The position numbers and the translations under genes were made by a program. Below the pieces are notes generated by a model. It searched no databases. It had not been told where the DNA came from and saw only the letters and a program-made list of their open reading frames with translations. Shown in pieces: positions 1 to 64,000 of a stretch of 64,000 nt of DNA. Every line of letters starts with the position of its first letter. Position 1 is the stretch's first letter. The DNA comes from Klenkia marina (lineage in GTDB: Bacteria > Actinomycetota > Actinomycetes > Mycobacteriales > Geodermatophilaceae): contig NZ_FMUH01000001.1 of assembly GCF_900101025.1 (NCBI RefSeq), positions 682,001 through 746,000 of the forward strand, read 5' to 3'.

Positions 1-1439
1 CGGCGCTGACCTTCGCCTACGGCGCCCGCATCGTCTGGGGCGCCTTCGGCGGGCCGGTCGAGCAGCCCGAGCTGTACGAGCCGGCGCCGGCCTTCCTCGC
101 CCCGGCAGCCGTCGCCGCCGTGGTCGGGGTCCTGGCCGGGCCCGCCGTCTCGCTGCTCGACCCGGTGATCGACAGCGCCACCACCGACGCCCTGCCCGGT
201 TCCACCCCGCCCTCTATCTACGCCTGGCACGGCCTCAGCCCCGAGCTGGCCATGTCGGCGACCACCGTCGCCGTCGGGCTCGTGCTGTTCTGGCAGCGCG
301 ACCGGGTCGACGCCGCCTTGCAGCGGCTCCGGTTCCCCGACGGCCCGGCCCTGTTCACCCGCGGCCACGACGCGCTGCTGGCGTTCGGCGGCCGGGTCGG
401 CGCCCCCGACCGGTCCCCGTCGCTGGCTGCGCACCTGGCCCGGCCGTTGCTGGCCGTCGTCGCGCTGGGAGTCGTCGGGCTCCTGACCGTCGGGCCGGTG
501 CCCGCCCGGGTCGACGCCGGCGACCCCGGGCGCTGGCTGGTCGTCGCGCTGCTGGGCGCCGCCGTGCTGGGCACCGCACTGGCCACCCGCACCGTCGCCC
601 TGGTCGCCCTGGTCGGGGTGGCCGGGCTGTTCGTGTCGCTGTGGCTGCTGCTGTCGGGCTCGTTGGACGTCGCGATCACGCTGCTGCTGGTCGAGGTGCT
701 CACCGCCGTCGTGCTGGTGCTCGTGCTGCGGGACCGTCCGCTGCGGTTGCCCGCGCCCGGGCCCCGGCGGCTGCCCACCGCCGTCCTGGCCGTCGCGGTG
801 GGCCTGGTCGCCGCGGGTGCCACCGCGGCGCTGACCGGGCGCCGCGAGCTGTCCGCGGCCGGCACCTTCTTCCTCGACCGCGCCGAGGAGCTCACCGGCG
901 GCACCAACGTGGTGAACACCGTGCTGGTCGACTTCCGCGGCCTGGACACGCTGCTGGAGTCGGTCGTCGTCGGCGTCGCCGCCCTCGGCCTCCTGCTGCT
1001 GGGCACCGCGACCGTGCCGCACCCCACCGACACCGACGACGTCCTGCTGCGCGTGGGCACCCACCTGCTGGCCCCGGGGATGCTGCTGCTGTCGGCCTGG
1101 TTGCTGTGGCGCGGCCACGACGAGCCCGGTGGCGGGTTCATCTCCGCGCTGGTCGCCGGCATCGCGGTGGCGCTGCGCCAGCTGGCCTCGGGCACGGTGC
1201 CCACCCGCGCGTGGCTGCAGCCAGGGCCGCTGCTGGGGGTGGGCGCAGTGCTGTCCGTGGGTGTCGGGCTCGCCCCGCTGCTCGTCGGCGACGCTCTGCT
1301 CACCCCCTTCCACCTCGTCCCCTTCCTCAGCTCGGCGCTGGTGTTCGACCTCGGGGTGTGGCTCATGGTGCTGGCGCTGGTGGTCGCCGTCGTCCAGGCG
1401 TTGGGCGCCCGGCCCGAGCACGAGCAGGTGGCCGCGTGA
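1..1439 (+). CDS. mrpA: Mrp antiporter subunit A with fused B-type C-terminus (5' end outside window)
   Basis: C-terminal part of the large Mrp (Mnh) Na+/H+ antiporter subunit; the reading frame is open from base 3 and begins upstream of the window. The visible part starts in the last helices of the NuoL-like proton-channel region (around the YGARIVWGAFGG segment), passes through many hydrophobic helices of MbhD/MbhE type and ends in an MnhB-type domain marked by the GHDEPGGGFISALVAG motif. The A and B subunits are therefore one polypeptide, as is common in actinobacteria. Its TGA overlaps the mrpC GTG (GTGA). Known role: membrane complex exchanging cytoplasmic Na+ (or K+) for external H+, for pH and salt tolerance. 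Confidence 0.9.
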   Translation, partial: ALTFAYGARIVWGAFGGPVEQPELYEPAPAFLAPAAVAAVVGVLAGPAVSLLDPVIDSATTDALPGSTPPSIYAWHGLSPELAMSATTVAVGLVLFWQRDRVDAALQRLRFPDGPALFTRGHDALLAFGGRVGAPDRSPSLAAHLARPLLAVVALGVVGLLTVGPVPARVDAGDPGRWLVVALLGAAVLGTALATRTVALVALVGVAGLFVSLWLLLSGSLDVAITLLLVEVLTAVVLVLVLRDRPLRLPAPGPRRLPTAVLAVAVGLVAAGATAALTGRRELSAAGTFFLDRAEELTGGTNVVNTVLVDFRGLDTLLESVVVGVAALGLLLLGTATVPHPTDTDDVLLRVGTHLLAPGMLLLSAWLLWRGHDEPGGGFISALVAGIAVALRQLASGTVPTRAWLQPGPLLGVGAVLSVGVGLAPLLVGDALLTPFHLVPFLSSALVFDLGVWLMVLALVVAVVQALGARPEHEQVAA

Positions 1440-1756
1440 CCGCCGCGGTGGCGGTCGGCCTGCTGGTGGCCGGCGGCTCGTACCTGGTGCTGCAGCGCGG
1501 CCTGCTGCGCGTCGTCCTCGGGTTCGTGCTGCTCGGGCACGCGATGGTCGTGCTCGTGCTGGCCGCCGGCGGTGATCGCGGCGGGTTCGCGCTGCCCGGC
1601 AACGGCGGCGGCGAGCCCGCCGACCCGCTCCCCCAGGCCTTCGTGCTCACCGCGGTGGTCATCGCCTTCGCCGTCACCGTCTACCTGCTGGGCCTGCTGC
1701 GCGCCGGCTCCGAGGAGCCCAGCCCGGCCGACGACGATGCGCGGGGCCCGTCGTGA
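1436..1756 (+). CDS. mrpC: Mrp antiporter subunit C
   Basis: Small NuoK-like membrane subunit of 106 residues, the usual size for MrpC. Three hydrophobic helices are visible, with the typical GFVLLGHA segment in the second and the conserved DPLPQAFVLTAVVI motif before the third; a short acidic cytoplasmic tail follows. The GTG start at 1436 overlaps the mrpA stop by four bases and is chosen because the upstream part of this open frame is out-of-frame mrpA sequence. The stop overlaps the mrpD GTG in the same way, so the genes are translationally coupled. Confidence 0.9.
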   Translation: MTAAVAVGLLVAGGSYLVLQRGLLRVVLGFVLLGHAMVVLVLAAGGDRGGFALPGNGGGEPADPLPQAFVLTAVVIAFAVTVYLLGLLRAGSEEPSPADDDARGPS

Positions 1757-3216
1757 ACGCGCTGGTCATCGCGCCGATCGCGCTGCCGCTGGTGGCCGCT
1801 GCGGTGCTGCTTCTGGCACCCCGGTCGACCACGCTGGCCCGGGTGGTGGGCATCGGCGCCACCGCGCTGGTGGTGCTGGCCGCCGCGGTGCTGCTGGCCC
1901 GCACGCTGACCGGCGAGGTGCCGGTGGTGCAGGTCGGCGGCTGGCCGGCGGGCATCGCGATCGTCCTGGCGCTGGACGCCTTCGGCGCGCTGGTCCTGCT
2001 GCTCACCGCCGCGGTCACCCTGCTCGGGCTGGTCTACGCCATCGGCACCGGCGAGGACCGCGAGCGCACCTTCACCCCGCTGGTGCTGGTCATGTCCGCC
2101 GGCGTCTCCGGGGCGCTGTCCACCGCCGACCTGTTCAACCTCTTCGTCTTCGTCGAGGTCGTGCTCATCCCCAGCTACGTGCTGCTCACCCTGGCCCCCC
2201 GGCGGCAGCGCATCGCCGGCGCCCGGCTGTACGTGGGCGTGAACCTGCTGGCCTCCACGCTGTTCCTGGGCGGGATCGGGCTGCTCTACGGGGTGACCGG
2301 CACCGTGCAGCTGGGCCAGCTGGCCGGGGTGGCCACGGCCAGCGCCCCCGCCGCGCTGGCCGCGACCCTGCTGCTGGTGGCGATGGGCATCAAGTCCGCC
2401 GTCGTCCCGCTGCACTCCTGGCTGCCCGGCTCGTACTCGGTCGCAGGTCCCGCGGTCACCGTGCTGTTCTCCGGCCTGCTCACCAAGATCGGCCTGTACG
2501 CCCTGTTCCGGCTGTACTCGGTGCTCTTCGACGGCGACCCGCGGTTCCTGTGGGTGCTGCTCGTCGTCGCCGTCCTCACGATGGTGGTCGGGGTGCTGTC
2601 GGCTGTGGGCGCCACGGCCGTCCGCCCGGTGCTCACCGCCCACATGGTCAGCCAGATCGGCTACGTGCTGGTCGGGCTGGGCCTGTCGACAGCGGCCGGG
2701 CTGGGTGCCGCGACCTTCTTCCTGGTGCAGTACGTGCTGGTCAAGGCCGCGCTGTTCATGGTCGGCGGCGCGGTCGAGGTGCGGTACGGCACCGACGTGC
2801 TCGCCCGGGTCGGCGGCGGGCTGGTGCACCGCGAGCGCTGGCTGGCCGTGGCGTTCGCCGGGTCCGCGCTGGCACTGGTCGGCATCCCGCCGACGTCGGG
2901 GTTCGTCGCGAAGCTGCAGCTGGCCACCGCCGCGGCCGCCGACGGCCCGTGGTGGGTGCTGGTGGCCGTCGTCGCGGTCAGCGCGGTGACCATGGTGTCG
3001 ATGCTCAAGCTCTGGAACGGCGTCTTCTGGGGCGAGCCGTCGTCGCTGCCCGCCCCGGCGCGCGGCGCGTCGGCCACCCTGGTCGGCCCGCCGCTGCTGC
3101 TGGCCGCCGTCGCCCTCGTGCTGGGCATCTGGGCCGAGCCGCTGCTGGCCGCCAGCACGATCGCCGGGCAGCAGCTCGCCGACCCGTCGGCCTGGGTCGC
3201 GGCGGTGACCCGGTGA
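1753..3216 (+). CDS. mrpD: Mrp antiporter subunit D
   Basis: NuoM/NuoN-like proton-translocating subunit of 487 residues with about 14 predicted helices. Typical family features are DLFNLFVFVEVVLIPSYVLL in the fifth helix region, the GIKSAVVPLHSWLPGSY segment with its conserved Lys, and LLTKIGLYALFR. It forms the second proton-antiporter module of the Mrp complex beside MrpA. GTG start in a GTGA overlap with mrpC and GTGA overlap with mrpE at the end. It is paralogous to the mrpD of the second operon at 14251-15831, but the sequences differ enough to exclude a recent copy. Confidence 0.93.
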   Translation: MNALVIAPIALPLVAAAVLLLAPRSTTLARVVGIGATALVVLAAAVLLARTLTGEVPVVQVGGWPAGIAIVLALDAFGALVLLLTAAVTLLGLVYAIGTGEDRERTFTPLVLVMSAGVSGALSTADLFNLFVFVEVVLIPSYVLLTLAPRRQRIAGARLYVGVNLLASTLFLGGIGLLYGVTGTVQLGQLAGVATASAPAALAATLLLVAMGIKSAVVPLHSWLPGSYSVAGPAVTVLFSGLLTKIGLYALFRLYSVLFDGDPRFLWVLLVVAVLTMVVGVLSAVGATAVRPVLTAHMVSQIGYVLVGLGLSTAAGLGAATFFLVQYVLVKAALFMVGGAVEVRYGTDVLARVGGGLVHRERWLAVAFAGSALALVGIPPTSGFVAKLQLATAAAADGPWWVLVAVVAVSAVTMVSMLKLWNGVFWGEPSSLPAPARGASATLVGPPLLLAAVALVLGIWAEPLLAASTIAGQQLADPSAWVAAVTR

Positions 3217-3548
3217 GCCGCCTGCGCGCCGTCGTGTCGTTCGCCGCCTGGTACGTCGGCCAGTTCCTGGTCGCCAACGTGCGGGTGGCCGGGCACGTGC
3301 TGCGCCCCCGCCTGGCCCACCGGCCGGTCGTGGTCCGCTACGAGCTGCGCGGCCGCACCGACGTCGAGGTGGCCAGCTTCATCGCCCTGGTCAGCCTGAC
3401 CCCCGGCACGCTGGTCGTCGACCGTGCCGAGGGCGTGGTCACCGTGCACGCCGTGCACGCCCTGGACTGCGACCGCGAGCTGGCCGCGATGCGCGACCTG
3501 GAGGACCGGATGCTCGCGGCGTTCGGCCCCAGGGGGAGGACCACGTGA
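3213..3548 (+). CDS. mrpE: Mrp antiporter subunit E, short form
   Basis: MNHE-domain protein of 111 residues. The core is recognisable: a hydrophobic helix near the N-terminus, then YELRGRTDVEVASFIALVSLTPGTLVVD, the family hallmark. Most MrpE proteins are about 160 residues or longer and start with two or three helices; the second MrpE here (13673-14254) has 193. This copy lacks that N-terminal section, and its start sits exactly in the GTGA overlap with mrpD, so it is unlikely to be misplaced. It is probably a naturally shortened subunit; whether function is altered cannot be told from sequence. Confidence 0.88.
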   Translation: MSRLRAVVSFAAWYVGQFLVANVRVAGHVLRPRLAHRPVVVRYELRGRTDVEVASFIALVSLTPGTLVVDRAEGVVTVHAVHALDCDRELAAMRDLEDRMLAAFGPRGRTT

Positions 3549-3814
3549 TCACCCAGGACGTCGTGCTCGACGTCGCCCTCGTGCTGCTCGCCCTGAGCCT
3601 GGTGGTCGCCGCCGTGCGCGCAGTGGTCGGCCCGACCGACGCCGACCGCGTGCTGGCCGTCGACTTCGGGTTCCTCGTCACGCTGTGCGCGGTGGCCCTG
3701 CTGTCGGTCCGCCTGGACACCCCGGCGCTGCTGGACCTCGTCCTGATCGGCACCCTGGTCGGCTTCCTGGCCACGGTCGCGCTGGCCCGACTGGTCGCGA
3801 GGCGGTCGCGGTGA
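3545..3814 (+). CDS. mrpF: Mrp antiporter subunit F
   Basis: Small subunit of 89 residues with three hydrophobic helices and the family's GPTDADRVLAVD motif after the first helix. It belongs to the small-subunit cluster (E, F, G) needed for assembly of the Mrp complex. The GTG start overlaps the mrpE stop and the stop overlaps the mrpG GTG, both as GTGA. Confidence 0.9.
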   Translation: MITQDVVLDVALVLLALSLVVAAVRAVVGPTDADRVLAVDFGFLVTLCAVALLSVRLDTPALLDLVLIGTLVGFLATVALARLVARRSR

Positions 3815-4176
3815 CCCTGCAGACGGTGGTCGGCGACGTCCTGCTGATGCTGGGCGTGGTGCTGATGGCGGTGGCCGCGGTCGGGCTGGTGCGCATGCCC
3901 GACGTCTACAACCGCACCAACGCGGTGGCCAAGGCCGGTGGGCTGGGTCTGGTGCTGGTGCTGCTCGGCGTCGTCGTGCTGGACCCCGGACCGACGGCGG
4001 TGGTCGTGCTGCTGCTGGCGGTGGTGCTCCAGCTGTTCACCGTGCCCATCGCCGGCTTCGAGATCGGCCAGGCCGCGCGGATCTCCGGCGCCCCGATGAC
4101 CCCGGGCACCCGCACGTCACCCGGCGCGGACCTCCCGGACGGCGAACCCGGCCGCGGCGACGACGGTGACCGGTAG
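3811..4176 (+). CDS. mrpG: Mrp antiporter subunit G
   Basis: Small subunit of 121 residues with three helices and the conserved GLVRMPDVYNRTNAVAKAGGLG segment typical of PhaG/MnhG. A hydrophilic tail of about 35 residues follows the last helix. It is the last gene of this Mrp operon. Its final 60 bases (4117-4176) overlap the 3' end of the convergent exchanger gene on the other strand, so the tail is encoded by DNA that is coding on both strands. Confidence 0.9.
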   Translation: MTLQTVVGDVLLMLGVVLMAVAAVGLVRMPDVYNRTNAVAKAGGLGLVLVLLGVVVLDPGPTAVVVLLLAVVLQLFTVPIAGFEIGQAARISGAPMTPGTRTSPGADLPDGEPGRGDDGDR

Positions 4177-5160
4177 GCAGAACCACAGCAGGACGGCGCT
4201 GAAGGGCCCCAGCGCGTCGTGGTCGGCGGAGTCCAGCACGAGGTAGGCCGTGTAGGCGACGAACCAGGCCAGCAGCACCGCCCCCTCGGGCCGGCTGACC
4301 CGCGAGCCGGTGTACAGCACCACGCCCAGCGCCACGGTCGCCGCGATCATCACCGGGACGTCGAACCGCACCGCCGCCGGGTCGACCGCGATGCCCGCGG
4401 GCAGCAGCAGCGCCGGGACGCCCAGCACCATGCCGATGTTGGCCACGTTGCTGCCCACCACGTTGCCCACCGCGAGCTGGGTGTCGCCCTTGGCCGCGGC
4501 GATGACCGCGGTGGTGATCTCGGGCAGCGCGGTGCCGACCGACACCACGGTGAGCCCGATGACCAGGTCGGACAGGCCCAGGGACGACGCGATCGTGCTG
4601 GCCGAGTCGACCAGCCGGTTCGCCCCCAGCACCAGCAGGGCCACCCCGACCAGCAGGAGCGCGCCGTCCCGCAGCGGCCTCGGGTCCCCGGTCGGTGCGG
4701 CGCCGTCCCCGGCCTCGGCCCGTCGTCCGCGCACCACCGCCACGGCCAGGTAGCCGACCAGGGCCAGGGTGAGCAGGGCGCCGTCCCACCGGCCGAGGCC
4801 GCCGTCCAGCCCGAGGACGAGCAGGGCGGCCGCGAGCACCAGCGCGACCGGGAGGTCGAAGCGCAGCAGCGCCCGGTCCCCGGTCTGCGGACGGACCAGC
4901 GCGGCCACGCCGAGCACCAGCAGGATGTTCACGGTGTTGCTGCCCACCGCGTTGCCGACCGCCAGCCCCGGCGACCCCGACAGCGTGGCGTCGAACGAGA
5001 CGGCGAGCTCGGGTGCGCTGGTCGCGGTGGCCACCACGGTCGCCCCGACCACCAGCGGCGAGAGGCCGGCGGCGCGGCCCAGACCGGTGGCCCCGCGGAC
5101 CAGCAGCTCGCCGCCGACGACCAGCAGCACCAGGCCCGCCACCAGCCAGAACACCGTCAT
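4117..5160 (-). CDS. Sodium/calcium exchanger family membrane protein (CaCA)
   Basis: Cation:proton or Na+/Ca2+ antiporter of 347 residues built from two inverted halves. Each half carries an alpha-repeat: GATVVATATSAPELAVS with AVGNAVGSNTVNILLVLG in the first, and GLTVVSVGTALPEITTA with AVGNVVGSNVANIGMVLG in the second. The conserved acidic Glu after Pro is present in both. About ten helices, as expected for the YrbG-like branch. The ATG at 5160 gives the standard N-terminal helix; the frame stays open far upstream only as leuA shadow. Substrate (Ca2+ or another cation) is inferred from family. It converges with, and overlaps, mrpG. Confidence 0.88.
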   Translation of the reverse strand: MTVFWLVAGLVLLVVGGELLVRGATGLGRAAGLSPLVVGATVVATATSAPELAVSFDATLSGSPGLAVGNAVGSNTVNILLVLGVAALVRPQTGDRALLRFDLPVALVLAAALLVLGLDGGLGRWDGALLTLALVGYLAVAVVRGRRAEAGDGAAPTGDPRPLRDGALLLVGVALLVLGANRLVDSASTIASSLGLSDLVIGLTVVSVGTALPEITTAVIAAAKGDTQLAVGNVVGSNVANIGMVLGVPALLLPAGIAVDPAAVRFDVPVMIAATVALGVVLYTGSRVSRPEGAVLLAWFVAYTAYLVLDSADHDALGPFSAVLLWFCLPVTVVAAAGFAVREVRAG

Positions 5161-5232
5161 CCGCGGATGGTCGCACCCGACCGGGCGGTCCGCTGCTACG
5201 GTGTCTGCGTGCGCGGCAGCCTCCTTCTTCTC

Positions 5233-7071
<1,839 letters not shown>

Positions 7072-7090
7072 CCGCCGGGCCCGGCCGCGG

Positions 7091-7118
7091 GCCGGTTCAC
7101 CTGGGCGGGTGAACCGGC
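7091..7118 (+). terminator. Hairpin terminator after leuA
   Basis: A perfect 11-bp inverted repeat (GCCGGTTCACC at 7091-7101, complement at 7108-7118) with a 6-nt loop starts 19 bases after the leuA stop and ends before the SOS promoter. There is no T-tract, as is usual in actinobacteria. Confidence 0.65.
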
Positions 7119-7139
7119 GCGCCGGGGCGGCCTGCCGGT

Positions 7140-7175
7140 TTGACATCGATCGAACACGTGTTCGATCCTTGTCCG
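7140..7175 (+). promoter_or_regulatory. SOS promoter with LexA box of the imuA'-imuB-dnaE2 operon
   Basis: TCGAACACGTGTTCGA (7150-7165) is a perfect match to the actinobacterial LexA box TCGAAC-N4-GTTCGA, extended by two flanking bases on each side into a 20-bp palindrome. It lies between a consensus -35 TTGACA (7140-7145) and a plausible -10 GATCCT (7164-7169), 18 bp apart, so LexA would block polymerase directly. The expected transcription start falls on the imuA' GTG at 7176, pointing to a leaderless mRNA. Confidence 0.85.
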
Positions 7176-7916
7176 GTGACCGCGCTCCCGCCCGACCTCG
7201 CCGAGCGGCTGGCCGCCGCCCGGTCGGCGGTCGCCGCGGTCGACAGCCGGTTCGGCAGCACCACGCCCCGGCGCCCGCTGGAGACGGTGCCGGGGCTGGC
7301 TCCGCTGCTGCCCGGCGGGGCCCTGCACACCGGGGCGGTCTACTCGGTGCTCGGCTCGGTCGCGCTGGCCACGGCGCTGCTGGCCGGGCCCTCGGCGGCC
7401 GGTGAGTGGTGCGGCGTCGTCGGGGTGCCCGGCTTCGGCGCCGAGGCCGCCGCGGGCATGGGCGTCGACCTCGCGCGCACCGTGCTGGTGCCCGACCCCG
7501 GCACCGACCCGGTGGGCATCGTCGACGCGCTGGTGGGGGCGCTCACCGTCGTCCTGGTCGGGCTGCCCCGCCGGGTCGCCCCGGGCGAGGCGAGCCGGCT
7601 GACCGCCCGGCTGCGCCAGCGCGGCGCGGCACTCGTGGTGCACGCCCCCCACGGTGCCCACGGTGCCTCGGCCTGGCCGCAGACCGAGGCCCAGCTGACC
7701 GTCACCGGCAGCGAGTGGCGGGGGCTGGGTGAGGGGCACGGCCACCTCACCGGGCGCATCGCGGCGGTCGCGGTGCAGGGCCGCCGCGCGGGCCGGGCCC
7801 AGCACACCCGGATGTGGCTGCCCGACGCCGAGGGCCGGGTGCGCCCCGCCCTCGAGCCGGCGGCCCCGCAGACCAGCACCCCGTCGACCACACCGCTCAC
7901 CAGGGTCGCCGGGTGA
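7176..7916 (+). CDS. imuA': ImuA'-type RecA-like SOS mutagenesis protein
   Basis: 246-residue protein with a short RecA-like core (PGLAPLLPGGALHTGAVYSVLGS near the N-terminus, hydrophobic strands such as LTVVLVGLPR later). No intact Walker A is visible, as in other actinobacterial ImuA' proteins, which act as mutasome accessory factors, not as ATPases. Known role: with ImuB it recruits DnaE2 for error-prone translesion synthesis after DNA damage. The GTG at 7176 is preferred over a TTG at 7140, which lies inside the promoter. Stop overlaps the imuB GTG (GTGA). Confidence 0.85.
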   Translation: MTALPPDLAERLAAARSAVAAVDSRFGSTTPRRPLETVPGLAPLLPGGALHTGAVYSVLGSVALATALLAGPSAAGEWCGVVGVPGFGAEAAAGMGVDLARTVLVPDPGTDPVGIVDALVGALTVVLVGLPRRVAPGEASRLTARLRQRGAALVVHAPHGAHGASAWPQTEAQLTVTGSEWRGLGEGHGHLTGRIAAVAVQGRRAGRAQHTRMWLPDAEGRVRPALEPAAPQTSTPSTTPLTRVAG

Positions 7917-9484
7917 GCCGGTCCCCGAACCGGACGATCGTGCTGTGGTGCCCCGACTGGCCGGTCACCGCCGCCGTGCGGGTCGCCGACTGCCCGGCCG
8001 GCCCGCCCGCCGCCGTCGTCGAGCGCGGGCGGGTGGTCGCGCTGTCCCCCGCCGCGCACGCCGCCGGGGTGCTCGCTGGGCTGCGGGTCCGCGAGGCGCA
8101 GGCGCGCTGCCCCGAGCTCGTCGTCGTCCCGGCCGACCAGCGCCGCGACGCCCGCGCGTTCGAGCCGGTGCTGCGCGCGGTCGAGGCGGTGGCCCCGGGC
8201 GTGCAGGTGCTGCGGCCGGGCACCTGCGCGGTCCCGGCCCGCGGCGCCAGCAGCTACCTGGGCGGTGAGGCGGCCGCCGCGGCGGTGCTGCTCGACGTGG
8301 TCGAGGGGCTGGGCATCGAGGGCGTGCGGGTGGGCATCGCCGACGGCCCGTTCAGCGCCGAGCACGCCGCCCGCACCGCCCCCGCGGTGCCCGGCACCCG
8401 GGTGGTGCCCGTCGGTGGCGACCGGGCCTTCCTGGCCGACCTGCCGGTCGAGGTGCTGGCCCCGGTGCTCGAGCCCGACGCCCCCGACCTGCTCCGCCGC
8501 ATGGGGCTGCGCACCGCCGGGGCGTTCGCGGCGCTCGAGCTCACCGACGTCCTGGCCCGGTTCGGTGCCGACGGTGGCCGTGCGCACCGGCTGGCCCGGG
8601 GCGAGGACCAACGCGCCGCCGCCGGTCGCGCCCCGCTGCCCGAGCTGGGCCGCACCGTCGACCTGGACCCCCCGCTCGACCGCGCCGAGCAGGTGGTGGC
8701 CACGCTGGGCCCCACCGCCGAGGACTTCGTCGCCGGCCTGACCGGCCAGGTGCTGGTGTGCACCGGGCTGCGGGTGGAGATCGAGGACGACCGCGACGGC
8801 CTCGTCGTCCGCCGCTGGCTGCACCCCCGCTTCTTCACCGCCGCCGACGTGCTCGACCGGGTCCAGTGGCAACTGGCCGCCGGCGGGCTGACCGGGCCGG
8901 TGGCCCGGGTCGACCTGGTGCCCGAGGACGTCGAGCCGCAGGGCGCGCACGCCGAGGGCCTGTGGGGCGGGGCGCCGCACGAGCAGGTGCACCAGGCGCT
9001 CACCCGCGTGCAGAGCCGGCTGGGCCACCGCGCCGTCGGCACCACGGTGATCGGCGGCGGCCGCGGCCCGGCCGACCGCATGACCTTCGTCCCCTGGGGC
9101 GACCGCCCGGTGCCCGCCCGCCCCGGCGAGCCGCCGTGGCCCGGGCAGCTGCCGCCGCCGCTGCCGGCCACCGTGCTCCCCCGCCCCGGACCGGCCGGGG
9201 TGCTGGGGCCGGGCGGGTCACCCGCCGTCCTGTCCGACCGCGGGGTGCTGTCGGTGCCCCCGGTGCGGTTCCGGGTGGACGACGACGCCCGGCCGGTCGC
9301 GGGCTGGCCGGTGGGCTGGCAGCCGGTGCAGGCGTGGGCCGGGCCGTGGCCGGTCGACGAGCGCTGGTGGACCGACGACGCCCCCGGGCAGCTGGCCCGC
9401 TTCCAGGTGGTCGGCGTCGACGGCAGCGCCTGGTTGCTGCTGGTCGGCGGCGGGCGCTGGTGGGTCGAGGCCAGCTATGACTGA
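7913..9484 (+). CDS. imuB: ImuB, catalytically inactive Y-family polymerase homologue
   Basis: 523 residues with Y-family layout: N-terminal palm (IVLWCPDWPVTAAVRVADCPAG), helix-hairpin-helix region around LLRRMGLRTAGAFAAL, and little-finger domain. The catalytic acids of active Y-family enzymes are missing (CPDW where the DxD region should be; no SxDE at the second site), as is known for ImuB. It serves as the hub tying DnaE2 and ImuA' to the sliding clamp. A clamp-binding element of QLPLWG type is expected; here the only similar segment is AEGLWG (residues 347-352), which keeps LWG but not the Gln. An unusually Trp- and Pro-rich C-terminus follows. Confidence 0.9.
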   Translation: MSRSPNRTIVLWCPDWPVTAAVRVADCPAGPPAAVVERGRVVALSPAAHAAGVLAGLRVREAQARCPELVVVPADQRRDARAFEPVLRAVEAVAPGVQVLRPGTCAVPARGASSYLGGEAAAAAVLLDVVEGLGIEGVRVGIADGPFSAEHAARTAPAVPGTRVVPVGGDRAFLADLPVEVLAPVLEPDAPDLLRRMGLRTAGAFAALELTDVLARFGADGGRAHRLARGEDQRAAAGRAPLPELGRTVDLDPPLDRAEQVVATLGPTAEDFVAGLTGQVLVCTGLRVEIEDDRDGLVVRRWLHPRFFTAADVLDRVQWQLAAGGLTGPVARVDLVPEDVEPQGAHAEGLWGGAPHEQVHQALTRVQSRLGHRAVGTTVIGGGRGPADRMTFVPWGDRPVPARPGEPPWPGQLPPPLPATVLPRPGPAGVLGPGGSPAVLSDRGVLSVPPVRFRVDDDARPVAGWPVGWQPVQAWAGPWPVDERWWTDDAPGQLARFQVVGVDGSAWLLLVGGGRWWVEASYD

Positions 9485-9498
9485 AGGAGCGCGCTGAC

Positions 9499-12400
9499 GT
9501 GGGCTGGCAGAACCCACCCATCCCGTGGTCGGAGCTCGAGCGCCGGCTCTCCGACCGCCACCGCCCCGGCTCCCCCACCCAGGGCGACGGCGGCGACAGC
9601 CCGGCCTGGTCGCGCAAGCGGCAGCCCTACACGCCGCCGCCGGTCGAGACCCCGCAGCCGGTGCTGCCCGGCGTCCCCTACGCCGAGCTGCACTGCCACA
9701 CCAACTTCAGCTTCCTCGACGGTGCCAGCCACCCCGAGGAGCTCGTCACCGAGGCCGCGCGGCTGGGTCTGCACGCGCTGGCGGTCACCGACCACGACGG
9801 GTTCTACGGGGTGGTCCGCGCCGCCGAGGCCGCGAAGGCCCACGACCTGCCCACCGTGGTGGGCGCCGAGCTGTCGCTGGGGCTGCCCGGGCCGCAGAAC
9901 GGCGTCGCCGACCCCGAGGGCAGCCACCTGCTGGTGCTGGCCCGCGGCACCGCGGGCTACCACCGGCTCTCGGCCGAGATCACCCGGGCGCAGCTGCGCG
10001 GGGCCGAGAAGGGCCGGCCGGTCTACGACCTCGAGGAGCTCGCCGCCGCGTCCGGCGGCGACTGGCTGGTGCTCACCGGCTGCCGCAAGGGCACCGTGCG
10101 CGCGGCGCTGGCCTCCGGCGGCCCGGACGCCGCGGCCGCCGAGCTCGACCGGCTGACCGCGCTGTTCGGCCGCGACCACGTGGTGGCCGAGCTGTTCGAC
10201 CACGGGCACCCCACCGACAGCCGGGCCAACGACGCCGTCGCCGGGCTGGCCGCGGCGGCCGGGCTGCCGGTGGTGGCCACGGGCAACGTGCACGTCGCCA
10301 CCCCGGCCGGACGACGGCTGGCCACCGCGCTCGCCGCCGTCCGGGCCCGGCGCGACCTCACCGGCATCGACGGCTGGCTGCCGGCCACGGGCGCGGCGCA
10401 CCTGCGCTCCGGTGCCGAGATGGCGGCCCGGTTCGCCCGCTACCCCGGGGCCGTCGCACGGTCGGTGCACCTGGCCGACCAGCTGACCTTCCCGCTCGAG
10501 CTGGCCCGGCCCCGGCTGCCGCGCACCGAGATCCCCGCGGGGCACACCCCGATCAGCTGGCTGCGCGAGCTGGTGCTGCGCGGTGCCGAGAAGCGGTTCG
10601 GGCCCTCGGGCGGCTGGCGGGTCGACGAGCGCGAGTACACCGACCGGGTGCACCGCGAGCTCGACGTCATCGGGGAGAAGGACTTCCCCGGCTACTTCCT
10701 CATCGTGCACGACCTGGTCGCCTTCGCCCGGGGCGAGGGCATCCTCTGCCAGGGCCGGGGGTCGGCGGCCAACTCGCTGGTCTGCTACCTGCTCGACATC
10801 ACCGCGGTCGACCCGGTGCGCTTCGGGCTGCCCTTCGAGCGGTTCCTGGCGACCACCCGCGAGGAGGAACCCGACATCGACGTCGACTTCGACGCCGACC
10901 GGCGGGAGGAGGTCATCCAGTACGTCTACGGGAAGTACGGACGCCGCAACGCCGCCCAGGTCGCCAACGTCATCACCTACCGGCCCAAGCTGGCGGTGCG
11001 CGACGTCGCCAAGGCGCTGGGGCACAGCACCGGGCAGCAGGACGCCTGGTCCAAGCAGGTCGAGGCGTGGGGGTCGGTGGCCACCGCGGCCGACCACGAC
11101 ATCCCCGACGCCGTGGTCGACCTGGCCGGCGAGCTGCTGGGGTTCCCGCGGCACCTGGGCATCCACTCCGGCGGCATGGTGCTCACCGACCGGCCGGTGG
11201 GCGAGGTCTGCCCGATCGAGCACGCCCGCAAGGAGCAGCGCACCGTGCTGCAGTGGGACAAGGACGACTGCGCCGCCATGGGCCTGGTCAAGTTCGACCT
11301 GCTGGGCCTGGGCATGCTGGCCGCCCTGCAGCACTGCTTCGACATCGTGGCCGAGCACACCGGCGAGCGCTGGACGCTGGACTCGATGCCCAAGGAGGAA
11401 CCGGGCGTCTACGACATGCTCTGCCGGGCCGACTCGATCGGGGTCTTCCAGGTCGAGAGCCGGGCGCAGATGGGCACCCTCCCCCGGCTGCGACCGCGGC
11501 AGTTCTACCACCTGGTCATCGAGATCGCGCTGATCCGGCCCGGGCCCATCCAGGGCGGGGCGGTGCACCCCTACATCCGCCGCAAGCTGGGCCAGGAGAA
11601 GGTCACCTACCCGCACCCGCTGCTGGAGCCGGTGCTCGAGCGCACCCTCGGCGTCCCGCTGTTCCAGGAGCAGCTCATGCAGATCGCCCAGGCCGTCGGC
11701 GGGTGCAGCGGGGACGACGCCGACCTGCTACGCCGGGCGATGGGTTCCAAGCGCGGGCTGGAGAAGATCGGCCGGCTCAAGGACACCCTGTTCGCCGGCA
11801 TGGCGGCCCACGGCATCACCGGCGGCCTGGCCGAGGACATCTACGCCAAGATCGAGGCGTTCGCGAACTTCGGGTTCGCCGAGAGCCACTCGATCAGCTT
11901 TGGGCTGCTGGTCTACAGCTCCAGCTGGCTGAAGCTGCACTACCCGGCGGCGTTCCTGGCCGCCCTGCTGCGCGCCCAGCCGATGGGCTTCTGGTCCCCG
12001 CAGACGCTGGTCGCCGACGCCCGCCGGCACGGGGTCGAGGTGCGCACCCCCGACATCCTGCGGTCCGGGGTGCACGCCGACCTCGAGCGGTCCGGCGAGG
12101 ACCCCCGCCCGACCGGCGACCCGGCCTGCCGCAGCCTCGAGCAACCACCCAGCGGCGAGTTCGACCCCGACGCGCCCTTCGACACCGCCGACCACCGGCT
12201 CGACGAGGGCTTCGTCGTCCGGCTGGGGCTGGCCGGGGTGCGCACGATCGGGCCGGACGTCGCCGAGCGCATCGTGGCCGCCCGGGACGCCGACGGCCCG
12301 TTCACCTCGATGGCCGACCTCGTGCTGCGGGTCGGGCTGACCACCGCCCAGCTCGAGGCCCTGGCCACCGCCGGCGCGTTCGACCCGCTGGGCATCTCCC

Positions 12401-12912
12401 GACGGCAGGCGCTGTGGGAGGCCGGCCGGGCCGCCCGCGAGAGCGCCGACCTGCTGGCCGGGACCGCCGGGTCCGAACCGCCGCCGATGCTGCCGGGCAT
12501 GAGCGACCCCGAGCTCACCATGGCCGACCTGTGGGCCACCGCCATCTCCACCGACAGCCATCCGGTGCAGCACGTGCGGGCCGAGCTCGACGCCACCGGG
12601 GTGCTGTCGGCGACCGCGCTGGGCCGCGCCGAGCCGGGCAGCCGGGTGCGGGTGGGCGGGGTGGTCACCCACCGGCAACGCCCGGCGACGGCGGGGGGCA
12701 CCACGTTCCTGAACCTGGAGGACGAGACCGGGCTGGTGAACGTGATCGTGTCGGCCGGGGTCTGGGCCCGGCACCGCCGGGTGGCCCGGGAGGCCTCGGC
12801 GCTGGTGGTGCGCGGGCGGGTCGAGCGCAACGCCGGCGTGGTCAACCTGGTCGCCGAGAGCCTCGACCAGCTGGCCATCACCGCCCGCACCACCTCCCGC
12901 GACTTCCGCTGA
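9499..12912 (+). CDS. dnaE2: Error-prone DNA polymerase III alpha-like DnaE2
   Basis: C-family polymerase of 1137 residues, shorter than replicative DnaE1 (about 1180), as usual for DnaE2. Order: PHP domain from ELHCHTNFSFLDGASHPEEL, palm with PDIDVDFD giving Asp459 and Asp461, third acid Asp600 in LVKFDLLGLGML, helix-hairpin-helix (GVRTIGPDVAERIV), and a C-terminal OB fold (VRVGGVVTHRQRP). Low-fidelity synthesis across lesions under SOS control. GTG start 14 bases after imuB, with AAGGAG at 9484-9489. Its stop lies 12 bases from the convergent mrpG. Confidence 0.95.
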   Translation: MGWQNPPIPWSELERRLSDRHRPGSPTQGDGGDSPAWSRKRQPYTPPPVETPQPVLPGVPYAELHCHTNFSFLDGASHPEELVTEAARLGLHALAVTDHDGFYGVVRAAEAAKAHDLPTVVGAELSLGLPGPQNGVADPEGSHLLVLARGTAGYHRLSAEITRAQLRGAEKGRPVYDLEELAAASGGDWLVLTGCRKGTVRAALASGGPDAAAAELDRLTALFGRDHVVAELFDHGHPTDSRANDAVAGLAAAAGLPVVATGNVHVATPAGRRLATALAAVRARRDLTGIDGWLPATGAAHLRSGAEMAARFARYPGAVARSVHLADQLTFPLELARPRLPRTEIPAGHTPISWLRELVLRGAEKRFGPSGGWRVDEREYTDRVHRELDVIGEKDFPGYFLIVHDLVAFARGEGILCQGRGSAANSLVCYLLDITAVDPVRFGLPFERFLATTREEEPDIDVDFDADRREEVIQYVYGKYGRRNAAQVANVITYRPKLAVRDVAKALGHSTGQQDAWSKQVEAWGSVATAADHDIPDAVVDLAGELLGFPRHLGIHSGGMVLTDRPVGEVCPIEHARKEQRTVLQWDKDDCAAMGLVKFDLLGLGMLAALQHCFDIVAEHTGERWTLDSMPKEEPGVYDMLCRADSIGVFQVESRAQMGTLPRLRPRQFYHLVIEIALIRPGPIQGGAVHPYIRRKLGQEKVTYPHPLLEPVLERTLGVPLFQEQLMQIAQAVGGCSGDDADLLRRAMGSKRGLEKIGRLKDTLFAGMAAHGITGGLAEDIYAKIEAFANFGFAESHSISFGLLVYSSSWLKLHYPAAFLAALLRAQPMGFWSPQTLVADARRHGVEVRTPDILRSGVHADLERSGEDPRPTGDPACRSLEQPPSGEFDPDAPFDTADHRLDEGFVVRLGLAGVRTIGPDVAERIVAARDADGPFTSMADLVLRVGLTTAQLEALATAGAFDPLGISRRQALWEAGRAARESADLLAGTAGSEPPPMLPGMSDPELTMADLWATAISTDSHPVQHVRAELDATGVLSATALGRAEPGSRVRVGGVVTHRQRPATAGGTTFLNLEDETGLVNVIVSAGVWARHRRVAREASALVVRGRVERNAGVVNLVAESLDQLAITARTTSRDFR

Positions 12913-12924
12913 GGCAGGCGCAGG

Positions 12925-13347
12925 TCAGCGGGTGGGACGGGCCTCGGGGCCGTCGGCGGGCTCGTCCGCATCGGGGTCGCCCTCGGGGTGCACCGGGTGC
13001 GGACGGGCCGGCAGCGTGTCGCCGGTGGTGCCCAGCTCGTCGACCACGAGCAGGTCGCGGCGCACGTGCCGGCGCCGGTAGGCGATGCGGCTGACCATGT
13101 GCGCGCTGACCGGGGCGGTGAGCAGCTGGAAGACCGCGACCAGCACCAGCATCCACACGATGGGCTGGCCGGTGAGCCGGATGACCGCGCCGGTCATCAC
13201 CAGCAGCACGCCCAGCACCTGCGGCTTGGTGGCGGCGTGCATGCGGTTGAGCACGTCGGGGAAGCGCACCAGGCCGAGCCCGGCGGTCAGGCAGAGGAAG
13301 CAGCCGAGCACCAGGCAGATCGAGGCGACGACGTCGGCGGCGCTCAC
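12925..13347 (-). CDS. mrpG: Mrp antiporter subunit G, second operon
   Basis: 140 residues with three helices and GLVRFPDVLNRMHAATKPQVLG, the MnhG signature. A hydrophilic tail of some 50 residues rich in Asp, Glu and Pro follows. Last gene of the minus-strand Mrp operon. GTG start at 13347 overlaps the mrpF stop (13344) by four bases. Confidence 0.9.
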   Translation of the reverse strand: MSAADVVASICLVLGCFLCLTAGLGLVRFPDVLNRMHAATKPQVLGVLLVMTGAVIRLTGQPIVWMLVLVAVFQLLTAPVSAHMVSRIAYRRRHVRRDLLVVDELGTTGDTLPARPHPVHPEGDPDADEPADGPEARPTR

Positions 13348-13676
13348 GGGGCCTCCTCCCGACCCTGCCTGGTCGACCCGCCGACCACGGGCTCCTCGTC
13401 CGGGCCGGGCTCGGTGGCCACCAGCATGCCGCCGATGTACCGGGCCACCGAGACCGAGCCGACGAAGGCGAGCAGGGCGACCACCAGCAGGACGGGCTCC
13501 AGCGAGATGTCGCGGTACACCGCGCAGTAGACGGCGATGCCGCAGGCGATGGTGACCAGCAGGGCGTCGGTGGACACCACCCGGTCCAGCAGCGAGGGGC
13601 CGATGGCCAACCGGGCCAGGATCAGCACGGCGCCGGCGCCCAGCAATGCGAAGCAGACGATCGCGACCACGGTCAT
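13344..13676 (-). CDS. mrpF: Mrp antiporter subunit F, second operon
   Basis: 110 residues: three helices and the family motif GPSLLDRVVSTDALLV, then a charged C-terminal tail longer than in the first MrpF (89 residues). The ATG at 13676 overlaps the mrpE stop (ATGA) and is chosen over upstream continuations of the frame, which read as Arg-rich shadow of mrpE. Confidence 0.9.
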   Translation of the reverse strand: MTVVAIVCFALLGAGAVLILARLAIGPSLLDRVVSTDALLVTIACGIAVYCAVYRDISLEPVLLVVALLAFVGSVSVARYIGGMLVATEPGPDEEPVVGGSTRQGREEAP

Positions 13677-14254
13677 CGCTGGCTCATCCTCTCGGTGCCG
13701 TCGATCTCGGGGGTCACGGTGCCGGGTGCGTCCAGCCGCGCGATGTCCTCGGCGGAGCCGAAGGCGCGCACGACGCGGTCCTCCATGCCCAGCACGTCGG
13801 CCCGCAGCCGCTCGACGTGGGCCGCGTCGCGCACCTGCACCAGGTGGACCGCCATGGTCGAGTGCTCGCGGTCCAGGTCGAGCACCAGCGACCCGGGCAC
13901 CAGCGAGAGGGCCTCGGCGATGACGGTGAGCAGCAGGTCGGAGTCGGTGCGCAGCTGCACGGTGATGATCGCCGAGCGGTGGGTGCCGGGCCGGAACGCC
14001 AGCCACGACACCTCGACGCTGGACACCACAAGGTCGGCCAGGAACCGGCCCACGAACCGGACCGCGGCCACCGGCCGGAACGCCGCGACCGTCTCGACGG
14101 TGGGCAGCGGCAGCAGCGTCGTGATGACCAGCGCGATCACGACGCCGCTGAGCAGGTTGGCCCAGGAGAACGTGCCCCAGAGCAGGTTCCAGACCAGCAC
14201 CAGCCAGACCAGCAGGAAGCCCTGCTGGCGCAGCCGGGAGACCCGGGCGGTCAC
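13673..14254 (-). CDS. mrpE: Mrp antiporter subunit E, second operon
   Basis: 193-residue MNHE protein. Two or three N-terminal helices (LVWLVLVWNLLWGTFSWANLL and following) precede the conserved domain with FRPGTHRSAIITVQLRTDSD and SLVPGSLVLDLD. This is the full-length type, unlike the 111-residue MrpE at 3213-3548. GTG start overlaps the mrpD stop as GTGA. Confidence 0.9.
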   Translation of the reverse strand: MTARVSRLRQQGFLLVWLVLVWNLLWGTFSWANLLSGVVIALVITTLLPLPTVETVAAFRPVAAVRFVGRFLADLVVSSVEVSWLAFRPGTHRSAIITVQLRTDSDLLLTVIAEALSLVPGSLVLDLDREHSTMAVHLVQVRDAAHVERLRADVLGMEDRVVRAFGSAEDIARLDAPGTVTPEIDGTERMSQR

Positions 14255-15831
14255 GGGATCGCCCCTTCGCCGAAGACGGACTCGATGTAGGGCGATCGGT
14301 CGAGCAGGTCGGTGGCGGCGCGGTCGGCGACCCCGTAGAGCACGCCGCCGAAGACGGTGATGGCCAGCGTCACCGCGACGAACCCGGCGGTGGCGGCCAC
14401 CATCGTGCGCGGCAGCCGGGCGGCCTGCAGCTCCTCGGTGGTGGTCGACGTGCCGGGCGCCGGGCGGATCGCCTCGACGTCCTCGTCGGCGGTGTCCACC
14501 GCACGGGGCCGCCAGAACGCACGGCCCCACACGCGGGCGATGGCGACCAGGGTGAGCAGGCTGGTGAGCACGGCCCCGCCGACCAGCACGTAGGGGCCCA
14601 CCCCGCCCATGGCCACCCCGGCCTCGATGAGGCCCAGCTTGCCGATGAAGCCCGACAGCGGCGGGATGCCGGCCAGGTTCATCGCCGGGACGAAGAACAG
14701 GATCGCCAGCAGCGGCGAGGCCTTGGCCAACCCGCCCAGCTTCTCGGTGTTCGTCGTCCCGCCGCGGCGCTCGACCAGGCCGGTGGCCAGGAACAGGGTG
14801 GTCTGGATGGCGATGTGGTGGACCACGTAGAAGATCGCGCCGGCGAAGCCGGCCGTCGTCCCCAGGGCGACGCCGAACACCATGTAGCCGATGTGGCTGA
14901 CCAGGGTGAACGAGAGCATGCGCTTGACGTCGGTCTGCGCGACCGCGCCCAGGATGCCGATCACCATGGTGGCCAGCGCTGCCCACAGCAGGACGTCGTC
15001 GAGCGCGCCGTCGGGGAACAGCAGCGTGTTGGTGCGGATGATCGCGTAGACGCCGACCTTGGTGAGCAGCCCGGCGAACACCGCGGTGACCGGGGCCGGC
15101 GCGGTCGGGTAGCTGTCGGGCAGCCACGCCGACAGCGGGAACACCGCGGCCTTGATGCCGAAGGCGACCAGCAGCATGGACTGCAGCAGCAGCTGCGTGC
15201 CGTCGGGCAGGTCACCGAGCCGGACGGCGAGCTGGGCCATGTTGACGGTGCCGGTGGCGGCGTAGACCAGCCCGATCGCGGCCAGGAAGACCAGCGAGCT
15301 CATCAGGCTGACCACCACGTAGGTGATGCCCGCCCGGATGCGGCCGGCCGTGCCGCCGAGGGTCAGCAGCACGTAGCTGGCCGCCAGCAGCACCTCGAAG
15401 CCGACGTAGAGGTTGAACAGGTCACCGGCCAGGAAGGCGTTGCTCACGCCGGCCACCAGGACCAGGTAGGTCGGGTGGAAGATCGACAGCGGGGTGTCGG
15501 TCTCCTCGCCGTCGGCCAGACCCTGCCCGACGGCGAACACCAGCACGCCCAGGGTGACGGTGTTGGCCACCACGAGCATGAGCGCACTGAGCCGGTCGAC
15601 GACCAGCACGATGCCCAGCGGCACCGGCCACCCGCCCACCGACACCGACGTCGCGCCCTGGTCGTCGGCGAGCACGAGCAGCGCCACCGAGACGGCGAGC
15701 ACCCCGCTGAGGACGACGATGCTCACGGTGCGCTGCAGCTGGGGGTGCCGGCCGACCAGCAGCGCGGCGGCCGCGCCCAGCAGCGGCAGCAGCACCGGCA
15801 GCGGGGTGAGCACCCGGATCAGGTCGTCCAT
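14251..15831 (-). CDS. mrpD: Mrp antiporter subunit D, second operon
   Basis: 526-residue NuoM/N-like antiporter module. Typical segments are DLFNLYVGFEVLLAASYVLLTLGG, GIKAAVFPLSAWLPDSYPTAPAPVTAVFAGLLTK (with the conserved Lys) and LVSHIGYMVFG. About 14 helices; a hydrophilic loop rich in Asp and Thr near residue 440 is specific to this copy. ATG start at 15831 forms an ATGA overlap with mrpC. Confidence 0.93.
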   Translation of the reverse strand: MDDLIRVLTPLPVLLPLLGAAAALLVGRHPQLQRTVSIVVLSGVLAVSVALLVLADDQGATSVSVGGWPVPLGIVLVVDRLSALMLVVANTVTLGVLVFAVGQGLADGEETDTPLSIFHPTYLVLVAGVSNAFLAGDLFNLYVGFEVLLAASYVLLTLGGTAGRIRAGITYVVVSLMSSLVFLAAIGLVYAATGTVNMAQLAVRLGDLPDGTQLLLQSMLLVAFGIKAAVFPLSAWLPDSYPTAPAPVTAVFAGLLTKVGVYAIIRTNTLLFPDGALDDVLLWAALATMVIGILGAVAQTDVKRMLSFTLVSHIGYMVFGVALGTTAGFAGAIFYVVHHIAIQTTLFLATGLVERRGGTTNTEKLGGLAKASPLLAILFFVPAMNLAGIPPLSGFIGKLGLIEAGVAMGGVGPYVLVGGAVLTSLLTLVAIARVWGRAFWRPRAVDTADEDVEAIRPAPGTSTTTEELQAARLPRTMVAATAGFVAVTLAITVFGGVLYGVADRAATDLLDRSPYIESVFGEGAIP

Positions 15832-16427
15832 CAGTGCTCCTCCTCCCGGTCGACGGGGCGGCCGCCCGCGGGGGTGCGGTCGGGGGTGCCGGCGGCGCGG
15901 GCCTCGGCGGACTCGTTCTCGGCCGCCTCCTCCCGGGCCAGCGCCAGGGCGACGTCGTCCGAGGGCGGGGTGACCTCACCGTGCAGGGGGTCGCGCTCGA
16001 CGGTGAACCCGTCGCCGGGCCCGCGGTCGGCGGGGTCCATCGCCTCGGGGTCCATGTCGTCGGCGTCGATCTCCTCGCGGGTGGCCACGCGGAGGTCCTC
16101 GGCGTCGTCCTGCACGACCTCGTCGCGCACCAGCCGCCACGACCGGTAGATCATCGCCAGCACGAACGCCGAGATGCCGAACGTGATGACGATGGCGGTG
16201 AGCACCAGCGCCTGCGGCAGCGGGTCGTTGATCAGCGAGGTGTCCGACACGGGCAGGATCGGCGCCAGCCCGGCCACCCCGCCGGCCGACAGCAGCAGCA
16301 CGTTGGTGGCGTTGCCCAGCAGCAGGAAGCCCAGCAGCACGCGGGTGAGGCTGCGGTCCAGCAGCAGGTAGACGCCGGCGGCGTAGAGCCCGGCGACGAT
16401 GACCGGCAGCACCACGGTGGGGGTCAT
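15831..16427 (-). CDS. mrpC: Mrp antiporter subunit C with long acidic tail, second operon
   Basis: NuoK-like subunit of 198 residues. The first ~110 residues are a normal MrpC (LLLDRSLTRVLLGFLLLGNA, then INDPLPQALVLTAIVITFG). The remaining ~85 residues are a hydrophilic extension dense in Asp and Glu, absent from the first MrpC (106 residues). ATG start at 16427 overlaps the mrpA stop (16424). Confidence 0.92.
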   Translation of the reverse strand: MTPTVVLPVIVAGLYAAGVYLLLDRSLTRVLLGFLLLGNATNVLLLSAGGVAGLAPILPVSDTSLINDPLPQALVLTAIVITFGISAFVLAMIYRSWRLVRDEVVQDDAEDLRVATREEIDADDMDPEAMDPADRGPGDGFTVERDPLHGEVTPPSDDVALALAREEAAENESAEARAAGTPDRTPAGGRPVDREEEH

Positions 16428-19315
16428 CGGGTCGCCTCCGCGGTGCCTGCGCCGTCGCGGGCGTCGTCGTCGCCGTCCTCGTCGTCGGCGTCGATCTGCG
16501 CGCCGAGGCTGCGCAGGACGTCGAGCACGAGCCCGATGACGATCAGGTAGACGCCCATGTCGAAGAACAGCGAGGTGACCAGCTTGACGTCGCCGAGCAC
16601 CGGGAGGGTGGCCTGCAGGATCGTGGTCTGCAGGGCGTCGACGCCCAGCACCAGCCCGGCGACGCCCGTGCCCCCGGCCAGCAGGAGACCCCCGCCGAGC
16701 AGCTTGCCGGGGTCGACCGGGGCGGCCTCGCCGAGTTCGTAGCGTCCGCCGGCCAGGTAGCGCAGCACGAGGGCGAGCCCGGCCACCAGGCCGCCGGCGA
16801 ACCCGCCGCCGGGCACGTTGTGCCCGCTGAACAGCAGGTACACGCTGAGGACGACGATGGTGTGGAAGAGCACCCGGGTGATCACCTCGAGGATGACCGA
16901 GCGCCGCCGCGGGTCCAGGGTGGCGCTGGCGGCCAGCCAGCGGTCGCGGGGGGCGCGCCGGGCAGCCGAGCGCGCGACGCCCCCGGCCCGGGCTACCGCA
17001 CCCGTGCGCTCGCGCAGGAACACGAGGCTGGCGACGCCGGTGGCGACGACGACGAGCAGCGAGACCTCGAGCATGGTGTCCCAGGCGCGGATGTCGACCA
17101 GGGTGACGTTGACGATGTTCTCCCCGCCGCCGAACTCGTAGGCCTGCTCGGGGTAGTCGACCGACACCGGCGTCGCGGTGCGCGCACCGAGCGCCACGAC
17201 GCCGACGCCGCCCATGAGCAGCCCGACGGCGACCGCGATGAGCCCGCGCGCGGTGCGCTCCTTGGCGCGGTGCCGGTCGGAGATGTCCTTGGGCAGCTTG
17301 CGCAGCACGAGCACGAAGGTGACCAGCGTGAGCGTCTCGACCAGGAACTGGGTGAGCGCCAGGTCGGGCGCGCCCTGCAGGGCGAACAGGACGCCGACGC
17401 CGTACCCGGTCACCCCGACCACCAGGACGGCCGACAGCCGCTGCCGGATGCGGATGGCCAACGCTGCGGCGCCCAGGACGACGACGCCGACGAGCGCCTG
17501 CACGGGGGTGTCCCAGAGCCGCACGTCCTCGGGCCAGGGGGCGCTGAAGACCAGGGCGGAGCCCGGCAGCAGAACCAGCACGACCAGGATCACGCCCAGG
17601 TAGGTGGGCAGCGATCCGCGCTGGGTGGTGCGGGTGGCCGTCTGGGCCACGCGGTCCAGGCCGCGCATGGTGTGCCAGTAGCCCTCGTCGGCGGAGGGGT
17701 CGACGGCCAGCCGGCGCTGCAGCCGGGCGACCAGGTCGCGGGCGGCGAACAGCGCCAGGCCGCCGCCGAGGGTGACCAGCGAGAGCAGCAGGGCCGGTTG
17801 CCAGCCATGCCACAGCGCGATCTTCTCGGCCTCCTCGGCCACCAGCGGGAGCGTGTCGGCGTAGGGGGCCACCAGCGGATCGAGCAGGCCGGAGAACGGC
17901 CCGGCCAGCAGGCCGAGGACGGCGAGCACGGCGGGGGCGGCCAGGAACGCCGGGCCCGGGCGGTGCAGGTGGGCCGGCGACGGGCGGTCGGCGGCGCACC
18001 GGCGCAGCGACCCCCCGGTGCCGAAGGCCCCCCACAGGAACCGGGCGGTGTAGGCGACGGTGAGCACCGACCCGAGCACCAGGCCCAGCAGGGTGAGCAT
18101 CGCCCAGGTGCGGCCCTCGAGCCCGCCGTCGAGCAGGGCGGTGAACGCGGCCTCCTTGCCGACGAACCCCAGCAGCGGAGGCAACCCGGCCATCGAGGCA
18201 CCGGCCAGGGTGGCGATGACCGCCAGCACGGGGACCCGGCGGCCCAGACCGTTGACCTCGCGCAGGTCGCGGGTGCCGCAGGCGTGGTCGACGATGCCGA
18301 CGACGAGGAACAGCGTGGACTTGAACAGCCCGTGGGCCAGCAGCATCACGATGCCGGCCGCAGCGGCCTCGCGGCTGCCGATGCCGACCAGCACCATCAG
18401 GAAGCCCAGCTGGCTGACCGTGCCGAAGGCCAGCAGGAGCTTGAGGTCGTACTGCCGCAGCGCGCGGTACCCGCCGAGCAGCATGGTGGCCACGCCCAGC
18501 CCGATGAGCACCGGCCGCCAGCCCGGGGTGTCGGCGAAGCCGGGGGCCAGCCGGGCGACCAGGTAGATGCCGGCCTTCACCATCGCCGCGGCGTGCAGGT
18601 ACGCGCTGGTGGGGGTCGGCGCCTCCATGGCCGCGGGCAGCCAGAAGTGGAAGGGCACCATGGCCGACTTCGTGACCGCACCGGCCAGCACCAGCAGGAC
18701 GCCGACGGTGACCTGCGCCCCGCTGCCGGGGTTCGCGACGACCTCGCTGAGCAGGTAGCTGCCGCTGGCCTGGCCGATCATCACGAGCCCGACCAGCATG
18801 GCCAGCCCGCCGGCGGTGGTGACCACCAGCGCCTGCTGGGCGGCGCGGCGGCCGGCGACCTTGGCGCCGCTGCCGCCGATCAGCAGGAAGGAGAAGACGG
18901 TGGTGAGCTCCCAGAACACGTAGAGCAGGAGCATGTCGTCGGCGACGACGAGACCGAGCATCGAGCCGGCGAAGGCCATGAGCACGCCGGCGAACCGACC
19001 CAGGCCCTCGTCGCCGGGCTCGAAGTAGCGGGCGCAGTAGACGAACACCAGGGCACCGACACCGGTGACCAACGCGGCGATGGTCAGCGCGAGCGCGTCG
19101 AGGCGCAGGGTGACGTCGAGGTCGAGGGCGGGGATCCACGTGGTGCGCTCGTCGACCGTGCCGCCGTCGAGCACGGTGCTCAGCTGGGCGCCGAGCCAGA
19201 CGAACCCGGCGGCGGGCACCAGCGCCAGCGCGTAGTAGGCCGACCGCCCCCACCAGCGCACCAGCAGCGGCGCCAGGCAGGCTGCCGCCAGGTGTGCGAG
19301 GAGCAGCAGGCCCAC
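16424..19315 (-). CDS. mrpA: Mrp antiporter subunit A fused to B, second operon
   Basis: 963 residues. N-terminal NuoL-like antiporter (DDMLLLYVFWELTTVFSFLLIG; AVTKSAMVPFHFWLPAAMEAPTPTSAYLHAAAMVKAGIYL; LLAFGTVSQLGFLMVL), then MbhD/MbhE-type helices, then an MnhB domain with FSGHNVPGGGFAGGLVAGLALVLRYL. The GTG at 19315 is preceded by GGAGA and begins directly before the first helix; a start at 19420 would overlap the divergent regulatory gene and add a non-conserved charged stretch, so I reject it. First gene of a six-gene operon joined by 4-nt overlaps. Confidence 0.93.
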   Translation of the reverse strand: MGLLLLAHLAAACLAPLLVRWWGRSAYYALALVPAAGFVWLGAQLSTVLDGGTVDERTTWIPALDLDVTLRLDALALTIAALVTGVGALVFVYCARYFEPGDEGLGRFAGVLMAFAGSMLGLVVADDMLLLYVFWELTTVFSFLLIGGSGAKVAGRRAAQQALVVTTAGGLAMLVGLVMIGQASGSYLLSEVVANPGSGAQVTVGVLLVLAGAVTKSAMVPFHFWLPAAMEAPTPTSAYLHAAAMVKAGIYLVARLAPGFADTPGWRPVLIGLGVATMLLGGYRALRQYDLKLLLAFGTVSQLGFLMVLVGIGSREAAAAGIVMLLAHGLFKSTLFLVVGIVDHACGTRDLREVNGLGRRVPVLAVIATLAGASMAGLPPLLGFVGKEAAFTALLDGGLEGRTWAMLTLLGLVLGSVLTVAYTARFLWGAFGTGGSLRRCAADRPSPAHLHRPGPAFLAAPAVLAVLGLLAGPFSGLLDPLVAPYADTLPLVAEEAEKIALWHGWQPALLLSLVTLGGGLALFAARDLVARLQRRLAVDPSADEGYWHTMRGLDRVAQTATRTTQRGSLPTYLGVILVVLVLLPGSALVFSAPWPEDVRLWDTPVQALVGVVVLGAAALAIRIRQRLSAVLVVGVTGYGVGVLFALQGAPDLALTQFLVETLTLVTFVLVLRKLPKDISDRHRAKERTARGLIAVAVGLLMGGVGVVALGARTATPVSVDYPEQAYEFGGGENIVNVTLVDIRAWDTMLEVSLLVVVATGVASLVFLRERTGAVARAGGVARSAARRAPRDRWLAASATLDPRRRSVILEVITRVLFHTIVVLSVYLLFSGHNVPGGGFAGGLVAGLALVLRYLAGGRYELGEAAPVDPGKLLGGGLLLAGGTGVAGLVLGVDALQTTILQATLPVLGDVKLVTSLFFDMGVYLIVIGLVLDVLRSLGAQIDADDEDGDDDARDGAGTAEATR

Positions 19316-19371
19316 AGGTCTCCATCGGGGTCGGGGACGCCCATCGGCGTGCGCGTTCGTTTCGTTCGATT

Positions 19372-19383
19372 TACAGTCTGCCC
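19372..19383 (+). promoter_or_regulatory. Putative -10 element of a leaderless promoter
   Basis: TACAGT (19372-19377) sits exactly at -12 to -7 relative to the GTG at 19384, so the mRNA probably starts at the start codon. Just upstream, GTTCG recurs (19355-19369), a possible operator in the short divergent region shared with mrpA. Confidence 0.5.
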
Positions 19384-19755
19384 GTGGACGGCCGGATGCG
19401 CGAGTCGACGGTGCACCCACCGGCGTCGGTGCCCGCCGTGCCGCCCGGCCCGTGGGTGCTCTGCGGCGCCGACGGCCACGGCGTCCCGCTGCCCGACGAG
19501 GTGGCCGAGGTGCTGGCCCTGGCGCTGGACGCGTTCGCGCACGGTGCCGCGGTGACGCTCACCCCGCACGAGCGCACGCTCACCACCCAGGAGGCCGCGG
19601 ACCTGCTCGGTGTGAGCAGACCCACCGTGGTGCGGCTGCTCGACCACGGGGCGATCCCCTACGACCAGCCCGGCAGCCACCGCCGGCTGAAGCTCTCCGA
19701 CGTCCTCGAGCACCAGCGCCGCTGCCACCACGAGGACCCACCGCTGCCTGCCTGA
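19384..19755 (+). CDS. Small excisionase-type helix-turn-helix DNA-binding protein
   Basis: 123 residues. The C-terminal half is a MerR/excisionase-like winged helix: TTQEAADLLGVSRPTVVRLLDHGAIPYDQPGSHRRLKLSDVLEH, a form common in actinobacterial antitoxins and small regulators. The N-terminal ~50 residues are not recognised. GTG 19384 is favoured by the -10 element placed for leaderless translation; ATG 19396 is an alternative. No PIN-domain toxin follows, so an antitoxin role has no support here. Being divergent from the second Mrp operon, it might regulate that operon; this is inference from position only. Confidence 0.75.
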   Translation: MDGRMRESTVHPPASVPAVPPGPWVLCGADGHGVPLPDEVAEVLALALDAFAHGAAVTLTPHERTLTTQEAADLLGVSRPTVVRLLDHGAIPYDQPGSHRRLKLSDVLEHQRRCHHEDPPLPA

Positions 19756-19770
19756 GGCCACACCACCCCC

Positions 19771-19830
19771 GGGCAAGGGAGCCCTTCCGTACCGGAGGCG
19801 GCCTGCCCGGGGTGGAAGGGATCCCTCGCC
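19771..19830. repeat. Imperfect inverted repeat, degenerate copy of a GGGATCCC intergenic element
   Basis: GGGCAAGGGAGCCCTTCC (19771-19788) is inverted at about 19813-19830 (15 of 18 positions pair). The same core occurs almost perfectly at 34985-35045. The element lies between the convergent 3' ends of the helix-turn-helix gene and the ABC-F gene, so it probably works as a bidirectional terminator; the repeated sequence suggests a dispersed genomic repeat. The rest of 19831-19890 shows nothing I recognise. Confidence 0.6.
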
Positions 19831-19890
19831 TCGGCGGGAGCGCGAGCCGGGGCCGCGGAACCCGGGGGGGGCCGAGGCGCGGCCAGCGCC

Positions 19891-21690
<1,800 letters not shown>

Positions 21691-21786
21691 AGAGCACCCA
21701 TGGTCCGGCATGCGGGTCGGCGCCGGTGCGGCGGCCCGCAGCGCCCGCCGGGGAGAGCACCGCGGGCCGGCCGTGCCGATCTGCCG

Positions 21787-21808
21787 GGGCACTGCCGATA
21801 GGCGCGGC
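21787..21808 (+). promoter_or_regulatory. Conserved promoter element, copy 1
   Basis: GGGCACTGCCGATAGG (21787-21802) recurs base for base at 23919-23934. In both places GATAGG occupies -12 to -7 from a GTG start, six bases before it. This suggests the same sigma factor and leaderless transcripts for the two paralogous surface-protein genes. Function is inferred. Confidence 0.5.
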
Positions 21809-23215
21809 GTGACCTCCCGTCTGCTCGCCCGCCGCCCCCTCCAGCTGGGCGGGCTGCTCCTCGCCGCCACCACCGTGGGCCTGGCCACTTCCCCGGCCGC
21901 CCTCGCCGAGGACCTCCCGACGCCGCAGGCCGACCCGTCGGCCGATGCCGGCACCCCGCAGGTGCTGCCCCCCGCCCCCACCACGTCGACCACCACGTCG
22001 ACCACCACCGGGACCGACACCACCGGGGGCGGATCGTCCGTGACCGACCAGTCGGCCGACCAGGACGGGGCGGCGCCGCAGGTCGCCGCGGCGAACCCGC
22101 CCGGCGCCCATTTCGGCACCGGCAAGCTGAACCCGTCCCTGAACACCACCGCGGACCCCCTGCCCGCGGGCGCGGTCCTGGCCGCCGCCGGCGCGCAGCT
22201 CGAGATCCGCTTCAGCCAGATGGGCGGCGCGCCGTCCACGGCCAGCGGCACCTGCGACCTCGTCGCCCCGTACCCGTCGAGCCCCCTCATCACCGACTGC
22301 AGGTTCCGTCCCGGCCACTCGCTGCAGACCCAGGACTACGGTGCGGGCCCGGCCCCGACCCTGCCGGCCGACTCCGTCTTCACCCTCACCCTCGTGCAGC
22401 CGCCGACGTCGGGTCAGCTGCTGGCTGCACCCATGTCCGTCCAGGGGTGGACGGACACCACCGCGAGCCCCGGCTTGGACAGCGACCTGCGGCTGGCTGT
22501 CAGGCACGGCTACCGGGCGCTCGGGGTGGCCGTGGTCGACGGCGCACCGGCCGGCACCCGGGTGCTGCTGTGCCCGGCCGTCGGAAACGGCTGCGCGAAC
22601 GGGTCGACACCGGTCCCCGCCACCACCGACGCCTCCGGCCTGGCCACGTTCGACGGCCGCTACCTGCCCGGTGACTACCTGCTCATCCGCGGCACCGAGC
22701 GCACCCGGTTCACCGTGGCCCCGGCCACCACCACGACCGAGCGCGACACCCCGCTGCTGCTGAGCCTCGGCGTGCCCGTCACCCCGCTCACCCCGACCCC
22801 GACCCCTGCGCCGCCCACCTCGGCACCGGGCGCCGCCACCGCCGCGTCGGCGACGCTGGCCGTGGGTCGGCAGCAGACCGTCACGGCCGGCGGGTTCACC
22901 CCCGGTGAGACGGTGCGCGGCACGCTGTACTCGACCCCGGTCGACCTGGGCACCGCGGTCGCCGATGCCCAGGGCGTCGCCACCTTCACCTTCACCGTCC
23001 CCGCGGGCCTGGAGGTCGGCGTGCACACGGTCACGGCGGTGGGGCTGACCAGCGGCTCGACCAGCACGGTCACCTTCACCGTGACCGCGGGCGGCGACGC
23101 GGTCCTCGCGACGACCGGTGTGGACGTGGCCCCGCTGCTCGGCCTCGGCGCCCTGGCCGTCGGTGCGGGCTCGGCGCTGGCGTTCGCCGGCACGCGGCGT
23201 CGTCGGACGGCATGA
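21809..23215 (+). CDS. Secreted LAXTG-anchored surface protein, copy 1
   Basis: 468 residues. Signal peptide in the first ~35 (VTSRLLARRPLQLGG, then a hydrophobic core ending near AALAED). A Thr-rich linker follows, then a segment with FGTGKLNPSLNTTADPLPAGAVLAAAGAQ and four Cys that could form disulfides, a Pro/Thr linker, and an Ig-like surface domain (AVGRQQTVTAGGFTPGETVRGTLYS) around residues 350-430. The C-terminus has LATTG (433-437), a hydrophobic helix and RRRR: a class E sortase signal (LAXTG). Function unknown. It heads a two-gene unit repeated downstream. Confidence 0.8.
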   Translation: MTSRLLARRPLQLGGLLLAATTVGLATSPAALAEDLPTPQADPSADAGTPQVLPPAPTTSTTTSTTTGTDTTGGGSSVTDQSADQDGAAPQVAAANPPGAHFGTGKLNPSLNTTADPLPAGAVLAAAGAQLEIRFSQMGGAPSTASGTCDLVAPYPSSPLITDCRFRPGHSLQTQDYGAGPAPTLPADSVFTLTLVQPPTSGQLLAAPMSVQGWTDTTASPGLDSDLRLAVRHGYRALGVAVVDGAPAGTRVLLCPAVGNGCANGSTPVPATTDASGLATFDGRYLPGDYLLIRGTERTRFTVAPATTTTERDTPLLLSLGVPVTPLTPTPTPAPPTSAPGAATAASATLAVGRQQTVTAGGFTPGETVRGTLYSTPVDLGTAVADAQGVATFTFTVPAGLEVGVHTVTAVGLTSGSTSTVTFTVTAGGDAVLATTGVDVAPLLGLGALAVGAGSALAFAGTRRRRTA

Positions 23216-23222
23216 TCCCCGC

Positions 23223-23933
23223 GTGACCCCCACCGTCGGCACCGACGTCTGGTACGCCCGGCACACCGTCCCGGACGGCGGGGTGGTGCTGGTCGGCGTC
23301 GCCGGGCCGGGTTTCCCCGACGGCGCGGTGGTCGACCTGCCCGGCCCGCCGGCCCACCCGACGGGCTGGTTGGCCGAGGCGCACGTGCGGGACGCCGGCC
23401 ACGTCCCCGTGCTGGTGCGGGTCTCCCCCGACCTGGCGCCCGGGTCGCCGCACCTGTGGTTCACCCTCGGCCCGGCCGGCGCCGGCGACGCCGTCGACCT
23501 GGTCGCCTTCTCCACCACGGCGCTGGCCGACGGCCGCGTGGTCCCCGCCGCCGACCTAGCCGACGCCGGGGTCACCTGGGCCGACCAGGTGGCGGCCGTG
23601 CGCTGGTCGCCGTCCAGCGGTCTGGTGTCGCAGGTCTACGTCGCCCCGCGCGCCCGGCGGCGCCGGGTCGGCACCCGGGTGGTGATCACCGCCGACGCCG
23701 TCCGGGTGGCCCTGGGGTGGGCGCCGCTGGTCAGCGACGGCCGGGTCACCGACCTGGGCGATGCGTGGCTGTCGGCGCAGTCCGAGGCGTGGCGGGCCCG
23801 GGTGCCGGCCGGCGGCGAGCGTCCGCCGCCGATGACGCCGGAGGACGAGGCGATCGGGCTGCCCACCCGGCTGCTGGTCCGGGACGAGCCCACGGCCTCG
23901 GCACGTACCAACCGGGTCGGGCACTGCCGATAG
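23223..23933 (+). CDS. GNAT-like protein of unknown function, copy 1
   Basis: 236 residues, GTG start 7 bases after the surface-protein stop. I do not recognise a named family. Residues ~140-165 (VSQVYVAPRARRRRVGTRVV) resemble the acetyl-CoA-binding motif A of GNAT acetyltransferases (V-x-P-x-x-R-x-x-G-x-G), though the second Gly is not conserved. The N-terminal half (DVWYARHTVPDG, PDGAVVDLPGPP) is shared with the paralogue at 24897-25520; the two look roughly half identical by eye. No signal peptide or membrane helix, so cytoplasmic. The stop TAG lies inside the promoter element of the next gene. Confidence 0.7.
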   Translation: MTPTVGTDVWYARHTVPDGGVVLVGVAGPGFPDGAVVDLPGPPAHPTGWLAEAHVRDAGHVPVLVRVSPDLAPGSPHLWFTLGPAGAGDAVDLVAFSTTALADGRVVPAADLADAGVTWADQVAAVRWSPSSGLVSQVYVAPRARRRRVGTRVVITADAVRVALGWAPLVSDGRVTDLGDAWLSAQSEAWRARVPAGGERPPPMTPEDEAIGLPTRLLVRDEPTASARTNRVGHCR

Positions 23934-23940
23934 GGGTCGC
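23919..23940 (+). promoter_or_regulatory. Conserved promoter element, copy 2
   Basis: Identical 16-mer to the element at 21787-21802, again with GATAGG at -12 to -7 of a GTG start (23941). Here it doubles as the last codons (GHCR and TAG stop) of the preceding GNAT-like gene, so the promoter was kept although it is embedded in coding sequence. Confidence 0.5.
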
Positions 23941-24900
23941 GTGACCTCTCGCCCGCTCGTGCGCCGTCCCCTGCAGGTCGGCGGCCTGCTGCTCGCCACG
24001 GCCGCCCTCGGCACGGTGCTGGCCCCGGCCGCGTCGGCGATGGTCGACCCCGCCGCCCCGGTCGACCAGACGCCCGACGAGGCCCCGGTCGCCGCTCCGC
24101 GGGTGCTGACGACCTCGCCGGTCTCCTACTTGGGCTCTGAATCCGACCGGGTGGAGTTCGGGGTGGGCAAGGTGCAGGTCTACGTCGCCCCGGCAGCGGA
24201 GGTCGATGCGCCGGAGGAGGAGGACCTGGCGGGAGCGCAGGTCAAGGTGACCCTGCCGGACCCGGACAGCGACGACGGAGCCGAGGTCAGCGCCATCTGC
24301 ACCACCGTCTCGACCGGCCTGTGCGTCTTCCCGGAGGGCTCCCCGGGCATCGTCGACGGGATGCTGTCGGTCAACGGGCGGCAGACGTTCACCGTGGAGC
24401 AGATCGCCGCTCCGACATCGCGGAGATTCACCCTCCCCACGACGGAGAACGCCGTCGTGCACGGGGTCGGCGGCTACTGGATGCCGCTCGAGACGGAGTT
24501 CTCCGAGCTCGACGGCACGGGCGCGACTGCCCCTGTCGGAGCTCCGGCCGTGGTGCAGGCCCTGCAGTGGGACATCGAGCCCCGGCCGGACGACGTCATC
24601 GGCACGATCACCTTCTTCGACCCGCTGGTCACGGTCTCCGCGGGGCAGCCCGGCGACACCGCCGTGCCGCCCGCCCCGGGCATGGCCGGGGCCGCCCCCG
24701 ACGCGACCGCGGCTGCGCCGGGCGTCCCGGTGGTCGCCGATGCGACCGCCGGCACGGCGACGGACGCGGCGACCACCCCGGGCGCCTCGACCCTGGCGCT
24801 GACCGGCGCCGACGTCGGCCCGATGGCCGCGGTCGGCGGCGGCCTGCTGGTGGCGGGGGCCGCCGGCCTCGTGCTCGCCCGTCGCCGGGCGCCCCGCTGA
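23941..24900 (+). CDS. Secreted LAXTG-anchored surface protein, copy 2
   Basis: 319 residues. The signal peptide (VTSRPLVRRPLQVGGLLLATAAL...) is clearly homologous to that of copy 1 at DNA and protein level. The mature part shares the FGVGK segment but is otherwise diverged and lacks the Ig-like domain. It is acidic near residues 80-110 and has two Cys (ICTTVSTGLC). The C-terminus carries LALTG (285-289), a hydrophobic helix and Arg-rich tail, again a class E sortase signal. Unknown function; the partner GNAT-like gene overlaps its stop. Confidence 0.8.
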   Translation: MTSRPLVRRPLQVGGLLLATAALGTVLAPAASAMVDPAAPVDQTPDEAPVAAPRVLTTSPVSYLGSESDRVEFGVGKVQVYVAPAAEVDAPEEEDLAGAQVKVTLPDPDSDDGAEVSAICTTVSTGLCVFPEGSPGIVDGMLSVNGRQTFTVEQIAAPTSRRFTLPTTENAVVHGVGGYWMPLETEFSELDGTGATAPVGAPAVVQALQWDIEPRPDDVIGTITFFDPLVTVSAGQPGDTAVPPAPGMAGAAPDATAAAPGVPVVADATAGTATDAATTPGASTLALTGADVGPMAAVGGGLLVAGAAGLVLARRRAPR

Positions 24901-25520
24901 CCTCGCTCTGGTACGCCCGTCACCCGGTGGGCGACGGGCACGTGCTGGTCGGCGTGGCCTCGATAGCCTTCCCCGACGGTGCCGTGGTCGACCACCCCGG
25001 CCCGCCGTCCCGGCCCGCCGGCTGGCAGGTGGAGGCGCACGTGCCGCAGCCGGGGCGGGCGCCGTCGCGGGTGCTGGTGTCCGAGGACGTCGCCCCGCAG
25101 GCACCGCACCTGTGGTGCGTGCTGCGCGCCGCCGGGCCGCAGGCACCCGGCGGGGACGTCGACCTCGTCGCCTTCTCCACGGCTCACCTGGACGACGGCA
25201 CGCTGGTCGGCGCGGCGACGCTCGAGCAGCTCGACGTCGGCTGGGCCAACCAGGTCGGCGCGGTGCGGTGGAGCGCGGGCACCGGTGTGGTCGGCCAGGT
25301 GTTCGTGGCCCCCGAGCACCGCCGGCTGCGGGTCGCGGCGAAGCTGCTGATGGTCGCCGCGGGCGTGCGGGTGGCCCAGGGCTGGGCCTCGTTGCGCAGC
25401 GACGGCCGGCTCACCGACCTCGGCGACACCTGGCTGACCGCCGCCCCCGACTGGTGGCGCTCACGGGTCCCCGAGCGCACGGCCCACCTGCCCCCGATGG
25501 ATCTCAGGCCAGGCGGGTGA
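24897..25520 (+). CDS. GNAT-like protein of unknown function, copy 2 (probable CTG start)
   Basis: 207 residues, paralogue of the protein at 23223-23933: LWYARHPVGDG, FPDGAVVDHPGPP, DVDLVAFSTAHLDDG and LRSDGRLTDLGDTWL align without gaps. The motif-A-like stretch is VGQVFVAPEHRRLRVAAKLL, so the Gly residues expected to hold acetyl-CoA are replaced by Ala. Alignment puts the start at a CTG in a CTGA overlap with the surface-protein stop; no ATG, GTG or TTG lies at the homologous place. It lacks the C-terminal ~25 residues of copy 1. Its last 17 bases overlap the convergent transglutaminase gene. Confidence 0.65.
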   Translation: MTSLWYARHPVGDGHVLVGVASIAFPDGAVVDHPGPPSRPAGWQVEAHVPQPGRAPSRVLVSEDVAPQAPHLWCVLRAAGPQAPGGDVDLVAFSTAHLDDGTLVGAATLEQLDVGWANQVGAVRWSAGTGVVGQVFVAPEHRRLRVAAKLLMVAAGVRVAQGWASLRSDGRLTDLGDTWLTAAPDWWRSRVPERTAHLPPMDLRPGG

Positions 25521-26457
25521 CCTCCACGACCACCGAGTGCCCCTCGCTGCGCGGGCCGGAGAAGATGCCCTTGAGCGGGGGGACGTCCTTGTAGTCGCGA
25601 CCGCGGCCCAGCGTGACGTGCCGGGTGCCGATCTCGACGACGTTGGTGGGGTCGTAGCCGGTCCAGGCACCGTCCCACCACTCGACCCAGGCATGGCTCT
25701 CGCCCTTGACCGGCTCGCCGATGCCGGCGGCCGGGCGCGGGTGCAGGTAGCCCGAGACGTAGCGGGCCGGGATGCCCAGCGCCCGCAGCAGGCCGACCGA
25801 CACGTGCGCCATGTCCTGGCAGACGCCCTGCCCGCGGGTCCAGGCCTGCATCGCGTTGGTGCGCACGTCGGTCGAGCCGGACAGGTACTGCATGTGGTCG
25901 TGCACGAACCGGCAGATCCGCAGGCCGGCCTCGCGCGGGTCGACGTCGCCGACGGCCTCGCGGGCGGCGCGGACGACGGGGGCGTCCATCGCGGTGAGCC
26001 GGGTGGGGGCGAGCATCTCGCCGAAGCGGTCGAGCACGTCGGGGTCGGACAGGGCGTCCCAGCCGACGACCTCGGCCTGCTCGGGCTCGGGCCCGGCCTC
26101 CACGACCGAGGTGGCGACGACGGCGAGCTCGCGGTGCGGGCCGTGCAGGTCGAACGCGGTGACCGTGGAGCCCCAGTAGTCGCGGTAGGCCTGCATGGTC
26201 GCGGCCGGCTCGACCTCGACCCGCGAGCGCAGCGTGGTCTGCCGGGTGGTGTTCTCCGGGGTCATGCGCGCCTCGTTGTAGGAGCTGCGCACCGGGCCGG
26301 CGTAGGAGAACTTCGTGCGGTGCACGATCTGCAGCCGCCACCGCTCGACCCCGTGCGGCGCGGGCTGGGCCGAGAGCACGCCGGTCTGCGGCACGGCCGA
26401 CCGCGGCAGCGGGCCGGTGACGGGCTCGGGCGAGCGCTGCCCCTGGGACTGGTTCAC
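25504..26457 (-). CDS. Transglutaminase-like protease-fold protein
   Basis: 317 residues. N-terminal bacterial transglutaminase-associated region (VHRTKFSYAGPVRSSYNEARMTP), then the papain-like core with catalytic triad Cys213 (GQGVCQDMAH), His255 (ESHAWVEWW) and Asp269 (YDPTN). Members of this cassette are thought to act as peptidases or amide-forming enzymes in the cytoplasm; no signal peptide is seen. GTG at 26457 overlaps the alpha-E gene stop. Third gene of an ATP-grasp / alpha-E / transglutaminase operon conserved in many bacteria. Converges on the GNAT-like gene, overlapping by 17 bases. Confidence 0.9.
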   Translation of the reverse strand: MNQSQGQRSPEPVTGPLPRSAVPQTGVLSAQPAPHGVERWRLQIVHRTKFSYAGPVRSSYNEARMTPENTTRQTTLRSRVEVEPAATMQAYRDYWGSTVTAFDLHGPHRELAVVATSVVEAGPEPEQAEVVGWDALSDPDVLDRFGEMLAPTRLTAMDAPVVRAAREAVGDVDPREAGLRICRFVHDHMQYLSGSTDVRTNAMQAWTRGQGVCQDMAHVSVGLLRALGIPARYVSGYLHPRPAAGIGEPVKGESHAWVEWWDGAWTGYDPTNVVEIGTRHVTLGRGRDYKDVPPLKGIFSGPRSEGHSVVVEVTRLA

Positions 26458-27404
26458 AGTGCACCCTCCGGGACCCACACCTGGGGGGCCTGCTCGGTGA
26501 AGAACCTGCTGGTCACTGCCTCGCTGGCCGCCGAGCAGGTGCGCTGCAGCTCGTCGAGGCGGGTGGGCAGCTGGGCCAGGATCTCGTCGGTGCCCATGAA
26601 CTCGAGCATCGTGCGGGCCCGCCCGACGATCCGGTGCGCCTCGCCGGCCACGCCGATGCGGTGGCCGTCGCGCACGTTGGAGCGCTCGAGCTCGGCCAGG
26701 CACCCCTCGGCCTGCTCCAGGGCGGCGAACACCGACCGGGGGAACAGCCGGTCCAGCAGCAGGAACTCCGCCGCCCGGCTGGAGTTCACCGCGCCCCGGT
26801 AGGTGCGCAGGTAGGGCTCGTAGGCCCCGGTCGAGCGCAGCACCAGCGTCCAGGACGGCGCGGCGTCACCGGCCAGCACCCGGGTGGAGAGCATGCGGCT
26901 GGTCATGTCGACGCGCTCGAGCGAGCGGCCCAGGATGAGGAACAGCCAGCTCTCGTCGCGGCTCATCGTGGCGTCGGCCAGGCCGAACACCATCGCCGAG
27001 CGCTCGCGGACGAAGCGGAACAGCGAGTGCGGCCCGTACCGGCGGGCCATGGTGCGCTGCTGCGGCAGGGCGTTGTGGGTGACGTTGAGCGATTCCCAGA
27101 TCTCGGCCGAGAGCACCTCGCGGGCACCGCGGGCGTTCTCGCGGGCGGCGCTGAGCGCACCGACGATCGAGCTGGGCGCGATGCGGTCGAAGGCCAGGGT
27201 GGCCAGCACGCGTTCGGTGTCGGCCTCGGCCGGGTCGCACGGGATGCCCATGAGCGAGAGCAGGTTGTGGCAGGCCCGCCGCTCGTCGATCCACGGGTCC
27301 TCGACCAGGCGCTGGGTGTGCACGTCGAGGATGCGGGCGGTGTCGTCGGCGCGCTCCACGTAGCGCCCGATCCAGAACAGCGACTCCGCGATGCGGCTCA
27401 GCAC
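26454..27404 (-). CDS. Alpha-E domain protein (DUF403)
   Basis: 316 residues, mainly helical. The family start is evident: VLSRIAESLFWIGRYVERADDTARILDVH. Other typical pieces are SLMGIPCDP, ESLNVTHNALPQQ and DESWLFLILGRSLERVDMTSRML, with the Glu-Arg helices that give the family its name. Biochemical role unknown; it always travels with circularly permuted ATP-grasp and transglutaminase proteins, which have been proposed to make or modify peptides. GTG start at 27404 overlaps the ATP-grasp stop by seven bases. Confidence 0.92.
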   Translation of the reverse strand: MLSRIAESLFWIGRYVERADDTARILDVHTQRLVEDPWIDERRACHNLLSLMGIPCDPAEADTERVLATLAFDRIAPSSIVGALSAARENARGAREVLSAEIWESLNVTHNALPQQRTMARRYGPHSLFRFVRERSAMVFGLADATMSRDESWLFLILGRSLERVDMTSRMLSTRVLAGDAAPSWTLVLRSTGAYEPYLRTYRGAVNSSRAAEFLLLDRLFPRSVFAALEQAEGCLAELERSNVRDGHRIGVAGEAHRIVGRARTMLEFMGTDEILAQLPTRLDELQRTCSAASEAVTSRFFTEQAPQVWVPEGAL

Positions 27405-28996
27405 GACGGCACCCCCGGCCGCTGCTGCTGCTGTTGCTGCTGCTGGCCCTGGCCGACCGCGTTGTCGTTGGCCGGACCCGGGTCCTGGGCGGGCGGTTCG
27501 TCGGGCAGGTCGGCGGTGGTGAACTCGATCTGCGTGCGGTCGGGCACCGGCGCGTCGGCCGGCCGCGGGCCGGAGATCACCCAGGTGTCCTTGGACCCCC
27601 CGCCCTGGCTGCTGTTGACCACCAGCTCGCCCTCGGGCAGCGCCACCCGGGTGAGCCCGCCGGGCAGCACCCACACGTCGTTGCCGTCGTTGACCGCGAA
27701 GGGGCGCAGGTCGACGTGCCGGGGTGCGATGCGCCCGTCGATGAGGGTCGGGGACGTCGACAGCCCGATCGGCTTCTGCGCGATCCAGTCGCGCGGGCTC
27801 TCCCGCACCTTCACCGCCAGCGCCTCGAGCGTCTGCTCGTCGGCCCGCGGGCCGATGACGATGCCCTTGCCGCCGGAGCCGTCCACCGGCTTGAGCACCA
27901 GGGACGACAGGTTCTCCAGCACCCACTCGGTCGCGTCGCGGTCGTCGAGCCGGTAGGTGTCGGCGTTGGCCAGCACCGGCTCCTCGTTCAGGTAGTACCG
28001 GATGAGGTCGGGCACCCACGTGTAGATCAGCTTGTCGTCGGCGACGCCGTTGCCCACCGCGTTGGCGATCGTGACCCGGCCGGCGCGTGCGGCGTTGAGC
28101 ACGCCCGCGCAGCCGATCACGGAGTCGGAGCGGAAGTGCACCGGGTCGAGGAACTCGTCGTCGATGCGGCGGTAGATGACGTCGACCCGCTGCTGGCCGT
28201 CCGTCGTCCGCATGCTGACCTGGCCACCGGAGCAGACGAGGTCGCGGCCCTCGACCAGCTCGACGCCCATCTGGCGGGCCAGCAGGGCGTGCTCGAAGTA
28301 GGCCGAGTTGTAGACGCCCGGGGTGAGGACGACGACCGTCGGGTCACCGACCGTCGAGGGCGCCGAGGCCTTGAGCGCCGCGAGCAACTTGCTGGGGTAG
28401 TCGGCGACCGGCTGGATGCGGTGGTCGCCGAACAGCTCGGGCAGCACCTGGCTCATGGCCGCCCGGTTGGTGATCACGTAGCTGACGCCCGAGGGTGAGC
28501 GGAGGTTGTCCTCGAGCACCCGGAAGTCGCCGGCCTCGTCGCGCACCAGGTCGATGCCCGACACGTGCACCCGCACCCCGTTGGGCGGCACGAGCCCGTG
28601 CGCGGCCCGGTGGAAGTGCGCGCTGGTGGTGATGACCCGGCGCGGCACGACGCGGTCGGCGAACACCTGGCCGGCGCCGTAGACGTCGGCCAGGAAAGCC
28701 TCGAGCGCGTGCACGCGCTGGGCCACCCCGCGCTCGACGTGCGCCCACTCGTCGGAGCCGATGACCCGGGGCACGATGTCGAGCGGGAAGGGCTGCTCCT
28801 CGCCGGCGTGGGCGAAGGTGACGCCGGCGTCGCGGTAGGTCTGGCTCAGCACGTCGGCGCGGGCCGCCAGCTCCTCGCCCGAGATGTGCTGCAGCGATCC
28901 GAAGAGGCCGGCGTACGGGGGCCTGGGTTGGGCCGGCGCGCCGAACATCTCGTCCCACTGCTCCCCCAGGGGGTAGCCGTCGAAGAGGTCCGCCAT
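27398..28996 (-). CDS. Circularly permuted ATP-grasp protein
   Basis: 532 residues. Features of this family: FRVLEDNLRSPSGVSYVITNR, ANAVGNGVADDKLIYTWVPDLIRYYLNEEP, LVLKPVDGSGGKGIVIGP (nucleotide-binding loop) and RHVDLRPFAV. Such enzymes are predicted ATP-dependent carboxylate-amine ligases. The last ~45 residues are low-complexity and end in a run of eight Gln encoded by mixed CAG/CAA codons; the tail is dispensable-looking and probably variable. ATG at 28996; first gene of the three-gene cassette. No obvious regulator is adjacent. Confidence 0.92.
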   Translation of the reverse strand: MADLFDGYPLGEQWDEMFGAPAQPRPPYAGLFGSLQHISGEELAARADVLSQTYRDAGVTFAHAGEEQPFPLDIVPRVIGSDEWAHVERGVAQRVHALEAFLADVYGAGQVFADRVVPRRVITTSAHFHRAAHGLVPPNGVRVHVSGIDLVRDEAGDFRVLEDNLRSPSGVSYVITNRAAMSQVLPELFGDHRIQPVADYPSKLLAALKASAPSTVGDPTVVVLTPGVYNSAYFEHALLARQMGVELVEGRDLVCSGGQVSMRTTDGQQRVDVIYRRIDDEFLDPVHFRSDSVIGCAGVLNAARAGRVTIANAVGNGVADDKLIYTWVPDLIRYYLNEEPVLANADTYRLDDRDATEWVLENLSSLVLKPVDGSGGKGIVIGPRADEQTLEALAVKVRESPRDWIAQKPIGLSTSPTLIDGRIAPRHVDLRPFAVNDGNDVWVLPGGLTRVALPEGELVVNSSQGGGSKDTWVISGPRPADAPVPDRTQIEFTTADLPDEPPAQDPGPANDNAVGQGQQQQQQQQRPGVPSC

Positions 28997-29071
28997 GGGG
29001 CGAACCTAGTTCCCGGCCGTGAACGGCGCGTTTCGGCGCGCAGGGGCCCGCGGGCAAGGGAGGGTCGGCGG

Positions 29072-30118
29072 TCAGGCGGAGGCGCGGCGGACCAACCGGG
29101 TCGGGCAGGTCCGGCTCTCGGTCGGTCCGGCCTCGCCGTCGATGCGGGCGCGCAGGAGGTCCACCAGCTCGGTGGTCATCCGGTCCAGCGGCTGGGCGAC
29201 GGTGGTGAGCGGCGGGTCGCAGGTGGTGGCCACCGCGGCGTCGTCGAACCCGACCACGGCGACGTCCTCGGGCACCCGCCGACCGGCCGCACGCAGGGCC
29301 CGCAGCGCGCCGACCGCCATGGGGTCCGAGGCCACGAACACCGCATCGAGGTCGGGGGCCTGGTCCAGCAGCCGGGCCATCGCGGCCTCGCCGCCGGCCT
29401 CGGTGAAGTCACCGTGCGCGACGAGCGCGGGGTCGGGTTCGCGGCCGGCGTCGGCCAGGGCCTGCACCCAGCCGGCGTACCGGTCGACCCCGGCGATCAT
29501 GTCCATCGGCCCCGTGAGCGCGGCCACGCGCCGCCGGCCCAGCCCGAGCAGGTGCTCGGTCGCCACCCGCGCCCCGCCGCGGTTGTCGGCGTCGACGTAG
29601 GCCACCTCGCGGCCGTCGTAGGGCCGCCCGCACAGCACCAGCGGGACGGCGGCCTCGCTGAGCATGTCGGGCAGCAGGTCCTCGCTGTGCAGCGACATGA
29701 GGACGACGCCGTCGACGTGGCCCTGCCGCGCGTAGCGGGCGATCTTGCGCTGCTCACGGGCGTCGCGGGCGGTCAGCAGCACCAGCGTCAGGTCGGTCTC
29801 GGCCAGGGCGGCGGAGACCCCGTGCACGATGCTGGCGAAGAACGGGTCGGAGAACACCTGGCTGTTGGGCTCGCTGAGCACCAGCGCGATGGTGTCGGTG
29901 CGCCGGGTGACCAGGCTGCGGGCGGCCCGGTTGGGCACGTAGCGCAGCTGCTCGATGGCCGCCTGCACGGCGACCCGCGCCTCGGGGCTCACCCGCGGCG
30001 ACTCGTTGACCACCCGGGACACCGTCGCGCGGGAGACCCCGGCCAGCACGGCGACCTCGTCCAGGGTGGGCACGCCGGGGCGCGCGCCGTGGGTGAGGTC
30101 GGTGGTCACGGGGGCCAT
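29072..30118 (-). CDS. LacI-family transcriptional regulator, CebR-like
   Basis: 348 residues. N-terminal LacI helix-turn-helix (PTLDEVAVLAGVSRATVSRVVNESPRVSPEAR, about residues 17-48) with the hinge helix NRAARSLVTRRTDTIALV, then a periplasmic-binding-like sugar-sensing domain. Divergent from a sugar importer and beta-glucosidase; the operators between them match the known CebR site TGGGAGCGCTCCCA closely. By analogy it represses uptake of cellobiose or a related glucoside until the sugar is present. ATG at 30118. Confidence 0.9.
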   Translation of the reverse strand: MAPVTTDLTHGARPGVPTLDEVAVLAGVSRATVSRVVNESPRVSPEARVAVQAAIEQLRYVPNRAARSLVTRRTDTIALVLSEPNSQVFSDPFFASIVHGVSAALAETDLTLVLLTARDAREQRKIARYARQGHVDGVVLMSLHSEDLLPDMLSEAAVPLVLCGRPYDGREVAYVDADNRGGARVATEHLLGLGRRRVAALTGPMDMIAGVDRYAGWVQALADAGREPDPALVAHGDFTEAGGEAAMARLLDQAPDLDAVFVASDPMAVGALRALRAAGRRVPEDVAVVGFDDAAVATTCDPPLTTVAQPLDRMTTELVDLLRARIDGEAGPTESRTCPTRLVRRASA

Positions 30119-30153
30119 CGTGCGGCATCCGGGGCGTCCTGGGAAGCCTGTCG

Positions 30154-30167
30154 TGGAAGCGCTCCCA
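30154..30167. promoter_or_regulatory. LacI/CebR-type operator 1
   Basis: TGGAAGCGCTCCCA differs by one base from the CebR consensus TGGGAGCGCTCCCA. It lies 37 bases from the regulator start, suited to autoregulation and to control of the divergent importer. Confidence 0.75.
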
Positions 30168-30185
30168 CATTTTCGGGACAGGTTC

Positions 30186-30247
30186 TTGACAGACTCGTGT
30201 GAGCCCGACCACTCTCTGCCGTGCAGGCCGTGAGAGCGTTCTCACGG
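30186..30247 (+). promoter_or_regulatory. Importer promoter with LacI-type operator 2
   Basis: A consensus -35 TTGACA (30186-30191) is followed 18 bp later by a weak -10 (CACTCT, 30210-30215). A 20-bp palindrome with one mismatched pair, CCGTGAGAGCGTTCTCACGG (30228-30247), begins near the predicted start site, where a repressor would block transcription. Its core GAGCGTTC follows the CG-centred LacI pattern. Confidence 0.65.
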
Positions 30248-30301
30248 CCCCGCCGGAGGGCACAGGCGCACCGACCCGGCGGCTCACCTCGGAGGTTCCC
30301 C

Positions 30302-31609
30302 ATGCTCGTGTCCCGGAGGGCCAAGGCCGCTGCTGCGGCCGCCGTCTCCCTCGCCCTGCTCACCTCGGCCTGCGGCGGCGACGCCGGGGACGACGACGGC
30401 GGCAAGACCACGCTCACCCTCGGCCTGTACGGCACCTTCGGCTACGAGGAGGCCGGGCTCTACGACGAGTACATGGAACTGCACCCGGACATCAAGATCG
30501 AGCAGACCGTCGTCGCGCAGAGCGGCCCGTACTACCAGGCGCTGCAGACCCGGCTGGCCGCCGGCTCGGGCATGGCCGACATCCAGGGCATCGAGATCGG
30601 CTTCGTCTCCGACGTCGTGCAGAACCACGCCGACGCCTTCGTCGACTTCGCCGCGGAGGACGACGCCGCCGACCTCCAGGACACCTTCTACGACTGGAAG
30701 TGGGACCAGGCCAGCACCACCGACGGCCGGACCATCGCGCTCGGTACCGACGCGGGCCCGCAGGCCATGTGCTACCGCCAGGACCTCTTCGCCGAGGCCG
30801 GCCTGCCCACCGACCCCGCCGCCGTCAGCGCGCTGTGGCCCACCTGGGACGACTACATCGCCACCGGTCAGCAGTTCTCCTCCTCGCCCACCCGGCCGGA
30901 GGGCACCGCGTTCGTGGACAGCCCCAACAGCGTCTTCGCCCCCGCCGTCCGTCAGGGTGAGGTCACCTACGCCGACGACGAGGGCAACCCCGTGGTCGAG
31001 GACAGCGACGGCGTCCAGACCGCCTGGGGGCTGGCCAGCCGCGCGGCCGGCGACGGGCTGACCGCCCAGCTCGGCCAGTTCAGCGACGAGTGGACCGCCG
31101 CCTTCGCCAACGACGGCTTCGCCACCATCGCCTGCCCCTCGTGGATGCTGAACTACATCACCTCGCAGCTGGGCGACGAGGGCGCCGGGAAGTGGAACAT
31201 CGCCACCCTGCCGGGCCAGTCGCAGGCCGGCAGCACCTGGGGCGGTTCGTGGCTCGGGGTGCCCAGCAGCGGTGAGCACGTCGAGGAGGCCAAGGAGCTG
31301 GTCGAGTGGCTCACCGCCCCCGAGCAGCAGGTGAAGATGTTCGTCTCCCAGGGGTTCTTCCCGTCGAGCTCGGTGGCCGCCGAGAGCCCCGAGGTGACCG
31401 GCGCGACCAGTGAGTACTTCAGCGACGCCCCGATCGGCGAGATCTTCGGGACGGCGGCCGACGCCGTGCGACGGAACCCGATCAGCCCGTACGACACCCA
31501 GATCCAGGACGCCTTCTCCCAGGCCCTGACCACGGTGGCCGACGGCAGCCGCAGCCCCGACCAGGCCTACGACGACGCGCTGGCGGCGATCGAGCAGGTC
31601 ACCGGCTGA
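30302..31609 (+). CDS. Sugar ABC transporter substrate-binding lipoprotein
   Basis: 435 residues. Lipoprotein signal with lipobox LTSAC (Cys24), then an extracellular solute-binding fold of family 1: LTLGLYGTFGYEEAGLYDEYMELHPDIKIEQ, AGSGMADIQGIEIGF, PSWMLNYITSQLGDEGAGKWN. It binds an oligosaccharide, likely cellobiose-like given the neighbouring beta-glucosidase and CebR-type operators. ATG at 30302 is preceded by GGAGG. Closest characterised type: CebE. Confidence 0.88.
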   Translation: MLVSRRAKAAAAAAVSLALLTSACGGDAGDDDGGKTTLTLGLYGTFGYEEAGLYDEYMELHPDIKIEQTVVAQSGPYYQALQTRLAAGSGMADIQGIEIGFVSDVVQNHADAFVDFAAEDDAADLQDTFYDWKWDQASTTDGRTIALGTDAGPQAMCYRQDLFAEAGLPTDPAAVSALWPTWDDYIATGQQFSSSPTRPEGTAFVDSPNSVFAPAVRQGEVTYADDEGNPVVEDSDGVQTAWGLASRAAGDGLTAQLGQFSDEWTAAFANDGFATIACPSWMLNYITSQLGDEGAGKWNIATLPGQSQAGSTWGGSWLGVPSSGEHVEEAKELVEWLTAPEQQVKMFVSQGFFPSSSVAAESPEVTGATSEYFSDAPIGEIFGTAADAVRRNPISPYDTQIQDAFSQALTTVADGSRSPDQAYDDALAAIEQVTG

Positions 31610-31615
31610 CCCGCC

Positions 31616-31648
31616 GCGGCGCCCGGGGGTCGGACCCCCGGGCGCCGC
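31616..31648 (+). terminator. Intra-operon hairpin after the binding-protein gene
   Basis: A perfect 14-bp stem (31616-31629 with 31635-31648) around a 5-nt loop, seven bases after the stop. In importer operons such hairpins allow more binding protein than permease to be made, by partial termination or mRNA protection. Confidence 0.6.
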
Positions 31649-31685
31649 GTGCCCCCCTCCGCCACCAGCCCCGCAGGAGATCCCC

Positions 31686-32687
31686 GTGACCCTCGCCGAC
31701 GACAGCCCGCGGACGCTCACCGCGACCGTCGAGCCCGCCGTGACCGACCCGCCCGCCGCCGTCCGGCCGCCGCGCCGCCGCGGCCCCTCCCTGTCGCGCA
31801 ACCGGTGGGGGTACGCCTACGTCGCCCCGTTCTTCCTGGTCTTCGGCGCGTTCAGCCTCTTCCCGTTCCTGTTCACCGCGTGGGTGTCGCTGCACGACGC
31901 CCGGCTGTCGGACATCGGCGGCGGCGAGTTCGTCGGCCTGGACAACTACGCCGCACTGCTGGGCAACGAGTTCTTCTGGAACGCGCTGCGCAACACCATC
32001 ACCATCGGGCTGCTGTCGACGGTGCCGCAGCTGTGCCTGGCCCTCGGGCTGGCGCACCTGCTGCACTACAAGCTCCGCGGCCGCACCTTCTTCCGCACCG
32101 TGATGCTGATGCCCTACGCCACCAGCATCGCCGCGGCCACCCTGGTCTTCGCCACCCTCTTCGGCCGCGACTACGGGATCATCAACACCGCGCTCGAGGC
32201 CGTCGGGCTGGACCGCATCGACTGGGAGTCGGGCACCCTGTCCAGCCAGGTCGCCATCGCCGTCATCGTCACCTGGCGCTGGACCGGGTACAACGCGCTG
32301 ATCTACCTGGCCGCGATGCAGTCGATCCCCGGCGAGCTGTACGAGGCCGCCGAGATGGACGGCGCCAGCCGCTGGCGGCAGTTCGTGCACGTCACGATCC
32401 CGTCGCTGCGGCCCACGATCCTGTTCACCGTGGTCGTGTCGACCATCGGGGCGGTGCAGCTGTTCGGCGAGCCGCTGCTGTTCGGCGGCAACGGCGCCAC
32501 CAGCGGCGGCGGGCGCAACCAGTACCAGACCCTGGGGCTGCTGATGTACCAGCAGGGCTGGTCCAACTTCAACATCGGCCAGGCCGCCACGACGGCGTGG
32601 GCCATGTTCCTGATCATCCTGCTGGTGGTGGGGACGGCCTTCGGTGTCGGTCGCCTCCGCGCCCGCCGCGAGGGAGCCCGTCGATGA
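31686..32687 (+). CDS. Sugar ABC transporter permease, CebF/MalF-like
   Basis: 333 residues with six or seven helices. The EAA loop that contacts the ATPase is visible as YEAAEMDGASRWRQFVHVTIPSLRP. N-terminal ~35 residues are a hydrophilic, Pro/Arg-rich cytoplasmic stretch. GTG at 31686 follows GGAGA. Stop overlaps the next ATG (ATGA). Together with the following gene it forms the membrane channel for the sugar. Confidence 0.9.
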   Translation: MTLADDSPRTLTATVEPAVTDPPAAVRPPRRRGPSLSRNRWGYAYVAPFFLVFGAFSLFPFLFTAWVSLHDARLSDIGGGEFVGLDNYAALLGNEFFWNALRNTITIGLLSTVPQLCLALGLAHLLHYKLRGRTFFRTVMLMPYATSIAAATLVFATLFGRDYGIINTALEAVGLDRIDWESGTLSSQVAIAVIVTWRWTGYNALIYLAAMQSIPGELYEAAEMDGASRWRQFVHVTIPSLRPTILFTVVVSTIGAVQLFGEPLLFGGNGATSGGGRNQYQTLGLLMYQQGWSNFNIGQAATTAWAMFLIILLVVGTAFGVGRLRARREGARR

Positions 32688-33586
32688 CCGCCGTCCTGTC
32701 CCGCCCCGCCCCCGAGCCCGCGTCCGCGGCCGCACCCCGCCCGAGCCGCCGCCGTCCGCGCGGTGCCCGCGCCGGGCGGGCCGGCCCGGTCGCCTACACG
32801 CTGGTGGTGCTCACCGCGCTGGTCTCGGTCTTCCCGCTGTACTGGACCCTGGTCGCGGGCTCGCACACCAACGCCGAGATCGCCGCGACCCCGCCGCCGT
32901 TCCTGCCGAACGCGACGTTCTTCGAGAACGTCTCGGCGGCACTGGACCAGGCGCCGCTCGGGCTGGCGATCGTCAACTCGGTGATCGTGGCCGGCTGCAT
33001 CACCGTGGGCACCGTGCTGTTCTGCACGCTGGCCGGGTTCGCCTTCGCCAAGCTGCGCTTCCGCGGCAGCGGCCCGCTGCTGGGCCTGGTGGTCGGCACG
33101 ATGATGGTGCCCACCCAGCTCGCGGTGATCCCGCTGTTCATGATGATCGCCGAGCTGCAGTGGGTGGACTCCCTGCAGGCGGTCGTCCTGCCCACGCTGG
33201 TCAGCGCGTTCGGCGTCTTCTTCATGCGCCAGTACCTGGTCACCGCGCTGCCCGACGAGCTGCTCGAGGCCGGCCGGGTCGACGGCGCCTCGACGCACCG
33301 CATCTTCTTCTCCATCGTGCTCCCCGTCGCCCGCCCGGCGATGGCGGTGCTGGCGATGCTCACGTTCCTCACGGCCTGGAACGAGTTCTTCTGGCCGATC
33401 ATCGCCCTCACCGCGGCCAACCCCACGGTGCAGGTGGCGATCGCCAACCTCGGCTCGGGCTACGTCCCCCAACGCGCGGTGATCATGGCCGGCACGCTCC
33501 TGGGCACCCTGCCCGTGCTGGTCGTCTTCGCGTTCCTCGGCAAGCAGATCGTCGGCGGCATCATGTCCGGCGCAGTGAAGGGTTGA
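32684..33586 (+). CDS. Sugar ABC transporter permease, CebG/MalG-like
   Basis: 300 residues, about six helices, EAA loop LLEAGRVDGASTHRIFFSIVLPVARP. The N-terminus has a Pro/Arg-rich cytoplasmic segment. ATG at 32684 in an ATGA overlap. No ATPase gene is present in the operon; in streptomycetes the shared ATPase MsiK energises such importers from another locus, and the same is likely here. Confidence 0.9.
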   Translation: MTAVLSRPAPEPASAAAPRPSRRRPRGARAGRAGPVAYTLVVLTALVSVFPLYWTLVAGSHTNAEIAATPPPFLPNATFFENVSAALDQAPLGLAIVNSVIVAGCITVGTVLFCTLAGFAFAKLRFRGSGPLLGLVVGTMMVPTQLAVIPLFMMIAELQWVDSLQAVVLPTLVSAFGVFFMRQYLVTALPDELLEAGRVDGASTHRIFFSIVLPVARPAMAVLAMLTFLTAWNEFFWPIIALTAANPTVQVAIANLGSGYVPQRAVIMAGTLLGTLPVLVVFAFLGKQIVGGIMSGAVKG

Positions 33587-33591
33587 TCTCG

Positions 33592-34971
33592 GTGACCAGC
33601 ACAGCTCCCGCCCCCCTGACCGTGCGGTTCCCGCCCGGCTTCGTGTTCGGCGCCGCCACGGCGGCCTACCAGATCGAGGGCGCCGTCCACGCCGACGGCC
33701 GCGGCCCCTCGATCTGGGACACCTTCAGCCACACCCCCGGCAAGACCCACCTCGGGCACACCGGCGACGTGGCCGCCGAGCACTTCACGCGCTACCGCGA
33801 GGACGTCGCGCTGATGGCCGACCTGGGCCTGTCGGCGTACCGGTTCTCGGTGGCCTGGTCGCGGGTGCTGCCCGAGGGCACCGGCCGGGTCGAGCAGCGC
33901 GGCCTGGACTTCTACCGCCGGCTGGTCGACGAGCTGCTCGGCGCCGGGGTCGAGCCGTGGCTGACGATGTACCACTGGGACCTCCCGCAGGCGCTCCAGG
34001 ACCGCGGCGGCTGGACGAACCGGGACACCGCGCACCGGTTCGCCGAGTACGCCGACGTGCTGCACGGGGCGCTGGGCGACCGGGTCACCCACTGGTCGAC
34101 GCTGAACGAGCCGATGTGCAGCGCGCTGCTGGGCCACATGTCCGGCCAGCACGCCCCCGGGCACACCGACGCCGTCGAGGCCTCGCGGGCCACCCACCAC
34201 CTGCTGCTGGCGCACGGCCTGGGCACCCGGGTGCTGCGCGAGCGCGGGGCGACGTCGCTCGGGCTCACGCTGAACTTCACGCCGATGACCCCGGCCACCG
34301 ACTCCCCCGCCGACGTCGACGCCGCCCGCCGCTGCGACGGCCAGCAGAACCGCATGTTCCTGCTGCCCGCGGTCACCGGCGCCTACCCGGCCGACGTGGT
34401 CGCCGACCTCGCCGCGGCCGGCGCACCGCTGCCGGTCGAGGACGGCGACCTGGAGACCATCGCGGCACCGCTGGACTGGCTGGGCGTCAACTACTACTTC
34501 AGCTCGGTGGTGCGCGAGACCGGCGAGCCCACCGGCAAGCAGTCCTCGTTCATCGGGGCAGGGACGATCGCCGACCTCGAGCCCGAGGGGCCCACCACGA
34601 CGATGGGCTGGGGCATCGACGCGCCCGCCTTCACCTCGTTGCTCACCTGGATCTCCTCGGTCGCCCCCGGGTTGCCGCTGGTCATCACCGAGAACGGGTC
34701 GGCCTGGCCCGACGAGGTGACGCCCGAGGGCCGGGTGCACGACCCCGAGCGGGTGCAGTACCTGCACGACCACCTGGCCGCGGTCTCCGCCGCGGTCGAC
34801 GCCGGGGCCGACGTCCGGGGGTACTTCGCCTGGTCGCTGCTGGACAACTACGAGTGGGCCCGCGGCTACGACCAGCGCTTCGGCATCGTGCACGTCGACT
34901 ACGACACCCAGGTGCGCACGGTGAAGGACAGCGGCCGGGCCTACGCCGAGGTGATCCGCGCCCATCGCTGA
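33592..34971 (+). CDS. Family 1 beta-glucosidase
   Basis: 459 residues, GH1 TIM barrel, cytoplasmic (no signal peptide). Start of the fold FPPGFVFGAATAAYQIEGAV; acid/base Glu173 in TLNEP; nucleophile Glu367 in ITENG; YFAWSLLDNYEWARGY near the end binds substrate. It hydrolyses imported cellobiose or another beta-glucoside to glucose. GTG 33592 has GAAGG upstream; a TTG at 33583, overlapping the permease stop, is possible too. Last gene of the operon. Confidence 0.94.
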   Translation: MTSTAPAPLTVRFPPGFVFGAATAAYQIEGAVHADGRGPSIWDTFSHTPGKTHLGHTGDVAAEHFTRYREDVALMADLGLSAYRFSVAWSRVLPEGTGRVEQRGLDFYRRLVDELLGAGVEPWLTMYHWDLPQALQDRGGWTNRDTAHRFAEYADVLHGALGDRVTHWSTLNEPMCSALLGHMSGQHAPGHTDAVEASRATHHLLLAHGLGTRVLRERGATSLGLTLNFTPMTPATDSPADVDAARRCDGQQNRMFLLPAVTGAYPADVVADLAAAGAPLPVEDGDLETIAAPLDWLGVNYYFSSVVRETGEPTGKQSSFIGAGTIADLEPEGPTTTMGWGIDAPAFTSLLTWISSVAPGLPLVITENGSAWPDEVTPEGRVHDPERVQYLHDHLAAVSAAVDAGADVRGYFAWSLLDNYEWARGYDQRFGIVHVDYDTQVRTVKDSGRAYAEVIRAHR

Positions 34972-34984
34972 CCCCCCGCCCCCT

Positions 34985-35045
34985 GGGCAAGGGATCCCTT
35001 CCACCACGATCGGCGTCCATCCGTGGTGGAGGGGATCCCTTGCCC
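34985..35045. repeat. 24-bp inverted repeat with embedded AAGGGATCCCTT palindromes
   Basis: Arms 34985-35008 and 35022-35045 pair at 23 of 24 positions around a 13-nt loop. The left arm contains the self-complementary 12-mer AAGGGATCCCTT and the right arm a near copy, so each can also fold on itself. It starts 13 bases after the beta-glucosidase stop and can terminate the operon. A degenerate copy stands at 19771-19830, suggesting a dispersed repeat family. Confidence 0.7.
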
Positions 35046-35097
35046 GATCCGGCCGGGGAAGACATCCCGGGGTCCGTGGGTTACCGTCTCCGCAAGT

Positions 35098-35113
35098 AGT
35101 TGAACACTCAACT
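35098..35113. promoter_or_regulatory. MarR-like operator before the pirin genes
   Basis: AGTTGA-ACAC-TCAACT, a perfect 6-4-6 inverted repeat of the TTGA...TCAA type bound by many MarR regulators, directly before the ribosome-binding site AGGAGG. No marR gene lies nearby, so the regulator would be encoded elsewhere. Confidence 0.6.
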
Positions 35114-35125
35114 CAGGAGGTCGGG

Positions 35126-36139
35126 ATGCCCGCCGTCACCGTCGAGGACACCACCACGCTGGCCCGGGTCCCGCTGCCCGCGCCCCGGACGGTGCGCCGC
35201 CGCGTCCGCTCCGTCACCACCGCCCCACGCGGGTTCGAGGGCGAGGGCTTCCCGGTGCGCCGGGCCTTCGCCGGGGTCGACCTGCGCGACCTCGACCCCT
35301 TCATCCACATGGACCAGATGGGCGAGGTCGAGTACGCCCCGGGCGAGCCCAAGGGCACCTCGTGGCACCCGCACCGCGGCTTCGAGACCGTCACCTACAT
35401 CATCGACGGCACCTTCGAGCACGCCGACAGCCACGGCGGCGGCGGGTCGATCACGAACGGCGACACCCAGTGGATGACCGCCGGCGGCGGCGTGCTGCAC
35501 ATCGAGCGTCCGCCGGAGTCGCTGGTGGTCAGCGGCGGCCTGTTCCACGGCCTGCAGCTGTGGGTGAACCTGCCCAAGGCGCAGAAGTGGGTCGAGCCCC
35601 GCTACCAGGACCTGCGCGCCGACCAGGCCGTGCTGCTGGCCAGCCCGGACGCCGGGGCGTTCCTGCGGGTGATCGCCGGCGACGTCGGCGGCCACGCCGG
35701 CCCGGGCACGACGTACACCCCGATGGCGATGGTGCACGCGACCATCGCGCCCGGGGCGACGCTCGACCTGCCGTGGGACCCGTCGTTCAACGCGCTGGTC
35801 TACGTGCTCTCCGGCAACGGCAAGGTCGGCATCGACGACCACCCGGTCACCGGCGGCCAGCTGGCGGTCTTCGGCCCCGGCGACACCATCACGGTCAAGG
35901 GCGCCGAGCACCAGGACAGCCGGACCCCGTCGCTGGAGGTGGTGATCCTGGGCGGGCGCCCGATCCGCGAGCCGATCGCCATGTACGGGCCGTTCGTGAT
36001 GAACACCCGCCAGGAGGTCATCGACGCCTTCACCGACCACCAGGCCGGGCGGCTGGGCAGCATCCCCGCGGCGCACGTCCCGCACACCGGGGTCCGCGAC
36101 ACCGTCGACGTGCACGCCGCGACGGAGCAGGATTCCTGA
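35126..36139 (+). CDS. Pirin family protein 1
   Basis: 337 residues forming two cupin domains. The N-terminal cupin keeps the metal site: HPHRGFETVTYIIDG, then HADSHGGG and MTAGGGVLHIERP. The C-terminal cupin (SFNALVYVLSGNGKVGID, GDTITVKGAEHQDS) is of the pirin type, and the end AMYGPFVMNTRQEVIDAFTDHQAGRLG is characteristic. Pirins are Fe-binding; some are quercetin dioxygenases, others redox-linked regulators; the exact role is unknown here. ATG with AGGAGG upstream. One base separates it from the next pirin. Confidence 0.92.
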   Translation: MPAVTVEDTTTLARVPLPAPRTVRRRVRSVTTAPRGFEGEGFPVRRAFAGVDLRDLDPFIHMDQMGEVEYAPGEPKGTSWHPHRGFETVTYIIDGTFEHADSHGGGGSITNGDTQWMTAGGGVLHIERPPESLVVSGGLFHGLQLWVNLPKAQKWVEPRYQDLRADQAVLLASPDAGAFLRVIAGDVGGHAGPGTTYTPMAMVHATIAPGATLDLPWDPSFNALVYVLSGNGKVGIDDHPVTGGQLAVFGPGDTITVKGAEHQDSRTPSLEVVILGGRPIREPIAMYGPFVMNTRQEVIDAFTDHQAGRLGSIPAAHVPHTGVRDTVDVHAATEQDS

Positions 36140-36140
36140 C

Positions 36141-37109
36141 GTGAGCGACCTCGAGCCCCGCCCTGAACCGCACGTGCTGGGCGGGCTCGGGGGCGTCGCC
36201 GCACGCCCGGCGCTCGACCTGCTGCCGGGCAAGACGGTCACCCTCGGCGAGAAGATGCAGGTCCGCCGCCTGCTCCCGACCTTGGGACGACGGATGGTCG
36301 GCGCCTGGGCGTTCGTCGACCACTACGGGCCCGACGACGTCGCGGGCACCGACGGCATGCAGGTGATCCCGCACCCGCACACCGGGCTGCAGACCGTGTC
36401 GTGGCTGATCGAGGGCAGGGTGCACCACCGCGACTCCCTGGGCAGCGACGTCTCGTTCGGCCCCGGCGAGCTGGCGCTGATGACCGCCGGGCACGGCATC
36501 AGCCACAGCGAGCAGTCCCCGGTGGCCCACCCGCGGCTGCTGCAGGGCGCCCAGCTGTGGGTCGCGCTGCCCGACGCCGCCCGCGACACCGCGCCCGCGT
36601 TCGCCCACCACGCCGACCTGCCCGGGTTCAGCTCCGACGGCGTGACCGCCACGGTGCTGATGGGCTCGCTGGGCGGGGCCACCTCCCCCGGGACGGCGTA
36701 CTCGCCGCTGGTCGGCGTCGACCTCGCGCTGGACGCCGGGGCCGACGTCGAGATCCCGCTGGAGCCGGGGTTCGAGCACGCCGTCCTGGCGTCGTCGGGG
36801 TCCTCGGTGGTCGAGGGCGCCCCGGTCGAGCACGGCTCGATGCTCTACCTGGGAACCGGACGCCGCACGCTGCGCGTCTCGGCCACCGCGCCGTCCCGGT
36901 TGCTGCTGCTGGGCGGGGAGCCGTTCAAGGAGCAGATCGTCATGTGGTGGAACTTCGTCGGCCGCGAGGGCGAGGAGGTCGCCGGCTTCCGCGAGCAGTG
37001 GGAGGCCGGCGAGCGCTTCGGGCACGTCGAGGGCTTCGAGGACGGCGAGCGCACCCCCGCCCCGCCCATGCCCCCGGTGCCCCTCAAGCCCCGCGGCCGC
37101 GAACGCTAG
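36141..37109 (+). CDS. Pirin family protein 2
   Basis: 322 residues, also a double cupin, but with a different metal-site sequence: PHPHTGLQTVSWLIEGRVHHRDSLG and LMTAGHGISHSEQSP, and a C-terminal pirin tail KEQIVMWWNFVGREGEEVAGFREQW. It belongs to a branch distinct from pirin 1. The GTG start one base after the pirin 1 stop implies coupled translation and possibly a heteromeric or paired function. Confidence 0.9.
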   Translation: MSDLEPRPEPHVLGGLGGVAARPALDLLPGKTVTLGEKMQVRRLLPTLGRRMVGAWAFVDHYGPDDVAGTDGMQVIPHPHTGLQTVSWLIEGRVHHRDSLGSDVSFGPGELALMTAGHGISHSEQSPVAHPRLLQGAQLWVALPDAARDTAPAFAHHADLPGFSSDGVTATVLMGSLGGATSPGTAYSPLVGVDLALDAGADVEIPLEPGFEHAVLASSGSSVVEGAPVEHGSMLYLGTGRRTLRVSATAPSRLLLLGGEPFKEQIVMWWNFVGREGEEVAGFREQWEAGERFGHVEGFEDGERTPAPPMPPVPLKPRGRER

Positions 37110-37132
37110 ACCCGCCCCCACCCACCGAACCA

Positions 37133-37196
37133 GGCGTCATGTGACGGTCAGAACCCAGTTCCAGCGCATCCTGGGTCCTGAGCGTCATGTGACGCC
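37133..37196. terminator. Long inverted repeat between convergent genes
   Basis: Arms 37133-37158 and 37171-37196 pair at 22 of 26 positions with a 12-nt loop. Each arm holds GCGTCATGTGACG, itself almost palindromic. It sits between the stop codons of pirin 2 and the first TPM gene, so it can end transcription from both sides. Confidence 0.65.
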
Positions 37197-37208
37197 GGAC
37201 CGTGGGGC

Positions 37209-39227
37209 CTAGAAGCCTCCGCCGCCGAAGTCGCCGCCGCCCCCGAAGTCGCCGCCGCCGAAGTCGCCCCCGCCGCCGTCGCCGCCGCCGAAGCCGCCGC
37301 CGTAGCCACCGCCCAGGCCGCCGAAGAGGATGTTCCCCAGCGCCACGCCCGCGATGCCGCCGACCACCGCGTCGCCCATGCCACCACCACGTCGGCCGTA
37401 GCCCCGGCCGTAGCCGTAGCCGCCGCCCTGGCCCCAGCCGTCCTGCTGCTGGTAGCGCTGGACGTCCTGCTGCGCGGCGGTCATCGCCTGCTGGGCCATG
37501 CGCTCGGCCGTCTGCGCCTCCCGCAGCGCGGGCACCGGGTCCTTGGCCGCGGCCAGCCGGTTGGCCTCGTCGAGGTGCCGGTCGGCCTCGGCCAGCCGGG
37601 TGCGGGCCTGTGCGCCGACGGCCCCGCGGCGGGTGGCCACGAAGTCGTTGGTGGCGTCGACGGCGGAGGCCGCCGCGCTGAGCGCCTGACCGAGGTGGGC
37701 CAGTGCCCGCTCCTGCTGCTGCCGGGCGTCGCGGGCCGGCTCGAGCGCGGCCTCCAGCGCCTGGTCGGCGTCGTCGAGGGTGCGGGTGGTGCCGACCGGG
37801 TCGGGCAGCTCGCCGTCCGGGACCGGCCGCAGCGCCGCGGTCAGCGCGGACTCGGCCCGGGCCAGCTGCTCCCGCAGGCCGGGGGTGTCCACGCCCTTCT
37901 CGAGCAAGGTCCTCGCCTCGGCGATGTCGCGCTCGGTCTCCTCCCGCACGGCGGTGAACCGGGCGGGGGCGTCCCGCAGGTCGGCGACGAGCTTGTCGAC
38001 GGCGGCGAGCAGGCGCCGGGCCTGTGCCAGGGCGTCCTCGGCGGCGCGCACCGCCGGCACGGCACCGGCCTGCCGACCCGCGGTCAGTTCGTCCTGCCCG
38101 TGCTGCACGGCCTGGCGGGCCAGCCCGACGCGCTCGGCGGCCTCCCGGCCGTTGTCGGCCACCGCGGCCCAGGTGGAGCGGGCGTACCGCACCTGCAGGT
38201 CGGCCAGGGCCTGTTCCGCCGGGGCGATGCGGGCCTGCACCTGGTCGACGTCGGACGTCAACCGCTGCAGCGTGGCAGGGGCGTCGTCCTCGAGGCGGCG
38301 CAGCTCGCGGTGCGCGGCGGCCTGCTGGTCGAGCCGGCCGCGGGCCGAGCCGGTCAGCGCGAGCAGCTCGGCCAGCATGCGGCGCTGCGTGGGCTCGTCC
38401 TCGGGGATCTCGTCGTCGAGCTCCTGCCGGATCTGGAAGGCGCGGCCCAGCTCGGCGCGGGACTCCTCCAGCGCCGCCGACGACGAGGTGACCGAGTCGG
38501 GGCCGTACTGGGCCCGGGCGTAGTCGACGTCGATCTGGCTGGTCTTGATCGCCTCGTCCAGGGCGAGCAGCTCGCCGCTGGCCCGGTAGTGCAGGTCCTG
38601 CGTGGAGGTGCCGTTGTGCGGGTCGCGGGCGGCCTCCTCGGCCGCGGCGATCTCGGCCGCGCGGGCGCGGGATGCCTCCACGGCCTTCTTCTTCCGCCGG
38701 TTGCGCACCAGGGCGTACCCGCCGGCACCGAGGACGGCGACCCCCACCAGCCCACCGAGGGCGTAGGTGCCGGTGTCGCTGGGCTGCAGCTCCTGCGCGA
38801 GCGTCGTGGCCGCCGCGGCGTACTCACCCTGGGAGAGCAGGGGCTCGACGTCGTCCTGGACGATCGACTGCAGGCTCGTACCGGTCTCCTGCGTCCCGTA
38901 GCCGACCCGGTTCGTGTCCGTCGCCACGGCGAGCAGGACGTCGTTGCCACCCAGCCCGCCGTCGGCGTAGGCCTGCTGCGTCCACTCCCCCGGCGTCAGG
39001 TCGTCGAAGCTGTCGACGTAGACGACGTACAGCGACGTGCCGTCGTCCTGGAGGGCGTCGATGGCGTCCTGGACCTGCTGCTCCTCACTGCTGGAGAGCA
39101 CGTCGGACTGATCGGTGACGCGGTCGACCGGCGCGAACGGTTCCTCGGCGAGGGCCGGCGCAGCGCCGGTGAGCGCGAGGGTGAGACCGACGGCGGACCC
39201 GGCGAGCAGGCGGAGCGGCAGACGCAT
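37209..39227 (-). CDS. TPM-domain protein with coiled-coil and Gly-rich tail
   Basis: 672 residues. Signal peptide (MRLPLRLLAGSAVGLTLALTGAAPALAEE), extracellular TPM domain of ~120 residues (VDRVTDQSDVLSSSEEQQVQDAIDAL, LYVVYVDSFDDLTPGEWTQQAY), one membrane helix (YALGGLVGVAVLGAGGYALV), then ~400 residues of cytoplasmic helical, coiled-coil sequence rich in Ala, Glu, Arg and Gln, and a C-terminal tail of about 80 residues dominated by Gly with Tyr, Phe and Asp. Function of this family is unknown. ATG at 39227. A paralogue with a different tail follows upstream on the same strand. Confidence 0.85.
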   Translation of the reverse strand: MRLPLRLLAGSAVGLTLALTGAAPALAEEPFAPVDRVTDQSDVLSSSEEQQVQDAIDALQDDGTSLYVVYVDSFDDLTPGEWTQQAYADGGLGGNDVLLAVATDTNRVGYGTQETGTSLQSIVQDDVEPLLSQGEYAAAATTLAQELQPSDTGTYALGGLVGVAVLGAGGYALVRNRRKKKAVEASRARAAEIAAAEEAARDPHNGTSTQDLHYRASGELLALDEAIKTSQIDVDYARAQYGPDSVTSSSAALEESRAELGRAFQIRQELDDEIPEDEPTQRRMLAELLALTGSARGRLDQQAAAHRELRRLEDDAPATLQRLTSDVDQVQARIAPAEQALADLQVRYARSTWAAVADNGREAAERVGLARQAVQHGQDELTAGRQAGAVPAVRAAEDALAQARRLLAAVDKLVADLRDAPARFTAVREETERDIAEARTLLEKGVDTPGLREQLARAESALTAALRPVPDGELPDPVGTTRTLDDADQALEAALEPARDARQQQERALAHLGQALSAAASAVDATNDFVATRRGAVGAQARTRLAEADRHLDEANRLAAAKDPVPALREAQTAERMAQQAMTAAQQDVQRYQQQDGWGQGGGYGYGRGYGRRGGGMGDAVVGGIAGVALGNILFGGLGGGYGGGFGGGDGGGGDFGGGDFGGGGDFGGGGF

Positions 39228-39398
39228 GACCCCATCGTCCCTGCCGCCGGCCACCCCCGCCGCAGCCCGGGTCCGATCCGGTCCCTGCACGGCCGCACCG
39301 CACCCCGGCTCGCGACCGCGCAGCGACCACGCCCGAACCGCGGCGGCCCGCGCCGGGACGGGGGGGCGGACGTCGCCGCGGGCCGCGGAACGGTCGGA

Positions 39399-41387
39399 TC
39401 AGAAGCGGCCGCCGCGGCTGCGCCGTCCGCTGGACCGGCTGCTGCTGGACCGCCGCGACGACGACCGCGAGGAGGACCGCGACGACGAGCGCGACCGGGA
39501 GCGGTAGGACGACCCGCCACCCCAGGAACCGCCCCACGAGCCGCCCGAGCTCCACCCGCCACCGGACCCGCCCCACCCGGACTCCCGGCTGCGCGCATCG
39601 GCGGCGCGCCGGGCAGCGGCGAGGTCGGCCTGCAGCTGCTGCCGGGCGGCCTGCGCGGCGCCCTGGGCCTGCACCGCCGCGGCCAACGCGGTCACCGGGT
39701 CGGCCCCACCGGTCGCCTCGGCGGTGACCAGGGCCCGCTCGGCCTCGGCCAGCCGACTGCGCGCGGACCCGCCGACGCCGGACCCGCCGAGCTCGACCCG
39801 GCCCCGCGCGTCGCCGACGGCCGCCCGTGCGGCGGCGAGGGCAGCGGGCAGGGCCTCGGTCGCCTTGGCCACCCGGTCGCGCGCCTGGTCGACGGCCAGC
39901 AGGGCGGCGTCGAGCACCTCGTCGGCCTCGGTCAGCCGGGCCAGCGCGGTCAGCGGGTCGCGCGGCACCGAGGTGAACGCCTGCTGCGCGGCCGCCCGGC
40001 CGGTCTCGGCGGCGGCCAGCACGCCGGCCGCCACTCCCCCACCGGCCGCCGCGAGCTCGGCCGGCGGCACCGTGCGCACACGGGCGATCTCGGCGTCCAC
40101 CTCGGCCAGCAGCCGCGGCACCTCCGTGTCGGCGGCGGTCAACCGCTGCTCGTGCCGGGTGATGCCGTCGAGCAGGGTCTGCGCCTGGGTGACGGCGGCC
40201 TCGCAGGCGTGCACGGGGGTGACGGCCTGGCCGTCGGTGCCCGCGGCGACGGCCTGCTGCCCGGCGGCGAGGGCGGCCTCGGCGGCGGTGACGGACTGCT
40301 CGGCCCGTGGGACCACGTCGGCGACCTCGGCCAGCGCCGGTGCGGCGTAGCGCTGCTGCAGGCTGGCGACCCGGGTGGCCTCGCCGCCCAGCCGGCCGCG
40401 CAGCGCGGTGACCCGCCCGGCCAGGCCGGCGAGCACCTGGGGTGCGGTGTTCTGCAGGTCGCGTAGCGCGGCGAAGTCGGCGGCCGCGGCGTCCAGGCGG
40501 GTGTCGGCGGCGTGCAGCAGCTCGAGCTGGTGGGCCAGCTTCTCCCGGACGGCGCGGTCCTCCAGCGGGGTGTCCGGCGCCTCGAGCAGGTCGAGCTCCT
40601 GCTGGACGGCGAAGGCCTGGTCGAGCTCGCCGCGCGCGGTGGCCAGGGTGGCGGCGTGCTCGGCGACGGCCTGCTCGCCGTACTGCAGGCGGGCGTAGTC
40701 GAGGTCGAGCTGGCAGGCCCGCACGGCCTCGTCGACCTCCAGCAGCCCACTGCCCACCCGGTTGCGCAGCTGGTCGGTGCTCTCGTCGGGGAACGGCCCG
40801 GCCGCCCGGATCGCCGCGGCCTCCTCCGCGGCCCGCCGCCGACGCCGGACTAGTGCATACCCCCCGCCACCGAGCGCGGCAGCACCGACCACGCCGGCCA
40901 GCACGTACCGGGGAGTGGTGCTGGGCCGCAGCTCGTCGGTCAGGGCCTGCACCCCGCCCACCCAGTCCTGGTCGCGGATCTGCTGCTCGACGGCGGTGTT
41001 CAGGTCCTGGAACTCGGCGTCGTCGACCAGCTCGTAGGAGGCCGACACCGCGAACGAGCGGTCCTCGACGGCCACCGCGAGCAGGACGTCGTCGTCCCCC
41101 AGGTCCGACAGCTCGGCCGAGCGGTCGGCCCAGTCGGTGGCCGAGGCGCCGTCGAACGAGTCGACGAGGGCGACGAAGACCTGCACGCCCTCGTCGGCGA
41201 CCAGGTCGTCGATCGACTGCTGCACGGCGTCCCGGTCGGACGACGAGAGCACCCCGGCGGTGTCGGTGACCTCGCTGACCAACCGCGACGGCTCGTCGGC
41301 GGCGGCGGGCCCGGCCAGCTGCACCGGCCCCACCCCCAGCGCGAGGACGGCGAGGAGGCGGGCCGGCACGGCACGGGGTCGCGGCAT
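39399..41387 (-). CDS. TPM-domain protein with coiled-coil and Arg-Ser repeat tail
   Basis: 662 residues and the same layout as its neighbour: signal peptide, TPM domain (VTDTAGVLSSSDRDAVQQSIDDL, VFVALVDSFDGASATDWADR), membrane helix (YVLAGVVGAAALGGGGYALV), long helical cytoplasmic region. The tail differs: a Gly/Ser/Trp stretch, then 37 residues made almost only of Ser and Arg (from SSYRSRSRSSS), like eukaryotic RS domains. By topology this tail is cytoplasmic. ATG 41387 has GGATGGGG upstream; ATG 41396 is also possible. Tandem duplication with divergent tails; role unknown. Confidence 0.83.
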   Translation of the reverse strand: MPRPRAVPARLLAVLALGVGPVQLAGPAAADEPSRLVSEVTDTAGVLSSSDRDAVQQSIDDLVADEGVQVFVALVDSFDGASATDWADRSAELSDLGDDDVLLAVAVEDRSFAVSASYELVDDAEFQDLNTAVEQQIRDQDWVGGVQALTDELRPSTTPRYVLAGVVGAAALGGGGYALVRRRRRAAEEAAAIRAAGPFPDESTDQLRNRVGSGLLEVDEAVRACQLDLDYARLQYGEQAVAEHAATLATARGELDQAFAVQQELDLLEAPDTPLEDRAVREKLAHQLELLHAADTRLDAAAADFAALRDLQNTAPQVLAGLAGRVTALRGRLGGEATRVASLQQRYAAPALAEVADVVPRAEQSVTAAEAALAAGQQAVAAGTDGQAVTPVHACEAAVTQAQTLLDGITRHEQRLTAADTEVPRLLAEVDAEIARVRTVPPAELAAAGGGVAAGVLAAAETGRAAAQQAFTSVPRDPLTALARLTEADEVLDAALLAVDQARDRVAKATEALPAALAAARAAVGDARGRVELGGSGVGGSARSRLAEAERALVTAEATGGADPVTALAAAVQAQGAAQAARQQLQADLAAARRAADARSRESGWGGSGGGWSSGGSWGGSWGGGSSYRSRSRSSSRSSSRSSSRRSSSSRSSGRRSRGGRF

Positions 41388-41416
41388 GGGCCCCATCCTG
41401 GCCCGTCGCCCGCCGA

Positions 41417-43111
41417 TCAGCGCAGGGCGGACCAGCGGGCGCGGCGCTCGGCCTGCTCGGCGGGGTCGGGCACGGGCAGGGAGGCCAGCAGCCGCTGCGT
41501 GTAGGCGTCCTGCGGGTCGCCCAGCACCTGCTCCCCGGTGCCCTCCTCGACCAGCCGGCCCCGGTGCAGCACCGCGATGCGGTCGGCCAGCAGGTCGACG
41601 ACAGCCAGGTCGTGGCTGATGAACAGCGCCGCGAACCCGAACTCCCGCTGCAGCTCGTCGAACAGGTCGAGCACCCGGGCCTGCACCGAGACGTCGAGCG
41701 CCGAGGTGGGCTCGTCGGCGATGAGCAGCTCGGGCTGCAGGGCCAGCGACCGGGCCAGCGAGGCGCGCTGGCGCTGACCGCCCGACAGCTCGTGCGGGAA
41801 CCGGTCGCCGAACTCCTTGGGCAGCTGCACCGCCTCGAGCAGCTCGTCGACCCGGCCCCGGGCGTCGTCGGTGTCGCCGGCCCGGCCGTGCACCACGAGC
41901 GGCTCGGCGACGGCGTCGGCGATGGTGAGCAGCGGGTTGAAGCTGGTCGCCGGGTCCTGGAAGACGAACCCGATGCGCTTGCGCACCGGCCGGAAGGCCT
42001 TCTCCCCCAGGCCGGCCACCTCGGTGCCGAGCACCTGCAGCGAGCCGCCGGACACCTTGGTCAGCCCCGCGATGGCCCGGCCGATGGTCGACTTGCCGCT
42101 GCCGCTCTCGCCGACCAGGCCGAGCACCTCGCCGGGGGCGATGGTGAAGTCGACGCCGTCGACGGCGGTGAAGTCGGGCTGGCGGAACCGGCCGGGGTAG
42201 ACGATCCGCAGGTCGCGGGCGACGACCACGGGTGCCTGGTCCGCCCAGCCCGCAGGACGCCGGGCCGCGCGGTCCCGGGCCCGCACCGCGCCCTGGCCCA
42301 GCTTCGGCACCGAGGCCAGCAGCTTCTTCGTGTACTCCTGCTGCGGCGCGGCGAACAGGGTGGCGACGTCGGCGGTCTCCACCAGCTCGCCCTGGTACAT
42401 GACGGCGACCCGGTCGGCGAGGTCGGCGACCACGCCCATGTTGTGGGTGATGAGCACGATCGATGCGCCGAACTCGTCGCGGCAGCGGCGCAGCAGGTCG
42501 AGGATCTCGGCCTGCACGGTGACGTCGAGGGCGGTGGTGGGCTCGTCGGCCACGATGACGCCGGCGTTCAGGGCCAGCGCCTGCGCGATGACGATGCGCT
42601 GCTTCTGCCCGCCGGAGAACTGGTGCGGGTAGTGGTCGACCCGCACCTCGGGGTCGGGGATGCCGACCCGGCGCAGCACGTCGACCGCGGTCGCCCGGGC
42701 CTCCTTCTTGGAGACGTCGCCGTGGGCGCGCAGGCCCTCGGCGATCTGCCAACCCACCGGGTAGACCGGGTTGAGCACGCTGCCCGGCTCCTGGAACACC
42801 ATCGCGACGTCGCGACCGCGCACCCGGCGCAGGTCACCGCCGCTCAGCGTGACCACGTCGGAGGTCGTGGCGCCGTCCTTGCTGCGCAGCACCACGGCCC
42901 CGCGGGTGAGCGCGGTCTCCGGCAGCAGCCCGAGCACGGTGCGGGCGGTGACGGTCTTGCCGCTGCCGGACTCGCCGACCACGGCGAGCACCTCACCCGG
43001 GAGCAGCTGCAGGGAGACGCCCTTGACCGCGGCGACGTCGCCGCCGTCGGTGGCGAAGGTGACCCGCAGGTCCCGGATGTCGACGACGGGTTCGCGGGCG
43101 GGCTCGGTCAC
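41417..43111 (-). CDS. Oligopeptide/nickel-type ABC transporter, fused double ATPase
   Basis: 564 residues containing two complete ATPase domains (OppD-like then OppF-like) in one chain. Walker A GESGSGKT and GESGSGKS, signatures SGGQKQR and SGGQRQR, Walker B DEPTTALD and DEPTSALD. Each half has the QEPGSVLNP / QDPATSFNP Q-loop of the peptide-importer family. Powers the two permeases upstream in the operon. GTG at 43111 overlaps the permease stop. Confidence 0.93.
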   Translation of the reverse strand: MTEPAREPVVDIRDLRVTFATDGGDVAAVKGVSLQLLPGEVLAVVGESGSGKTVTARTVLGLLPETALTRGAVVLRSKDGATTSDVVTLSGGDLRRVRGRDVAMVFQEPGSVLNPVYPVGWQIAEGLRAHGDVSKKEARATAVDVLRRVGIPDPEVRVDHYPHQFSGGQKQRIVIAQALALNAGVIVADEPTTALDVTVQAEILDLLRRCRDEFGASIVLITHNMGVVADLADRVAVMYQGELVETADVATLFAAPQQEYTKKLLASVPKLGQGAVRARDRAARRPAGWADQAPVVVARDLRIVYPGRFRQPDFTAVDGVDFTIAPGEVLGLVGESGSGKSTIGRAIAGLTKVSGGSLQVLGTEVAGLGEKAFRPVRKRIGFVFQDPATSFNPLLTIADAVAEPLVVHGRAGDTDDARGRVDELLEAVQLPKEFGDRFPHELSGGQRQRASLARSLALQPELLIADEPTSALDVSVQARVLDLFDELQREFGFAALFISHDLAVVDLLADRIAVLHRGRLVEEGTGEQVLGDPQDAYTQRLLASLPVPDPAEQAERRARWSALR

Positions 43112-44106
43112 GGGGTGCTCCCATCGGTGCCGGCGGCCAGCCCGCCGCCGGGGGTGACGGCGACGTCGGCCGGCGGAGGTGCGTCGGCGGCGCGGCGGCG
43201 GCTGCGCAGCCGCGGGTCGGCCAAATCGTTGAGGCTCTCGCCGACCAGGGTCAGCCCGAGCACGGTGAGCACGATCGCCGCACCGGGGAAGATCGAGGTC
43301 CACCAGATGCCGCTGGTGACGTCGGCGATCGAGCGGTTGAGGTCGTAGCCCCACTCGGCCGCGGCGGTGGGCTGGATGCCGAAGCCCAGGAAGCCCAGGC
43401 CGGCGAGGGTGAGGATCGCCTCGGAGGCGTTGAGGGTGACGATGAGCGGCAGCGAGCGGGTCGCGTTGCGCAGCACGTGCCGGGTCATGATCCGCCACGT
43501 GCTGGTGCCGACCACCCGCGCCGACTCGACGAACGCCTCGTTCTTGATCCGCACCGTCTCGGCGCGCACGACCCGGAAGTACTGCGGGACGAAGACCACC
43601 GTGATCGAGACGGCCGCGGCCAGCACACCGCCGACCAGGCTCGACTGCCCCCCGCTGATCACGATGGCCGCGACGATCGCCAGCAGCAGCGACGGGAAGG
43701 CGTACACGGCGTCGGCGACGACCACGAGCACGCGGTCCAGCCAGCCGCCCAGGTAGCCCGAGACCAGCCCGAGCAGCACACCGGCCACGATCGACAGCAC
43801 GATGGCCACGACGATCACGAACAGCGCGGTGCGGGTGCCGTAGAGCACGCGCGACAGCACGTCGTAGCCGCCGACCGTCGTCCCGAGCAGGTGGTCGGCC
43901 GACGGTGCCTGCTGGGCGCCGAAGGTGCCGTCGGGGCCGCGCAGCTGACTGAACCCGTAGGGCGCCAGCAGCGGGGCCAGCAGGGCGGTGAGCACCAGGA
44001 GCCCGGTGAGCACCAAGCCGGTGACCAGCATTCCGCGCTGCAGGCCGACGCTCTGCCGCAGCTGGTGGACGACGGGCAGCGACCGCCATGTGCGTCGGCG
44101 GCTCAC
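43108..44106 (-). CDS. Oligopeptide/nickel-type ABC transporter permease, DppC-like
   Basis: 332 residues with six helices. The N-terminal OppC-type segment (LRQSVGLQRGMLVTGLVLTG) and the EAA loop (VESARVVGTSTWRIMTRHVLRNATRS) identify the family. GTG start overlaps the DppB-like gene by four bases, and its stop overlaps the ATPase gene likewise. Confidence 0.92.
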   Translation of the reverse strand: MSRRRTWRSLPVVHQLRQSVGLQRGMLVTGLVLTGLLVLTALLAPLLAPYGFSQLRGPDGTFGAQQAPSADHLLGTTVGGYDVLSRVLYGTRTALFVIVVAIVLSIVAGVLLGLVSGYLGGWLDRVLVVVADAVYAFPSLLLAIVAAIVISGGQSSLVGGVLAAAVSITVVFVPQYFRVVRAETVRIKNEAFVESARVVGTSTWRIMTRHVLRNATRSLPLIVTLNASEAILTLAGLGFLGFGIQPTAAAEWGYDLNRSIADVTSGIWWTSIFPGAAIVLTVLGLTLVGESLNDLADPRLRSRRRAADAPPPADVAVTPGGGLAAGTDGSTP

Positions 44107-45197
44107 GAGTACCTCACCCGGGGGTCGATCAGCGCGGCGACGACGTCGACCACGAAGTTGGTCAGGGCCACGATGACCGCCAGCAGCGCGACGATGCCCT
44201 GCACGGCCACGAAGTCGCGGGCCTGCAGGTACTGGCCGAGCTGGAAGCCCAGGCCGCGCCACTCGAAGGTGGTCTCGGTGAGCACCGCGCCCGACAGCAC
44301 CAGGGCGATCTGCAGGCCGATGACGGTGATGATCGGCACCAGCGCCGGGCGGTAGGCGTGCTTGCGCACCAGCCGCGACTCGGCGACCCCGCGCGAGCGG
44401 GCGGCCTCGACGTAGCCCGAGCCGAGCGTGCCGATCATGTTGGTGCGCACCAGGCGCAGGAACACGCCGGCGGTCAGCAGGCCCAGGGCCAGCGAGGGCA
44501 GGACGGCGTAGCGCAGCACCTCGCCGACCAGCTCGCCGTCGCCGGTGCTGATCGCGTCGATCAGGTAGATGCCGGTGTGGGTGTCGCCGCGGGTCAGCTG
44601 CAGCTCGCCACGGGTGGACACGCGACCGGCGACGGGCAGCCAGCCCAGCCAGACCGAGAAGACCAGCTTGAGCAGCAGGCCGGCGAAGAAGACCGGGGTG
44701 GCGTAGCAGAAGATCGCGAAGAACCGCAGCGCCGCGTCCGGGAACCGGTCGCGCAGCCGGGCGGCGACCATGCCGAGCGGGATGCCGACCAGCAGGGCGA
44801 CCGCCATGGAGTAGACGGTGAGCTCCAGCGTGGCCGCGCCGTAGGTGACCAGCACGTCGGTGACCGGACGGCGGTCGCTCAGCGTGGTGCCGAAGTCACC
44901 GCGCAGCAGACCGCCCAGGTAGTCCAGGTACTGCACGAGCAGCGGGCGGTCGTACCCGGCCTCGCGGATGCGCTCGGCCAGCTGGTCGGCCGGCAGCCGC
45001 CCGCCCAGCGCCGCGGTGATCGGGTCACCGGTCGTGCGCATGAGGAAGAAGACCGTCGTGACCAGGATGAACACGGTCGGGATGATCAGCAGGGCGCGGA
45101 CCAGCAGGTAGCTGCCCAGACCCCCGCCGCGCCGACGTCGTCGTCCGGCGGGTGCGTCCTCGGCCGGCGGGGCCGGGTCCTGCGTCGCGGTCGTCAT
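44103..45197 (-). CDS. Oligopeptide/nickel-type ABC transporter permease, DppB-like
   Basis: 364 residues, six helices preceded by ~27 hydrophilic residues with an Arg run. RALLIIPTVFILVTTVFFLMRTTGDP is the usual start of DppB, and YVEAARSRGVAESRLVRKHAYRPAL the EAA loop. ATG at 45197. About 90 bases, including a strong hairpin, separate it from the binding-protein gene upstream. Confidence 0.92.
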   Translation of the reverse strand: MTTATQDPAPPAEDAPAGRRRRRGGGLGSYLLVRALLIIPTVFILVTTVFFLMRTTGDPITAALGGRLPADQLAERIREAGYDRPLLVQYLDYLGGLLRGDFGTTLSDRRPVTDVLVTYGAATLELTVYSMAVALLVGIPLGMVAARLRDRFPDAALRFFAIFCYATPVFFAGLLLKLVFSVWLGWLPVAGRVSTRGELQLTRGDTHTGIYLIDAISTGDGELVGEVLRYAVLPSLALGLLTAGVFLRLVRTNMIGTLGSGYVEAARSRGVAESRLVRKHAYRPALVPIITVIGLQIALVLSGAVLTETTFEWRGLGFQLGQYLQARDFVAVQGIVALLAVIVALTNFVVDVVAALIDPRVRYS

Positions 45198-45236
45198 GGG
45201 TTCCTCACGGGGTGCTCGCTCCAGGGAGACGCAGTG

Positions 45237-45275
45237 CGGCCCCGGGCCGCCCCACGAGGGGACGACCCGGGGCCG
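45237..45275 (-). terminator. Hairpin between binding-protein and permease genes
   Basis: Arms 45237-45253 and 45258-45275 form a GC-rich stem with one or two irregularities and a 4-nt loop, 15 bases after the binding-protein stop. As with the hairpin at 31616-31648, it probably lowers permease relative to binding-protein expression. Confidence 0.6.
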
Positions 45276-45289
45276 GGGTGCAGCTCAGG

Positions 45290-46918
45290 TCAGCTGGCGG
45301 ACAGGGCGCCGTAGCGGAACTTGAAGGAGGCGTCGAGGGTGTCCGACACCCCCGTCACGCCCGAGCGGACGACGGCGACCTGCGAGCCCTGCAGGTAGGG
45401 CACCGTGGAGAGGTCCTCGGCGACCGTCTGCTGGATCTGCTCGATGAGCTCCTGGCGGGCGGCCTCGTCGGGGGTGCTGGCCTGCTGGGTGATCATCTGG
45501 TCGACCTGGGCGTTGCTGTAGTGGTTGCCCAGGAACCCGCCGTCGAGGAAGAACGGCGTCAGGTAGTTGTCGGCGTCGGAGTAGTCGGGGAACCAGCCCA
45601 GCTGGTAGGCCGGGTAGACGTCGGCGACGCGGTCCTCGGTGTACTGCGTCCACTCGGTGGTCTGCAGGTCGACCGTGAACAGGCCGGTGGCCTCGAGCTG
45701 GTCCTTGATCAGCGCGTACTCGTCACCCGAGCTGGGGCCGTAGTGGTCGTTCGAGTACTGCAGCGACAGCTGGACCGGGGTCTGCACGCCGGCGGCGGAC
45801 AGGGTCTGCGCGGCCTTGTCGGCGTCGGGGCCGCCCTCGCCGTCGCCGTACAGGCTCTCCAGCGGGGTGGTCGCCCCGGTGAGGCCGTCGGGCACGTAGG
45901 AGTACAGCGGGGTGTAGGTGCCCTTGTAGACCTGGTCGGCGATCTCCTCGCGGTCGATCAGGTCCGCGACGGCCTGCCGGACGGCGAGGGCCTTGGCCGG
46001 GTCGGCCTCGGCGGTCGTGGCGCCGAAGGGCTGGGTGTTGAAGTTGAAGACGATGTAGCGGATCTCGCCGCCGGGGCCGTCCACGACCTCGACGTCGTCG
46101 TTGCCGCGCAGGTCGTCGATGTCGGTGGCCGACAGGCTGCGGAAGGCGACGTCGATGTTGCCCTGCTCGATGTCGAGCTTGAGGTTGGAGGCGTCGGTGT
46201 AGTACTTCACGTCGACGTTCTCGGTCTTCGGCGCGCCCAGCAGCCCCTGGTAGTCGGGGTTGGCCGTGTAGGAGACCAGGCTGTTGATCGTGTAGTCGGT
46301 GATCGAGTACGGCCCGGCGAAGGCCTCGCCCGCCACGATCTCGTCGTCGGGGGTCAGCGCGTCGGCCGAGAAGACGTCCTCGTCGACGATCGGGCCGGCC
46401 GGGCTCGAGAGGATCTGCGGGAAGAGCTGGTCGTTCTCGGTCTTCAGCGTGAACACGACGGTGGTGTCGTCGGTGGCCTCGACGGAGTCCAGGTTGTAGA
46501 GCAGCGAGGCCGGCCCGTTGGGGTCGTTGATCGCCAGCTGCCGCTGGAAGGTGAAGACGACGTCGGAGCTGGTCAGCTCGTTGCCGTTGGCGAAGGTCAG
46601 GCCGTCCTTGAGCGTCACCGTGTACTCGGTGGGCGAGGTGAACTCGGCCGACTCGGCGATGTCGGGCTCGACGTCGGGGCTGCCCAGCGGGGTGTTCATC
46701 AGGAACGGGTAGACCTGGTTCATGACGGCGAACGAGCCGTTGTCGTACGAGCCGGCCGGGTCGATCGTCGTGATCTTGTCGCTGGTCCCGATGAGCAGCG
46801 AGTCGCCGCCGCCGGAGCCACCGCCCCCGTTGTCGTCGCCGCTGCCGCACGCGGCCAAGGACAGGGCGGTCAGGGACGCGGCGGAGGCCGCGAGCACCCG
46901 GGTGGTTCGGCGCTGCAT
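45290..46918 (-). CDS. Oligopeptide-type ABC substrate-binding lipoprotein
   Basis: 542 residues. Lipobox LAAC (Cys24), a Gly/Asp-rich linker, then the family 5 binding fold: TIDPAGSYDNGSFAVMNQVYPFL, FANGNELTSSDVVFTFQR (a clear family signature), YQLGWFPDYSDADNYLTPFF. Substrate is probably a peptide; the fold alone cannot exclude nickel or another ligand. ATG at 46918. First gene of the five-domain importer operon; promoter expected in 46919-47093, which it shares with the divergent reductase gene and in which I see no clear operator. Confidence 0.92.
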   Translation of the reverse strand: MQRRTTRVLAASAASLTALSLAACGSGDDNGGGGSGGGDSLLIGTSDKITTIDPAGSYDNGSFAVMNQVYPFLMNTPLGSPDVEPDIAESAEFTSPTEYTVTLKDGLTFANGNELTSSDVVFTFQRQLAINDPNGPASLLYNLDSVEATDDTTVVFTLKTENDQLFPQILSSPAGPIVDEDVFSADALTPDDEIVAGEAFAGPYSITDYTINSLVSYTANPDYQGLLGAPKTENVDVKYYTDASNLKLDIEQGNIDVAFRSLSATDIDDLRGNDDVEVVDGPGGEIRYIVFNFNTQPFGATTAEADPAKALAVRQAVADLIDREEIADQVYKGTYTPLYSYVPDGLTGATTPLESLYGDGEGGPDADKAAQTLSAAGVQTPVQLSLQYSNDHYGPSSGDEYALIKDQLEATGLFTVDLQTTEWTQYTEDRVADVYPAYQLGWFPDYSDADNYLTPFFLDGGFLGNHYSNAQVDQMITQQASTPDEAARQELIEQIQQTVAEDLSTVPYLQGSQVAVVRSGVTGVSDTLDASFKFRYGALSAS

Positions 46919-47093
46919 GCTGGAGGACCTGCTTCCTCGGCTCGTAGGAGCCGGACGAGCTGTCTGCGGGAGGCGCGCCCACGGGACGAACTCCCGTCGA
47001 CGGCGGGAGGAACACTAGGTCGTTGCCCTGTCCCACCTGTGTCGCCGGACACCGATCGTCACCGGATCGAGACCTGGGCGGCAGGATGGGTGC

Positions 47094-48011
47094 GTGAGCG
47101 CTCAGCTGGGACTCGGACTGGCCGCGGTGGGTCGCCCCGCCTACATCACCCTGGGCCGGGACGCCGACCTGCCGGCCGACCGGTCGCCAGCCGCGCTGGA
47201 GGCCCGGGCGCACGAGCTGCTCGACGCCGCGGTGGGCCTCGGCATCGGCTGGGTGGACACCGCGCGCTCCTACGGCCGCGCCGAGCAGTTCCTGGCGAGC
47301 TGGCTCCCGACGGCGCCCGGGGACGTGACGGTGTCGAGCAAGTGGGGCTACACGTACACCGCTGAGGACCCGACCGTCGACGCCGACGAGGTCAAGACGC
47401 ACGACCTGGCCACCTTCGACCGGCAGTGGGCCGAGTCGCGGGCGCTGCTGGGCGACCGCATCGACCTCTACCAGGTGCACTCGCTCACCCCCGACAGCCC
47501 GCTGTGGGACGACGACGCCCTGCTGCACCGGCTGGCCGAGGTGCGCGACGCCGGCACGGCCCTGGGCTTCTCCACCTCGGGGCCCCGCCAGGCCGACGCG
47601 GTACGCCGCGGGGTGGGCCTGCAGGTGGCCGGTGCGCCGCTGTTCTCCGCCGTGCAGAGCACGTGGAACCTGCTGGAGACCTCGGTCGGCCCGGCGCTGG
47701 CCGAGGCCGCCGACGCCGGGTTCCGGGTGCTGGTGAAGGAGGGCGTGGCCAACGGTCGGCTCACCGACCGCGGGCTGCCGGCCGACTCCCCCGTGCGCAC
47801 CGCTGCCGACCGCGCGGGGGTGGGTCCCGACGCCGTCGCGCTGGCCGCGGCATTGGCCCAGCCGTGGGCCGACGTCGTCCTGTCCGGGGCGGCGACCACC
47901 GAGCAGCTGCGCTCGAACGCCGACGCCCGCGGGCTGGACGTCGACCTGCCGGACCTGGCCGAGGATCCGGACGCCTACTGGGCCACCCGCTCGGCGCTGC
48001 CCTGGCTCTAG
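47094..48011 (+). CDS. Aldo/keto reductase family protein
   Basis: 305 residues, TIM-barrel NADPH-dependent oxidoreductase fold. The catalytic tetrad is intact: Asp55 (VDTARSY), Tyr60, Lys83 (SSKWGY) and His129 (LYQVHS). The C-terminal nucleotide-binding region ends with [18 protein letters not shown]. Substrate unknown. GTG at 47094. The last four bases overlap the end of the convergent malate synthase gene. Confidence 0.88.
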
Positions 48012-50170
48012 CCCTCCTGCTTGCGGAGCCGGCGCCGCTCGTGCAGCACGGGCTCGGTGTAGCCCGAGGGCAGCTCCATCCCGCGGACGACGAGGTCGCG
48101 GGCGGCCAGGAACGCCTGCCCGTCGTAGCCGGGACCCATCGGCACGTAGCCCTCGCCGGCCTGCTGGGCGTCGACGACGTCGGCCATGCGGTGCAGGGCG
48201 TCGTCGACCTCGTCGGCGGTGACCACGCCGTGCCGCAGCCAGTTGGCCACGTGCTGGCTGGAGATGCGGCAGGTGGCGCGGTCCTCCATCAGCGCGGTGC
48301 CGTGGATGTCGGGCACCTTGGAGCAGCCGATGCCGTCGTCGACCCAGCGCTTCACGTAGCCGAGCACGCCCTGCAGGTTGTTCTCCAGCTCCGCGGTGCG
48401 CTCGTCGGCGCTCCAACCGGCGTCGGCGGCGACCGGGAGCGTGAGCAGGTCACGCAGCCGGGAGCCGGCACCGGCGGCGGCGAGCTCGTCCTGGACCGCC
48501 GCGACGTCGACCTGATGGTAGTGCAGCGCATGCAGGGTGGCCGCCGTCGGCGAGGGGACCCAGGCGCAGTTCGCCCCGGCCCGCGGGTGGCCGATCTTCG
48601 CCTCGAGCATGGCGGCCATGTCGTCGGGCCGGGCCCACATGCCCTTGCCGATCTGCGCCCGGCCGCGCAGGCCGCAGGCCAGGCCGATCGCGACGTTCTG
48701 CGCCTCGTAGGCATCGATCCAGGCGGTGTCGCGCATGTCGGCCTTGCGCACCATGGGGCCGGCCAGCATCGAGGTGTGCAGCTCGTCGCCGGTGCGGTCG
48801 AGGAAACCGGTGTTGATGAAGGCGACCCGGCCGCGGGCGGCCGCGATGCAGGCGGCGAGGTTGACCGAGGTGCGCCGCTCCTCGTCCATGATCCCGAGCT
48901 TGATCGTGCCGGTGGTCAGCCCCAGCAGGGCCTCGGTGCGCGAGAGCAGCGCGTCGGTGAACGCCACCTCCTCGGGCCCGTGCATCTTCGGCTTGACCGT
49001 GTACACCGCCCCGGTGCGCGAGTTGCGGAACCGGCCGCGCTGCTGGACGTCGGCCAACCCGCACAGCGTGGTGACGACGGCGTCCACGATGCCCTCGGGG
49101 ACCTCCTCGCCCTCGAGCAGCACGGCGTCGGTGGTCATGAGGTGGCCCACCTGGCGCAGCCACAGCAGCGACCGGCCGGGCAGCACGACCTCGGCGCCGT
49201 CGCGGCCCTGCAGGACCCGGTCGGGGGCGAGCTCGCGACGGAAGGTGCGCCCACCCTTGGTGACGTCCTCGGCGAGCGTGCCCTGCATGAGCTGCAGCCA
49301 GTTGCGGTAGCCGGCCACCTTGTCGGCGGCGTCGACGGCGGCCACGGAGTCCTCGAGGTCCATGATCGTGGTGACCGCGGCCTCCACCACGACGTCGGCC
49401 ACCCCGGCCGCGTCCCGGGCCCCGACCGGTCCGGCGGGGTCGACCACGATCTCCACGTGCAGGCCGTGGTGCACCAGCACGACCGCCTCGGGGGTCTCGG
49501 CGGACCCCCGGTGTCCGACGAACGCCGACGGGTCGGCGAGCCCGACCGGGCCACCCGGCAGCGCGACCTCCAACGCCCCCTCGCGGACGGTGTAGCCCTG
49601 GGCGTCGGCGTGCGAGCCCTGGGCCAGCGGGAACGCATCGTCGAGGAACCGGCGCACCCGGGCGACCACCTCGTCGCCGCGCACCGGGTTGTAGCTGGTG
49701 CCCTTCTCCCGCCCGTCGGTCTCGGGGACCACGTCGGTGCCGTAGAGCGCGTCGTACAGCGAGCCCCACCGCGCGTTGGCGGCGTTGACCGCGAACCGGG
49801 CGTTGGTCAGCGGCACCACCAGCTGCGGACCGGCGACCACGGCCACCTCGGGATCGACGCCCGACGTGGTGACGGCGACCTCGGCCGGCGCGTCGACGAG
49901 GTAGCCGATCCCGCGCAGGAACGCCTCGTAGGCATCCGCGTCGGTGACCGGACCGGGGTGCTCGGTGTGCCACTCGTCGAGGGCCCACTGCAGCTCGGCG
50001 CGCCGGGCCAGCAACCGGCGGTTGACCGGCACCAGGTCGCGCAGCAGGGCGGCGAAGCCCGACCAGAAGGCGTCCTCGTCGATGCCCGAGCCCGGCAGCG
50101 CCTCGTCGCGCACGAAGGCGTGCAGCTCCGGTGCGATCTCCAGCCCGTGGACCTGCACTGCCTCGGTCAC
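48008..50170 (-). CDS. glcB: Malate synthase G
   Basis: 720 residues, the length of isoform G. Converts glyoxylate and acetyl-CoA to malate (glyoxylate cycle). Recognisable are [46 protein letters not shown], and [17 protein letters not shown] with [14 protein letters not shown], which carry the acetyl-CoA and Mg2+/catalytic residues. Start at GTG 50170, preceded by GAGGAG; an upstream start at 50269 in frame would run into recR and adds unconserved sequence. Isocitrate lyase is not in the window. Confidence 0.95.
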
Positions 50171-50204
50171 GTGACGCTCCTCTTCCGGGGTCGGGGTGGT
50201 GCCT

Positions 50205-50798
50205 TCAGATGCGGCGGCGGCCCTCGAAGGCCCGGCCGAGCGTGACCTCGTCGGCGTACTCGAGGTCACCGCCCACGGGCAGGCCGCTGGCCAGCCGGGA
50301 GACCGCCAGCCCCATCGGTGACACCAGCCGGGCCAGGTACGCCGCGGTGGCCTCGCCCTCGAGGTTGGGGTCGGTGGCGATGATCAGCTCGGTGACCGAG
50401 CCGTCCATCAGCCGGCTCATCAGCTCCTTGACCTTCAAGTCGTCGGGGCCGATGCCCTCGATCGGGCTGATCGCGCCGCCCAGCACGTGGTAGCGGCCGC
50501 GGAACTCACGGGTGCGCTCGATGGCCACGACGTCCTTGGGCTCCTCGACGACGCAGATGACGTCGAGGGTGCGCCGGGGGTCGCGGCAGATGCGGCACTG
50601 CTCGGCCTCGGCCACGTTGAAGCAGATGCTGCAGAACCGCACCTCGGCCTGCACGCGCTGCAGCGAGGCCACCAACCGGCCGACGTCGGCGGCGTCGGCG
50701 GCCAGCAGGTGGAACGCGATGCGCTGGGCGCTCTTGGGGCCGACGCCCGGGAGCCGACCGAGCTCGTCGATCAGGTCCTGGACGGCGCCTTCGTACAC
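50205..50798 (-). CDS. recR: Recombination protein RecR
   Basis: 197 residues, normal length. Helix-hairpin-helix [20 protein letters not shown], a four-Cys zinc finger ([16 protein letters not shown]), and a Toprim domain ([14 protein letters not shown] ... [18 protein letters not shown]). Acts with RecF and RecO in loading RecA at gaps. GTG at 50798 is preceded by AGGAG. Lies 25 bases downstream of ybaB. Confidence 0.96.
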
Positions 50799-50823
50799 GG
50801 GGGGACTCCTGGAGGGCAGTGCG

Positions 50824-51156
50824 TCAGAAGCCGGGGAGGCCCATCCCGCCCATGCCACCGGCCAGCGGGCCCATGGTCTGCTGGGTGAGCTCGCCGGCGG
50901 CGCGGTTGGCGTCGCGCACGGCGGCGACCACGAGGTCCTGCAGGGTCTCGACGTCGTCGGGGTCGACGGCCTGGGGCGAGATCGCGATGGCGGTGAGCTC
51001 GCCGCTTCCGGTCATCGTGGCGGTGACCATGCCGCCGCCGGCCGTGCCGGTGACCTCGGCCTCGGCCAGCTGCTCCTGCGCGGCGGCGAGCTGCTGCTGC
51101 ATCTTCTGCGCCTGCTTCATCAACTGCTGCATGTCGGGCTGTCCACCGGGTCGCAT
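50824..51156 (-). CDS. ybaB: YbaB/EbfC family nucleoid-associated protein
   Basis: 110 residues: N-terminal amphipathic helix rich in Met and Gln ([27 protein letters not shown]), then the beta-sheet DNA-binding core [27 protein letters not shown]. In most bacteria it lies between dnaX and recR; here dnaX is 3.4 kb away. The ATG at 51156 sits seven bases from a TACCCT -10 element (51164-51169, minus strand), suggesting leaderless translation. Confidence 0.92.
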
Positions 51157-51163
51157 GCGGACG

Positions 51164-51205
51164 AGGGTATGCGGTGGGTCCGACAACCCGCCCTACGCTG
51201 CGGGC
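51164..51205. promoter_or_regulatory. Divergent leaderless promoters for ybaB and the amidase gene
   Basis: Minus strand: TACCCT (51164-51169) seven bases before the ybaB ATG. Plus strand: TACGCT (51194-51199) at -12 to -7 of the amidase GTG. Only 49 bases separate the two starts, so the promoters are back-to-back. Confidence 0.5.
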
Positions 51206-52060
51206 GTGCGACGAGCTGCAGCGGTCCTGACGGCGTCGGCGCTGCTCCTGGCCGGGTGCGGGGGCACCGACCCGGCCGCCGCCCCGGCCTCGGCCACCGC
51301 CACCAGCGCCCGCACGACGTCCGCCGTCCCCAGCACCGCCGGCCCCAGCACCGCGGCGCCCACCACCGACGCCCCGCCGACCACGACGCCGGCGCCCACC
51401 ACCCCGGCGGCACCCGCGCCGGTCGTCGTCCTGGACCCCGGGCACAACGGGGGCAACGCAGCGAACCCCGGCGCGATCAACGCCCCGGTGCCCGACGGCA
51501 CCGGCGGCACGAAACCCTGCAACACCACCGGCACCTCGACCGACGCCGGCTACCCGGAGCACGCCTTCACCTGGGACACCGCGCTGCGCGTGCGCGACCT
51601 GCTCACCGCGGCGGGGGTGCAGGTGGTGCTGACCCGCGACGACGACACCGGGGTCGGGCCGTGCGTCGACGTGCGCGGCCAGCTGGGCGCCCAGGTCGGG
51701 GCGGCGGCGTTCGTGGGCATCCACGGCGACGGCGCCGCACCCGGCGGACGGGGGTTCCACGTCATCACCTCGTCGATCGACCCCGGCGGGGCCGCGGTCG
51801 CCACCGCCACGCAGCAGCTGGCCCTCGCCCTGCGCGACTCCCTCATCGCGGTCGAGCCGGTGAGCGACTACCTGGGCAGCGACGGCCTGGACTCCCGGGG
51901 CGACCTGGCCGGGCTGAACCTCAACACGGTGCCGGCGGTGTACGTGGAGTGCGGGAACATGCGCAACGCCGCCGACGCCGCGGCGATGTCCTCCGAGGCG
52001 GGCCGGCAGGCCTTCGCCGAGCAACTGGCCGCCGGCGTCCTCACCTACCTCGGCCGCTGA
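51206..52060 (+). CDS. N-acetylmuramoyl-L-alanine amidase lipoprotein (Amidase_3)
   Basis: 284 residues. Lipoprotein signal with lipobox LAGC (Cys18), a ~50-residue linker of Ala, Pro and Thr to span the envelope, then a zinc amidase: DPGHNGG (His80), the Glu of YPEHAF, GIHGDG (His173) and the catalytic Glu248 in VECGNMRN. It cleaves the amide between muramic acid and the stem peptide of peptidoglycan. Being membrane-anchored it may serve cell separation or wall remodelling. GTG at 51206. Confidence 0.92.
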   Translation: MRRAAAVLTASALLLAGCGGTDPAAAPASATATSARTTSAVPSTAGPSTAAPTTDAPPTTTPAPTTPAAPAPVVVLDPGHNGGNAANPGAINAPVPDGTGGTKPCNTTGTSTDAGYPEHAFTWDTALRVRDLLTAAGVQVVLTRDDDTGVGPCVDVRGQLGAQVGAAAFVGIHGDGAAPGGRGFHVITSSIDPGGAAVATATQQLALALRDSLIAVEPVSDYLGSDGLDSRGDLAGLNLNTVPAVYVECGNMRNAADAAAMSSEAGRQAFAEQLAAGVLTYLGR

Positions 52061-52083
52061 CCCCGTCCCGGCCCCCGCAGCGT

Positions 52084-52144
52084 TGATCAGGGTCCCTGAT
52101 CATCGTCCGTCCTCCTCCACCGGATCCGGCGGAGGAGGACGGAC
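52084..52144. terminator. Double hairpin between convergent genes
   Basis: Two perfect inverted repeats in tandem: TGATCAGGG-T-CCCTGATCA (52084-52102), and a 14-bp stem of 52105-52118 with 52131-52144 around a 12-nt loop. They lie between the amidase and tetR stop codons and suit bidirectional termination. Confidence 0.7.
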
Positions 52145-52182
52145 GTCCGCGCAGGAGGACCCCGGGCGGGCGACGCGAGAGC

Positions 52183-52848
52183 TCAGCGGCGAGGTCGGGG
52201 CTGCTCGAACACGCAGGCCAGGTCGTCCTCCGACGTCTGCACCGGGGTCAGCGGCGTGGGGGTGTCGCGGCGCACCACGAGGCCGTCGAGCAGGAGGGTG
52301 ACGAAGCGGTGCCGCAGGTCGGCGCGCTCGGGCCCGCCCACCCGGCCGATCAGGGCCACGACCATGCCGACGTCGAGTTCACCGACGTCGGGACGCAGCA
52401 CCCCGGCCCGCTGGGCGTGCTCGACCAGCGCCTGCACGGCCGGGCGCAGGCGGTCGCGCTCGCGGGCCACCCGCTCGTGCCCCCGTCCGGCCGAGGCCAG
52501 CACCTGGGCCAGCCCGCGGTCGGCGGCCTGCGCATCGGTGCCCCAGTGCAGGAAGTCGGCGAGCCCGCGCCAGGGGTCGGGGTCCGCGGCCGCCTGCTCG
52601 GCGCGGGCGACCACGGCGTCGATCTCCTGCTCGAACAGTGCCTCCACGAGGTCTCCGCGTTCGGGGAAGCGCCGGTAGACCGTGCCCACGCCGACGCCTG
52701 CCACCCGGGCGATCTCGTCGAAACCGGCGTCGAGACCCTGCGCCGCGAACACCTGACGGGCCGCGTCGAGGATCAACCCGCGGTTGCGCTCGGCGTCCCG
52801 GCGCAGCGGCCGCCCGCCCTCACCGTTCGCCTGCGTGACGGAGGACAT
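52183..52848 (-). CDS. TetR-family transcriptional repressor
   Basis: 221 residues. N-terminal TetR helix-turn-helix: RGLILDAARQVFAAQGLDAGFDEIARVAGVGVGTVYRRFPERGDL (about residues 22-66); the ligand domain is variable as usual. Divergent from an efflux pump gene with inverted repeats between them, the standard arrangement for a repressor of that pump and of itself. ATG at 52848. Confidence 0.92.
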   Translation of the reverse strand: MSSVTQANGEGGRPLRRDAERNRGLILDAARQVFAAQGLDAGFDEIARVAGVGVGTVYRRFPERGDLVEALFEQEIDAVVARAEQAAADPDPWRGLADFLHWGTDAQAADRGLAQVLASAGRGHERVARERDRLRPAVQALVEHAQRAGVLRPDVGELDVGMVVALIGRVGGPERADLRHRFVTLLLDGLVVRRDTPTPLTPVQTSEDDLACVFEQPRPRR

Positions 52849-52865
52849 GCACCCGATCGTAATGG

Positions 52866-52907
52866 AAACGGAACAGATCCTCCGTTTTCGTTGCTACCGT
52901 CGCGGTA
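52866..52907. promoter_or_regulatory. Candidate TetR operators in the tetR/efflux intergenic region
   Basis: AAACGGA-N8-TCCGTTT (52866-52887) is a perfect 7-bp inverted repeat and TACCG-TCG-CGGTA (52895-52907) a second. Either could be bound by the divergent TetR; the first has the spacing usual for this family. Confidence 0.6.
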
Positions 52908-52944
52908 GAACCGGAAAAGCTGTTCCACTTCGTTCGGAGGACGC

Positions 52945-54447
52945 ATGACCAGCACGACCGACACCGACCGCGGCGCACCCGCCGCGGCCCCCGCCACCGG
53001 GGGCGACCGCCGGCGGTGGCTGGTGCTGGGCGTCGTCGCCCTCGCCCAGCTGATGGTCGTGCTCGACGCGACCATCGTGAACATCGCCCTGCCCACGGCC
53101 CAGGCCGACCTCGGCTTCGGCAACGACAGCCGCCAGTGGATCGTCACCGCCTACGCGCTGGCCTTCGGCTCGCTGCTGCTGGTCGGCGGTCGCCTCGCCG
53201 ACCTGCTCGGGCGCAAGCCGGTCTTCCTGGTCGGCCTGGTCGGGTTCGCCCTGGCCTCCGCCGTCGGCGGGGCCGCCGACGGCTTCGGCGTGCTCGTGGC
53301 CGCCCGCGGTGCCCAGGGCGTCTTCGGCGCGCTGCTGGCCCCCGCTGCCCTGAGCCTGCTCACCGTCACCTTCGCCGAGGGCCGCGAGCGCGGCCGCGCG
53401 TTCGCGGTGTTCGGCGCGATCTCCGGCGCCGGCGGCGCCATCGGCCTGATCCTGGGCGGCGCGCTGACCGAGTACCTGTCGTGGCGCTGGTGCCTCTACG
53501 TGAACATCCCGATCGCCGTCGCCGCCGTCGTCGGCGCGTTCCTCTTCCTGCCGCGCCGCAGCACCCGGGCCGCCGATGCCCCCGGGCTCGACGTCCCCGG
53601 TGCCGTGCTGAGCGTCGCCGGCCTGGTCTCGCTGGTGTACGGCCTGGCCAGTGCCGAGACCGACGGCTGGTCGGCCGGCTCGACGGTGGGCTTCATCGTC
53701 GCCGGCCTCGTGCTGCTGGCCGTGTTCGTCGTCGTCGAGACCCGGGTGGCGCACCCGCTGCTGCCGATGCGGGTGGTGACCGACCGCACCCGCGGTGGGG
53801 CCTACGTCGCCGTCGGACTGGTCGGCGCCGGCATGTTCGGCGTCTTCCTCTTCCTCACCTACTACCTGACCCAGGTGCTGGGCTACGAGCCGCTGCCCAC
53901 GGGCATCGCCTTCCTGCCCATGATCGTGGCGCTGACGATCGCCGCGCAGACCGCGCCGGTGCTGGTCAACCGGGTCGGCGTCAAGATCCCGGTCGCGGTC
54001 GGCTTCGCCGTCGGCGCCCTGGGCATGCTGGTGTTCACCACCCTGGACGTCGACAGCGGCTACTGGACCCACGTCTTCCCGGGTCTCGTGGTCGTCGGGT
54101 TCGGCATCGGCCTGGTCATCGCGCCGGCGTTCGCGGCCTCCACCCTGGGCGTGCGCCCGGACGACGCCGGGGTCGCCTCGGCCGCGGTCAACACGTTCCA
54201 GCAGATCGGCGGCTCGGTGGCCACCGCGGTGCTCAGTGCGCTCGCCGCCGCTGCGGCCACCGACGCGCTGGTCGGCGTCGACCCGTCGGACCCGGCAGCC
54301 CTGCTCCAGGCCTCGGTGTCCAGCTACACGACCGTGTTCGCCTGGTCGGCCGGCATCTTCGCCGCCGGCGCGGTGATCTGCGGCCTGCTGCTGCCGCACG
54401 GCGCGGTGCAGCAGGACCCGGACGCCGCCCCCGTGATGGCGCACTGA
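52945..54447 (+). CDS. MFS multidrug efflux transporter, 14-helix DHA2 type
   Basis: 500 residues and about 14 helices. Typical pieces are LMVVLDATIVNIALPTAQADL in helix 1, GGRLADLLGRKPVF (motif A), RGAQGVFGALLAPAALSLL and GAISGAGGAIGLILGGALTE (motif C of drug/H+ antiporters). Probably exports a toxic compound; substrate not predictable. ATG 52945 follows CGGAGG. Controlled by the divergent TetR by inference. Confidence 0.92.
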   Translation: MTSTTDTDRGAPAAAPATGGDRRRWLVLGVVALAQLMVVLDATIVNIALPTAQADLGFGNDSRQWIVTAYALAFGSLLLVGGRLADLLGRKPVFLVGLVGFALASAVGGAADGFGVLVAARGAQGVFGALLAPAALSLLTVTFAEGRERGRAFAVFGAISGAGGAIGLILGGALTEYLSWRWCLYVNIPIAVAAVVGAFLFLPRRSTRAADAPGLDVPGAVLSVAGLVSLVYGLASAETDGWSAGSTVGFIVAGLVLLAVFVVVETRVAHPLLPMRVVTDRTRGGAYVAVGLVGAGMFGVFLFLTYYLTQVLGYEPLPTGIAFLPMIVALTIAAQTAPVLVNRVGVKIPVAVGFAVGALGMLVFTTLDVDSGYWTHVFPGLVVVGFGIGLVIAPAFAASTLGVRPDDAGVASAAVNTFQQIGGSVATAVLSALAAAAATDALVGVDPSDPAALLQASVSSYTTVFAWSAGIFAAGAVICGLLLPHGAVQQDPDAAPVMAH

Positions 54448-54460
54448 CCTCTGGTCGGCC

Positions 54461-54503
54461 GCGGGCCCGGCGCTGCTCCCTCGGGGGGCGGCACCGGGCC
54501 CGC
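54461..54503. terminator. Hairpin between efflux gene and dnaX
   Basis: Arms 54461-54473 and 54491-54503 pair at 12 of 13 positions. It stands between the convergent stops of the efflux gene (54447) and dnaX (54538). Confidence 0.55.
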
Positions 54504-54537
54504 GTCGTGCTGGCGCCGAGCCCGCGGCGCCCGGGTG

Positions 54538-57339
54538 TCAGCTGTCGACGGGGTGGGCGCCGAGCTGGGTGCGCAGCAGCTGGAGCGCGGCCTGCTCGGG
54601 GTCGACCGGCGGCGGTGCGTCACGGCCGTCGACGGGGTCGGCGGCCCGCTCGGCCATGAGCTCGTCGGCCTCGGCGGACTGTGCCGCGTACTGCGCCCGC
54701 TGGGTCTCCTGCGCCGAGGGGGGCGGGCCCTGCGGCGCACCCCGGCCGGCCGCGGGCGCGGCGTCGCCGCCGTCGACCACGGTGGCGACGCGCCAGCGGA
54801 CGCCGAGCAGCTCCTCGAGGGCGGTGCGGATGACGTCCTTGTTGAGGTCGTCGCCGAGCCGTCGCGACAGGGCGGGCGACGTGGTGGAGAGGGTCAGCAC
54901 CCCGGCCGTCAGGTCGTGGACCTGCGCGTTCTTCAGCAGCGCCTCGGTGGTGCGCTTGTGCCGCTTGACGACGCCCATGAGCTCGGGCCAGATGCGCCGG
55001 ACGTCGGTGGTGGTGAGCTCGCCGTCGTCGGCCTGCTGCTCGGGCGGGTTGGCCGACACCAGGGGCGTCGGCTCACCCCCGCGCGGCGCCGGCGACGACT
55101 CGGCCGCGGCCCGCGGCGGCGGCTCGCCGGTCGTCGACGCAGCACCCCCGGAGGTCGCCGCACCGCCGGCCGCCGAAGCGTTCCCGACGGCGGGGGACGC
55201 ACTGCCGGACGGCGGTGCGCTCACCGACGGGGACGCACCGGGCGACGCCGCACCGGTGGACCGGGCATCCGGCGCGGACGACCCCGGGCCGGGGCGGGCG
55301 GACGCGGCGGGACGCGAGGGCGGCGCCCAGTCCTCGTCGTCGGTGGGCTCGGGTGGCAACGGGATGTCGGGCTCGCCGGCCGTCACGCGGGGCGCCCCGC
55401 GACCGGCGTCGCCGTTCCCCGTCGCCTCGGACCCGGCCGACGGTGCCGCGGGGGTCTGCGGGGCCTGGGCTGCTGCGGGGGCCGCAGCTGCGGGCGCCGG
55501 ACGTGCCGGCGGCGCACCGGGGACGGCGATCTCGGGCCAGCCGTCGACCTCCGCCGGGGCCTCCGCTGGCCGGGCGGGGGCGGGCGCCGCCGAGCCGGGG
55601 GTGGCGATCTCGGGCCAGTCGTCGTCGGCCGTCCCCGCGGCACCGGCACCGGCACCGGCACCGGTCGCATTCGTGCTCGGGGATGCCGTGGTCGGGGATT
55701 CGGCGCTCGGGGGTGCCGTGCTCGGGGATGCCGAGGCCTCAGCGCCGGGCCGCCGGGCGGCGGGCTGGTCCGCCGCCGGACGCACGGCTTCCGCACCCTG
55801 GGCTTCGGCACGCTGGGCCTCGGCACCCTGACTGGCCGGCGACATCGCGTCCTGCCCTGGGCCCACCGTCGACCGCGACGGCTCCGGACGGGTCCGCTCC
55901 CGGCCCGCCTCCTGGGCAGGAGGCGCCGACCGACCGGGCTCCTGGCGTGGGGCCTCCTGGCGCGGGGCCTCCTGGCGCGGGGACTCCTGGCGCGCCTGCG
56001 ACGGGCGGACGTACTCCCGCCGCGCCGCCCCCCCGGCCCGGTCGACCTCCGGGGACGACGGTGCCGCAGGTGCTGCAGGTGCCGCAGGTGCGGCAACGGT
56101 GCCCGACGAGGGGGCAGGCGGGGCGGCCGAGGGGGTCGGCGCGGCATCGCCGGCCGGACCCCCGACGTGCTCACCGGCGATGGACATCCGGCGCTCGAGA
56201 CGCTCGAGCCGCTGGAGGGTGGCCGCGGCCGAGCCGTCGGTGCCCGGCAGCAGCATGCGGGCGCAGACCAGCTCGAGCAGCAACCGCGGGGCCGTGGTGC
56301 CGCGCATCTCGGTGAGGCCCTCGTGCACGGTGTCGGCCAGCCGCGACAGCGAGGCCTGCCCCAGGGCCATGGCTTGGCGGCTCATGAGGTCGAGGCGGTC
56401 GGGCGGGCAGTCGAGCAGGCCGTTGCCCCCGGCCTCGGGCACGGCGTTCAGCACGATGAGGTCGCGCAGCCGGTCGAGCAGGTCGGTGGCGAAGCGGCGG
56501 GGGTCGTGGCCGGCCTCGACCACGCGGTCGACGGCCTGGAAGACACCTGGCGCGTCGTGCACGGCCAGGGCGTCGACGGTCTCGTCGAGCAGGGCGTCGT
56601 CGGTGACCCCGAGCAGACCCACCGCGGTGCGGTAGGTGACGCCCTCGGGCCCGGCCCCGGCCAGCAGCTGATCCAGGATCGACAGCGAGTCGCGCACCGA
56701 GCCGCCACCGGCCCGCACGACCAGCGGGAAGACGGTGGGCTCGACGGTGACGCCCTCGCGCTCGCAGGTGCTCTCGAGCAGCTGGCGCAGCGTGGCCGGG
56801 GGCACCAGCCGGAACGGGTAGTGGTGGGTGCGCGACCGGATGGTCGGCAGCACCTTCTCGGGCTCGGTGGTCGCGAAGACGAAGACCAGGAACTCCGGCG
56901 GCTCCTCGACCACCTTGAGCAGGGCGTTGAAGCCCTGCGTGGTGACCATGTGCGCCTCGTCGACGATGTACACCTTGTAGCGGCTGTGCACCGGGGCGAA
57001 GAAGGCCCGCTCGCGCAGGTCGCGGGCGTCCTCGACACCACCGTGGCTGGCCGCGTCGATCTCGATGACGTCGATCGAGCCCGGGCCGTCGGGGGCCAGG
57101 GCCACGCACGACGTGCACACCCCGCAGGGGGTGGCCGTGGGCCCCTGCTCGCAGTTCAGCGACCGGGCCAGGATGCGCGCCGAGGACGTCTTGCCGCACC
57201 CGCGGGGCCCGCTGAACAGGTAGGCGTGGTTGATGCGGCCCGCCTCGACGGCGTTGACCAGCGGCGCCGTGACGTGCTCCTGCCCGACCACCTCGGCGAA
57301 GGTCGCCGGGCGGTACTTGCGGTAGAGCGCCAATGCCAC
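54538..57339 (-). CDS. dnaX: DNA polymerase III subunits gamma/tau
   Basis: 933 residues. AAA+ clamp-loader ATPase: MALALYRKYRPATFAEVVGQEHV, Walker A GPRGCGKT (44-51), zinc-binding Cys63, 72, 75 and 78, Walker B with DEAH (127-130), then domain III to about residue 380. A low-complexity linker of ~400 residues rich in Pro, Ala, Ser and Gly follows, and a C-terminal domain (TTTDVRRIWPELMGVVKRHKRTTEALL) that resembles the tau polymerase-binding region. No A-rich slippage site is apparent, so probably only tau is made. ATG at 57339. Confidence 0.95.
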   Translation of the reverse strand: MALALYRKYRPATFAEVVGQEHVTAPLVNAVEAGRINHAYLFSGPRGCGKTSSARILARSLNCEQGPTATPCGVCTSCVALAPDGPGSIDVIEIDAASHGGVEDARDLRERAFFAPVHSRYKVYIVDEAHMVTTQGFNALLKVVEEPPEFLVFVFATTEPEKVLPTIRSRTHHYPFRLVPPATLRQLLESTCEREGVTVEPTVFPLVVRAGGGSVRDSLSILDQLLAGAGPEGVTYRTAVGLLGVTDDALLDETVDALAVHDAPGVFQAVDRVVEAGHDPRRFATDLLDRLRDLIVLNAVPEAGGNGLLDCPPDRLDLMSRQAMALGQASLSRLADTVHEGLTEMRGTTAPRLLLELVCARMLLPGTDGSAAATLQRLERLERRMSIAGEHVGGPAGDAAPTPSAAPPAPSSGTVAAPAAPAAPAAPSSPEVDRAGGAARREYVRPSQARQESPRQEAPRQEAPRQEPGRSAPPAQEAGRERTRPEPSRSTVGPGQDAMSPASQGAEAQRAEAQGAEAVRPAADQPAARRPGAEASASPSTAPPSAESPTTASPSTNATGAGAGAGAAGTADDDWPEIATPGSAAPAPARPAEAPAEVDGWPEIAVPGAPPARPAPAAAAPAAAQAPQTPAAPSAGSEATGNGDAGRGAPRVTAGEPDIPLPPEPTDDEDWAPPSRPAASARPGPGSSAPDARSTGAASPGASPSVSAPPSGSASPAVGNASAAGGAATSGGAASTTGEPPPRAAAESSPAPRGGEPTPLVSANPPEQQADDGELTTTDVRRIWPELMGVVKRHKRTTEALLKNAQVHDLTAGVLTLSTTSPALSRRLGDDLNKDVIRTALEELLGVRWRVATVVDGGDAAPAAGRGAPQGPPPSAQETQRAQYAAQSAEADELMAERAADPVDGRDAPPPVDPEQAALQLLRTQLGAHPVDS
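55937..55994. repeat. Tandem 15-bp repeats in the dnaX linker
   Basis: Four near-identical 15-bp units on the minus strand encode the repeated pentapeptide PRQEA (with one PRQES and one PRQEP). Another short 15-bp repeat series (AEAQR/AEAQG) lies around 55790-55830. Such units expand and contract easily, so linker length probably varies between strains. Confidence 0.7.
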
Positions 57340-57374
57340 GACCCGAGGCTACTGGCCCCCACCGACACCCCCGG

Positions 57375-57425
57375 CCCCGCCGTCGGCGCCGCGGCGGACG
57401 ACCGCCGGGCGCCGACGCGGCGGGG
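57375..57425 (-). terminator. Hairpin after the YceI gene
   Basis: Lower stem 57375-57381 with 57419-57425 and upper stem 57382-57389 with 57409-57416, joined by a 2-nt bulge. It lies just after the yceI stop on the minus strand and before dnaX. Confidence 0.5.
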
Positions 57426-57433
57426 TCGACCGA

Positions 57434-58102
57434 CTACTGCGTGAGGGAGAGGAAGAACTCGATCGCCCCGGTGTCCTGCACCGACACGAACCCCAGGTTC
57501 GGCGGGGTGACGCCGTAGTCGGCGAAGGTCACGGGGATCGAACCCGACGCCTGGACGCCGTCGGCGGTGCGCACGACCGACAGGTCGACCGTGACCTGCT
57601 GGGTCACGCCGTGCACCGTCAGCGACCCGGCGACGGGCACGGTGACCGGGGTGCCGGTCAGCTCGGGCAGGTCGACGGCCTGGTCGACCTCGAAGGTGGC
57701 GGTCGGGTAGGTGCCGACCTCCATGACGTCGTCGCGGAAGTAGGAGTCGCGGCGGTCGCTGTCGGTGGTGACCGATGCGACGTCCACGTCGACCTCTGCG
57801 GAGGTGAGGTCGCCGCCGGAGATCTCGAGGGTCCCGGTGACCTGGTCGGTGGTGCCCACGACGGTGACGTCCGCGCCGTTGAGCACCTCGTCGACCCGGT
57901 AGCCGGCCGAGGAGCCGGACCCGATGGTCCAGGTGCCGTCGGTGGCCTCGGAGAGCGGGGCGTCGGAGTCCTGCACCTGCACCGTGGCGGCGGGCGCGGC
58001 CTCGGGCTGGAGCGCGGCGTAGACGAGCGGGCCGGCGACGGCGCCGACCACGACGACCCCCGCGACGCTGCCGGCGATGATCCACGTACGGCGACTGGGC
58101 AT
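57434..58102 (-). CDS. YceI-family lipid-binding protein with N-terminal membrane anchor
   Basis: 222 residues. One N-terminal helix (WIIAGSVAGVVVVGAVAGPLVYAAL) without a clear cleavage site, then a YceI lipocalin-like domain: TWTIGSGSSAGYRVDEVLNG, SEVDVD-like strand, RRDSYFRDDVMEVGTYPTATFEV and SLTVHGVTQQVTVDLSV. YceI proteins bind isoprenoid lipids in the envelope. ATG at 58102. Confidence 0.9.
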   Translation of the reverse strand: MPSRRTWIIAGSVAGVVVVGAVAGPLVYAALQPEAAPAATVQVQDSDAPLSEATDGTWTIGSGSSAGYRVDEVLNGADVTVVGTTDQVTGTLEISGGDLTSAEVDVDVASVTTDSDRRDSYFRDDVMEVGTYPTATFEVDQAVDLPELTGTPVTVPVAGSLTVHGVTQQVTVDLSVVRTADGVQASGSIPVTFADYGVTPPNLGFVSVQDTGAIEFFLSLTQ

Positions 58103-58214
58103 GCTGCGTGCTCCTCTGGTTGAAGGTTCATGCAGTACAGCAGCCGAAGCTGAGGCTCAGCTGTGCGGGCGATGAGCAACCCTGTGCGCAGTGTCGGCCG
58201 GTGGCCCCGGAACG

Positions 58215-58308
58215 CAAGGGACCCCCCGCACACCCGCCAGAGCCCGCTTATCCTTGCTGCCTTCCGGCCCTGGGGAGGTTCACAGGTTGACGCCGCACGA
58301 GGGGTCTG
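58215..58308 (-). ncRNA. ffs: Signal recognition particle RNA (4.5S type)
   Basis: The minus strand reads CCCCAGGGCCGGAAGGCAGC then AAGGATAAGCGGG, containing the conserved SRP helix 8 with its GGAA-type tetraloop and the asymmetric AGCA loop that bind Ffh. The ends pair (GGGGTC at 58301-58306 with GACCCC at 58220-58225), giving the hairpin of a small bacterial SRP RNA. Boundaries are approximate by several bases. Position near dnaX is usual in actinobacteria. Confidence 0.88.
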
Positions 58309-58350
58309 CCGGGAAGTCTAGAGGACGCCGCGGCGGGGGTGGAGCGTGGG

Positions 58351-58435
58351 CGGAGGATGGGAGATTCGAACTCCCGAGGGCTTGCACCCAACCCGCTTTC
58401 CAAGCGAGCGCCATAGGCCACTAGGCGAATCCTCC
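58351..58435 (-). tRNA. tRNA-Ser (anticodon GGA)
   Basis: Seven-bp acceptor GGAGGAT/ATCCTCC, type II variable arm, TTCGAAT T-loop, anticodon loop TTGGAAA with GGA in the reading position (codons UCC and UCU). Discriminator base G, as for serine. The CCA end is not encoded (CCC follows). Confidence 0.95.
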
Positions 58436-58518
58436 AACGTGCGCCGGCCAGACTACCGGGCCGACGCCGGGCGACGTCCGAGGGGTGGACCCGCCGCGCC
58501 GCCGGTAGCGTCCCTGCG

Positions 58519-60090
<1,572 letters not shown>

Positions 60091-60097
60091 GACGCGA

Positions 60098-60127
60098 GAG
60101 GGCGGCACCCGCGTGGGTGCCGCCCTC
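60098..60127 (+). terminator. Hairpin terminator after the kinase gene
   Basis: Perfect 13-bp stem (60098-60110 with 60115-60127), loop GCGT, eight bases after the kinase stop. Confidence 0.75.
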
Positions 60128-60136
60128 CCGTGCTGG

Positions 60137-60223
60137 CGGTGGCGGTGGGATTTGAACCCACGGAGGCTTTTACACCTCACCCGCTTTCGAGGCGGGACCC
60201 TTCGGCCGCTCGGACACGCCACC
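60137..60223 (-). tRNA. tRNA-Ser (anticodon CGA)
   Basis: Acceptor GGTGGCG/CGCCACC, T-arm GTGGG-TTCAAAT-CCCAC, long variable arm, anticodon stem CCCGC/GCGGG with loop CTCGAAA (CGA; codon UCG). Discriminator G and an encoded CCA at 60134-60136. Confidence 0.95.
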
Positions 60224-60233
60224 GTCGACCAGC

Positions 60234-60692
60234 CTACAGGCCCCGCTTGGATCGGAAGAAGGCACGTAGCAGCGCGCCGCACTCTTCTTCGCGGACCCCG
60301 GCCACGACCTCGGGCCGGTGGTTGAGCCGGCGGTCGCGGACGACGTCCCAGAGCGACCCCGCGGCCCCGGCCTTCGGGTCGCGCGCGCCGTAGACCACCC
60401 GGTCCACCCGCGACAGCACGGCGGCGCCGGCGCACATCGTGCAGGGCTCCAGCGTCACGACGAGCGTGGCACCGGTCAGCCGCCAGCCGTCGCCGTGCAC
60501 CCGGGCCGCGGCGCGCAGGGCGAGCACCTCGGCGTGCGCGGTGGGGTCCCCGACCTTCTCGCGCTCGTTGGCCGCCTCGGCGAGCACCGCGCCGTCGGCG
60601 CCGAGGACGACGGCGCCGATGGGTGTGTCGCCCCACCCCGCGGCGTCGGCGGCGAGCTCCAGCGCTCGCCCCATGGCCTCGTCGGGGGTCAT
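60234..60692 (-). CDS. tadA: tRNA-specific adenosine deaminase
   Basis: 152 residues, zinc deaminase: His53 and Glu55 in TAHAEV, Cys84 and Cys87 in EPCTMC. Converts A34 of tRNA-Arg(ACG) to inosine. ATG at 60692 overlaps the upstream HAD gene (ATGA). Confidence 0.93.
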   Translation of the reverse strand: MTPDEAMGRALELAADAAGWGDTPIGAVVLGADGAVLAEAANEREKVGDPTAHAEVLALRAAARVHGDGWRLTGATLVVTLEPCTMCAGAAVLSRVDRVVYGARDPKAGAAGSLWDVVRDRRLNHRPEVVAGVREEECGALLRAFFRSKRGL

Positions 60693-61324
60693 GTCGACAC
60701 GTCGACACCGGTGGCCCGGCCCAGCTCGGCCAGGGCGTCGGCGGGGTCGACCACCTTGATCGTGTGCCAGCCCAGCTCGCGAGCGGGCTTGAGGTTGGGG
60801 CCGAGGTCGTCGAGGTAGACGACCTCGGCGTGCGCGACGGTCCGCCCGATCGCCGCCGACAGCCGGTCGAGGGTCAGGGGGTAGATCGCCGGCTCGGGCT
60901 TGCGGATGCCCTCGACCGAGCTCTCCACCACCACGTCGAACAGCTCCATCAGCGCCCCGTGCTCGGTGCTGGGGTCCATGGGCGCGGCGTTGTTCGACAG
61001 CAGCGCCAGCGGCACACCCGCCGTCCGCAGGGCCCCGATCGCGGTGACCACCGCGGGCCGGACGGCGCCGTGCAGTGCGTCGAGCACACGGGTCGCGTCG
61101 ACGTCGTACCCCGCCGCGGTGGCCTCGGCCTCGAAGACCTCGACGAAGCCGTCGCGGTCGAGCTCGCTGCGCTCGAAGCGCGCCCAGGCGTTCTCGTGCG
61201 GGTTGGTGGTGTTCAGCCGGGCGACCAGCCCGACGGGGAGCCCGGCCTCGCGCTCGTAGTCGTTGAACGCCGCCAGCGGGCTGGTCGTGATCACCCCGCC
61301 GAGGTCGAACACCACGGCGGTCAC
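60689..61324 (-). CDS. HAD-superfamily hydrolase
   Basis: 211 residues. HAD motifs in order: VVFDLGGVI (motif I, FDLGG instead of the usual DxDGT; the second acid is absent, a known variant of this subgroup), SNN (motif II), KPEPAIY (motif III Lys) and DDLGPNL (motif IV). The sequence resembles epoxide-hydrolase N-terminal / YihX-like phosphatases. Substrate unknown. Joined by 4-nt overlaps to tadA and to the tadA-associated gene. Confidence 0.85.
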   Translation of the reverse strand: MTAVVFDLGGVITTSPLAAFNDYEREAGLPVGLVARLNTTNPHENAWARFERSELDRDGFVEVFEAEATAAGYDVDATRVLDALHGAVRPAVVTAIGALRTAGVPLALLSNNAAPMDPSTEHGALMELFDVVVESSVEGIRKPEPAIYPLTLDRLSAAIGRTVAHAEVVYLDDLGPNLKPARELGWHTIKVVDPADALAELGRATGVDVST

Positions 61325-61791
61325 GCCGTCACCGCCGTGGCCAGCTCGTCGGCGAAGCCCAGCCGCCGGGCGATCGCGTCGACCATCTCGTCGGCCCACA
61401 GGTCGGCGGTGAGGATGTGCTCGAGGTCGGCGCGCGGCAGCCCGGCGTCGGTGAACAGGTCGAGGTCGCCGGCCGGGTGCTCGGACTCGTCGTCGGCGTC
61501 GACCTCGACGCCCTCGATGCCGTAGCGCTCCATGGTCTCGGCGGCCAGCAGGAACTCCGGCAGCGCGCCGTCGCTGATCATCGCCCGCACCATGCCGCCG
61601 GGGCCCGGCGTGAGCGCGACGAAGTACAGCCGGGTGTCGACGACGAACACGAACGGCCCCGGCCACTCGCCGGACAGCGCGCCCTCGAGCACCGGCAGCT
61701 CGGTGCCGGCGTCGTCGGCCAGCAGCTCGACGCTCCACCGCTCGCCGGTGCGCGCGGCCCGCACGGCGAAGGAACCCAGCCGCTCGCTCAT
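61321..61791 (-). CDS. tRNA adenosine deaminase-associated protein
   Basis: 156 residues, acidic. Belongs to the actinobacterial family found next to tadA; typical are ERWSVELLADD, FVFVVDTRLYFVALTPGPGG and LEHILTADLWADEMVDAIARRLGF. Function unknown. ATG at 61791 overlaps the methyltransferase stop; GTGA overlap with the HAD gene that separates it from tadA here. Confidence 0.85.
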   Translation of the reverse strand: MSERLGSFAVRAARTGERWSVELLADDAGTELPVLEGALSGEWPGPFVFVVDTRLYFVALTPGPGGMVRAMISDGALPEFLLAAETMERYGIEGVEVDADDESEHPAGDLDLFTDAGLPRADLEHILTADLWADEMVDAIARRLGFADELATAVTA

Positions 61792-62450
61792 CGGACGCGC
61801 AGCAGGGTCAGGCCGTCGGCGACCGGCAGCAGCACGGTGTCGAAGCGGTCGTCGGCGGCGAGCGAGGCCGCCAGCGCGGCGATCGCCCGGTCGTCGTCGT
61901 CCTGCGGGTCGAGCACCTTGCCCGCCCGCAGCGTGTTGTCCAGCACGAGGAGTCCTCCGGGGTGCATGCGTGGGTGCAGGGCGTCGACGTAGCCGGCGTA
62001 GCCGGTCTTGTCCGCGTCGACGAAGGCCAGGTCGAAGGTGGGGCGTCGGGGCAGCTGGGCCAGCAGCTCGGCGGCCTCGCCCAGGCGCAGCTCGACGCGG
62101 TCGGCCACGCCGGCGCGGCCCCAGTACCGGCGGGCGACGTCGGTCCAGTGCGCGTCGCGGTCCAGGCACAGCAGGCCGCCGTCGTCGGGCAGGCCGCGGG
62201 CGATGGCCAGCGCCGACAGCCCGGTGAACGTACCGATCTCGATCGCCCAGCGAGCCCTCGCGACACGGGTGAGCAGGGTCAGGAACGCCGCCTGCTCGGT
62301 CGCGACCTGGTAGGTGGGCTTGCCGTCGCCGGCGGCGGTCATGGCGGCGGTCTCGGCCACGAGGTCGGTGACGACGTCGTCCGGCGGGTCGGCCGAGGCG
62401 CGGACGAACTCCGCCAGCTCCGGGCTCAGGAGGAACGACTGGGGCGTCAT
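61788..62450 (-). CDS. SAM-dependent O-methyltransferase, caffeoyl-CoA type
   Basis: 220 residues. SAM-binding motif AIEIGTFTGLSALAIARGL, DLAFVDADKTGYAGY (metal and substrate Asp) and LLVLDNTLRAGKV define the family 3 O-methyltransferases. Natural substrate unknown. ATG at 62450; the gene upstream is divergent and begins only 11 bases away, so each promoter must lie within the other's coding DNA or be leaderless. Confidence 0.9.
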   Translation of the reverse strand: MTPQSFLLSPELAEFVRASADPPDDVVTDLVAETAAMTAAGDGKPTYQVATEQAAFLTLLTRVARARWAIEIGTFTGLSALAIARGLPDDGGLLCLDRDAHWTDVARRYWGRAGVADRVELRLGEAAELLAQLPRRPTFDLAFVDADKTGYAGYVDALHPRMHPGGLLVLDNTLRAGKVLDPQDDDDRAIAALAASLAADDRFDTVLLPVADGLTLLRVR

Positions 62451-62460
62451 GGGTGCGATC

Positions 62461-63027
62461 ATGGCCGACGTGCCCGAGCCCGACATCTCCCCGGAGCTCT
62501 TCGCCGCCCTGGCCGCCGACCCGCTCGCCGCCCAGCTGGGCATCCGCCTCGAGCAGGTCTCCCCCGGCTACGCCCGGGCGTCGATGACCGTCGGGCCGGC
62601 GCACCTCAACGCGGTCGGCACGGCGCACGGCGGCGCGACGATGGCGCTGCTCGACGTCGTGCACGCCGCGGTGAGCAACAGCCACGGCACGGTCGCCGTC
62701 GCGCAGGACGTGCACACCGAGTTCCTCGCCCCCGGCCGCCCCGGCGACGTGCTCACCGCCGTGGGCACCGAGGTCCACCTCAGCAAGCGGACGGCGGTCT
62801 ACCGCATCGAGGCGACGTCGGCCGACGGCCGACTGGTGGCCACCGCACTGGCCCGGGTCTTCCGGCTGGGCACCCCGTGGGCCCTCGAGGAGGAGGTCGT
62901 CGTGATGGGGGCGCCTCCCCCGGTGCCGCCCACCATGCAGATCTCCACGGTCGAGCACCCGCCGCCCTCCCCCGGCGAGGGCACCAACCCCGCCGGCGTG
63001 ACGCCGCCGCCGGACGAGCTGCGGTGA
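62461..63027 (+). CDS. PaaI-type hotdog thioesterase
   Basis: 188 residues. Hotdog fold with NAVGTAHGGATMALLDV, the catalytic HGG motif of the PaaI/4HBT group. The last ~45 residues are Pro/Glu-rich and unconserved. Probably hydrolyses an aryl- or acyl-CoA. ATG 62461 or, in frame, ATG 62449 with AGGAGG at 62429-62434. Stop overlaps a 22-codon frame leading into tyrA. Confidence 0.87.
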   Translation: MADVPEPDISPELFAALAADPLAAQLGIRLEQVSPGYARASMTVGPAHLNAVGTAHGGATMALLDVVHAAVSNSHGTVAVAQDVHTEFLAPGRPGDVLTAVGTEVHLSKRTAVYRIEATSADGRLVATALARVFRLGTPWALEEEVVVMGAPPPVPPTMQISTVEHPPPSPGEGTNPAGVTPPPDELR

Positions 63028-63092
63028 GATCACCCCAGGACGCGGCACCGGCGGTCACCGGGCTGCCGCTCGCCGGCGGGGCGGTCCGGTGA
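63024..63092 (+). CDS. Possible 22-residue coupling ORF between thioesterase and tyrA
   Basis: GTG...TGA frame of 22 codons filling exactly the gap between the two genes, with GTGA overlaps at both ends (63024-63027 and 63089-63092). The peptide (VRSPQDAAPAVTGLPLAGGAVR) has no known match that I recognise. It could carry ribosomes into tyrA by coupling. The peptide may have no function of its own. Confidence 0.35.
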   Translation: MRSPQDAAPAVTGLPLAGGAVR

Positions 63093-63997
63093 GCCTTCCG
63101 GTCCCCACCATGGAGGCACCGCCCGTCGCGGTGGTCGGGCTGGGCCAGCTGGGCGGGTCGCTGGCCGCCGCCCTGGTGGCCGCCGGCCGCACGGTCACCG
63201 GCTGGGACACCGACCCGGGCGCTCGCGAGGCCGCCGCTGCTCGCGGGGTCGTCGTCACCCGCGAGCTGACCGGCGTGGTCGTGCTGGCCACCCCCATCCC
63301 GGCGCTGGCGACCGCGCTCGACGACCTCGACGTCGCCCCCGACGCCACCGTCACCGACCTCGGCTCGGTGAAGGTGCCCGTGCTGGAGGCCCTGGGCGAG
63401 CGGTTCGGGAACCGGTTCGTCGGCGGGCACCCCATGTGCGGCACCGAGCGCAGCGGGCACGCCGCCACCGACCCCGAGCTGTTCCGGGGCGCGCGGTGGG
63501 CGGTGTGCCTGGAGCCGGGCACCGAGCTGCCGCGCTGGCTGCGGGTGGCCGAGGTGGCGCTGGCCGCAGGGGCCTCGGTGGTGCCGGTGACCGCGGCCGA
63601 GCACGACGCCGCCGTCGCCGCGATCAGCCACGTGCCGCACCTGCTGGCCGCTGCCCTGGCCGCCGCGGCCGCCGACGCCGGCCCGCTCGCCCTGGCGCTG
63701 GCCGCCGGCAGCTTCGCCAGCGGCACCCGGGTGATCGCCAGCGACCCCGCCTTCGTCACGGCCATGGTCGAGGGCAACGCCGTCCCGACCGCGGCCGCGT
63801 TGGCCGCCGTCCGGGCGCAGCTCGAGCGGCCCTGGCCCGAGCTGGTCGAGGCCGGGCACGCGGTGGCGGCGCGCTCGGGCGAGCGGCGCACGGTGCGGGT
63901 GCCGCTGGACCGCGCGGCGCTGCTGGCCCTGGGCCGCGCCGGCGGCGCCGTCGACCGCCGCCTCGCCGCCTTCGTCGAGGGCTGGCTCCCCGCCTAG
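63089..63997 (+). CDS. tyrA: Prephenate dehydrogenase
   Basis: 302 residues. Rossmann fold VVGLGQLGGSLAAALVAAGR at the N-terminus, FVGGHPMCGTERSG (prephenate site) and ISHVPHLLAAALA (catalytic His region). Oxidative decarboxylation of prephenate to 4-hydroxyphenylpyruvate, or of arogenate, for tyrosine synthesis. No ACT domain, so feedback sensing is not obvious. GTG at 63089. The gene ends three bases before the window end. Confidence 0.93.
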   Translation: MSLPVPTMEAPPVAVVGLGQLGGSLAAALVAAGRTVTGWDTDPGAREAAAARGVVVTRELTGVVVLATPIPALATALDDLDVAPDATVTDLGSVKVPVLEALGERFGNRFVGGHPMCGTERSGHAATDPELFRGARWAVCLEPGTELPRWLRVAEVALAAGASVVPVTAAEHDAAVAAISHVPHLLAAALAAAAADAGPLALALAAGSFASGTRVIASDPAFVTAMVEGNAVPTAAALAAVRAQLERPWPELVEAGHAVAARSGERRTVRVPLDRAALLALGRAGGAVDRRLAAFVEGWLPA

Positions 63998-64000
63998 CCC

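Follow-up and report, generated by a model that had tools for sequence, protein, structure and literature searches.

Tandem genes for wall-anchored surface proteins and GNAT-like partners in Klenkia marina: a putative lysine-acylation module of Actinomycetota

Main finding

The window (the whole stretch of Klenkia marina DNA that was analysed, 64,000 nucleotides) carries two tandem pairs of genes, each encoding a secreted surface protein (A) and a GNAT-like protein (B). Such pairs recur across Actinomycetota. The A proteins share a motif, [FY]G..K, which is absent from the five class III A orthologues encoded without B, and residues that are almost invariant in B are changed in a clade of B encoded without A. 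According to sequence comparisons, B is probably (probability about 0.55) a lysine N-acyltransferase dedicated to the motif lysine of its own A, which would act before export in the manner of HlyC and CdiC.

Organization of the locus

The elements of the locus are listed below according to their position.

21787..21802, + strand: leader repeat before A1, 16 nt; identical copy at 23919-23934
21809..23215, + strand: A1, surface protein of 468 aa, secreted and LAXTG-anchored, with beta-sandwich domains
22112..22126, + strand: FGTGK motif of A1; the lysine is residue 106
23105..23119, + strand: LATTG sorting motif of A1
23223..23933, + strand: B1, 236-aa GNAT-like partner with a GTG start; by eye without signal peptide
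23919..23934, + strand: second copy of the leader repeat, lying upstream of A2 and across the end of B1; exact 16-nt match
23941..24900, + strand: A2, LAXTG-anchored secreted surface protein, 319 aa
24157..24171, + strand: FGVGK motif of A2 ([FY]G..K)
24793..24807, + strand: LALTG sorting motif of A2
24897..25520, + strand: B2, 207-aa GNAT-like partner; probably starts at a CTG that overlaps the stop of A2
25251..25253, + strand: Gln119 of B2; Gln in 72/73 non-orphan B, 0/18 orphan B
25296..25298, + strand: Gln134 of B2; Gln in 73/73 non-orphan B, 0/18 orphan B
25305..25340, + strand: strand end and GNAT motif-A loop of B2, residues 137-148; Arg at the first Gly position

The order A1-B1-A2-B2 and the coordinates given in the original prediction hold, and all four genes are real. 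The start codon of B2 is probably a CTG overlapping the A2 stop: the open reading frame opens 576 nt upstream, and no in-frame ATG, GTG or TTG is found in the 300 nt upstream. Two other Klenkia (L045, L046) also carry the core of the leader repeat, GCCGATAG, 5′ of their A1 and A2.

The two pairs had been described as homologous and tandem-duplicated. B1 and B2 are homologous (57% identity over 201 aa). A1 and A2 are alike only in part when compared pairwise (45% over 62 aa in the signal region, and a weak likeness at the sorting signal); their wider homology is visible only once relatives are added. The pairs are in tandem, but a recent duplication is contradicted by the B tree: B1 and B2 belong to different subclades (starred), each of which contains other Klenkia, and they are not mutual closest relatives.

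The transglutaminase gene is convergent with B2 and ends at 25504. It belongs to a transglutaminase/Alpha-E/circularly permuted ATP-grasp (Anbu-type) set (PMC5666114), which adjoins the module and with which the GNAT-like proteins had been proposed to work. This proposal was not borne out. A transglutaminase gene is present in the flanking stretch examined near 14/16 class I, 5/15 class II, 0/16 class III and 0/3 class IV loci. Of the 24 genomes without B that were tested, 12 have an orthologue of the ATP-grasp protein (at least 85% identity). The cassette is distributed largely independently of B; it was therefore set aside as a partner and looks like a bystander outside the module.

Association of A and B across Actinomycetota

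The comparison set includes 92 B genes scattered across Actinomycetota. A secreted A, usually wall-anchored, is encoded beside or near 68 of the 70 evaluable non-orphan B (excluding one orphan clade of 18, one pseudogene and three contig ends), or 68 of 89 when the 18 orphans and the pseudogene are counted. The two exceptions (L131, L166) have no A in the flanking stretch examined. The predicted recurrence of the pairing is supported; the converse, B genes mostly without a surface-protein partner across genomes, was looked for and is not what the genomes show. Since the distant B include near-copies (L136/L137, L134/L139) and some contrasts reflect few or single evolutionary events, these counts are not independent.

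The A and B genes are divergent at L129 (twice) and L134, and at L138 A lies downstream of B, beyond a transposase-like frame. With these divergent and displaced arrangements, the pairing is more than operon inheritance. Distances among A and among B are correlated (r=0.72, 35 pairs; none of 2000 permutations gave a value as high). Several genomes carry two or three B genes, and paralogous A each have their own B. None of the 18 orphan B, a clade that represents few or single evolutionary events, has an adjacent A. When 16 orphan-B genomes were searched with the A profile, 11 gave no match, four gave an A paired to another B and one gave a C-terminal match only.

Class III pairs adjoin acyl-CoA dehydrogenase- and carboxylase-like genes (named by eye). 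A link of class III to acyl-CoA metabolism was rejected, the B-less loci having the same neighbours. None of the four proteins A1, B1, A2 and B2 has a match in PADLOC, and a known defence system was likewise discarded.

The [FY]G..K motif of the surface proteins

The LATTG (A1) and LALTG (A2) signals are found, as predicted, at the C-termini, and in both proteins a hydrophobic segment and arginines lie beyond the signal; we take these LAXTG signals to be class E sortase signals. With the LPXTG_anchor model, A2 scored 14.7 (cut-off 15.9) in one scan and 19.3, above the cut-off, in the genome scan; A1 was absent from the matches of both the separate scan and the genome scan. A resembles class E sortase substrates and SpaA/CnaB surface proteins by its signal peptide, beta-sandwich domains, LAXTG signal, hydrophobic segment and basic tail, and differs from them by the [FY]G..K motif and the co-encoded GNAT-like protein. 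The predicted structure of A1 retrieves mostly Ig-like folds.

The A sequences are widely divergent, with [FY]G..K as common motif. It is located after the signal/linker region and is found in 59/63 A when the start of L152 is extended, the other four carrying near-variants. As scored for the shuffle test, it is present in 58/63 A (shuffled sequences: mean 1.4, maximum 5). The only lysine of A1 is that of the motif, and 16/35 Geodermatophilaceae A have a single lysine after residue 35, which is the strict motif lysine in 15 of the 16. A single lysine was not retained as an argument in itself, since anchored proteins that this genome encodes without a B are also lysine-poor (0-3 lysines in seven controls). 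The motif is absent from these seven (chosen by eye among 18 profile matches; four are cut at the 5′ end) and from the four anchored proteins of eight other genomes that passed the filter (from 30 loci), a small control set of 11 proteins, four of them incomplete.

In class III, the motif is present in 12/13 A encoded with B vs 0/5 B-less orthologues, a contrast that represents few or single evolutionary events. One genome (G074) encodes both a B-less A devoid of the motif and a B-paired A (L049) that carries it.

The B family: enzyme or binding protein

B is, judging by its sequence, a divergent GNAT-like family. B2 passes the gathering score of Pfam Acetyltransf_1 (22.8 vs 20.7 bits) and B1 falls below it; at E<=0.01, 38/52 members match Acetyltransf_1 and 38/52 match Acetyltransf_7. 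NCBIfam gives no match for B1 or B2 and only weak ones elsewhere in the family, mostly to aminoglycoside enzymes. Sequence-profile matches in the PDB are weak (best E 0.009). A GNAT fold had been predicted: with the predicted structure (pLDDT 90.7), the top ten PDB matches found by Foldseek are all acetyltransferases, in partial agreement with this fold, but the 665 matches are weak, every one having an E value above 0.001 (the best 0.11, with a TM of 0.35). The family shares with GNAT N-acetyltransferases (Acetyltransf_1/_7; AAC(3)/AAC(6′) among the nearest named) the motif-A region, the strand-helix order and weak but consistent matches. It differs in that the matches stop short of its beta-rich N-terminal half, in that the first motif-A Gly is often missing, and by features of its own (Gln119, Gln134, D..xT region).

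GNAT motif A is Q/R-x-x-G-x-G/A. Its glycines had been described as degraded, which is true of the first one, replaced by Arg in B1 and B2, and not of the second position, Gly/Ala in both window copies and in 90/91 B. The first Gly is present in 51/91 B: all of classes II, III and IV, 8/21 of class I and 6/33 of the distant B. Arg142, Trp125 and Thr173 are found in 91/91 B. Gln134 (73/73), Gln119 (72/73), Ala122 (72/73) and Met201 (70/73) are kept in non-orphan B, each being found in 0/18 orphan B. Across 52 members, no His column is invariant or nearly so.

The suggestion that B proteins are binding proteins rather than enzymes may hold for the window copies and is less likely for the family, given the second motif-A position and the first Gly of classes II, III and IV. 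As a binder derived from a GNAT fold, B would be an export pilot or a chaperone dedicated to A: it would hold the [FY]G..K region of the nascent protein and pass it on to the export machinery, the lysine being a binding determinant and not a substrate. The short distances between A and B (gap <=13 nt in 30/34 same-strand neighbours), which with the gene overlap suggest translational coupling, the absence of the first Gly from both window B and from 27/33 distant B, and an RR pattern near the N-terminus of 23/36 Geodermatophilaceae A (a crude pattern, compatible with export of a folded protein) all favour such a role. A mere binder would, however, have no need of CoA-loop features, and the conservation of the second motif-A position and of Arg142, Trp125 and Thr173, together with the presence of both motif-A positions in all class III and IV B, makes this role unlikely. 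The absence of the first Gly from B1, B2 and 27/33 distant B, the weak structural and PDB sequence matches, and the B without an A nearby (the 18 orphans, L131 and L166) also count against acyl transfer.

Alternative roles of the motif lysine

The lysine could be structural or cross-linking, i.e. the first-strand lysine of a CnaB/SpaA isopeptide bond or the nucleophile of sortase fibre assembly, B acting elsewhere or capping it. The profile of A1 and relatives matches mostly SpaA/CnaB-type pilin and adhesin structures in the PDB, and 19/35 A have a Pfam SpaA match (E<=0.01); one Asn column is kept in 12/13 class III A, and conserved acidic columns are present in the A2-type and Acidimicrobiia-like groups. 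Against this, no acidic or Asn/Asp column reaches 85% in 13 A1-type or 9 order/class-level A, and the N..[FY]RT segment is kept in 4/5 B-less A without the motif lysine. No pilin-type sortase gene was found near the module, the nearest of the five sortase genes of the genome being about 58 kb from A1. Such a role, which would leave the association of motif and B unexplained, is improbable, more so than that of chaperone.

Least probable of all, B would modify a wall precursor or a small amine and be merely co-regulated with A, as the named GNATs nearest to it by profile, which are small-molecule enzymes (mostly aminoglycoside), would suggest; paralogous A each having their own B, the two or three B of several genomes, the co-variation of A and B distances and the joint occurrence of motif and B all speak against it.

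Proposed mechanism and comparison with known systems

In the preferred reading, lysine acylation, A and B would form a two-gene module: A, a wall-anchored surface protein made of beta-sandwich domains; B, a GNAT-like enzyme that lacks a signal peptide and is dedicated to the A encoded with it. B would recognise [FY]G..K where the first folded domain begins and acylate the motif lysine on its amino group, the donor probably being an acyl-CoA. This step would precede the export of A and its attachment to the wall. If each A keeps its own B in this way, it would be clear why the pairs recur, both as tandem copies and at several loci unrelated to one another.

The closest known likeness is with HlyC/ApxIC toxin-activating lysyl acyltransferases and CdiC (class IV CDI; PMC8510554, PMC8339906): there, a GNAT-like enzyme is encoded next to a single exported protein and acts on one or two specific lysines, as is proposed for B. 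In three cdiC-less systems, CdiA is substituted at the lysine (PMC8510554, PMC8339906); PMC8510554 reports a comparable co-loss, of CdiC together with the lysine of CdiA. In A also the lysine accompanies the enzyme gene, as in the class III contrast, which represents few independent events. The partner differs, being an actinobacterial wall-anchored A and not an RTX protein or CdiA. HlyC and CdiC have a catalytic His/Asp pair, whereas B has no conserved His; ApxIC lacks CoA-contacting elements, whereas B retains motif-A features. At E<=0.01, the Pfam matches of 52 B members fall in eight families, none of them that of HlyC/CdiC. By sequence, B lies outside this family despite the like action proposed.

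No description of the A-B pair was found in the open-licence PMC literature. Tentatively, and with less confidence than for the activity itself, Actinomycetota may harbour, scattered over several families, a system of dedicated lysine acylation of wall-anchored proteins, a Gram-positive counterpart of CdiC/HlyC with a separate origin, whose single acyl group could anchor the displayed protein, cap it or prime it for contact. If the proposal is correct, a surface-protein modification so far undescribed would have its enzyme, its substrate and the precise residue named together, GNAT-like proteins unnamed in NCBIfam would be given a function, and dedicated lysine acylation of exported proteins would reach beyond Gram-negative toxins to the wall proteins of actinobacteria.

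Organization of the module

A denotes a secreted, usually wall-anchored surface protein and B its GNAT-like partner. L and G numbers refer to B loci and to genomes, respectively. Classes I to IV are the groups of B in Geodermatophilaceae; class II: orphan B. The alternation of surface-protein and GNAT-like genes seen earlier was recovered, with all four genes in the expected order and positions.

21809-23215, + strand: A1, surface protein (LATTG)
23223-23933, + strand: B1, GNAT-like protein
23941-24900, + strand: A2, surface protein (LALTG)
24897-25520, + strand: B2, GNAT-like protein
25504-28996, convergent with B2: cassette of ATP-grasp, Alpha-E and transglutaminase genes
21787-21802: 16-nt leader before A1, six nt ahead of GTG
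23919-23934: identical copy of the leader before A2, six nt ahead of GTG

A1 and A2 share one layout: signal peptide, body (all-beta in the predicted structure of A1), C-terminal LATTG or LALTG, hydrophobic segment and arginines. Identity between B1 and B2 is 57% across 201 aa, and no hydrophobic N-terminus was seen in either when inspected by eye. B2 apparently starts at a CTG inside the A2 stop (CTGA overlap, 24897-24900), likewise in the Klenkia loci L044, L045 and L046; in the window, as in L045 and L046, the 300 nt ahead of it contain no in-frame ATG, GTG or TTG. The leader core, GCCGATAG, recurs in L045 and L046. The leader may serve as a promoter element for a leaderless mRNA; its chance figure (mean 1.25 matches) allows up to 3 mismatches and does not refer to two exact copies.

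Elsewhere in the window, two adjacent secreted proteins, whose tails are rich in Gly or in Ser/Arg, are alike by eye (37209-41369), and two gene sets (1-3814 and 12925-19315) resemble, by eye, Mrp-type antiporter operons.

Distribution and phylogeny of B

B was found in 45 of 112 Geodermatophilaceae genomes (single-query search, own genome counted; two of the 45 have a fragment or marginal match only). In the order sample, 111 of 397 genomes match the 52-member B alignment at E<=0.001, mostly through short motif-A matches, and full-length B occurs outside Geodermatophilaceae at only eight places in seven genomes. At E<=1e-10, B was detected in 7 of 394 genomes of the class sample and 6 of 396 of the phylum sample (own genome counted in both). 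Given these low counts, the family is scattered outside Geodermatophilaceae. The GTDB scan gave 46 loci, 34 of which were left out as contigs already in the set. The working set includes 92 B genes: class I, 21; II, 18; III, 16; IV, 3; outside Geodermatophilaceae, 33; plus one fragment, L092. Neither the marginal match L093 nor the first piece of the split L088 is counted.

In the tree of 89 of these genes, classes I, II and IV each form one starred branch, and class III is interrupted only by class IV, nested inside it. The two pairs had been proposed to be a tandem duplication. B1 and B2 are indeed homologous, but recent copying is not supported: they fall in separate starred subclades, each containing other Klenkia, so the B1/B2 split predates those species. 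L136, a MAG record titled Bifidobacterium breve, has two B genes, one near that of the Microthrixaceae MAG L133, and is probably a mislabelled assembly.

Pairing of A and B

The expected recurrent pairing was borne out: a secreted protein lies beside or near 68 of 70 evaluable non-orphan B, L054, L057 and L139 being left out at contig ends. Paired B: class I, 19/19; III, 16/16; IV, 3/3; outside Geodermatophilaceae, 30/32, where L137 and L153 show the end of A only. Some of the distant records are near-copies (L136/L137, L134/L139). No secreted A was found near L131 and L166 in the stretch examined. In the first locus set, the gap is <=13 nt or an overlap for 30 of 34 same-strand A/B neighbours. 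Three A genes, two at L129 and one at L134, are divergent from their B, and that of L138 is found some 1 kb downstream, beyond a transposase-like frame. Distances among A correlate with those among B (r=0.72, 35 pairs; class I only: r=0.58, 19 pairs); kinship being ignored, 0 of 2000 permutations was as high in either case.

A C-terminal anchor is present on 61 of 68 paired A (55 by script; six by eye: L129 twice, L134, L138, L152, L153) and absent in seven (L133, L136 twice, L137, L157, L177, L183). Instead of LAXTG, class III A (L059, L065, L071, L073, L075 and others), with or without B, have a terminal pattern near L.T.[SGA][SAG], followed by a hydrophobic stretch and arginines; this could be an atypical sorting signal or simply a membrane anchor.

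A lysine motif in A

A is variable: blast joins 49 of 64 sequences in one group, the remainder being small groups or singletons. Among the 63 A with their N-terminal part present, [FY]G..K was found in 58 by script (class I, 19/19; III, 12/13; IV, 3/3; outside Geodermatophilaceae, 24/28), including L157, a doubtful match that may be part of a repeat, and in 59 with L152, which the script missed owing to a trimmed start but whose frame carries the motif. The other four have near-variants: FGPFPK (L065), FGDFLK (L176), YGAK (L183) and LGGVK (L177). With residues shuffled (200 rounds), the motif turned up in 1.4 of 63 A on average and in 5 at most. A single Lys occurs past residue 35 in 16 of 35 Geodermatophilaceae A: that of the strict motif in 15, of the variant in L065.

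Loci lacking one partner

Five loci have a class III A homologue and no B in the stretch examined: G033, G060, G073 and G074 (genus g12) and G081 (genus g11). This A adjoins the same acyl-CoA dehydrogenase-like gene in G033, G060 and G081 and lies one gene away in G074; in G073, that neighbour is outside the view. None of the five carries [FY]G..K; by eye, its place is taken by LGSVR, LGSVR, VGSTK, VGAVR and nothing alignable. The other A of G074, paired with B (L049), carries the motif. Absence may reflect loss or a motif never present.

Conversely, class II is a clade of 18 orphan B adjoining an ABC-F gene, none with an adjacent A. A-profile searches of 16 class II genomes gave no match in 11, an A belonging to another B in four (G010, G020, G028, G098) and a C-terminal match only in G099. 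Four residues (B2 numbering) are near-constant in non-orphan B yet occur in none of the 18 orphans: Gln134 (73/73), Gln119 and Ala122 (72/73 each) and Met201 (70/73). Like the B-less A comparison, this one represents few evolutionary events. Orphan B perhaps has a new substrate. All class II loci (L060, L062, L063 and 15 others) have an N-terminal extension and keep both motif-A positions.

Nature of B and A

The GNAT fold proposed for B is partly supported: in searches with the AlphaFold model (pLDDT 90.7), acetyltransferases fill the ten top places in Foldseek, but all 665 matches fall short of E 0.001. The 27 sequences from a PDB profile search are almost all annotated as acetyltransferases (best E 0.009) and match around motif A; Pfam Acetyltransf_1 and Acetyltransf_7 each match 38 of 52 B. 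The N-terminal half is beta-rich and outside sequence-match coverage. Of the motif-A glycines described as degraded in B1 and B2, the first is Arg in both copies. Across the family this position varies: Gly is kept by every B of classes II, III and IV, by 8 of 21 in class I and by 6 of 33 distant B.

Profile searches with A led to SpaA/CnaB-type pilins and adhesins; Pfam SpaA matches 19 of 35 A, A1 not being among them. In the A1-type and order/class A groups, acidic and Asn/Asp columns all stay below 85%; one Asn is shared by 12 of 13 class III A, and there are some acidic columns among A2-type proteins. An isopeptide role for the motif lysine is a weak candidate.

Cassette and proposed role

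Joint action of the GNAT-like proteins with the cassette was not upheld: a transglutaminase gene is found at 14 of 16 class I loci, yet at 5/15 class II, 0/16 class III (L092 included, L120 omitted) and 0/3 class IV, in stretches of unequal length, some cut by contig ends. An ATP-grasp orthologue (>=85% identity) is present in 12 of 24 chosen B-less genomes; none was found in G095, which bears a class II B. The cassette is treated here as a neighbour of the module.

NCBIfam gave no match above cut-off for A1, B1, A2 or B2, and no description of the pair was found in the open-licence literature searched. The closest precedent is CdiC, an acyltransferase encoded beside one exported protein and acting on one lysine, which is substituted where cdiC is missing (PMC8510554). 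B does not belong to the CdiC family, having no Pfam match to it and no conserved His. Chemistry is here inferred from conservation: B would be a dedicated lysine acyltransferase for A, which would account jointly for the pairing, the motif, the co-absence and the GNAT-like sequence.
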